From: Cenococcum geophilum 1.58
Taxonomy: Eukaryota; Ascomycota; Dothideomycetes; Gloniales; Gloniaceae
Assembly (NCBI GenBank): GCA_001692895.1
Contig: KV748223.1
Coordinates: forward strand, 1,054,001-1,118,000
Reading direction: 5' to 3'
DNA length: 64,000 nucleotides
Below are positions 1-64,000 of the stretch, piece after piece; position 1 is the first letter of the stretch, and every line of letters begins with the position of its first letter. A program made the translations under genes and the position numbers. Under the pieces are notes generated by a model, which was not told the DNA's origin, searched no databases, and saw only the letters and a list, made by a program, of their open reading frames with translations.

Positions 1-76
1 AGAGAACAACCTGGATTAATTAGAGCCTTTAATTGGGCTAACCTCTCCCCTAAATTAAATCAGATACTGACATAGG

Positions 77-121
77 CAGGTAGGTAAATAGGTAGGTAGG
101 TAGATAGGTAGGTAAGTAGGA
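77..121. repeat. (AGGT)n microsatellite, imperfect
   Basis: Imperfect tetranucleotide run of aggt/agat units. It occupies the same place in the first 337-bp unit that the (AGGC)n tract occupies in the second, so the two probably derive from one ancestral tract. Confidence 0.75.
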
Positions 122-468
122 GAGGACTATCGTTAGAACCAGACGATAATTGTTTAAACAACCAGCCAGCAAACACCACGATTGATTTGATTAATCAATT
201 GAATTAAACTAGAGCCTTAATATCAGCCTATTACCAAATTAAATTGAATTAAGGCCTCTTAGGGAGGCACCCTAGATAACTACCGTTTAAATATATAGCC
301 AATAAACGCCTATAGAGAACGATTTAAATTAATATAATTAATCGCAATCGAATTAAGCAGAGCCTTCGATCGGGCTAACCTCTCCCCCGAATTACAGATA
401 CAGACAGGTAGGATAGATAGGTGGGCACGACAGGCATAGGCAGGCATAGATAGGTAGGATAGGCAGAT

Positions 469-503
<35 letters not shown>

Positions 504-504
504 C
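469..504. repeat. (AGGC)n microsatellite, about nine units
   Basis: Nine near-perfect AGGC units. Read on the minus strand it gives a repetitive Pro-Ala-Cys-Leu frame that should not be taken for a gene. Confidence 0.85.
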
Positions 505-640
505 ACTAGGCCTAGTTAGGAAATCAGCACACGGCCAGTAGATTATCGGGAACACCGCCGATTGACGATTTAGAGCCTCCGCGAGAGGCTCCTTAGTTAA
601 TCGCCCGACGCCTAAGTAGAGCTCTATAACAGACACAGGC

Positions 641-770
641 GGTAAACAAAAGAGATTAATTTGGATTATTTAGATTATATATAATTAAATTAATTTTATA
701 TTTTTTAACTAGCTGCAAATACTGGAGTGTTAATATACCTTATTTTTAAATCTAGAATTTTTATTGTTGT
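641..770. other. AT-rich spacer, nothing recognised
   Basis: Low-complexity A+T-rich DNA between the tandem pair and the minisatellite. I see no gene, repeat terminus or RNA structure. Confidence 0.5.
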
Positions 771-856
771 CCTGATGGTCCTAATGGCCCTGATGGTCCT
801 GATGGTCCTGGAGGTCCTGGAGGTCCTGGAGGTCCTGGTGGTCCTGGTGGTCCGGG
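771..856 (+). repeat. 9-bp GC-rich minisatellite, collagen-like if translated
   Basis: About nine and a half copies of a 9-bp unit of the form cctgatggt, grading to cctggaggt and cctggtggt. In one plus-strand frame it reads as Gly-Pro-X triplets (PDGPNGPDGPDGPGG...) followed by GDLLTGS and a stop near 879. The frame is closed just upstream, so this is either an exon remnant of a collagen-like protein or a plain minisatellite. It lacks the TpA excess of the surrounding elements. Confidence 0.6.
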
Positions 857-964
857 CGACCTCCTGACAGGTTCCTAACAGGATGCCGAGTGTAAGTGTC
901 TTCTGGAGCTCCTAACAGCCCTAACAGGAGCTGTTAGGAGCTGTCAGTACTGTTAGGAGGCATA
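857..964. other. Unmutated unique DNA with an 11-bp inverted repeat
   Basis: Normal CpA/TpG content. The arms gctcctaacag (908-918) and ctgttaggagc (931-941) can pair as an 11-bp stem, and ctgttaggag recurs again near 950. The last five bases, aacat (965-969), are the left target duplication of the copia element that follows. No gene recognised. Confidence 0.5.
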
Positions 965-969
965 AACAT

Positions 970-1215
970 TGTTGGCCACGAAGGTAGCCTTACTATAGAG
1001 GTGCGACGGGTGCTGTTCGACGTCTGTATCAGACAGTGTTAGTCTAGTTTCAACCTGTATCATCACTCTCTAGGGACCCCTATAGGGGGTCAATTCTCTT
1101 ATATATATTAGGGCTCTTAGAGCCACCTTTGAATAAAATAGATCATTTGTACAATTCTGTGTCTCTACCTATTAGCTAGCTAATGTCATTTATCTTAATA
1201 CCTGCCTGGCTGAAA
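970..1215 (+). repeat. Left LTR of copia C1
   Basis: Starts tgttggccacgaagg and ends ctgcctggctgaaa. Same length, 246 bp, as the right copy. Confidence 0.9.
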
Positions 1216-4200
1216 GTTATAAGCCCGGTAACCTTCTGAGCACTAGGGAAATCTCAGTGGCCAGACGACTACCACTAAGCCTCTTTGAGCATAGTTCGTC
1301 ACGAAATATTGTGTGCTTTACGCGTAAGCGCGTCTCTTTACGCAACCTTAAAACAAAAGCTAATATAGCAACCAAGGACTCTATAAACCCTCTTTTGCTA
1401 ACCTAGAAAGACTGGCCTATATAGTTTTAATTTATCCGCTAAGAGGCAAGTTTTGCAAAGATCTGGGACTATGTCGACCTAGATAAGACGGAGAACGAAA
1501 TTAAAGAAAACAATGAGCCAGCCATACCTTCGATAGCAGCAGCTCCTACAGCACCTGCACCAGCACCTGCAGATCCTGCAGCACCAGCAGCGGATCCTGC
1601 AGCTCCTGCAGCACTAGCAGCGGCTCCTACAGCTCCAGCAGCAACTCCATCATCTACTGGAACAGCTACACCTGGGTTATTAAGTCAAGGACAACAAACT
1701 TAGCAATCTCTAGAGATATAGAGAATGCTCTTCGAGCTCTATAAGCTCTAACGACAGGACTACCTAAAGCGGGAAGAGAAGCTCTATACGTTTGCAGCAC
1801 TCTTGCATGCTACCATAGGCACCAACTTCTTAGGGTATTTTAAGAACCTTACCACACTACATTTGATTCTAAGATAGCTGAAGAAGGTAGCAAGGCTATC
1901 TTAAGCTACGTTGCAGCAAATGGTATTAGACGATCTTAAGAAATGGAAATAAGGGCCTAAACGCCAGACTCTAGAATTATGGCTTTAGCTTTATATTACT
2001 ATTATACAGAACGGCAAAGAGCTAGAGGAAGGGTTAATAGAGGTAACAGAAAGCAGCGTTATACAAGCCTTTGTCCAGGACTATAAGGAGATCTATCTAG
2101 CTCTATATTATGCCTTTATTTAAAAGGTAGCGAAGAGGTTAGAGAAGCTCGAAATAGCGACCATAATTAAGGAATTTAACCTCCTCTATAAGCATCCGAA
2201 TACGGGACGTAACGCCCATGCTACACTCTTAGGGCAGCCAGCTGCAGATCCTACGACGTCTACCACCCTAATACCTTCTCAATCACCTAAGGCAAAGTGC
2301 TTTGCTTATGGTTTACCCTATAAGTTAAAGAATTGCAAGCAACTGTTTTAGTCTCTTTAAGGTCCGAACTTTATACCAAATAATAAATATCTACGGAGGT
2401 ATTAGGAATGGCTTAAGGTCCCAACAAACAAGCAGTATTACGATAGGAGGCTTAAGCAGATTAAGAGGGAAGGCCCTAGGTCAAGGACGTCTCTATCAGC
2501 TTCGTCTACTAGCGAAAAGATCGAGGATCTGGACCGACCTCGAGCTACAGCGGCGGCTGTAACAACATCCTACTCATCGTTATTATTGCAGGAACATCCG
2601 GATCTGTCGTTAATTAATGCCTAGGGGTATAACACTATGGCAGACACCCACTTCTGCAATAATATCAGATACTTTTGTGACCTTAAGCCTTGTATATCTA
2701 AAGCAACAGCTAGAGATTCAGGAGCAGAAATCTATAGATACGGTAATATCAACTTGGCAATTAAGGTGGGGAAATAACGCCTAACTCGGTATCTGATATT
2801 AAGGAATATAGCGTACGCTCCCTATTTTCATACCAATTTAATATCCGCAGTAAAGCTCCGCAGGGTTAGAGTAATTATTAACCAATTTACAGACTATTTA
2901 CGCTATAAGGATAACGGAACCCTATTTACTAACCTTACGGAACACGGAGGTCTTTACCTCATTAATGCTATTGCTACCTTACTACCTACTTCTACCGCCT
3001 ACGCTGTATCCACTAGATTTTTTAAGACCTTAGCATATAATAAAGTATAGCATTAACGCTTACTACACTATAATATAGAGTTAGTAGATTATCTGCTAAC
3101 TACGGTAAATAGGGTTAAAGTAGTTAAGACAAACAGAGGAAGAACTCCGTATGGTGTACCACTTTATAAACTATATATTCTTAGAAAAATAACCTAGCAG
3201 ACATCTTGTAGAATATTAGTAAAAGGAACCTACCCTTTTAAATATATATACTTTAATGTTATTATAGAAAAAGATAGGTTTAATAGAGACACGTATATAG
3301 CTTACTTTTAGTATAACTATATAAAGTACTATTATGCTTTTCCTATTAAGAACCACAAGCAAGAGACACTGCTCCTACTCTTTAAATCAATAATAGCATT
3401 TACGAAGAAATTTAATGCTTAAGGTGTCCGCATTTGGTATATAGATAAGGAGTAAGGTATAGGCGCTAGGGTAAAGAATCTTATCTAACTTAATGGAGGT
3501 ATTATTAAGCAATTAATACTAGATACCCTAGCTCTAAATAAACCTATAGAGAGGTTAAAAAGGGCCATTTCTAAATAAGTAAGGACTACTGTTATTAAAG
3601 TAAAGTTACCCGTGGATCTATGGCCCAAGTTTATGCTTCTAGCAGTATTCCTACTTAATTAAACTCCTATTAAGTCCGTCGACTAAAAGACCCTATTTAA
3701 GATGCTGTATAAATGGAAGCTATAGCTAGCAGGGCTTTATATAGCCAGATCTTTAACCTACGTGCTTATTAAACACAGTATTCCTAGGAAGGCAAAGTTT
3801 AAGCCATAAGCCTAAATAGGTTATCTTATTAGTATGGAAGCGTTAAATATCTATAGGATATAGATACCAACTACTAACCGCATTATCTGATCTCGTAATG
3901 TATGAATTAATAAGTTAAAGAGATATTAATCTCCCGAAACACCAGAATACCTTATTATCTTATAGGCTTAAAAGGATTGTTTTCAGCAAACCTAGGACCT
4001 ACTAGATAATCTTTAAGATGGTAGCAAGGACTAGATAGAGAACTTTAATAAAGAACTGGATATAGGACTGCCGTATTTAGTAAATATTAACGTTACTCCT
4101 ACGTTAAAAAGCATTTAGATCTTAACAGAAGAACTCCGTTAGCTACCTACCCTAAAGCTAACTCTAGAACCGTCTAAACTATTAGCATCTTTAGCGCCTT

Positions 4201-6191
4201 AGCAATTACCATTTATTACGGCATCTACGCCACAGACACCATCTACTACTTAGTTATCTTCTGAAGTTACTAAACCACTGTTTGTAGATCCTATACCTTA
4301 TTCCAAACCTTAGACAACAGCAGGCTTATTATTAGGGGGTAAGAGACGTTTTAGCCGTAAAAAGCGGTCTACGGCAAAGAAGAAAGATATACTAAATTAG
4401 AATTTATAATAACGAGCCTTTGCGGTTCAAATTAATAACGGTAATAATTTTATTAATCTAGATACAACACTATTGGCTTACGCTTTCTATACTGCTGCTA
4501 TAAAGACATACGGACATCGAGACGACTTTCTACCGCTACTAAAGTTATAGAAAGAGATGCTTAATTATAAGTACGCTATAGAGTTTAAAGTAGCTGCTTA
4601 TACCGAGATAAAGGCCTTAACTGGAAAGCAGACCTAGGACGAGGTACGGCTAATTAAAAAGGTTTATCAACTTCCTACTATATAGGTCTTTACGTACAAG
4701 GAAGATATAGACGGCTTTATTACGAGATTTAAAGCTCGTCTAGTTATCTACGGAGACCTTTAAGCAGTTTTATAAGAGGATGTTAAAGCTATAACGGCAG
4801 CCTATTAAACCTTTCGTCTACTTTGCGCTCTTATCGCTGGCTTTAACCTAGACGTTATACAGATTAACGCCGTAAACGCCTTCGTTAATACCTTAGTTAA
4901 CGATAAGGTCTACCTTATTCCCCCTAAGGGTATAAACCTACCGCCTAGATTCTCTCTCCGTCTAAGAAAGGCAATATATAGACTACGGAAATCTCCTAAA
5001 TTGTGGTTCTTAGAAATGTCTGCTGCTCTGCAAAGCATGGGTTTAATAGCTATACCAGACGAGCTATGTCTCTACGTACACCCTACTAAACCTATCTTTG
5101 TGTTTTTCTACGTCGATGATATCCTAATTATAGGATACCTAAGCTGTTATTAGCAGATATAGGACATCCTATAGTAGCTATAAGATCGATTCGAGATACG
5201 CCAAATACCTTAATTTACGTCATTTCTAAATACTCGTGTCGTGCGAGATCGACAAAAGGGAAAGCTCTAGCTTTGTCTAAATCAGTATCTTAAGAAGCTA
5301 GTCTTAATATACCATCTAGAATATCTAAAGCTATTAGCTACACCACTATTAGGCTAGGAATTAACACCGTATAAGGGAGAAGCTACGCTAAATTAGATAA
5401 AAGGATATTAACGCTGTATAGGTTCTGCAATATATCCGGCATCTACTATACGACCTAACGTCGCCTTTTCTGTTAGCAAGCTAGCTAAGTTCCTACAAAA
5501 TCCGTCGCTAGCTTATCTTGTGGAGATTAATAGATTGCTTACCTATCTCTATAATACCAGATACCTCGCACTTAAGTTCTCTGCTATTACGCCGTATAAG
5601 ATAAACTAGGTTCTAAAAGCTGCTTCTAATGCCAGCTTTGCTAATAATGCTCTAATATAACGGAGCTTATAGGGTTTCTTAATAAGCCTATTTAATGGGC
5701 CTATAGTATGGCAGGTAACTAGACAAAAGGTAGTTACTAAGTCCACTACGGAGGCAGAACTCCTAGCTCTCTCGCGCGTTAGTGGAGAGGTTAAGCATAT
5801 AGTTCGGATCTTTAAAGCCATCAGATTTAATCTAGAACAAGACGTTATTATTAATTATAACAATCAGCAGTCAGTACGGATCGTGACAAAAGAGACCCCT
5901 ACGGTATCTACAAAACTCCGACACGTAGATATCCATTAGTTCTGGCTTCGCCAAGAGGTCCAAAACGAAAGCTTCGTCGTACAATGGGTACCAACGAGCG
6001 AGATGGCTGCAGACGGACTAACTAAAGCTCTCGCAAAGCAAAATCATCAAAAATTCGTCGAAGTCTTGGGGCTCCGCGATATCAGACATCTGGTCAATTG
6101 ACGCTCGGCAAAGCTCACCACCAGCTCTTCTATCCCGACTGCCTAATCCGGTAATCCAGCTCTGACGCTCTACTTCAGATCTGAGGGGGTG

Positions 6192-6437
6192 TATTGGCCA
6201 CGAAGGTAGCCTTACTACAGAGGTGCGACGGGTGCTATTCGACGTCCGTATCAGACGGTGTCAGTCTAGTTTCAACCTGTATCATCACTCTCTAGGGACC
6301 CCTGTAGGGGGTCAATTCTCTTATGTATATTAGGGCTCTTAGAGCCACCTTTGAATAAAATAGATCACTCGTACAATTCTGTGTCTCTACCTATCAGCTA
6401 GCTAATGTCATTTGTCTTGATACCTGCCTGGCTGAAA
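6192..6437 (+). repeat. Right LTR of copia C1
   Basis: Starts tattggccacgaagg and ends ctgcctggctgaaa, then the aacat target duplication. About fourteen differences from the left LTR were counted, all transitions. Confidence 0.9.
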
Positions 6438-6442
6438 AACAT

Positions 6443-6640
6443 TTTGCTGATGAGATGTTTAGGAGAACTAAGTGGATCAGGAGAAGATTGCAGAGATGTA
6501 CAGCTGGTACACGAAGCGCCTACATGAGTGTATTAGGGCTGACGGGCAGATGACTCGATATTGAATTGATTTGGCTGTATTATGGTATTGTGATCGTGAA
6601 GTATGATTTTGGTGGGTGCGCACGTGCCCCAAACCGACAC
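6443..6640 (+). other. Unmutated patch, possible end of an interrupted reading frame
   Basis: Normal base composition. From 6472 a frame reads VDQEKIAEMYSWYTKRLHEC and continues to a stop at 6562-6564; a stop at 6469-6471 precedes it, so it would need a splice or be chance. It could be the 3' end of a host gene cut by copia C1, whose other part would lie left of 965. I recognise no family. Confidence 0.3.
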
Positions 6641-6999
6641 TTATTTCGGCTACGTAGAGGTTGTTATAGAGGTTATTGTGGAGGTTGTTACGGAGATTGC
6701 TGGTAGAACGGAGCTTAATCTTAATTGTGGTAGCGGCGATCCGTAAAGAAGGTAGTATACACTTTTTAACTAGGGTGTTCCTTCTCCCGTGCAGTAATTA
6801 AGGGCTGCAACTTATTAATTAACTGAGACAAGTCTTCTCCAGGATTTGAGACGGCAATTCTATAGGTAGGAACTCCCTAGCAAGCTACAAATAACTTATT
6901 GTTTATATAGATCTTTATAATTATGGCCACCTCCTTACTGTATCTAGGTCCTTGCCTAAGTCCTTACTCTATACTAGTTATAGCCAGTTTAGGTGGTAT

Positions 7000-7110
7000 A
7001 TGTATATATAGCTGCTGCGGTTACTGCGGCTGCTACGGATATTCTTACTACGGAGGTTGCTGCGGATATTGCTGCGGATATTACTGCGGAGATTCTTATA
7101 GAGGCTGTTG
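7000..7110 (-). repeat. Gln/Pro-coding low-complexity tract
   Basis: Imperfect repeats of ctgcggatattactgcgg type; the minus strand reads as runs of CAR and CCN codons. A plus-strand Cys/Gly/Tyr frame at 6923-7114 is only the antisense of this tract. A similar tract lies at 47341-47565. Confidence 0.5.
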
Positions 7111-8194
7111 CTAATAGGTAGGCTACTAAAAGTTATACTGTTGCTAAGTAGGAGGAGGACCAAGTAGGGTAGCAGGGGCAGCAATTGGGGTAGCTAGCGG
7201 TGTAGCGATTGGGATAACTGGTAATATAGCAGTTAGAATAGCTAGTGGAATTAGCGGAGGTTCTTATAGAGGTTGTTGCGGAGCTTAAGGCACGGGTTGA
7301 GATACGGCAGCCTGAGGAACTTAAGGTGTTTAATAGCCTAAGGTTGTCTATAGTGTTGCTTATGGCTATCCGTTATTGGGATTCCCTTAAGAGTTAGACT
7401 TCTTTATAGCGCGTATTTGGTGCTTAATCTCAATCTCTTATAGAGTCCATTCGTGCTCTTCTTCTACATTAAGGACTTGCTTTTAAATATTGTCTCTAAT
7501 AGCACCCCCATCTATAGGGACAAATACTCCTTTTTCCCAAAGGAAGTCTTGAAAATCCTAAACAATATTAATATTGCTAAGTGCCTAGGTGTTAGCGGTC
7601 CATCCTATAAAATCCTCCCTAAAATATTCCCACAGCTGTAGATCGGCGTAGTATCTACTTTAGTAAAATATAATACGGTGTAGGAGAAAGCCGTTAACTT
7701 GTTTTGCGGTATAAGTTATTATATTAATAGTAAATTCGTCCCAATCTTCATTAATAAGTTTCGCGTATAAAGCTACCCCTAGTAGTAAGGAGTCTTCCTA
7801 GTCGTTTAAGGTAGGCGTAACTATGTTTTTGGGGGGAAGTATTATTAGGGTAGGGATTGTCGTTTAGTACGCGTTCGTTGTTTAGTACGCGTTTATAACG
7901 TGTATTTGCGATTATAGGGCTTAGAACTAGTTCTGGCCTTAAATCGCGAAGACTCGTAAAGCGTGTTATTCTGCGTAATGGACGTAAGAATCTATAATCT
8001 AGGAAAGGCTTAGGACCAGTTCTGGCCTTTAGATCCTTAGATTTGTGGAAGAGTTCTATTTAAGGTTTAGGACCAGTTCTAACCTTAAAAGACAGCTCCC
8101 TTTAGTACAAGTAGCACTGGTACAGTAGCTCGTCTCTTCTTAGTAGAATACCTAGCTGTTCTATAGTATAACAGTAAAGTTAAGCACTAATTAG

Positions 8195-8360
8195 TGTTGG
8201 TTACACAAGGTGGTACCACGTAGCTACGGGTCGTAGATAGTATGATAATTGTTCTTCTATTCTTTTAAATAAGGGAGGGCGAGGAGCTTAAGGCTCCTCA
8301 CCACGCTACTGCCGCGGCCTTACGTGACGGCAACTTACTATACGTGGTATACTCCTAACA
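8195..8360 (-). repeat. LTR of copia-like relic C3
   Basis: Read on the minus strand it runs from tgttaggagtatacc to gtaaccaaca, with TG...CA ends. It contains a GC-rich hairpin with gaggagc/gctcctc arms. Only one copy is seen in the window. Confidence 0.55.
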
Positions 8361-8651
8361 CATAGAGTATTAAGTAAGATTATATTGGATAGGGATTTAA
8401 GATTTATAGCAGTATTTTAGAAGGTATTCTTAGCGGAACAAGGAGTTAGAGCAGCAACTTCTACTATATATTATCCGCAGACAGATAGATAAACAGAAAG
8501 ATTAAATTAGACGCTAGAATAGTATCTAAGATATTATATTAATTACACACAGAATAATTAGGTATTGTTATTACTAATTATATAGTTTATATATAATATA
8601 ATACCATAAAAAGGAATAGGTATATTACTATTTAAGGCAAATTATAGATAT

Positions 8652-8888
8652 TATTACGGCACTAGCAGAAAATGGCAGAACTTAGCAGATCTTCGCACTA
8701 GCAAGTTGCCACAGATTGCCGTATATTGCGGTTACGTAACGCGAAGATCTTATATAACATCGAGCGGCGCTACTCTTCTTTTCCTTTCCTTTCCCTAGCT
8801 TTAGATTCTCGTTTATAGACAATCCAATTATATAGGCTTACGCGTCCCTCTTACCGTGCTTATGCCTTAATTAACTAAGTCGCTAATA
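8652..8888 (+). repeat. Solo LTR of the G3 Gypsy family
   Basis: 237 bp from tattacggcac to gtcgctaata, flanked by a perfect 5-bp duplication gatat (8647-8651 and 8889-8893). The uninterrupted G1 sequence at 61731 reads tagatataagc, confirming the insertion point. It matches the G3 LTR at 31654-31906 in reverse orientation. Solo LTRs arise by recombination between the two LTRs of a full element. Confidence 0.85.
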
Positions 8889-10191
8889 GATATAAGCTAA
8901 GAATATTATTGTTACTATAATAAGCAAAGAAAACAAGTAGTATAGCTAAAAAAAGAATAAAGACACTAATAAATCTTTATATAGACCTTATAGAATTAGC
9001 GAAAAAGGTATAAGAAAGAATAAAAAAGCACTATAACGCCAAGAGATCTAAGGGACTAGATCTTAAGGAGGGGGACAAAGTATAGCTACTATATAAAAAT
9101 TTCAAGAGTCGACAACTAAGTAAAAAGTTGGACTATATTAGACTAGGACCTTTCGAAATTATATAGAGGATTTTACTAGTTATATTTAAGTTAAACCTAC
9201 TAGCTAAAATAAAGATCTACCCTATATAGTATATTACAATGCTAGAGCCAGCATATAGGAATATTAAGCCACTAATCTATAAGGTAGACACGTATAGAGG
9301 ACGAGAAAAAGACAAATAGTAAGTTTTAAAAATCATTAGTTATAAGGACATTAACAATAAAATATAGTATAAGGTTAAGTAAATAGGCTATAATAAGACT
9401 ACCTAGGAACCACTATAGAATTTAAAGAACGCTATAGGAAAGGTATAGGAGTATTAAAAGAAATTAGGTTAGGTAATATTAATAAAGAAGGATTACTAAA
9501 GAATAAATCACCTAAGGGGGACCTAAGAGGAGCAGCTACCACGCTACTTGGAATTATTTCCTCCCCTACTAAAAGAGAATCCGTTCTTTTATTACTAAGT
9601 TCCTATAAACCTTATTTTATAAGTTTTCACTTCTTAAAACGGACCTTTTTACGAACCTTTTTAAGACGAAGTAGTTAAGCGGACGCCACAATATAAGCAT
9701 TTAGGGCTTTTTACTCCGTATTATAAGAGCGTTTAAGTTTAGCAAGAGCCTGCGCTAGGTTACTATTAAACTTCGTAGCCGTAGATTAAACATAAGACCC
9801 TATAACAAATTACTTAAGAAACTTAAAGGTTATTAAGAGTAATAGGACGTGTATACTTAGCGTTAGAAGTAAAACGAACGTTACAAAAGGACTAAACGTT
9901 CGCCTTAGTACACTTTAAATAGGAAGAGGGTTATTAAGATAAAGGGCTTGCTAGCGCAACATAAGCCAACCCTTTTTTCGCACAACGAGAACACGGAGAC
10001 GGTATTATTTTACTAAGCGATAGAATTACAGCAACAGTGCGGGCATAATATTGCGCGTATAAAGAAGAAGAGGCTTTAGGCATAATAAGCAACAATATTA
10101 ACTAAATTAATTAGACGGATATTATACCTCTAGTAAATAACTTAGAGATACTAAAAATCTTTAAGAATAAAGATAAAGAGAAGGGAAATGG

Positions 10192-10610
10192 TGTTATGGA
10201 CACTTTAAGTATAATATTATAACTACTAGGAGAGGAGTTGGAAAAAGCTAGTTAGTTAATATAGGCATAGTCTAGAATGGAAATAGTTAAGCTATATAAC
10301 GAGGAATAGTAACTAAGGTTATATAATATACTCTATATTAAACAAAAGAAACGTAAGAAACTTACGTATCTTATATACTATACGTATATTACATATAAGG
10401 AGGATTTCTTAAGAGTATAGTTATATATTTAAGGAACCGCAGTCCCTACCTAGATAGTTCTTTCCTTATAGTAAATCTTAGAATATAATTAAAGTTAATC
10501 TGTTAGGCAACCACTCCACTAGTTATTATTACATTATTAACTTCTTGTTTACCTATATACCCGGCCCATTAATAAGTCTACCGTAGTTCCTACTATAAGG
10601 CTTCGTTACA
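10192..10610 (+). repeat. 3' LTR of Gypsy G1-a
   Basis: Starts tgttatggacac and ends ttcgttaca. Matches the LTRs at 12291-12714, 19819-20242, 49299-49723 and 63039-63463; differences look like RIP transitions. Confidence 0.88.
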
Positions 10611-12290
10611 GTGCCTACTAATTAATTATAGCCGTTTTCTCTAGGTTGGCTTTAATTCCGTTTATATTAATAATAAAGCTTAGGTACTTTATACGCTTAA
10701 TACTAAACTTTAACTTCTTAATATTAACCTAAAGGCTAGCCTCGCGGAGCCATTATAGGACTTTATAGATATACTCCTTATATTCTAGCTTATTCTTAAA
10801 ATAGATTATAATATCGTCTAAATAGGCCGTATAGAAGTTATTAAGGTAGTTAAAGAGTATATTATTTATATACCGCTAGTACGTAGCTAGTCCGTTAGTT
10901 AGTCTAAAAGGAAGTACCTTATATTTATACGTTCCGTAATAGGTCTAAAATATAATAAAATCCTTAGACCTAGGGTCTATTCTAATTTAATAAAAGGCCT
11001 AGCGGATATTAAGCTTTATAAAGACCTTAGCTCTACTTATTTAGGCTAAAGTTTTATTAAGTAGGGATAGCGGATAGCGGTCCTTACGGGTTCTATTATT
11101 TAGCTTATAGTAGTTAATATAGAAGTAAAGTTCTCTATTTAGCTTTTTAATAAAGAGAATAGGTAAAGTAAAAGGGGCTTAGCTAGGCTTAATAAAGCCC
11201 TTATTTAGGTTATTAATAAGATACTACTTTATAGCCTATAATTCGGTAATAAACCGCTTATAAAGGGGGCTAAAGCTAAGGGTATTTTTCTTACCCTGCT
11301 TAATCTTAATCTTATAGTTATAGGGTTAATAAGGTAGAAGTATATTAGACGCTACTTTAAAGAATACGTCCTTAAATTTCTAGTGTTAATAGGGTAGCTT
11401 TTATTCCACTAGTTCCTTATCTATAAGTTTACTTTTTAGTCTACTAAGCTTACCTTCCTTTTTTTTAATTATTTAATTAATTTTATATAAGCTAGTTGTA
11501 AAGGTAATAGTATTAGACTAAACTAAGTTCTAGTAGAATCCTACGGTACTAATATAGCAGATATTAACTAGTAGGAGGTCCGCTAGTTTCTTTATAAATA
11601 TCTATTAGGTCATATTTTACGATATAGGGTCTATAGTCTTCCTTAGCTTATATTCTATTTTCTATAAGTTATCTTTCCTATCTATTAGTTTAGTATAGCG
11701 TCTAATATTTCTAGCTTTCCTTTATAGCTATATAGGGCCTAAATCCTCTATAGTTAACTTAGCTAAATTACTACTAGCTTTCTAGGTCTCTAGTATAGGT
11801 AGCGTAGTATAGCTAGTCTAGGGGCAGTATAGTATACGGATCCGTTATAGGTTAAGCTATATATCTTTCTTAAAGGCCTAGTCCTTATATATAGCATCTG
11901 CCTAGTAAATAGTATTAATTTAGGGCTGCATAAGGTTTTCTATTATAATGCTAATTTCTTTTATAAAAAAAGGGGTTAGGGGTAAGGTTTTGGGCTAAAT
12001 AAGCCCCTTACTCTATATATTAAGCTATAAGCCTAAATAGGCTAGCCATTTTCTTTTTAAGATTATATTATAACTTCCTAGGTCCGTAATAAGGAAGGGA
12101 ATATTATACTACCTTTATCTATTAATACGGAGGTAAATCCACAAGATAGTTATAATAGGTGGCCCTATCCGCCCGTTATACCTATAATAAAAATTAGTTT
12201 AGGCAGTTCTTTAATAGGTATATTTAAAAAGTTAGCTAGCTTTACAGTATACTAGGTATTTATTAAGGTAAAAGTATTTACTCTAGAGTT
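10611..12290 (-). mobile_element. Gypsy G3, pol segment (protease end, RT, RNase H start)
   Basis: Minus-strand reading gives a Gypsy reverse transcriptase with a recognisable YLDDIIIYSKN block near 10790-10830 and a protease tail near 12150-12290. It continues at 20243 after the G1-b insertion: both junctions carry gagtt. At 10611 it is cut off by the G1-a LTR, so its 3' part and 3' LTR are missing. Many breaks; old, and the host of several later insertions. Confidence 0.85.
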
Positions 12291-12714
12291 TGTAACGGAA
12301 CCTTGTAGCAAGAACTACGATAGGCTCGTTATTGGGCTAGGTGTGTAGGAATGCAAGTATAAAGTCAACAACGTAATAATAACTGGTGGAGTGGTTGCCT
12401 AATAGATTAACTCCAATTATATTCTAAAAATCACTATAAAGAAGGAACTATCTAGGTAGGGACTAAGGGTCCTTAAATATACAACCGTACTCCTATAAAA
12501 TCCCTTTTTGTATATAATATACGTCTTATACATAAGGTACGTAAGTTCCTCTCGTTCCTCTTATTTAATATATAGCGCATTATATAACCTTAGTTACTAT
12601 TCCTTATTATATAGTTCTATCGGCTCCATCCTAGACCGTGCTTAAATTAACTAACTAGCTTCTTCTATCTCTTCTCTAAGTAGTCATAACATCGTACTTA
12701 AAGCGTCCGTAACA
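12291..12714 (-). repeat. 3' LTR of Gypsy G1-b
   Basis: Plus strand runs from tgtaacggaacc to gcgtccgtaaca; lies at the low-coordinate end because the element is on the minus strand. Confidence 0.92.
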
Positions 12715-15700
12715 CCATCTCCCTCCTCTTTATCTTCGTCCTTAAAGATTTAAAATATCTCTAAGTTATTTACTAGAGGTATAATATCCGTCTAATTAAT
12801 TTAGTTACTATTATTACTTATTATACCTAAAGCAATTTCTTCTTTATACGCCTAACGTCGTGCCCGCACTATTACTGCAATATTATCTCTTAGTAAAATC
12901 ATACTATCTCCGTATTCTTATTGTTTGAAAGAGGGATTAGTTTATATTACGTTAGCGAACCCATCTTTATAACAACCGTCCTCTTGCTTAAAGTATACTA
13001 AAGCGAATATTTACTTGTCCTATGACGTTCGCTCTACTTTTAATGCTAAATATATGCAACCTATTACTCTTAATAGTCGTCTAGTTCCCTAATTAATTTA
13101 TCTTAGGGTCTTATATTTAATCTACTGCTACGCGGCTAAATAGTAAACTATCGCAAGCCCTTACTAAGTTAGAACGTTCCCATAACGCAGAACAGAAGGC
13201 CCTAAATGCTTAAATTACGGCGTCTACTCGTTTACTTTGTCTTAAGAAGGTTTATAAGAAGGTTTGTTCTAAGGAGTAGAAACTTATAAAATAAGGTTTA
13301 TAGGAACTAGGTAATAAAAGAACGGATTCTCTTCCAATAGAGAAGGAAATAGATCTAAGTAGTTCGGTAACTGCTCTTCTTAGGTCCCCTTTAGGTAACT
13401 TATTCTTTAGCGATCCTTTTTTATTAATACTGCCTAACCTAATTTCTTTTAATACTCCTGTACCTTTCTTATAGTGTTTTTTAAATTCTCTAGTGGTTTC
13501 TAGGTAGTCTTAGTATAGCCTATCTACTTAACCTTATACCATATTTTGTTGTTAATGTCCTTATAATTAACGATTTTTAAAACTTGCTATTTGTCTTCTT
13601 TTTATCCTCTATATATGTCTGCTTTATAAACTGGTGGCTTAATATTCCTATATGCTGGCTCTAGTATTATAATATGCTGTATAGGGTAGATCTTTATTTT
13701 GGCTAGTAGGTTTAACTTAAACGTAACTAGTAAAATCCTTTATATAATTTTAAAAGGTCCTAATCTAACATGGTCCAATTTCTTACTTAGTCGTTAACTC
13801 TTAAAATTTTTATATAATAGCTATACTTTATCTCCCTCCTTAAGATCTGGTCCCTTAGATCTCTTAGCATTATAGTACCTTTTCATTCTCTATTATACTA
13901 CTTTAGCTATCTCTATAAGGTTTGTATAAAGATTTATTAAATCCTTTATCCTTTCTTTAGCTATACTACTTATTTTCTTTACTTACCGTAGTAATAACGA
14001 TGTTCTTAGCTTATATCTATAATTTGCCTTAAATGGTAATATACCTATTCCTTCTTAAGGTGTTACATTATATGCAAATTATATAACTAGTAATAGCGAT
14101 ACCTAATTATTCTATGCATAATTAATATAATGCCTTAGATATTATTCTAGTATCTAATTTAATCTTTCCGTTTAACCGTCTGTTTATAGATAATATATAA
14201 TAAAAGTTACTACTTAAACTCCTTGCTCTGCTAAGAACACTTCCTAGAATACTACTATAAATCTTAGATCTCTATCTAATATAATTTTGCTTAGTACTTT
14301 ATATCTTATAAACACTTCTTTAACGTAGATTCTAGCAATATCTTCCGCTAAGATTTCTTCTGTATATGCTATAAAGTATCCCCACTTTATAAGCTTATCC
14401 ACTATTACTAAGATCGCGTTATAATCTTATCCGGTAATTAGGTCCTTTAATTTTGGTAACTTAATAATAAAGTCCTATAATATAACCTCCTATAGTCTCT
14501 CTAGTATTTTAATAGGTTGTAGCCCTCTATATAGCTTATGCCTTGTCGGTTTATTCCTTTAGCAATCTAAACATTCCTTTATAACTTTTCTAGCTATTCT
14601 CTAGATTCCGTTAATAATATATTCCTTCTAAAGTCTTAACACTAAGCCCGTAGCCCTATTATGTCCTTAAGTTAGTCCCTTATAAAAGTCTTCTATAAAC
14701 TACTCTACTATACTTCTTAGGATGTATTTCGCTTCTTAATTTTTATATATATCCGTCTATAGATCTTCTAGCTGTGCTTTTAGAATTCTTTATGCCTAAA
14801 AGCTTTCCAGCGTCTTATAGACTTTCTCTAGTTTATTATCTTCTTAAGTTACTACAATTTCCGGATAATTATACCTAATTAATCTATCTATATCCTTTTG
14901 TAATAAAGCCCCTAATAGCTTTTCCTTATTTTATAGTTTAGCTTTATAGCTTAAAGTATCTACCCGCATATTATCTGTTCCTTTAGTATACTAAATCTTA
15001 AAATAGTATTCTATAAGCATCTCTGCCCATCTAACCTATCTTTAGTTAAGTTCCTTCGTTATTAGAAATCCTATTAGGTTTTTATAATCCGTCTTAACTA
15101 TAAATAGTTTCTCTATACCTTATAAGAATGCCCTTTATTCTTTTAATACTATAACTATACCTAATAACTCCTTATTATAGATGTTATAGTTTAACTCTAA
15201 TAGTGTTATCTTCCGACTATAGTATACCACTGGGTGCTATCTATCTTAATACCTTTATATAAAGCACGCCCCTAGTATATAATCTAATACATCTATCTCT
15301 ACAACTATCTCTAGTCCTAGTTAATAGATTTTAAAAACTGGCTCCTGGGTAAACAACTCTTTAACTTTCTTAAAGAGTTCTCTTTACTCCTCTCCCCATA
15401 CCTATAGTTCTTCTTTCTTTATTAACCGCGTAAATAGCTTAATATCCTTTAACTACTACGCTATAAACCTTCTATAGTAATTATAAAACTCTAAAAACAA
15501 TCTTAACTATATAACGTTCTCTAGTTCCTACCAATTTACTATAGCCTTAATCTTCTTTAGATCTATACTAAGTTAGCCTAGTTTAATAATAAATTTAACA
15601 AAATCGGTCTTCCTAGTAAAAAACTCGCATTTCTCAATTGCTACTAATATCTGTTCTTCTTATAGTCTCTTTAAAACCTATTTAACGTGTTCCCTATATT

Positions 15701-18700
15701 CTTCCTTAGTTATTAAATAGATAATAATATTATCGAGGTATGCTATAACAAATTCGTCTAAGTATTTCCCTAATATATTATTAATACGTTTTTAGAACAT
15801 TACTAGTACGTTTATAAGTCCGAATTATATAACTAATAATTTATATAGTCCTTCCTTTAACCTAAAGGCTGCCTTTTATTTATTACCTTCCTTAATCCTA
15901 ATCTAATAGTACGCCCATCTCAGATCTATCTTCATAAAGATTTACGCATTACCTATCCTGTCTTAGATTTCGCTAATTAAGGGTAAAGGATACCTATCCT
16001 TCCTAGTAATACTATTTAACTGTCTATAGTTAATATACAACCTTAGTTTACCATTTTTTTTTAGTACAAACAGTACTAGATAACCCGCTAATAACTATAA
16101 TGGTCTAATATATCCCTTTCATAAATTTTCCTAGATAAACTCTTTTAGCGCTCTACCTTCTTCTTTAGTAAGCTTGTAGATTAGAAAAAACCTTAAACTT
16201 ATTTCTAGTTCCAATTCTATTTTATAGTCCTATACTGCATATTTTAACAGCTTTTTACTTTCTAGTAACCATAGTTTTTTGCCATACTTATAGTATCTCT
16301 TTAGTATATAACTTAGTCCCTTTTCTACTTCTTTATAGATTGCTCCTACTTAGTACTATACCAACTTAGCTTATTATTACATCTTACGGCGTTAAGTATC
16401 TTTAATATTAATCTAACCCGTAATCTAATTAATCTTTAAATTATATTCCTGTAACTAAGGCATACTTAATACTACCTCGTCCTGTCCTAATAGTAGGATA
16501 TTAAAAGATATCTTAATTTATCTTCCTTTAATAGTTATCTAAATAGGTCCTATTTTAAGATTAATAATCCCTCCTCTATAGGTTATTAGATCCCCTAAAA
16601 TCATAACTAATAGGTAAAATTACTCCTTCTGTCTATAAGGTAGTCCTATTCTCTTAACTGCTACTAGTAAGATATAGTTTCGCGTTGCTCTACTATCTAT
16701 TAGCGCTTTAAACTGCTAATCCTACCAATTAATTTATAAATTTAGGTATTGTCCTTAAATTCCTTTAAGGGTCTAAGGCTCTACCACTAGCTCCCTCTAG
16801 TTCTATAGGCCTCTACTTTTCCTAACTATTAGCTGCTTAATCCTAGTGCACTTAGCTTACTCTTTAGCTAATACCTAGTTCGCTTTTTATCTTTAATATA
16901 CTATAGATATATATTTTTTAGGCATTTCTACTACTATCGTCCGTCTAAGCATTCTTCCATAAGAAATCTTCCTAGTTAAAGTATTACACTTCCTTCCTCT
17001 TAAACCTCTGCTGGATGCCATCTATATATATATTTAGCATTCCTATACTATTATTTATCCGTTATCCAGTATATTCTTATAGGGTATTTCCAATTCTTTT
17101 CCTTTGGATTCTTATGCATTTTGTATATATTGTCTATATACGCAATCTATAATAACGTATAGTATACTAGGTGCTTTAGGTTAACTCTTAGCTCGTCTTC
17201 GTCCCTAAGTTTAAACCTTTATCGTACTAATCTAAACGTTACGACTTTATTCGCAAGTACTAAGATACGTCTCTCGCTTCTCCAGTCCTCTAAACATTCC
17301 TCTAGATCCTTTAACGTTATAATTAAGGCTCCTTTAATATGTATTATGGCCTTCTCTATAATTAGGTAGTCCTAAATAACTTTTTTATCCAACTATATAT
17401 AGAAATCTTCCTATTTATTATTATGCCTTTACCTATACCACTTTTAGTATAGCTACTAGAGTGTATATGGTCTATCCATAAGGAAGTATCTTTTTATTAC
17501 TATATTGTGATAGCCTTTTATATATTATTTTTTGAACCTAGTTAAAATCCCTAGATCCTCTTCATTTTCTAGTTTAGTAAGCCACTTAGCTCTTAGTATA
17601 CCTGCTCTTAGCCTATTAGTAATTCTTTATACTAGTGCTCTGTCCTTTATATATCCTAATATACTAGATCTTTTATCTAGTTTCTATTCTTGCTATATAA
17701 TAATTCTTTGCCTAAATTCTTCTATAGTTTCTTTTAGTTTGCGCCTTACGCCTTAATCCTTAAAGTCGTCTTACTTCTTAATCCTAGTATTAAACTTTTA
17801 ATCTTTAGGCTAAACACTATATTCCCCTAGTAAGTCTTCTAGGTCTATATATCTATCTCCTAATCTAACTGCTATTTATATTATAGATTCTCTAATCTAT
17901 AAAGAAGCTCCTTACCTCTTGCCTATAGGTATCCTTATTTATACTCCAAAATCTTAGTCCTTTAGATTCTTTAATCCTAAGCTTACTTCTAACTTAAGCT
18001 TGGCTCCCGCCTTAGTTTAACTAGGCGTCTATAGTGTTCTTATCTTGTCTTAAGAGTCTTAAATTTTACTTATCTCGTCTTAAGAGTCTTATATCTATAG
18101 GAAACTTTATTCTAAGCTCATTCGTATATTTTTAAACTAAGCTACTGCCCTGCTTTATCGGTTTTCGTCCGTTATAGGTCCTAGGGTACGCCTTATCTCG
18201 TCTTAAGAATCTTAGTTGTCTCTTATCTTGTCTTAAGAATCTCAAGCTTTTAGCCTTTTGCCTTTATTAAGTGCTAAAGTGGTTCGCTATCCTACTTCTC
18301 TTACGTCTTATAAAGTAATAGACATTATATCTAGTAGGGTTTTAATCCCTACTAATGTTCCTTATTCTGTAGTGGAATTATCCTCTACCTCTAGTATAAC
18401 ATCTCTGAGGTCTACTCGCTCCTAGTAAGCGGCCCTTATTACCTTATTATTACGGAATATTTTGCTTAGGTTAAATTTATTATCCTTAATATTCGATCTG
18501 TAAACTAGTTTATTAGTTCCTCTATATCCTATAGGTGCTAGCTCTTATAGCTAATAGCTTGCGCCATACTTAGCGTCCTTATAAATTTAGTATACGTTGT
18601 TATAACAAAACGTAAAACTTTTAATTAAACACTCTTTTGTTCCTCGTAGTATATTGTCATCCCTCTATATATGTATATCGTCTATTGGTCTTATGCCTTT

Positions 18701-19818
18701 TACTACGTAGTAACTTTGCCCGCCTTTATAGTCTCTAATATAGTAACCCTATTTTCCGCAATTTATATAAGCTCCTTCTTTAAACCATTTCTCTTACTAT
18801 AGAGTCCGCCTAAATGTCTTCTGCTATTAAGATCCTTAATTTAGCCTTTGCTTTTTAGACCTTTAATTACTTAATCCTTGTCCTTTAGGTTTTTATAGTT
18901 TACTCTATCTCTTATAGGCTTTTTTAGTACCACTTAGGTCTATTAGCTTTACGCTATACTATAGTTTTTAACTTAGCTTTTGTTATTGTGTACTTTGCGC
19001 CTTATATAACTATAGAACTCTATCCTAGCCTCTCTTAGCCTATTCCCTTTAGTAGATCTAATTATTAATCTTAATTACCTAATCTATTAGTTCCCTTAGG
19101 GTGTCCGCATCTTCTATTAGAATAATTACGTCCTAAACTTTAGCCTTAAGTCCCTGTTTATACTATGCCATAAGCACCCTATTATTCTACTCTACTTATA
19201 TTGCTAGTGTTTAGAATTATATTGTATACTTAATTGCTAAAGTTTATTACATAAGGTTTTAGAGTTTTCTTTCCGCTATAGTTGTTTCTTCTGGGTTTCT
19301 AAACATCTATATAAGTCGTTCTGTGAATCCTTCCTAACTTAAAAACATAAATCGTATATCTTAGTTAGTAGTCGTTATTCTATTTGCCTATATCTCCATA
19401 AGGTAAGGTTTAAACTACTTAAGTGCTTTTTTTAATAAGAATAGTCCTACATAGGCTATCTAATCCATGGGTGTAGGTAACTTTACTTCTTCCTATAAGA
19501 CCTTAAAGTGCATTTACGTAAGGAATCCTTTAAGCTTTAACCTTTCTCCTATAAATCTCTTAATTAATAATAGCTTAATCTTTGCTACTTCTATCCCATT
19601 AAGTCTTTCTTCTAATACTATATTATTAGCTATTAGCTAGTTAACTATTTCCTATAGCTATCCAACCGTTATAGGTTGCTGTAAGTTAGTGTCTGCCATA
19701 CTGGTATCACCTCCTGTCCCTAAAGTAGTTGCTGCCGTTAATGGCATTATGGTAGCTGCTTTTGGTGGCATATTGTTATTTAACTTCTTATATTAATACC
19801 GTAACTAGGTAGTAATTA

Positions 19819-20242
19819 TATAACGGAACCTTGTAGCAAGAACTACGATGGGCTCGTTATTGGGCTAGGTGTGTAGGAATATAAGTATAAAGTTAATAAC
19901 GTAATAATAACTGGTAGAGTGGTTGCCTAATAGATTAACTCTAATTATATTCTAAGAATTACTATAAAGAAGGAACTATCTAGGTAGGGACTAAGGGTCC
20001 TTAAATACACAACCGTACTCCTATGAAATACCTTTTTGTACGTGATGTACGTCTTATACGTAAGGTACGTAAGTTCCTCTCGTTCCTCTCGTTTAATACG
20101 TAGCGCATTATATAACCTTAGTTACCATTCCTCGTCACATAGTTCTATTGGCTCCATCCTAAACCGTGCTTAAATTAACTAACTAGCTTCTTCCGTCTCT
20201 TCTCCAAGTAGTCATAATATTGTACTTAAAGCGTCCGTAACA
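19819..20242 (-). repeat. 5' LTR of Gypsy G1-b
   Basis: Plus strand runs from tataacggaacc to gcgtccgtaaca, followed by gagtt. Same length as its partner. Confidence 0.92.
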
Positions 20243-20423
20243 GAGTTAGCTAAAGTAGAGGTTAAAACTTAATATTTATTACAGAATAAAGTATAAGGGA
20301 TAGTGTAGCTTTTTCTACTAATTAGCCGACCTAGATTAATATATAATATATTAATCCCTTTTAACTCTAGAGAAGAGTCTTCCTTTAGGGTTCCTCTTTT
20401 TCTAACTTTATATTATCCTTCTA
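20243..20423 (-). mobile_element. Gypsy G3, protease segment
   Basis: Short piece of G3 between the G1-b and LINE insertions. Its minus-strand reading supplies the start of the aspartic protease whose end lies at 12290. The right edge, tatattatccttcta (20409-20423), recurs at 30370-30384 as the LINE target duplication, which links it to the G3 gag segment. Confidence 0.8.
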
Positions 20424-23400
20424 ATAACAGATTTAGATATAGAAGCGCTAACAGGAATATAAGACACGGAAATGGAAAGCTCTATATAAAATAAGTAGTA
20501 ACTAAGGTGTAGATATAAGAGATAGAAGCTCCGAATATCTTAAAGAAAGTGGAAACAGAAGAAGTAAGGAACGAAGGAGAGTCAAAGGACCCTCGCCGGG
20601 GGTCCGCCACCTATCCATTATATAGTATAACTACGGCAACACAAACCACCGCCTTGTAAGGCCCCTACTAGACAGTCTAAACCCAGAGAAACACTATATC
20701 CTTGCTATACAAGAACCGTATTATAATACCTTCACATAATCAACATACTGCCCCTAAGGATTCCAGCTCCTATACGAACCAAAAGCAGCCATACGCGTAT
20801 GCTTTATAATCAGCAAGGCTATCAGCCTATCCTTATAGTCATAGCAGGTAGTTAACCCAGATATTACAGTTATAACAATTTAAATATATAGGGGACCGGT
20901 ACAAATTATTAATGTATATAACCCTAGGGTTAAAGGGGTCCTATAAACAGAGAATATTATATTAGTAATAAGCTTACTAGAAACCGAAGGTATAGAGTCT
21001 ATCCTACTAGGAGATATAAACCTCTATTACCCACGGTAGGGGGGTATCCATATTACTACAGATTAACAGTTAGAGTACCTACTAAGAGCTATAAATATCT
21101 GGGGCCTTAAGCTAGCCACCCCCCTAGAAGTAATTATATAGCAATAAGGCACCGCTAAAAGTATAATTAACCTTATATTTATAAACAAAGGCCTATACCA
21201 GAGACTTAAAAGGTGCAACCCTAAAGAAAAATAGGCACTTACCCTAGACCATATCCCTATTTAGATATAGCTAGACCTAGATACTAAAGCGCAACTAAAT
21301 AGAAAAAGATACGCAATAAGGAAGCTTAAGACAGACAGTTTCCTTAATATAGTTAAATAACAACTCTAAGACCTAGAAGAAATCCACCTAATATTAAATA
21401 AGCGAGGCTTATTAGCTACCCCCAAGGAAATCAACTAAAGACTATGTCACGGATTCCGACCGTAGCACCGCCAAGGGCTCGCCCTAGGCGAGCCTTGGCA
21501 CCCACAGTATATAAATCTACGGTGCCTCCGCACCTCTTTGCACCTTCGTGCAACATCCTGTTATGTACTTAGTCAATACCACGACCTTCTTAGAGCCTCT
21601 TGACCTTGTCTCGTGATAGACTAGAAAGGATCTAGGCAGCAATTAAAAATAGGCTAGAAGAGTACTGCCCGATCTTAAAACTAGGCCCCTATACGCGATA
21701 CATATAGTCTATATAATACGCAGTTCTAGTTACTAGCTAATAATAAGTAAGAAGGAAATATATAAGTAGTTATAACCCTAAAGACAAGAGATAATATAAA
21801 GACACAAGAAACTAGCTAAAGAATACCCTAAAAAAAGAAGTAAGGAATAACTAGAGACGGTTTATAAATAAGTATACTTCTAACCTAAGCCTCCCCCATA
21901 ATAAGGGCCTTTAGGCTATAGTAAAATAAGTAAAGAAAAAGGTAGGGCGCTTAGTAGAAGACCCACACCTACTACCTCTATAAAGAGTAGGAGAATTATA
22001 GGCCATAAACAACAATAATAAAAAGGTAAAGATCCTTATAGAAAGGTTCTTCCCCTAACTAGCTCTAGCAGACCTTAGTAATATTACGGGCGAAATACCG
22101 GTAACTCGCCTGCGGGTTAATAGCGATATAATAACAGAGAAAATAGCTAGAACTATTAGCCGCCTTTTAAATAATATAGCACTAGGACTAGATAGAATTC
22201 TAAATAAGGCCCTAAAAACCTATAGGCCACTTATAGCACCTTAGCTTACAGATATAGCTAGAGCATACTTTACTATAGGCTACTACCTATAACTTAGAAG
22301 ATCTATAATAACGGTTATCCTATAAAAAGAAGGTAAAGTAGATTACTTAATCCTAGGAAGCTACCGCCCTATTACTTTAGAAAACACCCTTAGCAAGATC
22401 TTAGAAAGGGTAATAGCAGAATACATAGTAGATATAGTAGAGGAACACGCCCTACTACTATAAAGCCAAATAGGGGCAAAAAAGAACCGCTTAACACTAT
22501 TAGTACTTACGCTACTTACTACCACTATTAAATCTACATAGGCAATGCAAAAGGACTTTATAGTATTAATACTTAGCCTAGATATTAGTAGTGCCTATAA
22601 TAATATACCCTATAAGCGTCTCCTATATATCCTTAGGGTAAAGGGCTTCCTAGAATAGATTATACAATTTATCTAAGGGTTTATAGGCTAAAAAGAAATA
22701 TTATTAGTCTTTAGCGGATACCAGAGCCCCCCTATTATAGTTATAACAGGAATACCATAAGGATTACCCCTCTCGCCTATACTCTTCCTTTTCTTTATAA
22801 GTAACCTACTTAACTCCTTTAAAAAAGGGGCGACCTAGGGAATAGGCTTTATTAATAATATAAACCTAATTATATACGGGCTAATAGCCGCAAAGAATTG
22901 CAGAACACTAAAGAAAGCCTATAACACTTATATAGAATAGGCAAAACATTATAGAGTCCAATTCTTACCAAAGAAATACCAGCTAATCCATTTTATAAGA
23001 AAACGCAACTAATCTATAAATCTCTAGTATATAATTCACATCTAAGGCTTTAGGGCCTAAGGGTATTAGGAGTATAGGTAGATAGTAAGCTTTAGTGGAG
23101 CGTATATGCGGTATAAGCGGCCTATAAAGGCTAAACACAGTTTATCGCTTTATTTAGGATTGTTAATTCTATATAGGGTCTATGCTTCTAGAGGTTACGC
23201 CTACTATATATAGCAGTCGTTCGGCCAACTATAATATATAGATCCAGTATTTAGGCTATTAGAGAAACTAAAAAGAGCCCCCCTAAATTACTCCTTAAAC
23301 TACTTTAAAAGGTCCAGACAGCCTACCTTTAGAGTATTATAGGCGGGTATAAGTAAACGGCCACAGTACTGCTTAAGAAGGAATCTAATATTCCCCCCTT

Positions 23401-24174
23401 ATAGTTATATATTAAAGCCGCTATAATATAAAGAATGTAAAATAAACGTAACTTTAATGTTATAAAGTACATTAAGATACGCCTAAGTAAACTATAGAGG
23501 GACCCTAGGGTGCCCTATAAGAGAACAAACCAACAACCCTAAAGTAGGGAAGAGATATTAAAGAAATAGGTAAAGAAAGCAGAAGAAGAATAGTGCCGCT
23601 TTAGGGCCTAGGCCTATATAGAGTAGAAAAGGAGACGCGTAAGAGGTTAGCAAAAATAACAGTAAGATAAAAAAAGGAGTTAAAGTAGAATATATAAGAA
23701 CGCTAGGAAACCATCTACTATAATATAATACTAGTTAGACTAACGCTAAAAAGGTAAATAGGAGTTAAAGGTATAAAGGCTAACTTAGGCAAAATAAACC
23801 TAAGCTATAGTATAGTTAATACTATAGGGGGTAAATACCTAAGGGCTCTAAGAAGGCCTAATAAAGGCAGAAAATATAATAGTAACACTCTTAAGAACAG
23901 AAATAATAGGACTAAAAGATTAGCTTTACTAGGTGGGTATCCTAATAAGTAGCCTAAGATATAAATATAGCTAGCTAAGACAGACACTAAAACATGTAAT
24001 ACTACTATACCCCCTACGCACTAATTAAGAAACAATGCTCTTAGCAGCTAGTATAGAGAACTATAATATACTACTCTTAATATAAAAAGGCCTTAAGGCG
24101 GTTACCTAGTGGCTTATTAGTTAAAATATGCTAAATTAGTTCTAGGTTATAAGGGAAATAGTAATAGAAGGTAA
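20424..24174 (+). mobile_element. LINE copy a (ORF2: endonuclease and RT), main part
   Basis: A non-LTR retrotransposon of the fungal Tad1/I type by its parts. An APE-type endonuclease starts near 20600 (an ILAIQEP-like block near 20700) and runs to about 21400. A reverse transcriptase follows, with GLPLSPILFLFFISNLL near 22760-22815. The active-site block near 22850 reads INN where the family has a DD pair, the change expected from RIP on the opposite strand. A C-terminal region reaches 24174. No ORF1 is visible, so the copy is probably 5'-truncated. Frames are full of TAG/TAA. It is interrupted by a solo LTR (21445-21618) and by Gypsy G2, and resumes at 30066. A 15-bp duplication tatattatccttcta flanks the whole LINE. 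Confidence 0.88.
21445..21618 (+). repeat. Solo LTR inside LINE copy a, little mutated
   Basis: 174 bp from tgtcacggattccgacc to ctcgtgata, flanked by gacta (21440-21444 and 21619-21623). The second LINE copy lacks it: at about 36640-36660 its complement reads aactaaagactagaaagg without interruption. It holds a near-perfect hairpin (gccaagg.../...ccttggc, 21470-21499). CpA and TpG are common here, unlike in the LINE around it. Confidence 0.88.
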
Positions 24175-24522
24175 TGTTACGGGACACCCCTATAATACCT
24201 TGCACACGTCCACCTGTTTCCACCAACTTAGCAATTAGAGACTAACCGCGAAATGGCAATCTAACGGCAATCTATAGCATTCTGCTATATTCTGCTAAGT
24301 TTTACTAAATTTTACCAAGTTCTGCCAGGACTATAACCTAAACCCTATTCTACCTATGCACGTATTAACTAAGCAACCAAGCCAACAATATATGCCCTTT
24401 CTTCCCGTTTTCCTACCTTCTTTCCTTATATAACGTCTTAACTTTATTACACAGTTTATATACATAGCTTAATAATACCTACTTCGCTATATATTATTAC
24501 CGCTTATACTTACTCCGTAATA
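24175..24522 (+). repeat. Left LTR of Gypsy G2 (348 bp)
   Basis: Starts tgttacgggacacccc and ends actccgtaata. Contains two ggcaatcta units at about 24256-24279. Confidence 0.9.
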
Positions 24523-27500
24523 CTACGTTGCGTTAAAAACCTATACTACCCTCCAAAAATGCAGAACGACCCTAAAGCCCCCATAACAGCCAACGCTATT
24601 ATAGCTACACTTTAAAAACAATTAGTAGGTATATAGAAGTCCTTTATAAACGCCCTTATATAGCACTAAGCCACTTTAACTTAATAGCAAGCTAAATAAG
24701 AAGCACGATAACAATAATTAATTAAAGCACTTTAAGAAAAAGTCCGCATCCTTAAGATGCCTACATTAAGGCCCTAAGACTAAATACTATCTCTAGAGAT
24801 AAATACGCGGAACGCAAGCCCTAAATTAGTAGTAGTTACTTATCCCATAGAACTAACTACTATACTAAAACGATCCAAGAAACTACTAGACCCCCTAGTA
24901 TTCACCGGTAAACAATAAAAGCTTTAATTATTCTTAAGCCGGCTTAAGAATAAGCTAACTAGTAATACTAACCGCTACCCAACCAAAGCTAACTAACTCT
25001 ATTACGCCCTAAGTTAACTAGGAGGAGACGTAGCTAACCTTATTAAACCTCTCTAACCAAACTTAGTATAAAGCCTAGTTATACTTCTTAAAGCTATATA
25101 CGGTAACCTAAACCGCTAAGCCACTACTTAAAGAAAGATAAACCAAATAACTTAAGAAAAGAAAAGTTTCCTAATATACTTCTCTAAATTTAACCGCTAT
25201 ATAAAGAAAACAGGCTAGAATAACTCCGCACTAATTAACAGCCTTATTAAGTCCTTAAGCCCTAAACTAAAAACCTCCCTAATAGGCGTAGACCTCCTAG
25301 AAACTCTTAACGCCTACGCAAACGTTATTAACAAACAGTATAATGATATACTACGCCTTATACTGAAGCCCGTTTATCGGTACAATACAATAACCCCGCA
25401 AATATTTACTAAGTCATTATCTTAACCTAAGCACCCCAACGCCATAGATATTAACACTAAAACCCTAGGATACGCCCTATTAGGGTCCTCTAAATAAGAA
25501 TAACGCATTAAGCTAGGCCTCTGCTTTAAATATAGAAGTAGCTCCCACCTCTTAAACCACTACTCCGTCCCTATACCCTAAAACGATTTATAAACGGCTA
25601 GCACTAGCAGCCGTTTACCACATTAATCTTCTAGTTACCGTCCCCGATCTTTATCTGGTTTTACCCCTACGTCTAGCAAGCACTATTTATAAGGACGAAG
25701 CTACAGCTAACGTCCTATAAGAACCCCACCCCGATCGCCTCCAAAAGGAAGGTCCTAAAGCTAAGTCGCTCTCTAGGACGGCTCTGCCACAGGATCTCGT
25801 TAAACGCATTTAACGTTATAAACTCCAACTCTTGGGACTATAGTATAACCATTAACTGTTATCTTCGGCAGAATAGTTAATAGGCTAACGCTTAAATCCT
25901 AATTAACACAGGAGCTAGCGGCATAGGATTTATTAACAAGATCTTTATGTAAGATAATAGTTTTACCCTAACCCCCCTTAACTGGCATATTAACGTATTT
26001 AGATTTAATAGCAAACGCACCGTCTTAGGCTATATCACCTATATAGTAACCCTAAAACTCTAATACCTAAACTATAAAGAACTAATTAAGCTTTTCGTTA
26101 CCACTTTGGGTCACTTAGTAATCCTTAAATAACCCTAAATAAAGCTATATAAGGTGACTATTAATTAAGATAACCTTAAGCTTCTATTTACCACCTCCTA
26201 TTATAAGCAGAAGTGCTTTATAACTTACTACTTAGACCTAGAACCGAAATCTAAAGAATTTACCAGATTCCACCAACATAAGATTTCCACTAAATTCTAC
26301 TAATATAAGAATTCCACTGACACCCACCAAGGATCCGAAAATTCTACTAAGCTCCATAAGTTATTACCAAGCACTATACCGCCCCAAACTAAATAAAAAC
26401 TTAAACTTAGTATATAAAACTACTAGAAGGACTAGTATCCTATAATAAAAAGAATACTTAAAGAACCTAAACTTAAATCTAATACTAACTCCGTACCTAA
26501 TACTAAACTTAAACCTAAATAAGAAACTACGGACAAGCCGAATAAGCTCAGTACCCTAAATATCCGCATAATTAGAGCTACTCTATTAGCGTAACTTGCT
26601 AAGAAACCTAAATATACAATCTTTGCTATCACTATAGCTAATATTAAGAAGGCCTTAGCACTAAAGAAGTATACCAACCCTGCTATAAAGGTACTAGTAG
26701 AGTACTATAACCGCCTAGAGGCATTCTTATAAAAGGAAGCCGATAAGCTACCGGAACACTAATCATATAACTATAAGATTATACTTAAAGAAAGAAAGTA
26801 GCCTAGATTTGGACCCTTATACGGGATATCCTAAAACAAACTCTAAGTACTATAAAAGTATTTAGATAAGAACCTAAGTAAAGGATTTATTAGAGTAAGC
26901 TTATCGCCTATAGCCGCACTAGTAATCTTCGTTAAGAAACCCGGCGGCGGTTTGTGCTTCTATATAAACTACTAAGCTTTTAACGCCGTTACTATTAAGA
27001 ACCGATATCTAATCCCGTTAATATAGGAGACACTAAACCAACTAAGTAAGGCTTGTTACTACACGAAGCTTAATATTATCTCTATATTTAACCGTCTTCG
27101 CATTATAAAAGGGAACGAATGGCTTACTGTATTTTATACCCGATATGGACTATTTAAGTACTTAGTAACACCCTTTAGCCTTATAAACACCCTGAGCTTA
27201 TTTTAACATTATATAAATAATACCCTACGCCCCTACCTAGATATCTTCTATACTGCTTATATTAACGACATCCTAATATATAGTAATAACCTGACTAAAT
27301 ATTGGAAACACGTTAACCTTGTCCTATAAGCCCTACACGGAGCTAGTCTATAATTAGATATAGATAAATATAAATTCTATAAAACAAAAGTCCTATACCT
27401 TAAACTCCTTATTTCTATAAACGGTATATAAATAGACCTAAAGAAAGTTAAAGTAATTATAAACTAGTAAGAACCCGAGAACGTTAAGGATGTAAGAGCC

Positions 27501-29695
27501 TTTATAGGATTTACTAATTTCTACTAACGGTTTATTAATAACTTCTCTACCCTAGTTTTACCCCTTATAGCTTTAACCTAAAAGAATAAAGTCTTTATCT
27601 TTAATAAGGAATATAAGAAGGCTTTTGCCTATCTAAAGGTTATATTTACTACTGCGCCCGTACTCTAATACTTTAACCTAAACTAAATAAGTGTTATAGA
27701 AGCCGACTTATCTAACTACGTTACTAGAGGCATCCTATTTTAGTATAATAAGGATAGAGTATTGCACCCTGTAGCATACTTTTTAAAATAACTAAGCCCA
27801 GCTAAATATAACTACGAGATCTACGATAAGGAATTGTTAGCTATTATTAGGTATTTTAAATAATAGCGACCCAAACTAGAAGGCGCTGGATTTCTAATTA
27901 AGGTCCTTAGCAACTATAAGAACCTATAGTACTTTACAACCATAAAACAGCTAAGTTATTGTTAGGCCCGCTAGTTAGAATATCTATCTTGTTTCCGATT
28001 CTTAATTACGTACTACCTAGGCGTCTAAGGTTAGAAGCCTAATACCCTAACCTAACGCTCGCAAGACGTGCTAGCCCTAGAAGAAGCGCGCTCTTACCGA
28101 AATTAGACCCTACTTTGCCCTAAACTATTTAACCCTCCTACTAAAGATCTTACGGTACACGTCCTTAAAATAACTAATTGATTAATTAAATAGATTATAG
28201 TTAATAAATACCTAAATAACAAGTTTATCTAAGAGACGCTTAAGCTAATATAAGATGGCATTAGACGCTCTAAAAAGATTTCTTTAAGTAAATATAAAGC
28301 CTACAAAAATCGCTTATATTACCGGAACCGTCTAGTTATCCCTAATTATAATAAGCTTAAGCTTAAACTCCTTAAACACGTATATAATCTACCTATTGCC
28401 AACCACCTAGGCTAAGGAAAGACCCTAGAACTACTCTAACGGGAGTATTATTAGCCGAATATATATAATATAATATAAAGGTACGTCTCTAGCTGCTACA
28501 CCTACCGATAAGCTAAAGCCTCGTATAAGACGTATAACGGTCTTTTAAAGCCGCTGCCCGTTCCAAACTAAAGATGGAAGGATATCTTAATTAACTTTAT
28601 TATTAACCTTCCTAAGAGTAAAGGCTGTATAAACATTATAGTAGTTATAGACCAACTATCTAAAATAAGACACTTAATCGCCTACCCTAATATATTAACG
28701 CCTGCCATCGCCTAACTATTCCTAGATTATATATAGAAACTCCACAGACTCCCTAAAACGATTATCTCCAATAGAGGTAGCTAGTTTATCTTAGCATTCT
28801 AGAAGGAACTAACTACTCGACTCCGTATTAAAGCACTATTATTTACCACGTATTACCTAGAAACGGATGGCCAAATAGAACGCGTAAATGCTATAATAGA
28901 ATAGTATATTCGGATATACATATTATATTTATAGGATGACTAGATCAACTGGCTCGTATTTACTAAGTTTACTACAAATAATTCCGTCTCGGAAACTATA
29001 AAAGTCTCCCCATTCCTAGCTAATTACGGCTAGCACCTATAAATGGGTTTTAAACCCTTTAGTAATGTTCCTTACCCTACTTATTACGCCTTATAAGTCG
29101 TAGAAGTAAATAAATTTGTAGAGAAGATAGAGGAACTATAACAGTTCCTTACTAATAAGATAATATGGGCTTAATCTGTCTATAAAGCCGCAGCGAATAA
29201 GAAATAAACCCTAGCACCAGCCTACTAAATTGGCGATTTCGTCTGGCTAGATATAAGAAATCTAAATATAAAACGACCTACTAAGAAACTTAATTGGAAG
29301 AACGCTGGCCCTTATAAGGTTAAAAAGGTTATCTTTCCTTATACCTACTAACTAAAGCTCCCTAATACGGTTAAAATCCACCCCGTATTCTATATGTTAG
29401 TCCTTTACCCTACTACCCCCGTATTAAACGCCCTGCCTAGACAGATATAAGACCCTCCCCTACTAGTTAAAGTGGATAGTAAGAACGAGTACTTTGTTAA
29501 AAGAATTAATAATATTAAGTATAATAAACGGAAACGCTAATATATATATCTTACAAAATAGAGAGGCTTTACTAAGTCCTTATGGGAACCTATTAACTCT
29601 ATAGGACTTATATAAGCCGCAGAAGACTTTTACAAACTTTACCCAGAACTACTATAGCCCCATCTTGCAGAAGCTTGAGTTTAAAGGGGGGGTAC

Positions 29696-30065
29696 TGTTA
29701 TAGGATATCCCCGTAATACCTTATATACGTCTACCTATTTCTACTAACTTAGCAATTAGAGACTAACCGTAAAATGGCAATTTAATGGCAATCTGATGGC
29801 AATCTAATGGCAATCTACGGCATTCTGCTATATTCTGCTAAGTTCCACCAAATTCTGCCAAGTTCTGCCAGGACTATAACTTGAACCCTATTCTGCCTAT
29901 GTACGTGTTAATTAAGCAACTAAGCCAACGATATATGCCCTTTCTTCCCGTTTTCCTACCTTCTTTCCTTACGCAACGTCTTAACTTCATCACGCAGTTT
30001 ATGTACATAGCTTAATAATACCTACTTCGCTATATATTATTACCGTTTGTGCTCACTCCGTAATA
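29696..30065 (+). repeat. Right LTR of Gypsy G2 (370 bp)
   Basis: Starts tgttataggatatcccc and ends actccgtaata. The 22-bp excess over the left LTR is explained by two extra copies of an 11-bp tggcaatctaa unit near 29772-29817. Confidence 0.9.
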
Positions 30066-30370
30066 GGTAAGGGGGCGAGTAGTAGGTGCCCCCTAGTAAC
30101 TTTATAGTAGTAGAGTAATAGTTTATAATACTAGCGCGTCCGTAAGCTTATTACGGCAGCAGTAGTTCCTAAAGAGGTTAAATAGTAAGGTAGTAGAGCA
30201 CTATAGGCAACTTATAGGCGCTAAGTAGGCGAGTCCTAAAAGGCGGGGAGATGGATTACGGGGTTTTCTCATTTTTCTTAAATAGAGTTTTCTCCCTATA
30301 TATAAATAAGGAGTAGTCCATATAGGCCCAATAGGGATCCAAATTGGACGTTTAGCAATGAATTATTATT
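30066..30370 (+). mobile_element. LINE copy a, 3' end with (ATT)n tail
   Basis: Continuation of the LINE after Gypsy G2. It matches the inverted second copy at 33778-34090. Ends gcaatgaattattattat, a TAA/ATT-type simple-repeat tail instead of poly(A), then the target duplication at 30370-30384. Confidence 0.88.
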
Positions 30371-30384
30371 ATATTATCCTTCTA

Positions 30385-31653
30385 GATTAATAGGACCTTG
30401 TCCACTTTTACGTTTATTAGGCAATTTTTTATATAGTAGCCTTTTTAACTATAAGAGAAGTAAGCTCCTTAATTACTAAGGGCCTATATATAGGGGTTGC
30501 TATATATAGGCCGAGCATTCGCTAGACCTATAGTAGGACTAGCCGTATAGCTAGCTACTAAATTAGCGGCGGGCTATATAGGTAGTGCTACAGGGGTTGC
30601 TAATTATACTAGGATATTACGGGCCGTTTTTATATTGCTTATAGTCTAATTTAAAGGGTTTCTAGCCTTATACCGTTTAGCGCGTACCTTAATTTAATAA
30701 AGGCCTTAGTTAATAGCTAAGCACTAATCTATAAGTTTCTTTAGCGTCTATATAGTAGCAAAAACTAATAGTACGGCTCGCTATAGGTCTAGGGTAAGCT
30801 TATTAAATAGGTCTAGTATTAAATCTTCTTAGGGAATTCGAGCCTAGCTAGCTAGGTGTAGAAAGCGGGTCTAAAAAGCTAAGAAGATCTCTATAGTTTT
30901 TATATTTAGGCTTTTATAATCAAGTTAGGCGTTTTATACTTTAAAGGGGTCCTTATAGATAGAAGATAAGTAAACAATTATCTTTTCTTTAGAGAGGAAG
31001 GGATCTACTAAGTTCTATACGTATCGCGGACGTAGGTATATCTATATATCCCTACTAGTATAGCTAAAGACGTAAGCTATTTTAGCCTAAGTAGTAGGGA
31101 AGTAGTCTATATTAATTTTAAGCTTATCTTATAATTAAAGCTTCCAATTATTAAATATAGGGTTAGTTTTATCTATAAGTAATAGGGGATCCACGACCTT
31201 TACGGACCGTAATAACGCTAATACTATATATTGGGCTAGGGTTTTAAGGACTATAGCAAGTCTCTAGGTGTCTAATAACTCTTTACTAGGTATAGGGGGT
31301 TCTCTAGCTTTAAGTAGCTTTTAAAGTCGTTTAATTTCGGTATTAGCTGCTATAAGCTCCTCCTAGGAGTTTAAGTCAGTTACTATTTCACTATTAGAGG
31401 TATTTAAGGGTCCTATAGCTGCTTTGCCAGCTACTGTATTTCTTAGTATAGTAGTATAGTTATTAGGGTAACTTCTAATAGGGTTCTACAGGGGTTGTAG
31501 TCTATGCTTATTCTATAGGTCTTATTATTCTTTTCTATTCTTTAAGTTCTAGTAATAGTCTTTAGGTCTACTTCCATGTTTTATTCTTATTTATAGTCCT
31601 ATAAATATATTTAAGTTCCTTCTTAGGAAAAAGAGTAGATAAGCTTTAGATAA
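30385..31653 (-). mobile_element. Gypsy G3, gag segment
   Basis: The minus strand gives a typical fungal Gypsy gag region (for example YFPTTQAKIAYVLSYTS near 31020-31100 and DLFNKLTLDLQRAV near 30770-30815) preceded by a leader next to the LTR. The left edge joins 20423 once the LINE is removed. Broken at many points. Confidence 0.82.
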
Positions 31654-31906
31654 TATTAGTAACTTAGTTAATTAAGGCATAAGCATAGTAAGAGGGACGC
31701 GCAAGCCTATATAATTGGTAGTCTATAAATAAGGATCTAAAGTTAGAGAAAGAAAAGGAGATAGAGGGTAGCTTCGCTTAACGTTATATATAATCCTCTA
31801 GTTACATAACGGTAATTATCTAAAACTATATAAAACTGTCTATAACTATCCGCAATAATCTACTAGTTTCTACCAGTTTCCACTAGTTTTTACTAGCGCT
31901 ATAATA
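31654..31906 (-). repeat. 5' LTR of Gypsy G3
   Basis: 253 bp, TATTA...TAATA ends (RIP-changed TGTTA...TAACA). Matches the solo LTR at 8652-8888 in reverse. Adjoins the gag leader, so it is the 5' LTR of the minus-strand element. The partner LTR is lost, so no target duplication can be checked. Confidence 0.8.
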
Positions 31907-32984
31907 TATAGAGGATGAGTTTAAGAATATTTACCGCTAGCTATAGGCCCGCGGAGACTCCTCGCTAAAATACTACCTCCGCATACTTATAGATATCCTA
32001 CTAGGCCACTATATACTTACCCGCGGCGGCAATAAGCGCTCCGCTAAAATCTTAGACCTATTTACCTTTAAGTTTAAAGGCAAAGGCCCTATACGCGCTA
32101 GTAAGTAGAACTAGCATAATGGCCTTAAAACTATTAGGGCTCTATATAATAAGAAGCCGCTTATCTATATACTTAGCGGGCTAGCTTTCTACCTCTTATA
32201 CCGCTAGGGCCTTAGCAATAAGCCGTTCCTAAACTTTAGTAAATAGTTAACGTAGTATAATATCCACCTAATTAAGAGCAGCGCTAGGGACCGTAAGGCG
32301 GCCTTTTTATATGACTTATAGCGGAAGTGGGTTACTAAGGCATTCTAATACGTTAGTATCTTCTTATAGAAGAAGACCTATATTAGACGGGGCGCTAGCA
32401 CTAAGACGGTAGAGCTAAAAGGGGTTAGTAAGGACTAGATTAGACGCGCTAGTAGGTAAAACTAGGAATAGATAATTAGCTATTATTTAAACTTACTACT
32501 ATGGGAGTTTATACAGACGATAGCCGGCTATACACAGCAGATAGGCTGCTTTAAGATTCGTAAGGCAAGCGTCGCCCCCCCCCTAACGTACTACTGTTAA
32601 TAATCTAGCTAGAGCTAAATATTTAAAAGGGTTAGTTTAGCCCTTAGGTTAGCTAGATTAATAACCTTATAGCTATAGGCGCTATAAACCTCCTATTCTA
32701 CCTCTGGGAGGTTATTTTATAAGACTTAGTAGTTCTTCGTAAAATGTTTCTAAGTAGCCCTATATAGAACTACCCGGTCTTCTAGTATAAGGCCTATCTA
32801 CCCTTTACGCAGAAGGTCGAAGCCTATCTATAGTAGAAGGAAAAAGGCCTTAGCTAGCTATTAATACTCTACTAGGCCATACTAGCTATTATAGACTACT
32901 TAAAGACTATAGACACCTAAAACAACTAAAGAGTATATAAAAACGATAAAAAAGCATATAAGCTATAGGCGTCATTTAACTATA
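31907..32984 (+). mobile_element. Crypton-like element 1, NDC10-type recombinase part
   Basis: The plus-strand frame from about 31950 reads RGDSSLKYYLRILIDILLGH, then YILTRGGNKRSAKILDLFTF, the conserved block of the fungal NDC10_II (CBF3 subunit, domain 2) family. That family derives from Crypton tyrosine recombinases. Further on are a His-x-x-Arg region altered to YIRRG (near 32380) and an RRASRWN block near 32440, as in the recombinase C-terminal half. These transposons cut and rejoin DNA with a catalytic tyrosine and lack terminal inverted repeats. TAG/TAA stops are frequent, and a short deletion after the GPIR block is likely. The frame is split at 32984 by a pogo/Fot1 element and resumes at 38333. 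Confidence 0.75.
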
Positions 32985-35900
32985 AGCTCGGGCCCCCCGA
33001 ACTCGGCGACCCCCCGAACTTGGCGACCTAACCAAAATCAAACTACCAATTTGTTAACCTATTTTCTCCATAACGAATCGATTAATATGGACAAAAATAA
33101 GCAGAACTTATAAATGGCCATCATAGACCTCAAATCTGGTGTTTATAAGTATGCGCGAAAAGCTATACTTGTATACGGTATTCCTTTATCAATTTTAAGC
33201 GACCAATTAAATGGCAGGCTACTATAACAATGTATATACCAATGCGAATAGCAATTAACTCCTATATAGTAGGCCTTCCTTACTAATTGGGTACTTAAAT
33301 AGGATTTATAAAAAATATTCCTATTATATACGTAATTATGAAAAAAATAATAGCTTAGGTCTTTGGTTAGGGTTGTAATATTAAGCCCCTTAGTAAAATA
33401 TAGGTAATTAGCTACTTTAAATAAAATCTTTTTATAAAATCTATATATATCTAATTAATAGAAGGTATATATATTAATAGGGTATAACTAAAGTAAATTT
33501 AAAAGTTTTATAGCCTTTATAAAGGGGTGTAAAAAAGGTTAATATATAGGCAAAAAAACACCTCAAATTTAGACAAATTTAGAGTTATATTAAGCATATA
33601 TATAAATTTAATTACTATAGGATATATCTTTAAAAAAAGTTATTTATAAAGTTATTTAATAATTATAAATAGGTATTTATTATAAAGAAAATATTTACCC
33701 TTAGCTAAATAATTTATTTTAAAGGAATATACCCCTAATTAATATAAGTATACTAAAGTAAAATACTTTATTAAATAATAATAATAATTCATTGCTTAAC
33801 GTCCGATTTGGATCCCTATTGGGCCCACGCGGACTACTCCTTATTTACATATAGGGAGAAAACTCTATTTAAAAAAAATAAGAAAACCCCATAATCTATC
33901 TCCCCGCCTTTTAGGACTCGCCTACTTAGCGCCTACAAGTCGCCTATAGTGCTCTACTACCTTATTATTTAACCTTTTTAGGAACTACTGCTGCCATAAC
34001 AAGCCTACGGACGCGCTAGTATTACAAACTATTACTCTACTACTGTAGAGTTACTAGGGGGCACCTACTACTTACCCCCTTGCCTTCTATTACTATTTCT
34101 CTTATAACCCAGAACTAATTTAGCATATTTTAACTAATAAGCCACTAGGTAACCGCCTTAAGGCCTTTTTATATTAAGAGTAGTATATTATAGTTCTCTA
34201 TACTAGCTACTAAGAGTATTATTTTTTAATTGGTATATAGGGGGCATAGCAGTATTACGTGTTTTAGTATCTATTTTAGCCAGCTATATTCGCATCTTAG
34301 GCTACCTACTAGAATACTTACCTAATAAAGCCAATCTTTTAGTCCTATTATTCCTATTTTTAAGAGTGTTGCTATTATATTTTCTACCTTTATTAGGCCT
34401 TCTCGGAGCCCTTAGGTATTTACCCCCTATAGCGTTAACTATACTATAGTTTAGGTTTATCTTACCTAAGTTAGCCTCTATACCTTTAACTCCTATTTAC
34501 CTCTTTAGCGTTAATCTAACTAGTATTATATTACGGTAAATGGTTTCCTAGCGTTCTTATATATTTTACTTTAGCTCCTTTTTCTATCTTACTATTATCT
34601 TTACTAACCTCTTACGCGTCTCCCTTTCTCCTCTATATAGGCCTAGGCCCTAAAGCGGCACTATTTTTCTTCTACTTTCTTTACCTGTTTCTCTAATATC
34701 TTTTCCCTACTTTAGGGTTATTAGTTTATTCTCCTACAGGGCACCCTAGGGTCCCTCTATAGTTTACTTAGACATGTCTTAATATACTTTATAATATTAG
34801 AGTTATATTTATTTTACGTCCTTTATATTACAGTGGCTTTAATATATAACTATAAGGGGGGAATATTAAATTCCTTCTTAAGCAGTACTATAGCCGTTTA
34901 CTTATACCCGCCTATAATACTCTAGAGGTAGGCTATCTAGACCTTTTAAAGTAGTTTAAGGAGTAATTTAAGGGGGCCCTTTTTAGTTTCTCTAATGGCC
35001 TAAATACTAGATCTATATATTATGGTTAGCTGGACAACTACTATATATAATAGGCGTGACCTCTAAAAGTATAGACCCTATATAAAATTAACAATCCTAG
35101 ATAAAGCGATAAACTATACTTAGCCTTTATAGGCCGCTTATGCTATATATGCGCTCTACTAGAGCTTACTATCTACCTATACTCCTAATACCCTTAGGCC
35201 CTAAACTAGTTAACCCCTAAAGCCTTAGATGCGAATTATATACTAAAGATCTGCAGATTAGTTACGTTTTTTTATAAAATAGATTAGCTAGTATTTCTCT
35301 AGTAAGAATTAAACTCTATAACGTTTTGCCTATTCTATATAAGTATTATAGGCTTTCTCTAGTATTCTATAATTCTTTATAGCTATTAGCCCGTATATAA
35401 TTAGGTTTATATTATTAATAAAGCCTATCCCCTAGGTCGCCCCTTTCTTAAAGGAGTTAAGTAGGTTGCTTATAAAGAAAAGGAAGAGTATAGGCNAGAG
35501 GGGTAATNCTTNTAGTATTCCTNTTNTAACTNNAATANGGGGGCTCTAGTATCCGCTAAAGACTAGTAATATTTCTTTCTAGCCTATAAACCCTTAAATA
35601 AATTATATAATCTATTCTAGAAAGCTTTACCCTAAGGATATATAGGAGACACTTATAGGGTATATTATTATAGGCACCACTAATATCTAGGCTAAGTATT
35701 AATACTATAAAGTCCTTTCGCATCGCCTATGTAGATTTAATGGTAGTAGTAAGTAGTATAAGTACTAATAGTATTAAGCGGTTCTTTCTTGCCCCTATTT
35801 AGCTTTATAATAGTAGGGCGTATTCCTCTACTATATCTACTATATATTCCGCTATTACCCTTTCTAAGATCTTATTAAGGGTATTTTCTAAAGCAATAGG

Positions 35901-38330
35901 GCGGTAGCTTCCTAGGATTAAGTAATCTACTTTACCTTCTTTTTATAGGATAACCGTTGTTATAGATCTTCTAAGTTATAGGTAGTAGCCTATAGTAAAG
36001 CATACTCTAACTATATCTATAAGCTAAGGTGCTATAAGTGGCCTATAGGTTTTTAAGGCCTTATTTAGAATCCTATCTAGTCTTAGTGCTATATTATTTA
36101 AAAGGCGGCTAATAGTTCTAACTATTTCCTCTATTATTATATCGCTATTAACCCATAGGTAAGTCACTAGTATTTCGCCTATAATATTACTAAGGTCTAC
36201 TAGAGCTAATTAGGAGAAGAACCTTTCTATAAGGATCTTTGCCTTCTTATTATTATTATTTATAGCCTATAATTCTCCTACTCTTTATAGGGGTAGTAAA
36301 TATAGGTTTTTTACTAGGCGCCCTACCTTTTTTTTTTTTTACCTATTTTACTATATCCCAAAGGCCCTTATTATAGGGGAGGCTTAGGTTAAAAGTATAC
36401 TCATTTATAAACCGTCTCCAGTTATTCCTTACTTCTTTTTTTAGGGTATTCTTTAGCTGGTTTCTTATATCTTTATATCGTCTCTCGTCTTTAGGGTTAT
36501 AGCTACTTATATATTTCCTTCTTGCTTATCATTAGCTGGTAACTAAAACTGCGTATTATATAGACCATATATATCACGCATAGGGGCCCGGTTTTAAGAT
36601 TGGATAGTACTCTTCTAGCCCATTTTTAATTACTGCCTAGATCCTTTCTAGTCTTTAGTTAATTTCCTTAGGGGTGGCTAATAAGCCTCGCTTATTTAGT
36701 ATTAGGTGGATTTCTTCTAGGTCTTAAAGTTGTTGTTTAACTGCATTAAGGAAACTGTCTGTCTTAAGCTTCCTTATTGCGTATCTTTTTCTATTTAGTT
36801 ACGCTTTAGTATTTAGGTCTAGCTATATTTGGATAGGGATATAGTCTAGGGTAAGTGCCTATTCTTCTTTAGGGTTACACCTTTTAAGTCTTTAGTATAG
36901 GCCTTTGTTTATAAATATAAGGTTAATTATACTTCTAGCGGTGCCTTATTGCCATATAATTGCTCCTAAGAGGGTAGCTAGCTTAAGGCCCCAGATATTT
37001 ATAGCTCTTAGTAGGCACTCTAACTATTAATCTGCAGCAATATAGATACCCCCCTACCGCGGGTGGTAGAGGTTTATATCTCCTAGTAAAATAAACTCTA
37101 TACCTTTAGTTTCTAGTAAGCTTATTACCGATATAATATTCTCTGTTTATAGGACCCCTTTAACCCTAGGGTTATACACATTAATAATTTATACCGGTCC
37201 CCTATATGTTTAGATTGTTATAATTATAATATCTAGGTTAACTGCCTGCCATAACCATAAGGACAGGCTAATAGCCTTACTAATTATGAAGCACACGCGT
37301 GTAGCTGCTTTTGGTTTGTATAGGAGCTGGAATCCTCAGGGGCAGTATGTCAATACTTTATTAAATACATATAACGTAAAAGCATAGTTAAATATTAAAT
37401 TCTATTATATTTAGGCTATTTTTTATTATTTTTTATACTAAAAACTAAATTATTTAGTAATAAAGCTTAATTATATTTCATTAATAGCTAGATAGGCCAT
37501 AATATAGTTAGATTTTTATTAAAATATAAATTATATAATATATAGCTTATTTTTTATTACTTTATTTTTTATTATAACCCTTAAATCTATTTTATTCCCC
37601 CTCTGTTAAATTAAAATATTTTAGTCAATTATAAAGTATATATATCTTAATTATATAGGTCTAATTATAAAGTATTATTTTATTAAGTATTACTATAATA
37701 CCTAAAAGAAGGCCTTATAACAAAAGTAATTAAATTTAGCTAGTATATCTTTAGTATTTACTTATAAAATCTATAAAAGGCTATAAATCTTTTTAGGTTA
37801 AAAATAGGGCTTTAATAATAGGATTAAGCTTTAAATAAGCTAATAGTAAGTAATTTAATATTATAATGACCCTAAAGAAGCCTTATAATATAATTAAGTA
37901 GCTTAAGGCCTTTACAATAAGTATATACTTAATTAAAAGACTTGGTCACTTTTATAAAAAATAAGTTAACAACTTTAGAGAGTTATTATAAAGGCTATAT
38001 ATATAGACGCTTAAATATATAGCTTTTAATTATAACTCAAAGACCTTAAAAGTCTAAAATTTTATAAATGGATAACGGTAGATCTAAATATAATACCAAA
38101 ATATATAGATTTAATTCACTAAGCTATAGTGGAGGCAGAGGGAAAAAAGGCTAAAATAAGGGTAAAGCAGCTAAAATTAAGGCTTTAAAATGCGCTAGAT
38201 AGAAAGCCCGAGGTCGATATACTAAATAGTATATAAGAGTAAATAATCGATTTGATTTCGTTAAGTGTAAATAGCTTCCAAAGTGGTGTGGCCAATTTGG
38301 TGGGGTAAACGAGTTCGGGGGGTCCGAGCT
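32985..38330 (+). mobile_element. pogo/Fot1 DNA transposon, split by a LINE
   Basis: Inverted repeats of 21 bp with one mismatch (32985-33005, agctcgggccccccgaact..., and 38310-38330) and TA on both outer sides (32983-32984, 38331-38332), as expected for Tc1/mariner/pogo elements. The left part reads MDKNKQNL..AIIDLKSGVY then KYARKAILVYGIPLSILSDQ from about 33090, the N-terminal helix-turn-helix region of Fot1/pogo transposases. The right part (about 37370-38200) includes a Lys/Arg-rich coiled tail, WRQREKKAKIRVKQLKLRLK near 38130-38190. Strong TpA excess and stops show RIP. Length without the LINE is about 1.76 kb, near that of Fot1-like elements. Confidence 0.82.
33778..37351 (-). mobile_element. 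LINE copy b, 5'-truncated, inverted relative to copy a
   Basis: On the minus strand it runs from within the endonuclease region (37351) through reverse transcriptase to an (ATT)n tail (plus strand aat repeats, 33778-33790). It is flanked by a 16-bp target duplication aatactttattaaata (33762-33777 and 37352-37367), the size expected of target-primed reverse transcription. Its 5' end corresponds to about 20727 in copy a, so 5' truncation is plain. RIP-type stops throughout. A short run of N lies at 35496-35538. Confidence 0.9.
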
Positions 38331-38332
38331 TA

Positions 38333-38945
38333 TAGCTAAGTCCCAGTAGGCGTAGTCTTTATAGCTTTAATTGCTTATATCTAGTAGCCTTACCTTTTAG
38401 CTTAAGGTTCTTTTAGCACGGCTATTAATAGTATATCTACTAACGGTATATCTACTAGCGCCTCTATCTATTACGGGATTAAGCTAGTATACGTCAGCCT
38501 AGGCGAGCGCTATAGCTTCCCCTTTGCTAGCGCCGCCGCAGCTATAGCCGCAGCCGCAACTATAGCTACAGCCGTAACTATAGCCATAGTAAGGGCCTAA
38601 GTCTAAGCAGCCGCCCGTATATTATATGTGCCGCGTAATAAAGTCCGTACGGGCCCTTTAGCGTAAGTAAACTAAAGGGCTTAGAGGTAATCCTTTTATA
38701 GCAGCGCTAGATTCTAAATGGGGTAGTAAATAGTGGGCTAGCCAGTAGAACGAGCTTTAATGGTATTCCCTACGACTTAAGGTTATTAAGGAGACTGAGC
38801 GGATCGCGTAGGCCTAGAGGGCTAGCGAGGAAGCGGCTATATAGTAGGTTAATCTACGGTAGGAGCAGATGCAGTACTTACTAGATTAGCTTTATAAACG
38901 GCTTTAAGCAGGTAGAAAAGCTTGTAAATAGTATATATCTCTAAA
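38333..38945 (+). mobile_element. Crypton-like element 1, GCR1_C part
   Basis: Continues the frame broken at 32984. After a Gln/Pro-rich linker built of a gccgcagctata-like repeat (about 38520-38590), the frame reads AALDSKWGSK then NELQWYSLRLKVIKETERIA near 38690-38800. This is the GCR1_C domain often fused to NDC10-like recombinases in fungi. The stop near 38938 probably ends the protein. Function in a living copy would be DNA binding; this copy is broken by RIP. Confidence 0.75.
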
Positions 38946-39592
38946 ATACTAAGGGGTCTTCTATTAAGTCTTCTATTAAAACCTTTATCTATAGCCCCTA
39001 GGGGCTTATTTTAGTGCGGTATAAGTTTAGTAGGGTGCTTATATTGTTAAATTAAGGTTATAGAGCTAAAACTCTATATATTGCTTATTTTCTATATAGG
39101 TGGTTAAAGAGATTTTAAGGAACTTTAACCGACGGTTAAAGTTACCTAATTGGTTAGATTCCTGCTAAGAGATTTCTCCTATAAGTTTTATTACGTAATA
39201 TCGTTACGGGCTTATTTTCTAACACTCTCCTTTAAGCTTAGTTAATAATACCGCTATATACACTATATATAGGGGTATAAGGTTACTTAATAAGGGTTAC
39301 TAAAGCTTCTTTAAGGTAGAATAAGTGTCTAATAAGGAGTTACGCCCTCCCTAATATCTATCACATATTGGGGGGGCTGATTTGGCGCGGTTACGACCCG
39401 GGTTAATACGAGGTTAGGGCTACCCCTACTAATAACACGCCCGAACCCCGCACGAGGTCGCGCAGCGACCGCCCCCGAGTACTTTCGCACACGATTTTAG
39501 GCGAAAAGGTATATAATTTATGTTAGATTGGTACTTCTGGGCGGTCGCGTAATGTTACTCTAAATTTATAACACCTAAACGGGCTCTATTCC
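38946..39592. other. Spacer with a 9-bp palindrome and a GC-rich block
   Basis: No gene seen. A short perfect hairpin, ctttaaccg-a-cggttaaag, lies at 39123-39141. From 39369 (ggggggctgatttggcg) to about 39500 the DNA is GC-rich and looks unmutated. A similar ggggggggtgatatttgg lies at 43677-43694 beyond Crypton-like element 2, so the two may mark that element's outer borders. Confidence 0.4.
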
Positions 39593-39832
39593 TATATTAA
39601 GGCGTCTTAGTTACTATAGTATAGTCCTATATTAAGACGTCTTAGTCACTATAGTATAGTCCTATATTAAGACGTCTCGGTTACTAGTATAATCCTATAT
39701 TAAGACGTCTTAGTTACTATAGTATAGTTATATATTAAGGCGTCTTAGTTACTGTAGTATAATCGTATACAGGCGTCTTAGTTACTGTAGTATAGTTATA
39801 TATTAAGGCGTCTTAATTACTATAGTAAAATA
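39593..39832. repeat. 35-bp minisatellite, seven units
   Basis: Seven copies, 33-36 bp each, of tatattaaggcgtcttagtt plus actatagtatagtcc. Units differ by single bases (aggcgtct/agacgtct) and a few short deletions. There are no distinct spacers, so it is not a CRISPR-like array. Confidence 0.9.
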
Positions 39833-39889
39833 ACTATTTAGATATTCTTATAAAGCTAATCTAAAGAATGCTAACCTCGTAGCTATTCC

Positions 39890-42800
39890 AGCTGGTTGAT
39901 AGCCTATCTCTTATCTCTTGCCGTACCGTCTTCTACACGCCGTCTTATATCCTTAATTATCCTACGGCGACGGCTGTAGAATATAGCCTCGCTATTAACC
40001 TACTAGTATACCCCCTAGCAGCGATTAAAAGCTTTAATTAACGGCCCACCTACTAGCCCTAAAGTCTACTTAGCCTAGAGCTAGAACACTAAATTACCGC
40101 CCTAAAGCATCTTATATTTCCTTAGCGGTGCTTATAAATTAAGAATAAATAGGAAAGGCTAAGCGTTAGCCTGTGGTAGCTGCGGCGGGGGTATAGTAGA
40201 CGTTATGGTAAACGGCTAAGTAGGCTTTGTGGTAGGCTCTATAGTAGGCTCTACAGCAGTAAACAGTTAAGAACCCCTTAGTATCTCTATAGGGGTTAAA
40301 TATACAAAAAAGGGTTTATCTAAAGATAGAATCTAGCTAGACTTGCTATTAAGCAAGCAAGCCAAGCCAGAAAGCCTTAGCTTGCTAGCTTAAAACTTTT
40401 CGCACCTAAAGCTAGCTTACTTAGCTTAATAGGTCAAAACAGTCGGCTTGCTTAGCTTGCTTAAAGGCTTGCTTAATTTTATAAATATTTTAGAGTAATA
40501 TATAAAATTAAGCCCCCTAACCACTAATTGGCTAAAAAGCTCCTCTACAGCCCTGATTTATAGTCATTAAAATATAAGATAGCATAGAGATAATATAATA
40601 AGGAAGTTCGCGTAGCTAAGGATGTCTATTATAAGGCTTAGCATAGTAATGAGGAAGGTTTCGCTAGGAAGGCTTTAGTAGGAAGGCTTTAGTAGAAAGA
40701 TCCTACTGTTAACTCTAACAGTTAGCTACTAATTATACTAATCCCGGTAAACTTATTACCTTATCTATAAGATCCTTAAAGCCTATTCTTAAATAGCTGC
40801 GATTATACTATAAAGCAGTAATAATATTAGGGCGAAGCTTTAAGAAACGCGGTTCTAGTAGATCACTAGCTTCACCAAATACCTATTCGCAGTCGTCGCT
40901 TATAGCCAGTATAGTTAATATATTAAGAGCCATCTATGCAAGCTTCAGCCAAGTAGTTTGCTAATAGGTAATCGTCTAGTAGTAGCGGCAGAGTTTTTTA
41001 AGCTTTATATTTGTTAGACGCGTCAATAGAGCTTTAAGCCACGCAGCTAGTATATTACCTAAATAGTCCTATTTACTCTATTTGCATACTTAGAAATATC
41101 TAAAATCGTTTATCTATAACACCAAAATCTATTATAAACTTTAGATCTCTACTAAAATTATATATATATATTTCCTATTAAGCGGGTAAGCAAGCAAGCA
41201 AGTAGGCCCTCTTTTAGCTTGCTGGCTTGCCCAAATTAGGCCCTTCGGCTTACTGGCTTACTTAATTACTAATTAAGTAAGCCAAGTAAGCTATTAAGCC
41301 AGCTTGCTTAATAGCAAGTCTAAATCTAGCCGTTAACGTATTTAGGAACGGACTTAGGTATAAATATAGGGCCGTTTAAAGACGGACGTACGGACTCCGT
41401 AGGCCCTATTTAGATGCCCATCTTCCCTTACTAAATCTATAAGGTATAAATAATGCTAATAACCTTTTTATCTCGCTAAGGCGTTCTAAGATTATCTACA
41501 CGCGTAATTAAACCCCCTTTATTTTAGAGATTGCGGCCTTATATCTTAGCTTAGTTACGGCCTTATAGGCGGGCCAGTATTTCCGTATTATTAGCTCATT
41601 TAGCGTAACTACGTTAGCTAGTAAGCTTTCTACCTACGCGGTAAACCTCTAGTACTCCTTATAGCTAAAGAGGGGGTCCTTTTATAGGGAGTAGAGCGGG
41701 AACTGCTTATATAGGATTACTAAGTCCTATAATAGGATTACCCTAAGCATATAGAGGAGGCGTAGAAATCCTAAGCCTATAAGGTTAAGCTATATAACCT
41801 TATTATCAGCCCTACCTAGGTAGTAGGCCTTTATACGTTTTAGCCAAATATTAGTCTTAGGCTATATCTTTAAATAAAGGGCCTTCTTTGGCACCTCTTA
41901 TATATATAGGAGAAAGTAGCCCTTTCCTTCCTTTAAGAAGCCGGCGATTAACCGTATAAACGCATAGGGTAGGTAGCTAAGGTAGGCTCCTATTATCGCA
42001 TCTATATTCCAGCATCTAGCCCGTCTAATTTAGGTCTTCTTAACGCCGCTAAGCTTAGTATACTGGACGCTCTGCTTATAGGCAATATAGGTTTTCTCTT
42101 TTAAGTAAATTCCTACCCCCTAAAACATCTTTTTATTTTATTTAAATTGCGTATAATAGCTTAGCGGCCGTTATAGTACTTTAATACTACCAGGGAAGAC
42201 GTATAGGTTATAATAGTCCTCCAGCTATTAAAAGGATAGGAAGCTCTTAGCGCTATCTTTACCCTAGTGGTTAAAGAAGTAAAAAGACATTATAGAGAGG
42301 GGGTGGAGGATAGGGTTAGCGTTCCATATATAGCCTATATACTTAACCTTACCATACTAATTCTACTTCCCTTATATTATTAACATAATTATACACGGCG
42401 CTAACTCGTCTAGTTTAAGCCCTTTATTCTCTAGTTTAATAAAAATAAGGTTAGTAAGCTAAACATCTTATCTACTTTTACTATGGGTAATGGTAGTATA
42501 GCCTAAGGAATAGGTTAGAAAACGGCAGCTATATAGACTGGATAGGGTATATACGAACCTAATAAATGCTTAGCTATAGTTTAAAGGTAAGACTTAACTA
42601 AACCTAGTATCTTAGAGCCNNNCTNNTAGNACTAAGTAATNACCTTTTTAAGCNCTTTAANNTTATAGCCGCTAGTAATTATAAATAGGCCTTAATTAAT
42701 AAAGTTAACGCGTTAAATCCGGTCCTTATTACGGCGGACGCTGTCTAGTACTACTAAGAGCTTTACCCCCTATAGCGGCTATAAGGTCTTACCTTCCAAC

Positions 42801-43560
42801 TACTATATATAAAGCTTAGTAATAGTAAAGATATAGCTATTTATAACTAAGTATCGGACTATTTTATTAAATAGGGCGTCTAGGGCCTCCTTATCCTATA
42901 TCTCCCCTTCCTCCTTTATAGCTTCCTCCCCTATACCTACGGCTGCCCCTATAGCTACCCCTACGGCTGCCTTCCCCCCTAGCTACCTTAGCCGCTTAAC
43001 CGTCTTCTACCTTTTCTTTACCCGCTCGCTATCTTTCCATATCTCTTTCTATTTTAACTTCCATTTTTAATAGCTAGCAGCCTATAATTCTTAGTTAATA
43101 ACTTACTACTCTAAAAATAGGTAAAGCTTATCTTCTATTACCTAGGCGCCGTCCATATTACCTTCTAGTTTTATATACTAGTCTTCCTACTCTTTCTACT
43201 TTAGCTTATACGCCCTTATAGTATTTTTTAAGCGCTAGGCCTTATGAATATTGTATAGCCGTGCTGTTTGGGCCTTAAATTCGCTCTAGAGGCTATAGGG
43301 GGAGAAGGCTAGGGGGGCTTCTGTCGACCGTAAAGTGGACCATAAGGTAAGGAGATTCTTAAAATACTCTATATCCGTAAGAGGTAAGGGGGAAACGCAT
43401 AAGCGCGGCGCGGGTAAATAATGCTACTAAACGCGTAAATATTAAAGGAGGAGAAGAAGAAGAGGGCTCTATATTATATAATTATAATTACGGTAGGCCT
43501 TTCTATATAAAATTAGAAGCCCTATACGAGCTAGTGCGGGCACAAGGACAAGAGAGGGTT
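39890..43560 (-). mobile_element. Crypton-like element 2 (NDC10 + GCR1_C), split by hAT
   Basis: Minus strand. Near 41960-42200 the reading gives LSYYTQFK, then KEKTYIAYKQSVQYTKLSGV and RRARCWNIDAIIGAYLSYLP, the Tyr-recombinase half of the NDC10_II family. FYFFNH lies near 42265 and an N-terminal region extends beyond 43300. The expected His of the His-x-x-Arg motif reads Tyr and its Arg reads Tyr, both RIP-type changes. After the hAT insertion the GCR1_C domain appears at about 39900-40150 (NSEAIFYSRRRRIIKDIRRR). Pieces are in different frames and hold many stops. Sequence differs enough from element 1 to be another subfamily. N runs lie at 42620-42662. Confidence 0.75.
40338..41322. mobile_element. 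Small hAT element with perfect TIRs and 8-bp duplication
   Basis: 985 bp. The termini are perfect 21-bp inverted repeats (40338-40358 and 41302-41322, beginning tagacttgctattaagcaag) and both sides carry the 8-bp duplication aatctagc (40330-40337 and 41323-41330), diagnostic of hAT transposition. Subterminal arrays of aagcaagc/ggcttgctt occur at both ends, probable transposase binding sites. No transposase is evident; the interior has stops in all frames, so it was mobilised in trans or is a decayed internal deletion copy. It lies in the linker between the recombinase and GCR1_C regions of Crypton-like element 2. Confidence 0.9.
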
Positions 43561-43790
43561 GGAAAATGGATCGTTAAGGCGACGGTGAGGTCGAAGGCGC
43601 GCTGAGGCCCTCTATACTAACCTAGTACTAACCTAGGCCTTAAAAACGCGTCCGAAAAGTAGGGGCCACCACCAAAGGGGGGGGTGATATTTGGACGATA
43701 GTCGCGGACCTTGGGGGGTCGTGCGTAACCCGAGGTTATGCCAAGCCTAACCCGGACCTCCGATACCTTTCTATAGAGGCGATAAATGTT
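43561..43790. other. Border between transposon block and the mlh1 island
   Basis: GC-rich and increasingly unmutated to the right. It contains a run of eight G (43677-43684) followed by tgatatttgg. No gene recognised. Confidence 0.4.
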
Positions 43791-44216
43791 GGCTACCTCA
43801 TCTAGAGCGGTTCAACTCGGCATATTGAGTGTATATAGGAATATTGTATTGCAATCGACAAATATCATCAACCTTATATTTCTCAGCATGCCTCTAGATC
43901 CTATTGATCCTATTGGCTAAGCCTTGTCGATAAATGTGTGGACGAATTTTACCGTTGCTGGGATATTTGCTTCAGAGATGGCTTTTTTTATTATTCTACC
44001 CGCAAAAGTGAACAAGTGTTTCAATGAACCGTCCAATGCATTGCTGCAAGTGCGAACCGCATCATAATATATCGCTCAGTGGCTTTCCGAATCAGCCGCC
44101 CATATCTATGGAATGCCGAGAGGAATCCTTTGAAACCATTCGGGGTGTACGATTTTCGGCATAATTTTAAAAACATTGTAACGTCCTCTGGAGTATTCAG
44201 GGAATTGCTGAACAGT
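43791..44216 (-). other. 3' flank of mlh1, probable 3' UTR
   Basis: Normal base composition. A minus-strand open frame at 44021-44260 overlaps the last codons of mlh1 in another frame and resembles nothing I know; I treat it as a shadow. No other gene seen. Confidence 0.5.
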
Positions 44217-46527
44217 TCAGCATCGTTCGAATACCCTGTATAAGCCCTTGAGATTGGCAACTTCCATAACGCCTTTTAGCAGACCTTTGGTAGCAACTAA
44301 TCTAGCCTTGAATGCTGGGAAGATGACATATTCAATTGCGCGGGTGAGCTGCTTCCTTCTTGCCACAATTTCTGGGCCTTCCGTTGCTGTGGTTTCCGCT
44401 CCGTCCTCGTCTGGTAATGGAGGATTCGGAAGTGATTCTGGCACGTAAAAACTGGCTAGTTCCCGAAGAAAGCTGTGGAAACAACCTTTTTCATCCGTCC
44501 AGTCAACATGAGGTCCTAGCCGTAGGAGGAACTGGGGGAGCTTGGCTAGTGAGGGCATGTATCCCTTAATCAAGATAGGAATTCCAAGCAAATTACCCTC
44601 CTCCGATATTTCCAAGGAGAAATACTCCGCAAGCATATCACGACGACTGACTAATTGATCCTTGACGATAGAAACGACTTCATCCCAGTCAACCTCGTCA
44701 TCAGTCTCAGCTACGTCCTTTTCGTGAGCTGCAGCAATACGCAAAAGATCTTTCAGATTCAAGGCAGGATCAAATCGAATGCTGCCGAAATTTCCAAAAT
44801 CGGTCAAGCCAACCTGGTAGAAGTATTCGTTGCAAACCATGCCATAGTCAACGAGATAGAGTTTTACTCCTCCCTGGATGGCTGCAATCCTTCTCCGCTC
44901 ATCTACTAGGCCAACGAATGTATGTCCCGCGAAGACGTCTGTCAACTCATTGTGCATATTATCCCGAACTTCTGCTCGGAGGTCCTTGACTGTAGTTAGC
45001 CGACAAAGCGTAGGTTCCTTCTCAGAATATTCGTATTCCATGTCGTCGATGGCTGTTTCGTCCTGAGGCGCAGAATCCGAAGGCGGATGCTGTCCAGCGG
45101 GGAGCATGGATGTTATCTTTCTAACACTAGCATCGGTTCGAACAAGATTGTTTTCATAGGGCCTTTTTGTCAATGTTTTCTGCGATGGAAACTTATGGGA
45201 AGGGCCAGCAGGTGTAGTGGGACCTGAGCTTCCCTGTCCCGAATCCCCCATTGGCGATGGTGCCACAGACGCTAGGGGAGCCCTGGCCCCTGGTAGTAAA
45301 CTTTGCGTCATGAAAGACCTGCTAGTGTCGACTTTACCTAGGCTTGCTCGAATTTCATCGCAAATGATTTCAATGATTTCGTCTTCGTTGAGAAAGTTGA
45401 CTTCTCGTTTTGTTGGATGAATATTGACATCGACGCGATGTGGGTCAATCTCCAGACTCAGATAGATGAATGGGTGCCCTCCTTTCGGAAGGAAGGTAGT
45501 ATAAGTCTGCTCAACGGCCTTCTTGATGGTTGATGATTCAACAGATCGATGATTGATGAAGAGCAAAAGAGTAGTCCGCTTGACGCTGTAATTTGCGTTA
45601 CTGATCCATCCCTCCGATTTGAAACCCCAGCGATCATTTGCGGCCTTAAATTCAATCAATTCGTTGGCAACAGGGCTGCCGTAAACTTGACGGATCCGGT
45701 CAACGGTCCCAGCAATTGCCGGCACGGAGATTCCCATGGTTGAATCACCATGTTTCTTACATGTGAATGATACTCCGCTGCAGTGAACAGCGTAACGGCC
45801 GACGAGATCAAGAATCTTCGCATACTCCTCACTCACGGAACGAAAAGCCCGCCGGCGAGAGGGAACGTTATAAAATAAATCCTCAACCTAAAAACAGTAA
45901 ATAAAATAGACTCAGGTGGAGACTAGTGCTAGCCCAACCGTTATTTGAGTTCCTTGACGACCAGCGACTGGCTTTGGGTCAGGACTCTGGCCTGGTTTCG
46001 GTGAGATGAGCTTTCCATCTGCATAATGAGCCCGCCAAGCGCAGCTCGATTCTTTCGTCCTTGTAGTGACGCTAAGATGAGCTATGTGGCTAATACTTGC
46101 CAGAGCTTCACCGCGAAAGCCGTACGTCCCGATTGAGGTCAGATCCTCAAACGCCTTCAGCTTAGAGGTAGTGAAACGCTCACAAAGGATGGCCAGATCT
46201 TCCCGCTACACACTGTTAGTATAGGAATACGTTAGTAATTACAATGCTTACATCTATACCGTGTCCGTTGTCTGTGATCTGCAGGAGCTTCAAACCACCA
46301 TCCTTAACCAGGATCTCGAGAGCAGTTGAGCCCGCATCAACAGCGTTCTCTATCAACTCTTTCAAAGCATGGACTGGAGCAACAATGATCTCGCCGGCGG
46401 CGATTTTGTTAACGACATCTTGGGATAGCGCTTTAATCCTTCGCGGTGCATCTGGTAGATGCACTTCATCTGCCTTCCGTTTGGTTCCTCGAGGAGCTTC
46501 GGACCCAATATCCATTGATTCTGCCAT
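44217..46527 (-). CDS. mlh1: DNA mismatch repair protein MLH1, three exons
   Basis: MutL homologue that pairs with PMS1 (MutL-alpha) in the nucleus to act after MutS homologues bind a mismatch. Exons are 46527-46252, 46205-45939 and 45887-44217, joined in phase 0, giving 737 residues, a usual length. The GHKL ATPase domain is complete: NKIAAGEII (40-48), [10 protein letters not shown] with Glu57, Asn61 and Asp64, DNGHG (86-90), GFRGEAL (121-127) and GTQIT (177-181). The transducer region holds [19 protein letters not shown] and [10 protein letters not shown] low-complexity Ser/Pro linker leads to the C-terminal PMS1-binding domain. It ends YRVFERC, the invariant MLH1 terminus that completes the PMS1 endonuclease site. 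Codon use is normal and no RIP-type stops occur. The start was chosen because the frame begins there and the family motifs follow at the usual distance; short upstream frames precede it. Confidence 0.96.
45888..45938 (-). other. mlh1 intron 2 (51 bp) with unusual donor
   Basis: Between ...GTQIT and VEDLFYN. Donor gttggg, acceptor ctgtttttag, both preceded or followed by a ggttg repeat. It contains an in-frame TGA, so retention would truncate the protein within the ATPase domain. The donor departs from the gtaagt consensus. Confidence 0.85.
46206..46251 (-). other. mlh1 intron 1 (46 bp)
   Basis: Donor gtaagc, branch-site-like ctaac in tatactaacag, acceptor gtgtgtag. Removal joins GHGID to [11 protein letters not shown], the normal MLH1 sequence. 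Confidence 0.92.
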
Positions 46528-46531
46528 CTTC

Positions 46532-46585
46532 CTAGGGTTCCACGACCACGGGATAAGAGTTCAAGCATATAATTGTGGGCTGCAT
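46532..46585 (-). other. Possible 17-codon upstream ORF in the mlh1 leader
   Basis: The minus strand reads [17 protein letters not shown] then TAG, ending four bases before the mlh1 ATG. A second upstream ATG (46568) opens a different frame overlapping the coding start. If transcription starts upstream of 46585 these could lower translation of mlh1. The transcript start is not known from sequence. Confidence 0.4.
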
Positions 46586-46638
46586 GATGTGAAAATGATG
46601 ATGATGTTCATACGTTCGGCGATCGAGGCGGCCGCGTA

Positions 46639-46646
46639 GTCACGTG
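46639..46646 (-). promoter_or_regulatory. CACGTGAC, possible bHLH (Cbf1-type) site
   Basis: The palindrome CACGTG with following AC lies about 115 bp upstream of the mlh1 ATG on its coding strand, in otherwise unmutated promoter DNA and between the gene and the inserted element. It is a short motif that could occur by chance. Confidence 0.35.
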
Positions 46647-46682
46647 CGGCTTCTTACAGTGGTTTTCTTTTGTCTCAGCATG

Positions 46683-46763
46683 CTCAGACCACATGGGACG
46701 CCGGATAAATCCGGCCCGATGGCACTAAACTAGTTTAGGCCATCTGTCCCTGTGTGGTCTGAG
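46683..46763. repeat. Left terminal hairpin of the MULE-like element
   Basis: Arms ctcagaccaca (46683-46693) and tgtggtctgag (46753-46763), extended by gggac/gtccc. The loop holds two more hairpins: ccggat-aa-atccgg (46701-46714) and gatggc-a-ctaaac-ta-gtttag-gccatc (46718-46744). The whole could form a branched cruciform. Confidence 0.85.
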
Positions 46764-47032
46764 ACACTTTGGCAGACGTTTATAAAGCACGTCGCTAAAT
46801 CCACATTGCTAATATTACGGATATTCACTTTTTATTATTATAACGAGTTTGGGCAGCTTGAAAAATCCATCGATTATATATTAAGCTCTGGCGAATCAAA
46901 TGGTCTATATAAAAAGTCTCCCTGCCTTCCCGTTCCTNACATTAATTTTAAAATAGCCGTNACATGGTTTGCCAAAGTNTACAATACGAGAATTCTGCCA
47001 AATTTTCCAAGAACTTACAGCCCTCAATTTTT

Positions 47033-47117
47033 ACTGCCCTGCTACTGCCCTACTACTAACCTGCTACTACCCTACTACTACCCTACTACTGCCCTACTGC
47101 TGCCCTACTGCTGCCAC
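47033..47117. repeat. Low-complexity ctactgccctac array
   Basis: About seven imperfect copies of a 12-bp unit such as ctactgccctac inside the MULE-like element. Plus-strand frames through it are repeat translations with no family resemblance. Confidence 0.7.
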
Positions 47118-47340
47118 TACTGCCATTACTGCTACTGCTGCCATACCGTCCCCTACTCTAGCTGCTTTAGCCACTACCATCTAGGCTACTAGCAACCATC
47201 CTAGCCGTTATTAGTTATATAACTGCGTCCGCTTAGACCTTTAGTATAGAGCTTTTTTATTGGTTATATAGCAAATCTCGCAAGTTTTAAACCGGCTAAG
47301 TTAGAAGGGTTGGCGTGGCTGGTTACAACTAGAGCAATAG

Positions 47341-47565
47341 CACGGAGGCTACTGCAGAGACTGCGGAGACCGCTACGGAGATTGCTGCGGAGATTGCTGT
47401 GGAGATTACTGCGGAGGCTGTTGTGGAGGCTATTACGGAGGCTATTGCGGAGGCTGTTACGGAGGCTATTGCGGAGGCTATTGCGAAGGCTGTTGCGGAG
47501 GCTGTTATAGAGGCTGTTGCAGAGGTTACTGTAGAGGCTGCTGCCGAGGTCGCTGTTGGGCCTAC
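47341..47565. repeat. Low-complexity gcggaggctatt array
   Basis: About eighteen imperfect copies of a 12-bp unit such as gcggaggctatt. One plus frame gives EAIAEAVTEA-type repeats, another Arg/Leu repeats; neither looks like a gene. The minus strand resembles the Gln/Pro-coding tract at 7000-7110. Confidence 0.75.
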
Positions 47566-48036
47566 TTCTTCTCCTTCTGCCTATTGTAATACTATTTATA
47601 GCTAGTTAATCTGTCACGGCTACAATGCTGCTATTACTAGAGAAGTGGTGTAAAACTACCACGTAACGCTTATAGATATTAATAAAGACCATTTGTATGT
47701 TAAATACGTGCGCCCAACGTCTTAAATTTGAATTCTAGTCGCATTAGATGCACTAGTACACAATACAGATGTCCCAGATATCTACCGTTCGATCGAAAGC
47801 TTGAGAAGACTGGTTCCTGCTAAATAAAATAGGGGTTTCTTCCACGCCTTTTAGATGCACCCATGGCCGGCAGTTGGTTCTGGAAAATCCATCGATTAGA
47901 GAGCTGATAAAGGTGACTCTAATACAGGTATTAACAGGATAATAGATGTGGCGGTTACTTACATTAATTTCGTTAAAGTTAATGATTTGCCTCATACAAA
48001 TAAAGCGGCTCGGCTTCCAAAAGCTTGCCAAAGTGG

Positions 48037-48130
48037 CTCAGACCAAGAAACAGATCGATCGATCGAATAGGTTAGCTTGCGGATATTCGATTATCCGCGC
48101 AGCGGATATTCATCGGTTTCTTGGTCTGAG
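48037..48130. repeat. Right terminal hairpin of the MULE-like element
   Basis: A perfect 15-bp stem, ctcagaccaagaaac (48037-48051) with gtttcttggtctgag (48116-48130). The loop holds gatcgatcgatc and a smaller hairpin gcggata/tatccgc (48079-48098). Stem bases differ from the left hairpin beyond the shared ctcagacca, yet pairing is kept. Confidence 0.85.
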
Positions 48131-48143
48131 CATGCTGAGTCAA

Positions 48144-48275
48144 GGTTTTCTTATCATCTGCAAAGTTCGCTTGATAAGAGCCGCCCACATCAAAATATTT
48201 TGATTATATACAAAATCACATACAAATCGAATATCGTCGAATGCGCACTACTTTTTTGGTTTAAATACACTCACT
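48144..48275. other. Displaced mlh1 upstream DNA with a 16-bp palindrome
   Basis: Starts with the 9-bp target duplication. The perfect palindrome atcaaaatattttgat lies near 48189-48204. Before the MULE-like insertion this DNA was next to the mlh1 promoter. Part of it may be the 5' untranslated end of the Tc1 element that follows; I could not find that element's inverted repeats. Confidence 0.4.
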
Positions 48276-49298
48276 ATGCCTCTCAAGATTCCTTCTTATC
48301 GCGTCTTTCAAATATGCGTCGCCTTATACTACGGCTGGAAGGTTACATGGATCGCAGCAGCTACCTAAGTGCATTACTCAACTATATATCGCATGAGAAC
48401 GTCTCTAGATATATGGGGAACTCCATACCCCCCCCATATTGCTTAGCAAGGAAGGCCTTAAGCTCTTAAACCAATGCATAAGTAGGTTCGCGATAATTAA
48501 TATTATGGTGTTAGAGCTGCTTTCTTATAGATATTATAGGCTCTACTTGCGTTTCTCGCCGATCGCCCAACTGCATTCCTTAATAAAATGGCCTGGTTCC
48601 TATATAACGAGTTCAGCTTAGCTATAAACCTCTCAACTATATAGAAGACTCTTGCGCGCCTGTGGTGGAGTCGTAAGATTATATAGAGGAAGGCGCTTGA
48701 GCGAGCAGAGGATCTTCATGCCCTATAGAAGGGACGTTAAATCGTATAGGACATTTATTAATTAGTATTTATTAACGAATTAGGAGCTAATAAGAGAACT
48801 AGCTATAGGAAGTTTAGATAAAGTCCTATTGCTCTACCTGCAGTAAAAGTCTCCTTAATTCGACGCTTTAAGAGGTGGAGTGTACTACCTACCTATACCT
48901 GTGATGGCTTCCTCCCTAGGACTCTAATTTATTAAGGCTTTATTACCTCTAAGATATTTAATATATAGATTAAAGCTGTAGTTCTTCCGTAGTGTACGCC
49001 TAGTTATATAACTCTAATTATAGATAATGCATTAATATATAAAAGTTAGGTAAGATTGTTAATTAGGTGAGTAACTATATATATATATTAATATAAAATA
49101 GGAGCTCCGAGCTCTTTGTAAAAAAGTAGGTGTTTATATAGAATATCTTCCTCTATACTCTCCAGAGTTCAACCTAATTAAGTATGCTTTTTACGACTTA
49201 AAGACGTGGATTTAACGTAATATTAGCGAGCTTAGTATATATAGAGACTTTGGAAGCTTTTTGAGGCTTAGTATAAAAAGTATAGGTAAACGTTTAGC
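48276..49298 (+). pseudogene. Tc1/mariner (DDE_3) transposase, RIP-mutated, 5' part
   Basis: The frame starts at ATG 48276 (MPLKIPSYRVFQICVALYYG), with a helix-turn-helix-like N-terminus and a RKIIRRKALERAEDLHAL-type middle. The DDE core has FINELG near 48770, LIIDNALIYKS near 49015-49045 and EYLPLYSPEFNLIKYAFYDL near 49142-49200. The family has Asp, Asp and Glu at the three catalytic places (DE, DNA, NPIE). Here the first reads Asn and the third Lys, both G-to-A changes, and only the second Asp remains. A frame change lies at a run of C near 48430, and TAG/TAA stops are common. The last 46 bases, including HFQHIGYLVVN and a stop, are at 63469-63514 beyond the Gypsy insertion. About 355 codons in all, usual for the family. 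Confidence 0.88.
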
Positions 49299-49723
49299 TG
49301 TTACAGACGCTTTAAGTACAATGTTACGACTACTTGGAAAAGAGACGGAAGAAGCTAGTTGGTTAATTCAAGCACGGTCCAGGATAGAGCCGGTAGAACT
49401 ATGTGACAAGGAATAGTAACTAAGGTTATATAATATGCTACGTATTAAACAAGAGGAATAAGAGGAACTCATATACCTTATATATAAGACGTATATTATG
49501 TATAAGAAGGATTTTATAGGAGTACGGTTGTGTATTTAAGGACCTTTAGTCCCTACTTAGATAGTTCCTTTCTTATAGTAATTCTTAGAATATAATTGGA
49601 GTTAATTTATTAGGCAACCACTCTACTAGTTATTATTACATTGTTAACTTTTATACTTACATTTCCTATACACCTAGCCTAATAACAAGCCTATTGTAGT
49701 TCTTGCTATAAGGTTCCGTTACA
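49299..49723 (+). repeat. 5' LTR of Gypsy G1-c
   Basis: Starts tgttacagacgctttaag and ends aaggttccgttaca. Confidence 0.92.
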
Positions 49724-52700
49724 CAATCACTACCTAGTTACGGTATTAATATAAGAAGTTAAACAATATGCTACTAAAAGCAGCTACTATAATGCCATTA
49801 ATGGCAGCAACTACTTTAGGGATAGGAGGTAATACTAGTATAGCGGATACTAACTTATAGCAACCTATGACGGTCGGATAGCTATAGAAAATAGTTAACT
49901 AGCTAATAGCTAACAATATAGTGTTAGAAGAAAGACTTAATGGGATAAGAGCAGTAAAGATTAAGCTACTATTAATTAAGAGATTTATAGGAGAGAGGTT
50001 AAAGCTTAAAGGATTCCTTATATAAATGCACTTTAAGGTCTTATAGGAAGGAGCAAAGTTACTTATACCTATGGATCGGATAGCCTATATAGGACTATTT
50101 TTATTAGGAAAAGCACTTAAGTAGTTCAAACCTTACCTTATAGAGATACAGGCAAATGGAATAACGACTACTAACTAAGATATGCGATTTATATTTTTAA
50201 GTTAGGAAGAATTTATAGAGCGACTTACGCAGATATTTAGAGACCTAGAAGAAACAACTATAGTAAAAAGAAAACTCCAGAACCTTATGTAACGAACTTT
50301 AGCAATTAAGTATACAATATAATTTTAGACACTAGCAATATAAGTAGAGTAAAATAATAGGGCGCTTATAGCATAGTATAAATAGGGACTTAAGGCTAAA
50401 GTCTAGGACGTAATTATTCTAATAGAAGATGCGGACACCCTAAGGGAACTAATAGATTAGGCAATTAAGATTAATAATTAGATCTACTAAAGGGAACAGG
50501 CTAAGAGAGGCTAGAATAGAGTTCTATAGTCGTATAAGGCACAGAGTATATAACGACAAAAGCTAAGTTAGAAACTATAGTATGGCGCAGAGCTAATAGA
50601 CCTAAGTGGTACTAAAGAAGCCTATAAGAGATGGAGTAAACTATAGAAACCTAGAGAACAAGGATTAAGTAATTAAAGGTCTAAGAAGTAAAGGCCGAAT
50701 TAGGGATCTTAATAGCAGAAGATATTTAGGCGGACTCTATAGTAAGAGAAATAGTTTAAAGAAGAAGCTTATATAAATTGCGGAAAACAGGGTTATTACG
50801 TTAGAGACTATAGAAGTAAGCAGAGTTACTATATAGTAAAAGGTACGAGGCTAGTAGATAATATATACGTATAGAGGGACGATAATATACTACAAGGAAT
50901 AAAAGAGTGTTTAATTAAAAGTTTTATGTTTTGTTATAATAACGCATGCTAAATTTATAAGGACGCTAAGTATAGCGCAAGCTATTAGCTATAAGAGCTA
51001 GCACCTATAGGATATAGAGGAACTAATAAACTAGTTTATAGATCGGATATTAAGGACAATAAATTCGACGTAGGCGAAACATTTTATAACAATAAGGCAA
51101 TAAGAGCCGCTTACTAGGAGCGAGTAGACCTTAGAGATATTATACTAAAGGTAGAGAATAATTCCACTACAGAATAAGGAGTATTAGTAGGGATTAAAAC
51201 CCCACTAGATACGATGTTTATCGCCTTACAAGACGCAAAAGAAGAAAAATAGCAAACTACTTTGGTACTTAATAAAGGCAAAAGGCTAAAGGCTTAAGAT
51301 TCTTAAGACAAGATAAAAGACGACTAAGATTCTTAAGACGAGATAAGGCACACCCTAGGACCTACAACGGATAAAAACCGATAGAGTAGGGTAGTAGCTT
51401 AGTTCAAAAATATATAAATAAGCTTAGGACAAAGTTTCCTATAGGTATAAGATTCTTAAGATAAGATAAGTAAGATTTAAGACTCTTAAAATAAGATGAG
51501 AACACTATAAACGCCTAGTTAAACTAAGGCGGGAGCTAAGCTTAAGTTAGAAGTAAGCTTAGGATTAAAGAATCTAAGGGACTAAGATTTTGGAGTATAA
51601 ATAAGGACACCTATAGGCAAAAGGCAAGGAGCTTCTTTATAGATTAGAGAATCTGCAATATAAATAGCAGTTAGATTAAGAGATAGATATATAGACCTAG
51701 AAGACTTACTAGGGGAATATAGTGTTTAGCCTAAAGATTAAAAGTTTAATACTAGGATTAAGAAGTAAGACGACTTTAAGGATTAGGGCGTAAGGCGCAA
51801 ACTAAAAGAAACTATAGAAGAATTTAGGTAAAGAATTATCGTATAATAAGAACAAAAACTAGACAAGAGATCTAGTATATTAGGACGTATAAAGGACAGA
51901 ATACTAATATAAAGAATTACTAATAGGCCGAGAGTAGGCATATTAAGAGCTAAGTGGCTTACTAAACTAGAAAATAAAGAGGATCTAGGGATTTTAACTA
52001 GGTTTAAAGAACGATATATAAAGGGCTGTTACGATATAGTAATAAGAAGATACTTCCTTATGGACAGACTATATATACTCTAGCAGCTGTACCAAAAGTG
52101 GTATAGGCAAAGGCATAATAATAAGTGGGAAGATTTCTATATGTGGTTAGATAAAAAAGTTATCTAAAACCACCTAATTACAGAGAAGGCTATAACGCAT
52201 ATTAAAGGAGCCTTAATTATAATGTTAAAGGATCTAAAGGAATAATCAGAGGACTAGAGAAGCGAAAGACGCATCTTAGTACCTACAAATAAAGTTATAA
52301 CGTTTAGATTAGTACGATAAAGGTTTAAACTTAGGGACGAAGATAAGCTAAGAGTTAACCTAAAGCACCTAGTATACTATACGTTATTATAGATTGCGTA
52401 TATAGACGATATATACAAAATGTATAAAAATCCAAAGGAAAAGAATCAGAAATACTTTATAAGGATATACTAGATAATAAACAAGCAATAGTATAGGAAT
52501 GCCAAATATATATATAGATGGCATCTAGCAGAGGTCTAAGAGGAAGGAAGTTTAGTACTTTAACTAGGAAGATTCCTTACGGAAGAATGCTTAGATGGAC
52601 AATAGTAGTGGGAATGCCTAGAAAATACGTATCTATAGTATATTAAAGATAAAAAACAAACTAGGTATTAGCTAAAGAGCGAGCTAAGCGTACTAGGATT

Positions 52701-53476
52701 AAGTAGCTAATAGTTAGGAAAAGTAGAGGCCTACGGGACCAAAGGGAGCCAGTGGTAGAGCCTTAAACCCTTAAAGGAATTTAAGAACAACACCTAAATT
52801 TACAAATTAATTGGCAAGATTAGCAGTTTAAAGCGCTAATAGATAGTGGAGTAACGNNAAACTATATCTCACTAGNAGNANTTAANAGAATGGGANTACC
52901 TTATANANAAAAGGAGTAACCTTACCNATTAGTTATAATTTTAGGAGATCTAATAACCTATAGAGGAGGGATTATTAATCTTAAAACAGAACCTATTTAG
53001 ATAACTATTAAAGGAAGATAAATTAAGATGTCTTTTAATATTCTACTATTAGGACGGGACGAGGTAGTATTAAGTATACCTTAGTTACAGGAATATAATC
53101 TAAGGATTAATTAGATTATAGGTCAGGTTAATATTAGAGATACTTAACGCTATAAGATATAACAATAAGCCAAGTTAGTATAGTACTAAGTAGGGGCAAC
53201 CTATAAAGAAATAGAAAAAGGACTAAGTTATATACTAAAGAGATACTATAAGTATAGCAAAAAACTATGGTTACTAGAAAGTAAAAAGCTGTTAGAATAT
53301 ATAGCATAGGACTATAAAATAGAGTTAGAACTAGGAATAAGTTTAAAGTTCTTTTTAATCTATAAGCTTACCAAAGAAGAAGGTAAAGCATTAAAAGAGT
53401 TTATCTAGGAAAATCTATAAAAGGGATACATTAGACTATTATAATTATTAGCGGGTTATCTAGTACTATTTATACT

Positions 53477-53734
53477 TGTCGGTACCAATTTAATAGTATA
53501 AGTAAGTCGTGTCTAGGGGCACGAAATACGTATAGTATCGTATGCTTATTTAGACGGTAGTGACTGTCAATTGTATGAAGCAGACTACGTGGTCTATATA
53601 CTGATGCACCTCCCCCCTAAGCTAGTGTTTTAGGAGTGCACCAGACGCGTAAGCGAACCGAACGCGTAAACGCGTACTTAGTGTATCGAACCGCGTAAGC
53701 ACGCGGTTAGTATAGTAGGTGCTGTAATTATACA
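53477..53734 (-). repeat. 3' LTR of copia C2
   Basis: Plus strand from tgtcggtaccaattt to gctgtaattataca. Lies at the low-coordinate end because the element is on the minus strand. Confidence 0.9.
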
Positions 53735-56700
53735 CTAGCGGTACTTAGAAAATGGAACCACTTGCGTATAGCCTCCGTAATTACCTTAATAGAACCATAA
53801 AAGACGTAAGAAAATACATAGGAAATCCCTCCCGAGGTGCCTTTTAGGTTGCCTTCTAAACGGTGCTCTAAGCTAGCCGTAAGTCCTACTTACGGTCCGT
53901 AAAATAAACTATACGCCCTTTAACGGGCCGTAAATACACCATACGGCCTTCCAAACGGGCCGTAACTGAACTATAAATGCTCTATTAGTCTTACTCTACC
54001 CATTCTATAACCTTTAGGTTAAGCTTATTTATATTAATTAGGGTTTTAAGAGCTTAACACAGCTTTACCTTCGTTATAGCGTCTGCTAAGTTATCTCCGC
54101 TGCTAATCCATTTAACCTCCGTAATCTCGCGTCGTTCGTAGGCCTAATATAGGCACATTAGGTCGACCATAAGCCTCTTCTCTTATATCGTACCTAGTTT
54201 AACTAGGCAGTCGTAAAGGGACTTTAAATCGGTATATAAAACTAGGGGTAGCCGCTCTAGTTATAGGATCTTCTAGATCGTTAATTTAATTACGGCTGCT
54301 ATATTAAAGCTATAGGCTAATGCATATAGTTTAGAAGCTAGTATACTACGGGTTACTTGCTTGCATTTAATTAAAGACCAATATAGTATATTTACGTCTT
54401 AATTACGGTCCGTAAGTACAATTATAAAGCCAATTTGCAATAATAGGTCCCTATTATTAGCAAAAGAGGCGTCCGTAAATACTATTACGCTAATAGAATT
54501 TAGGTCTAGCGGTATAAAAGTAAGTCCTCTTATCGCATTATTAATTTGCCATTAGATGCGCTTATTAAGCTGCTTAATATTTTCTTCTTATAGATCTACT
54601 ACCTAGGCCGCAAAGGATAAGTCGTAGGCAGATTCGGGTTAATAGACTATAGCAATATAGGCACCTCTTGCACGCTATGCAGCGTATTAGTCCTTCGTAT
54701 TTATAGTCTTATAGGTCTCTTTATAGGAACTAGTAAGGTTTATAGGCTTTACCGTAACGGGCTTTAGGTTTTAAGCTTGGCGTTCCTAAGTTAGCTAAAT
54801 TAAGTTGCCCTTTTATATAATTAAGCCTCTATTAAACTTAATTAGAGTCCGCTTAGTTAACTGCTCTTATAGCTTTACTAGGAACTTAGCTTCTTACAGT
54901 TTGGTCTCTTCCGCGTCTATAAAAGTTTAGTCCGCTAGAAAGAGGGTATCGTCTATTTAGAGTTTAATGATGCCAAGGCCGTTTAATAGGGTATATAGGA
55001 GGCAAGGGTTATAGGTCAACTGCTCTATCTTAAGTTTACTAACGTAGTGCTAGTAATACGTCTTAAACTAGTGGTTTCCAGCTTCCAGCACTCTATAAAG
55101 TGGTTTTATAACCTATAAAATTATTCCTAGTTACAGATTAAGCTTAAGCGGTGGCCGTATAAAGATGTCCCTACTTAGGTAGGTATTAGACTGTATATAG
55201 GCTTGCGAGATATCCCATAAGTAGAGGGCTACGGGTTTAGTTTGCTGTAGTCCCAGTATAAGCGTAAGTATAATCCGTTAACTAACTCGTTAAATTATAG
55301 GCAATTGCGTAAGGACGAGGTCCTTTCCCTAGTCGTTATAAGCTTATATAATAAGCCTTAACTTTTTAAAGGCTTTATTAGTACTAGGGTGCTTAATTTC
55401 GTTAATAAAGCGCGAGTTAAATATACGGACGCCTTGCGGAACATCTCTCTCCGTTATAACCGTAAAGACGCCCTTCTTAAGTAGTCCGTTAATCTCTTTG
55501 CGTCGTAAGTCCATAAAAGGGGTTTCCTATACTAGAACTAATATATCCGCAGGCGGAGATTGCTTTGCGGATATACCTATAGAGGTTAGGTAATTCTCCG
55601 TTATGGGGTTCTTGCGGGGGCGTCCTCGGCTACGCTTTATAGCAGGTTCCGTAGGTTTATTAGGTTTCTAGGGGACCTTTAAGGTAGGTAAGGGTGCTTC
55701 TAGTTTATCTAATTCGGCGGGTGCTTCTGGTTCGTCTAGCTTAACGTTATAGATGTTTTTAGACCGAAAATAGGGTTTTACGGACATGCTTCTAAAGCTT
55801 GTCGGTCCGCTAGGGAGCTATATACAGCAGGTCTCGTCTTCTACGGCTAGTAGACGGTAAGGTCTAGTCTAATTGCCGCTTTTACGCCATATAAGGACTT
55901 TAGAGTTAAGCGGGAGGTTATATACTAGGGTTATATTAGGTCCGTTACGGTGGTATAAAGCGTTATTAATAGTTTATTTAGCCCGTAATTTGACTATTTC
56001 GGCTATTGCCTTCCGTATTACAGCTACTTAATCCGTAATAGACAGGGCAGGAGGGTCTAGTTTGCTTATCCTTAGGTAGGCTCCATAGACTAAAAGGGTA
56101 GGTACCAGTCCGTTAGGGCTAGCGGTGTCGTTAATGGCTTTTACGGCCATCTGTAAAGCCAGTTCCTTTTAAATATTCTTATACTCGTCCATAATGATCT
56201 AGTAAGCTTTCTATAAAGCTGGGTAAGCTCACTTAACAAGCCTAACGGACTAGTACGCCTTAACTAGAACGGCTTTTGTTAATATAGCTATGGCCATAGC
56301 ATACTGCTGGAATTCCTTACTAATAAAGTTCCTATTAGCGTCGTAGGTAATATACTCAGGAGGCCTAAGGTATGTATCAATCCAGTAGGTCCGTAAAATA
56401 TCCTAAGTATATTTTATGGATATATTTTACAACTAACGGGCGGCTTAATAGCGGGTTACCTCGTCAATTATATATAATACTAGACTGCCGTTAATATACA
56501 TAATATCCACGTATACTAAGTGGTTAAAATTAAGGTCCTTATAAAGGGTGAACTTAAATCTGCCTAGGGAACGTCCGTATTTCTAGCAGAAAGAGTAGTA
56601 TTTAGTTAGGTGGTCAATTGCCTTCCTATTAACGTTGTTGTGTCCAGAACGTTTAAGGACTCTATATAGCTTTTCAGCTAACGGGTAGCCGAAGCGGCGG

Positions 56701-58929
56701 TGCAGGCGGTAGATCTCCGTACTAGTGAGGTAGCACGGGTTATAGTCAAAAGATTCCTAAATGTAGGTCTGTAAAGTCTCTCCCTATATAAGGAACGGGT
56801 GTCCAAATCGTCGTGTAATTAGTAGGGTAATATGCTTACTTCCTAGGGCAGTTACGGGGCTAGTTAAGGTGTCCGTAATATTGTTGTAGTAGACCTATAA
56901 CCTGTCTATATCTACAAGACAGAGTAGAAAAGGGGTGTCCGCTTTTACTATGTGGAAGTCAACTAGGCCAATTGGGGTCTTAACTGCGACTGATCCAATT
57001 GATGCGGTTGAACCAATGCCAAATTAGACGTTTACGGCCCCAGAGTAGACTTCTTAGAGGCACCTGTATCGATCATAACGCCATAGAATTCTTTGGGGGT
57101 ATAGCGTTCTATAGTAATATATGCAAATGGGTTCTGTTCGCGGTCCGTAACATCCGTAACAGGTCCAACGGGTATACTTACGGGCTAGTTTTTAGGTGTA
57201 ATTAAGTGTATAAAGGAGCGGTTGGCTAATACGGTCATAGTATTAAAGGCTTAACTGTCTGTAAAAGGTCTAAAAGTAGTTAGGAATATCTCTAAGGTCT
57301 CCTATTCCTAAGCGTCTAAGTTAAAGTCAATTATAAGGGCTTCTATTAACTCGTTAGGGGGCTCCTCTACTTCCTTTCCTTCATATTCTAAAATAAACTG
57401 GTTAATCTAGTTATCAAGTCTCTTCCTAGACTTATTACGTTCTTCCTAGGTATACCTTATAGACTAATATCCTTCCTTGCCGTACACAAAGCACTTCTAA
57501 CTAGTTTGTTTGCGGGGGTATGCTTTTATACAGGAGTTGCTGCGGAGGTTGCGGGTAGAACCTAGTCGATGCGGATACTGCTAGCGGTATCGGCGGTCCG
57601 TAAAGTAGGCATCTAAATTAGGTTACGGATTTTGCAGGTCTGTAATAAAAGCTTAAGTACTGCCTAGTGGGTTTAAGGCTTCGTACGTTATAATAGAGGA
57701 CTGTAAATCGTTAATAAGGCCAGCTATGGTGTCTGTAGGCTTATAATAGGCGTATTTACAGGGTTCTATTTCCTAGTAGGCCGTAATTAGTTTATTATAC
57801 AAGAAGTCATCCGTTTAAAGCTTAATATTAAGACCGTGCTATAGGTAGCGGAGGTCTTTAATAAGGATTTATAGGCACTCTATAGTTGATTTTTTAGTAT
57901 TCTTATCTATTACGGTCCGTAACTTGGTTGCATTCTATTAGGTAAGGATATTACGCCTATATTCTGGTCCTTTAAAGTAGTTACGTGTGGCTTTGCATAG
58001 CTTATTAAAGGGAACACTAAGGGGGTTACTCTTAAGGTTGGTATAGTAGTAGTTAAATGCTAGGCCGCGCAGTATAGTAGAGTAGGCTTAGCTAAACTCC
58101 TATTTAGGAATATCGGCCTTCTAACAGAGGTTCGTAAAGATGGTTAGTTTAAAGTTAAAGTTATTATTTTCACCGCTGTACTTAGATTCATCGGTATAAA
58201 GCTTAGCTAGGTTAGCTAGCTCCTTACCATAGGTCTTTACTTAGGTAGTTTGCGGGTCTATAGCTTGCGGATTTATAGGTTACAGATATATAGGTTGCGG
58301 ATTTGTAGTTTAAATAACGGGAGGAGTTTAGTCCGTATTTTGGTTCGCGGGGGTATTATAGTCCGTAATTTAGGTTACGGGGGTATTACGGTCCGTAATA
58401 TAAGTACTAGGTGTACTTTAGTCAGTAAAATTAATTCCAAAACTGCTTAGGTTTATAGGATAAATTTAGTTAAGAGGGTTAGGTATAAGGCTAGCGATTA
58501 CATTAAGTTTAGAAGAAGCAAAGAGTTCCTTAGTAGTGTTATACTCGTCTAGGATTTCTTCCTTAGTCCATTCCGTTCGGTCCTCCTTATATATTATATT
58601 ATATAAGGACCGTACAATAGTAACCCATTTATTCCTTTTAACCCATACGCCTTAGTTACGTAAAAGGGTCCGTAGGTTACGGATAGTAGTAGGGTTGCAT
58701 TTCTTAAAGATGGCTTCTGTAAAGTCCGCAAAGTCTTCCTAGTATTGCTCCCATAGGTCGACATTTATAAGCTTAAAGTATTCGTACTTAAGGATTTTAA
58801 ATTTAATATAGTTGTTGACGTTATCTATAGACGTAACGTCAACTCCTTATCTTTACTTCTTTTAACCTTTATTAACCTGCTTGCTAATGTCTACCATACT
58901 GTATAGTGTAGTATAGTGCGTAGCGGGTG

Positions 58930-59115
58930 GAAGAGGTCTTATAAGGGTCCGTAAAATCGGTTAACGGGCCCGTAACGGTTCGTAGAAGGGTAAGGGGGTC
59001 TCTATAGGGTCTTAACAGGTCCGTAGTGGTTCGTAGGAGGGTAAGAGGTCTTCGTAACGGTCCGTAAAAGTAATTAACGGGTCCGTAACGGTTCATAAAA
59101 GGGTAAGAGGTCTCC
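58930..59115. repeat. Degenerate tandem repeat in the copia C2 leader
   Basis: Three imperfect copies, about 60-70 bp each, of a unit containing ggtccgtaa...aacgggtccgtaacggttcgta...gggtaag. They lie between the 5' LTR and gag. Confidence 0.65.
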
Positions 59116-59426
59116 GTAAGGGGTTAGAGAGGAGGCCGGGGTATTTTAGTAGGGTATAGTGGTCGCGTTCTTAGTGTAATCGTGTTCTTAACATGGTCGC
59201 GTTAACTACTAGTATAGTGGTCAATATCTCTAATTAAGGTGGAGCGTAAACGTCTTCTAAAACCAGGGTAGATTTAAGGTAATTCTAGGTAAGGTAGAGC
59301 GTCAGACGTCTTCCAAATCTAGAGTACTTTAATTCTCTTTAACTAAAATAGGGGCTTGCAAGGTAGAGCGTTAGACGTCTTCTAAGTAAGTGCGTATCTC
59401 CTGATCTATGCGCGCTCACTAATTAG

Positions 59427-59684
59427 TATTAGTACCAATTTAATGGTATAAGTGAGTTGTGTCTAGGGGCACGAAATACGTATAGTATCGTATGCTTATT
59501 TAGACGGTGGTGACTGTCGATTGTATAAAGCAGACTACGTGGTCTATATACTAATGCACCTCCCCCCTAAGCTAGTGTTTCAGGAGTGTACTAGACGCGT
59601 AAGCGAACCGAACGCGTAAACGCGTACTTGGTGTATCGAACCGCGTAAGCACGCGGTTAGTATAGCAGGTGCTGTAATTATACA
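59427..59684 (-). repeat. 5' LTR of copia C2
   Basis: Plus strand from tattagtaccaattt to gctgtaattataca. Same length as its partner; the differences I compared are transitions. Confidence 0.9.
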
Positions 59685-62600
59685 ATACTAAAGAAGAATG
59701 GTAAACTAAGGCTGTGTATTAACTATAAATAGTTAAATAGTATTACTAGGAAGGATAGGTATCCTTTATTCTTAATTAGCGAAATCTAAAACAGGATAGG
59801 TAATACGTAAATCTTTACAAAGATAGATCTAAGATAGGCGTACTATTAGATTAGGATTAAGGAAGGCAATAAATAAAAGGTAGCCTTTAGATTAAAGGAA
59901 GAATTATATAAGCTATTAGTTATACAATTCGGGCTTATAAATATACTAGCAACGTTCTAAAAGCGTATTAACAATATATTAGAAGAATACTTAGATAAAT
60001 TTATTATGGTATATCTTAATAATATTATTATCTACTTAATAACTAAGGAAGAACACGGGGAATACATTAAATAGGTTTTAAAGAGACTACAAGAAGAACA
60101 GATGCTAGTAGTAATTAAGAAATGCGAGTTCTTTACTAGGAAGACCGATTTCATTAAATTTATCATTAAACTAGGCTAACTTAGTATAGATCTAAAGAAG
60201 ATCGAGGCTATAGTAAATTAGTAGGAACTAGAGAATGTTATATAGTTAAGATTATTCCTAGGGTTTTATAATTACTATAGAAGGTTTATAGCGTAGTGGT
60301 TAAAGAATATTAAGCTATTTACGCGGTTAATAAAGAAAAAAGAACTATAGGTATAGGGAGAGGAGCAAAGAGAACTCTTTAAAAAAGTTAAAGAGTTGTT
60401 TACCTAGGAGCCAGTTCTTAAAATCTATTAACTAGGACTAAAGACGGTTATAAAGATAGATGTATTAGACTATATACTAGGGGCGTGCTTTATATAAAGG
60501 TATTAAGATAGATAGCACCTAGTAGTATACTATAGTTGGAAGATAACACTACTAGAGTTAAACTATAACATCTACAACAAGGAGTTATTAGGTATAGTTA
60601 CAGTATTAAAGAAATAGAGAGCATTTTTATAAGGCATAGAAAAACTATTTATAGTTAAGACGGATTATAAGAACCTAATAGGATTTCTAATAACAAAGGA
60701 ACTTAACTAAAGATAGGTTAGATAGGCAGAGATGCTTACGGAATACTATTTTAAGATTTAATATACTAAAGGTATAGATAATATACGGGCAGATGCTCTA
60801 AGCCGTAAAGCTAAACTACAAAATAAGGAAAAGCCATTAGGGGCTTTATTGCAAAAAGATATAGATGGATTAATTAGGTACAATTATCTAAAAATCGCAG
60901 TAACTTAAGAAGATAATAAACTAGAGAAAGTCTACGAGATACCGGGAAGCTTTTAGGTATAAAGAATTCTAGAAGTATAGTTAGAAGATCTATAGACGGA
61001 TATATACGAAAATCAAGAAGTAAAATATATCCTAAGAAGTATAACAGAGCAGTTTATAAAGGACTTCTATAAGGGACTAACTTAAGGACATAATAGAACC
61101 ACGGGTTTAGTATTAAGACTCTAGGAGGAGTATATTATTAACGGAATCTAAAGAATAGCCAAAAGGGTTACTAAGGAATATTTAAATTGCTAAAGGAATA
61201 AACTAACGAGGTATAAGCTATATGGAGGGCTATAACCTATTAAAATACTAGAGAGACTATAGGAGGTTATATTATAGGACTTTATTATTAAGTTGCTAAA
61301 ATTAAGAGATCCTATTACCGGACAAGAATATAACGCGATCTTAGTAATAGTGGATAAGCTTATAAAGTGGGGATACTTTATAGCATGCACAGAAGAAATC
61401 TTAGCGGAAGATGTCGCTAGAATTTACGTAAAAGAAGTATTTATAAGATATAGAGTACTAAGTAAGATTATATTAGATAGAGATCTAAAATTTATAGCAG
61501 CATTCTAGGAAGTATTCTTAGCAGAGTAAGGAGTTTAAGCAGTAACTTCTACCGCATATTATCTATAGACAGATAGTTAAATGGAAAGATTAAACCAAAC
61601 ACTAGAATAGTATCTAAGGCATTATATTAATTACGCATAGAATAATTGGGTATCGCTATTACTAGTTATATAGTTTGCATACAATACAATACCTTAAGAA
61701 GGAATAGGCATATTACTATTTAAGGCAAATTATAGATATAAGCTAAGAACATCGTTGTTACTATAATAAGCGAAGAAAATAAGTAGTATAGCTAAAGAAA
61801 GAATAAAGAATTTAATAAATCTTTATGCAGACCTTATAGAGACAGCTAAGGTAGTATAGTAGAGAATAAAAAAGTACTATAACGCTAAGAGATCTAAGGG
61901 ACTAGATCTTAAGGAGGGAGATAAAGTGTAGCTACTATATAAAAATTTTAAGAGTCGACAACCAAGCAAGAAGTTAGACTACGTCAGACTAGGACCTTTT
62001 AAAATTACATAAAGGATTTCATCGGTCACGTTTAAGTTAAACCTACCAGCTAAAATAAAGATCTACCCTATATAGCACATTATAATACTAGAGCTAGCAT
62101 ATAGAAATATTAAGCCACCGGTTTATAAAGCAAATATATATAGAGGATAAGAAGAAGACAAATAGCAAGTTTTAAAGATCGTTAATTATAAGGATATTAA
62201 CGACGAGATATAGTATAAGGTTAAGTAGACAGGCTATACTAAGACTACCTAGAAGCTACTAGAAAATTTAAAGAACGCTATAGAAAAGGTATAGAAGTAT
62301 TAGAAGAGATTAGGTTAGGTAGTATTAATAAAAAAAGGATCGCTAAAGAATAAGTTACCTAAGGGGGACCTAAGAAGAGCAGTTGCCGAACTACTTAGAT
62401 CTGTTTCCTTCTCTATTAGAGGAGAATCCGTTCTTTTATTACCTAGTTCCTATAGACCTTATTTTATAAGTCTCCACTCCTTAAAATAAACTTTCTTATA
62501 AACCTTCTTAAGACGAAGCAGACGAGTAGACGCCGCAATTTAAGCATCTAGGGCCTTCTATTCCACGTTATAGGAACGTTCCAACTTAGTAAGGGCTTAT

Positions 62601-63038
62601 AATAGTTTACTATTTAGCTACGCAGCAGCAGATTAAACATAAAACCCTAAGACAAATTAATTAGGGAACTAGACGACTATTAAGAGTAATAAGACGCGTA
62701 TATTTAGTATTAGAAGTAGAGCGAACGTTATAGGACGAACGAATATTTGCTTTAGTATACTCTAAGTAAGAGAACGGTTGTCGCGAAGATGGGTTCGCCA
62801 ACGCAATATAAACTAACCCCTCTTTTAAATAATAAGAACATAAAGACGGTATAATCTCACTAAGAGATAGTATTGCAGCGATAGTGTAGGCACAACATTA
62901 GGCGTATAAAGAAGAAATTGCTTTAGGTATAATAAGTAATAATATTAACTAAATTAATTAGATAGACATTACACCTTTAGTAAATAACTTAGAGATGTTT
63001 TAAATCTTTAAGGATAAAGATAAAGAGGAGGGAGATAG

Positions 63039-63463
63039 TATTACGGACGCTTTAAGTACGATATTATGACTACTTAGAGAAGAGACGGAAGAAGCTAGTT
63101 AGTTAATTTAAGTACGGTCTAGGATGGAGCCAGTAGAACCATATAACGAGGAATAGTAACTAAGGTTATATAATATGCTACGTATTAAACAAGAGGAATA
63201 AGAGGAACTTATGTACCTTATATATAAGACGTATATTATATATAAGAAGGATTTTATAGGAGTACGGTTGTGTATTTAAGGACCCTTAGTCCCTACCTAG
63301 ATAGTTCCTTCCTTATAGTAATTCTTAGAATATAATTAGAGTTAATCTATTAGGTAACCACTCCACCAGTTATTATTACGTTGTTGACTTTTATACTTGC
63401 ATTTCCTACACACCTAGCCCAATAACGAGCCTATTGTAGTTCTTGCTACAAGGTTCCGTTACA
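63039..63463 (+). repeat. 3' LTR of Gypsy G1-c
   Basis: Starts tattacggacgctttaag and ends aaggttccgttaca, followed by the ttagc duplication. Same length as its partner. Confidence 0.92.
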
Positions 63464-63514
63464 TTAGCTACGCGATCGCACTTCCAACATATAGGTTATC
63501 TAGTAGTTAACTAG
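63464..63514 (+). pseudogene. Tc1/mariner transposase, 3' end
   Basis: The first five bases are the Gypsy target duplication. The frame interrupted at 49298 then continues as TRSHFQHIGYLVVN to TAG at 63512-63514. A His-Phe-x-His-x-Gly-Tyr ending is usual for fungal Tc1/mariner transposases, so this fixes the end of the gene. Confidence 0.85.
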
Positions 63515-64000
63515 TTAGCTTCCCTTATATTAATCAGCTATAAAATAGTATAGAAACAAATATTACTTACTACTTAATCGACTTCCTATATACCTTTAAG
63601 TCTCGCTGGAGCTTTATTAATGTACCCAATTTTAAGCCCAGCTCTTCCCACGTTATATTACTAAGCTCCTTACTATTATATAAGGCTTCTAAATTATAGT
63701 TATTCTCGTTTAAGATATCTATAATATATTCTAACTTAGTAGCTAACTCTACTAAGTTCTAATAAGGGTATTCTTAAAGCTAGTTAAAGTAGTTGTTTAG
63801 CTCTTAGGTAAAATTAGGCCTAGGTGCAATTGGGCTTATAGAAGGCTCTAGAAGTAGTACCGGCTCTATTACATAGGTCGGGGGAGGTACCCTAGGTATA
63901 GTAGGCTGTGGATATAGGTAAGGCGCGTACTAAAAGTGTGGTTGTGTTTAATACTATAGAGGATGCATCTGGTAAGGGGTATAGGGAGGGTAGCTCGGCT
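63515..64000 (-). pseudogene. Relic reading frame with a SAM-like tail, unidentified
   Basis: On the minus strand one frame, entering from the right edge, is Pro/Tyr-rich (PQPTIPRVPPPTYVIEPV near 63840-63900). It then reads ELATKLEYIIDILNE (near 63700-63745) and ends ITWEELGLKLGTLIKLQRDL..KSIK and a stop near 63573. The final segment resembles the end of a SAM domain. Interspersed stops are RIP-type. It may be the C-terminus of a transposon-borne accessory ORF or of a host gene captured by repeats; I cannot name it. Confidence 0.4.

Follow-up and report, generated by a model that had tools for sequence, protein, structure and literature searches.

DNA transposons of the AcademH group, reportedly described by Kojima in 2020, have an Academ-type DDD/E transposase as their defining feature, and Galileo elements are characterized by hairpin-forming termini. 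Among yeast retrotransposons, Tf1 being one example, integration positioned by transcription factor sites has already been described. The available sections of the AcademH literature give target site duplications (TSDs) of 9 to 10 bp (PMC10045372) and a helicase with DEAD and Helicase_C domains (PMC10799480), and the genome of Cenococcum geophilum is described in the accessible part of its report as 178 Mb in size with 75% transposable elements (PMC5816826). The window analyzed here, the whole stretch of 64,000 nucleotides from C. geophilum 1.58, carries in front of the mlh1 gene an insert for which a joint interpretation is very probably correct, namely that it is a non-autonomous derivative of AcademH-like elements encoding DUF6589 and RecQ-helicase proteins and that its integration was anchored to an E-box.

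The neighboring gene is MLH1, as shown by matches to Pfam Mlh1_C (2.3e-100) and to the yeast MLH1 chains (1.5e-64); its three coding exons (44217..46527, minus strand) are open, and its ATG at 46527-46525 lies 142 bp from the element. On both sides the mlh1 region is flanked by AT-rich blocks (48700-54000, 30000-43000, and 9000-20000 of the window) with RIP indices of 1.24 to 1.40. The insert itself (46670..48143, plus strand) is recognized as a non-autonomous transposon by its terminal inverted repeats (TIRs), its TSD, and its near-full-length relatives. It is framed by a perfect 9-bp repeat, GGTTTTCTT, at 46661..46669 and 48144..48152, and a third GGTTTTCTT is found in the window at position 33880 on the other strand. 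The 22-bp ends, TTGTCTCAGCATGCTCAGACCA and TTGACTCAGCATGCTCAGACCA, are mismatched at 1 of 22 positions and were assigned by end comparison to a TTGT form (A-end, 46670..46691, plus strand) and a TTGA form (B-end, 48122..48143, minus strand), with a TGGTCTGAGNCACTTTGGCA block near both ends in opposite orientations. When re-measured, the length of 1,474 bp, the single mismatch in the 22-bp ends, and the perfect duplication were all as claimed in the original prediction. Isolated Ns at 46938, 46961, 46979, and other scattered positions lie inside repeat copies and probably reflect the ambiguous consensus of collapsed repeats.

The prediction had also called the insert hairpin-capped, and this is borne out by the folding of both ends and by arm covariation. 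The A-end forms a branched hairpin (46681..46764, plus strand) with an outer stem CTCAGACCACA/TGTGGTCTGAG and two inner hairpins, the B-end a hairpin (48036..48131, plus strand) with an outer stem GCTCAGACCAAGAAAC/GTTTCTTGGTCTGAGC, and each has a DNA folding energy of -30.7 kcal/mol (z of -6.85 on the plus and -7.96 on the minus strand for the A-end, and of -6.39 and -6.02, respectively, for the B-end). In a comparison of 13 arm clusters with 68 distinct pairs of arms, with 11 further ends lacking a downstream partner, the hairpin arms covary between families: same-end arms match on average at 5.6 of 9 positions vs 3.0 crosswise between clusters (0 of 20,000 permutations), and four of the 13 clusters score 4 or less. 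This covariation is most simply read as a result of selection on structure, and coevolving paired protein sites may be an alternative. An account of the hairpins as subterminal binding sites seems weaker to us, given that within one element the A stem is unlike the B stem and each is largely self-complementary.

Genome searches covered the 177.2-Mb assembly of 162 contigs. The 18-bp core of the terminus, at up to 2 mismatches, gave 145 + 157 matches vs 1 + 1 for the reversed control, and a 20-base terminus pattern gave 156 exact matches vs none for its control. A DNA search with the mlh1 element returned at least 49 matches, at least 14 of them near-full-length at 80% to 100% identity when the mlh1 copy is included, leaving at least 13 further near-full-length copies at 80% to 97%; these counts are lower bounds because 40 of 563 candidates were scored. 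Further copies thus exist, and the absence of any other copy, which the original prediction had named as evidence against itself, is not what was found. A terminus search of viral contigs gave no matches, and one of a second contig collection gave 2, where a simple calculation predicts about 7, with no hairpin partner seen by eye.

Twenty-eight of 29 loci examined for two ends yielded a pair (the exception being L042), and a TSD of 9 bp, chosen for each element as the best match among candidate ends, is perfect in 23 of the 28 and within 1 mismatch in 26. Together with the TIRs and the family copies, these duplications confirm a transposon with a 9-bp duplication. Ends that had duplicate outer flanks or lacked the expected terminal motif were excluded from the counts of the E-box in the two sets of ends described below and from those of hairpin arms and of end types and sides, and three coincidences of TSDs between loci were ignored. 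The single TIR mismatch tracks the type of end, with T in 52 of 53 A-ends and A in 44 of 52 B-ends, and we therefore rejected it as a sign of age or decay; the original reasoning from near-perfect ends fails on this point. The joined flanks of one insertion (L022) match 38 other, paralogous places at 78% to 92% identity over part of the query, of which 37 are empty sites that continue through the junction and one stops there. This repeat, which carries TCACGTGATCTCAGGAAGCTCC and is possibly an LTR, has received more than one insertion of the transposon near the repeat's own E-box (L020, L022, and matches to the L022 flanks).

The insert was originally thought to lack RIP, which is wrong: the mlh1 copy differs from a 14-copy consensus at 29 of 1,459 sites, and 27 of these differences are C-to-T changes (20 at CpA, 4 at CpG, and 3 at CpT), leaving 2 others. 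Its closest relative among the compared copies, L011, is 98.1% identical on the consensus alignment and 97.4% by blastn. The RIP index of the element is 0.22, compared to -0.68 for mlh1 and 1.24 to 1.40 for the three repeat-rich blocks of the window. Given the few differences outside the RIP pattern and the intermediate index, the copy is probably young, though lightly RIPed, so that the proposed recent arrival stays plausible but not as that of a copy untouched by RIP.

The ends of the mlh1 element recur in larger elements, about 6.4 kb long, that carry two convergent genes, one for a DUF6589 protein and one for a RecQ-like helicase. The former is a 957-aa open frame adjoining the B-end (DUF6589 at 1.1e-68 in L029; frame also in L030), and the latter an 883-aa open frame adjoining the A-end (DEAD at 7.4e-12 and Helicase_C at 2.3e-8 in L031; frame also in L033-L036) with RecQ, WRN, and BLM among its nearest solved sequences. 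When aligned to the DUF6589 protein, eight large copies damaged by RIP show 53 to 60 stops each, summed over pieces, and DUF6589 is still detected in one such copy at 2.1e-41 when stops are read through; genome-wide, 102 DUF6589 places were scored, part of them within fetched elements. Five A-ends (contigs C9, C42, C74, C88, and C149) have differing flanks, which indicates separate insertions. Four of these coding pieces show 0 to 1 differences over 4,892 positions, but their near-identity may stem from assembly collapse, as shared Ns suggest, and is thus unproven. The pieces with intact genes end at contig ends, and none of the contigs seen has both genes and both ends intact together; the A-end on C74 and the B-end on C14 have the same TSD and therefore probably belong to a single insertion that is interrupted by a gap in the assembly. 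Assembly breaks inside near-identical coding pieces are seen at the starts of C9, C42, C43, C74, and C149 and at the ends of C41, C45, and C88 (L029-L036 and L039). A subtelomeric account of terminus hits lying equidistant from four contig starts was discarded, as these contigs start within near-identical element pieces.

Compared to these larger elements, the mlh1 insert has in common a helicase-side region at its A-end (46670..46985, plus strand; 90.8% over 316 bp, L031 and L033) and a DUF6589-side region at its B-end (47796..48143, minus strand; 93.1% over 350 bp, L029 and L039), and it has no match to the genes of L031 and L029. Between them lies an interior of low-complexity triplet runs (46986..47795), near the edges of which the blastn matches to the compared larger elements end. 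The mlh1 insert is thus a non-autonomous derivative with the ends of a coding element and without its genes. The family resembles AcademH in its 9-bp TSD, found at up to 1 mismatch in 26 of 28 elements as given above, and in the helicase with DEAD and Helicase_C domains detected by Pfam in L029 as well as L031. The motifs YDNFDY, YGDQKTAKLIR, and VETYKVLK, common to the L029 and L032 proteins by eye, are only suggestive as pointers to an Academ-type transposase. The open-access literature that we searched yielded no mention of DUF6589, and the available sections of PMC13041039 contain nothing on Academ.

The sequence CACGTG, known as the E-box, is the classic bHLH palindrome. One of the two CACGTG in the window lies at 46641..46646, 23 bp outside the A-end and 14 bp beyond the TSD, and this E-box together with the 113 bp that separate it from the mlh1 ATG is outside the insert. 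The influence of the insert on mlh1 expression or the mutation rate that was originally suggested is hypothetical. A regularity absent from the original prediction was noticed on reading the flanks of a first set of 68 ends, 20 of which have CACGTG at offsets of 23 (n = 1), 24 (n = 10), 25 (n = 7), or 26 bp (n = 2), with 8 further CACGTG over all remaining offsets from 0 to 91. We then fetched a second set of 40 short stretches with flanks unseen, of which 37 gave an end and 3 none; CACGTG stands at 24 bp in 5 and at 25 bp in 4 of these ends and elsewhere in 2. The other 28 of the 37 are without an exact E-box at 24 to 25 bp, and about half would be expected to be so if the motif is present on one side only. 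Among the 28 two-ended elements, CACGTG lies 23 to 26 bp outside one end in 20 exactly and in 24 within one mismatch, compared to means of 0.33 and 1.07 in 15 equal control windows. Four elements have no such motif. They are L012, with an E-box at offset 34; L018, with 7 mismatches between the copies of its 9-bp TSD; and the pair L046 and L047, which show the most CpA changes among the 14 copies compared and contain candidates for RIPed E-boxes.

A genome-wide pattern search at spacings of 10 to 40 bp gave 52 matches at 50 distinct ends, with 2, 17, 19, and 7 at spacings of 23, 24, 25, and 26 bp (45 of 52) and 7 across the other 27 spacings, a background against which the Poisson tail is 1.6e-56. 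The control hexamer GTGCAC gave 8 matches in the same search, at 8 different spacings and none at 23 to 26 bp. The best form of the E-box, TCACGTGA, is not over-abundant in the genome (2,718 sites vs 3,126 for the reversed control), and the gap between E-box and element shows no strong consensus. A sister subfamily (L049-L088) has TTACCTCAGCAAGCTCAGAC ends and family-specific hairpin stems of its own, and its 16-base core has 90 + 98 exact genome matches (188), counted irrespective of the TTAC start. Seven sister pairs were fetched: a 9-bp TSD is seen by eye in L049, L050, L053, and L054 but not in L051 and L052, and L055 is not a usable pair. For the sister terminus TTACCTCAGCAAGCTCAGAC, CACGTG has no genome-wide match at spacings of 10 to 40 bp.

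In nine E-box-side flanks selected by us for RIP and Pfam analysis (eight fetched ones plus mlh1), the RIP index is at most 0.46 in six and 0.73 to 1.24 in three, so that the common feature is the E-box rather than a promoter. Two gave Pfam matches above the cut-off, namely mlh1 and a 1,3-beta-glucan synthase frame pointing towards the element; a patatin match in the frame beside L016 remained below it. The insertion approached by the glucan synthase frame is that of a coding element (L136 and L031, contig C88). The preference of the family for the E-box is thus shown, and a general preference for promoters is not supported by the nine flanks. Because the family sits at a fixed distance from CACGTG, its placement in the mlh1 promoter follows a targeting rule and is not chance.

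The link to the E-box could in principle be an artefact of duplicated host repeats that carry one old insertion or of survivorship near promoters, and part of the insertions do sit in copies of one repeat (L020 and L022, with CTCAGCGACTCAGCG seen by eye in several flanks). We consider this hardly credible given that the 52 genome-wide matches have 49 distinct TSD strings, that among 30 ends the E-box lies on the A side in 13 cases and on the B side in 16, that the mlh1 and glucan synthase sites adjoin ordinary genes, and that survivorship would give no peak 4 bp wide. Membership among the Mutator-like elements, as originally proposed, is very unlikely: the 9-bp TSD that spoke for it fits these elements, which have duplications of about this length, but AcademH likewise makes 9-10-bp TSDs according to the accessible part of PMC10045372. 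We reject this assignment since DUF6589 and a RecQ-like helicase are what the end-sharing larger elements encode and the scanned proteins have no MULE domain; the transposase domain PF10551 was absent both from the six read-through frames of L023 and from the intact reading frames in L029, L031, and L032, and none of its 79 genome matches was seen by eye within the fetched copies.

How the E-box is read is the step on which the remaining explanations diverge. In the one we favor, the insert would have been moved in trans by proteins of the intact ~6.4-kb relatives, with the integration complex held at the E-box, most likely via a bound host bHLH (Cbf1-like) protein, and a 9-bp staggered cut made ~14-17 bp beyond it. 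The helicase would open the ends, so that the subterminal hairpins become exposed and can serve in recognition or assembly, and the E-box in the mlh1 promoter, 113 bp from the ATG, would have been used by the element as a landing place. For the tethering by a host bHLH protein taken alone we see a roughly even chance, and the complete account of a DNA transposon that finds promoters by docking on host bHLH at TCACGTGA, cuts 14-17 bp away, and has its helicase-exposed hairpin ends recognized, with mlh1 as one of many sites, seems to us somewhat short of that. Alternatively, and differing in the last step only, the transposase or helicase itself might recognize TCACGTGA without any host factor, which we regard as a possible though tentative explanation. 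The tight spacing, with 36 of 45 at 24 to 25 bp, is what direct contact would give, and the lack of such a preference for the sister terminus fits as well, but neither the 957-aa nor the 883-aa protein has a known E-box-binding domain according to Pfam, and the motif, a classic bHLH palindrome, has T and A preferred on its two flanks (20 of 30 and 19 of 30, respectively). Moreover, precise placement of integration is likewise achieved by a host protein in the case of Tf1, as described in the available part of PMC7175516.

If integration positioned by a transcription factor site holds true for this DNA transposon family, it would account for the way in which promoters are found within a genome full of repeats, would make the insertions a natural archive of E-box use, and would suggest a concrete, testable role for DUF6589, a Pfam family whose function is unknown. 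A general rule would then replace a special story about mlh1, with any such E-box being a potential landing place. Within the portions of the open-access literature that our search covered, we found no report of a DNA transposon whose integration is positioned by transcription factor sites. The family is like AcademH in its 9-10-bp TSDs, its DEAD/Helicase_C helicase, and the reported occurrence in Ascomycota, but E-box targeting and hairpin ends are absent from the AcademH descriptions in the available sections of PMC10045372 and PMC10799480. With foldback-type Galileo it shares termini able to form hairpins, though Galileo belongs to the P superfamily (PMC4168063, in part) and the hairpins in the family of the mlh1 element are short and branched and follow soon after the terminal motif. 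Tf1 of fission yeast, with Sap1 and Atf1, is similar in that promoter-biased integration is placed by DNA-binding proteins and their sites, but, as far as the accessible text of PMC7175516 goes, it is an LTR retrotransposon with an integrase and uses other proteins, whereas the mlh1 family is a DNA transposon with a putative factor. Dada, finally, is likewise a target-selective eukaryotic DNA transposon according to the parts of PMC3706591 and PMC8869645 available, yet it targets multicopy small RNA genes, whereas the motif used by the mlh1 family is short and dispersed and lies a fixed distance beyond the duplication.
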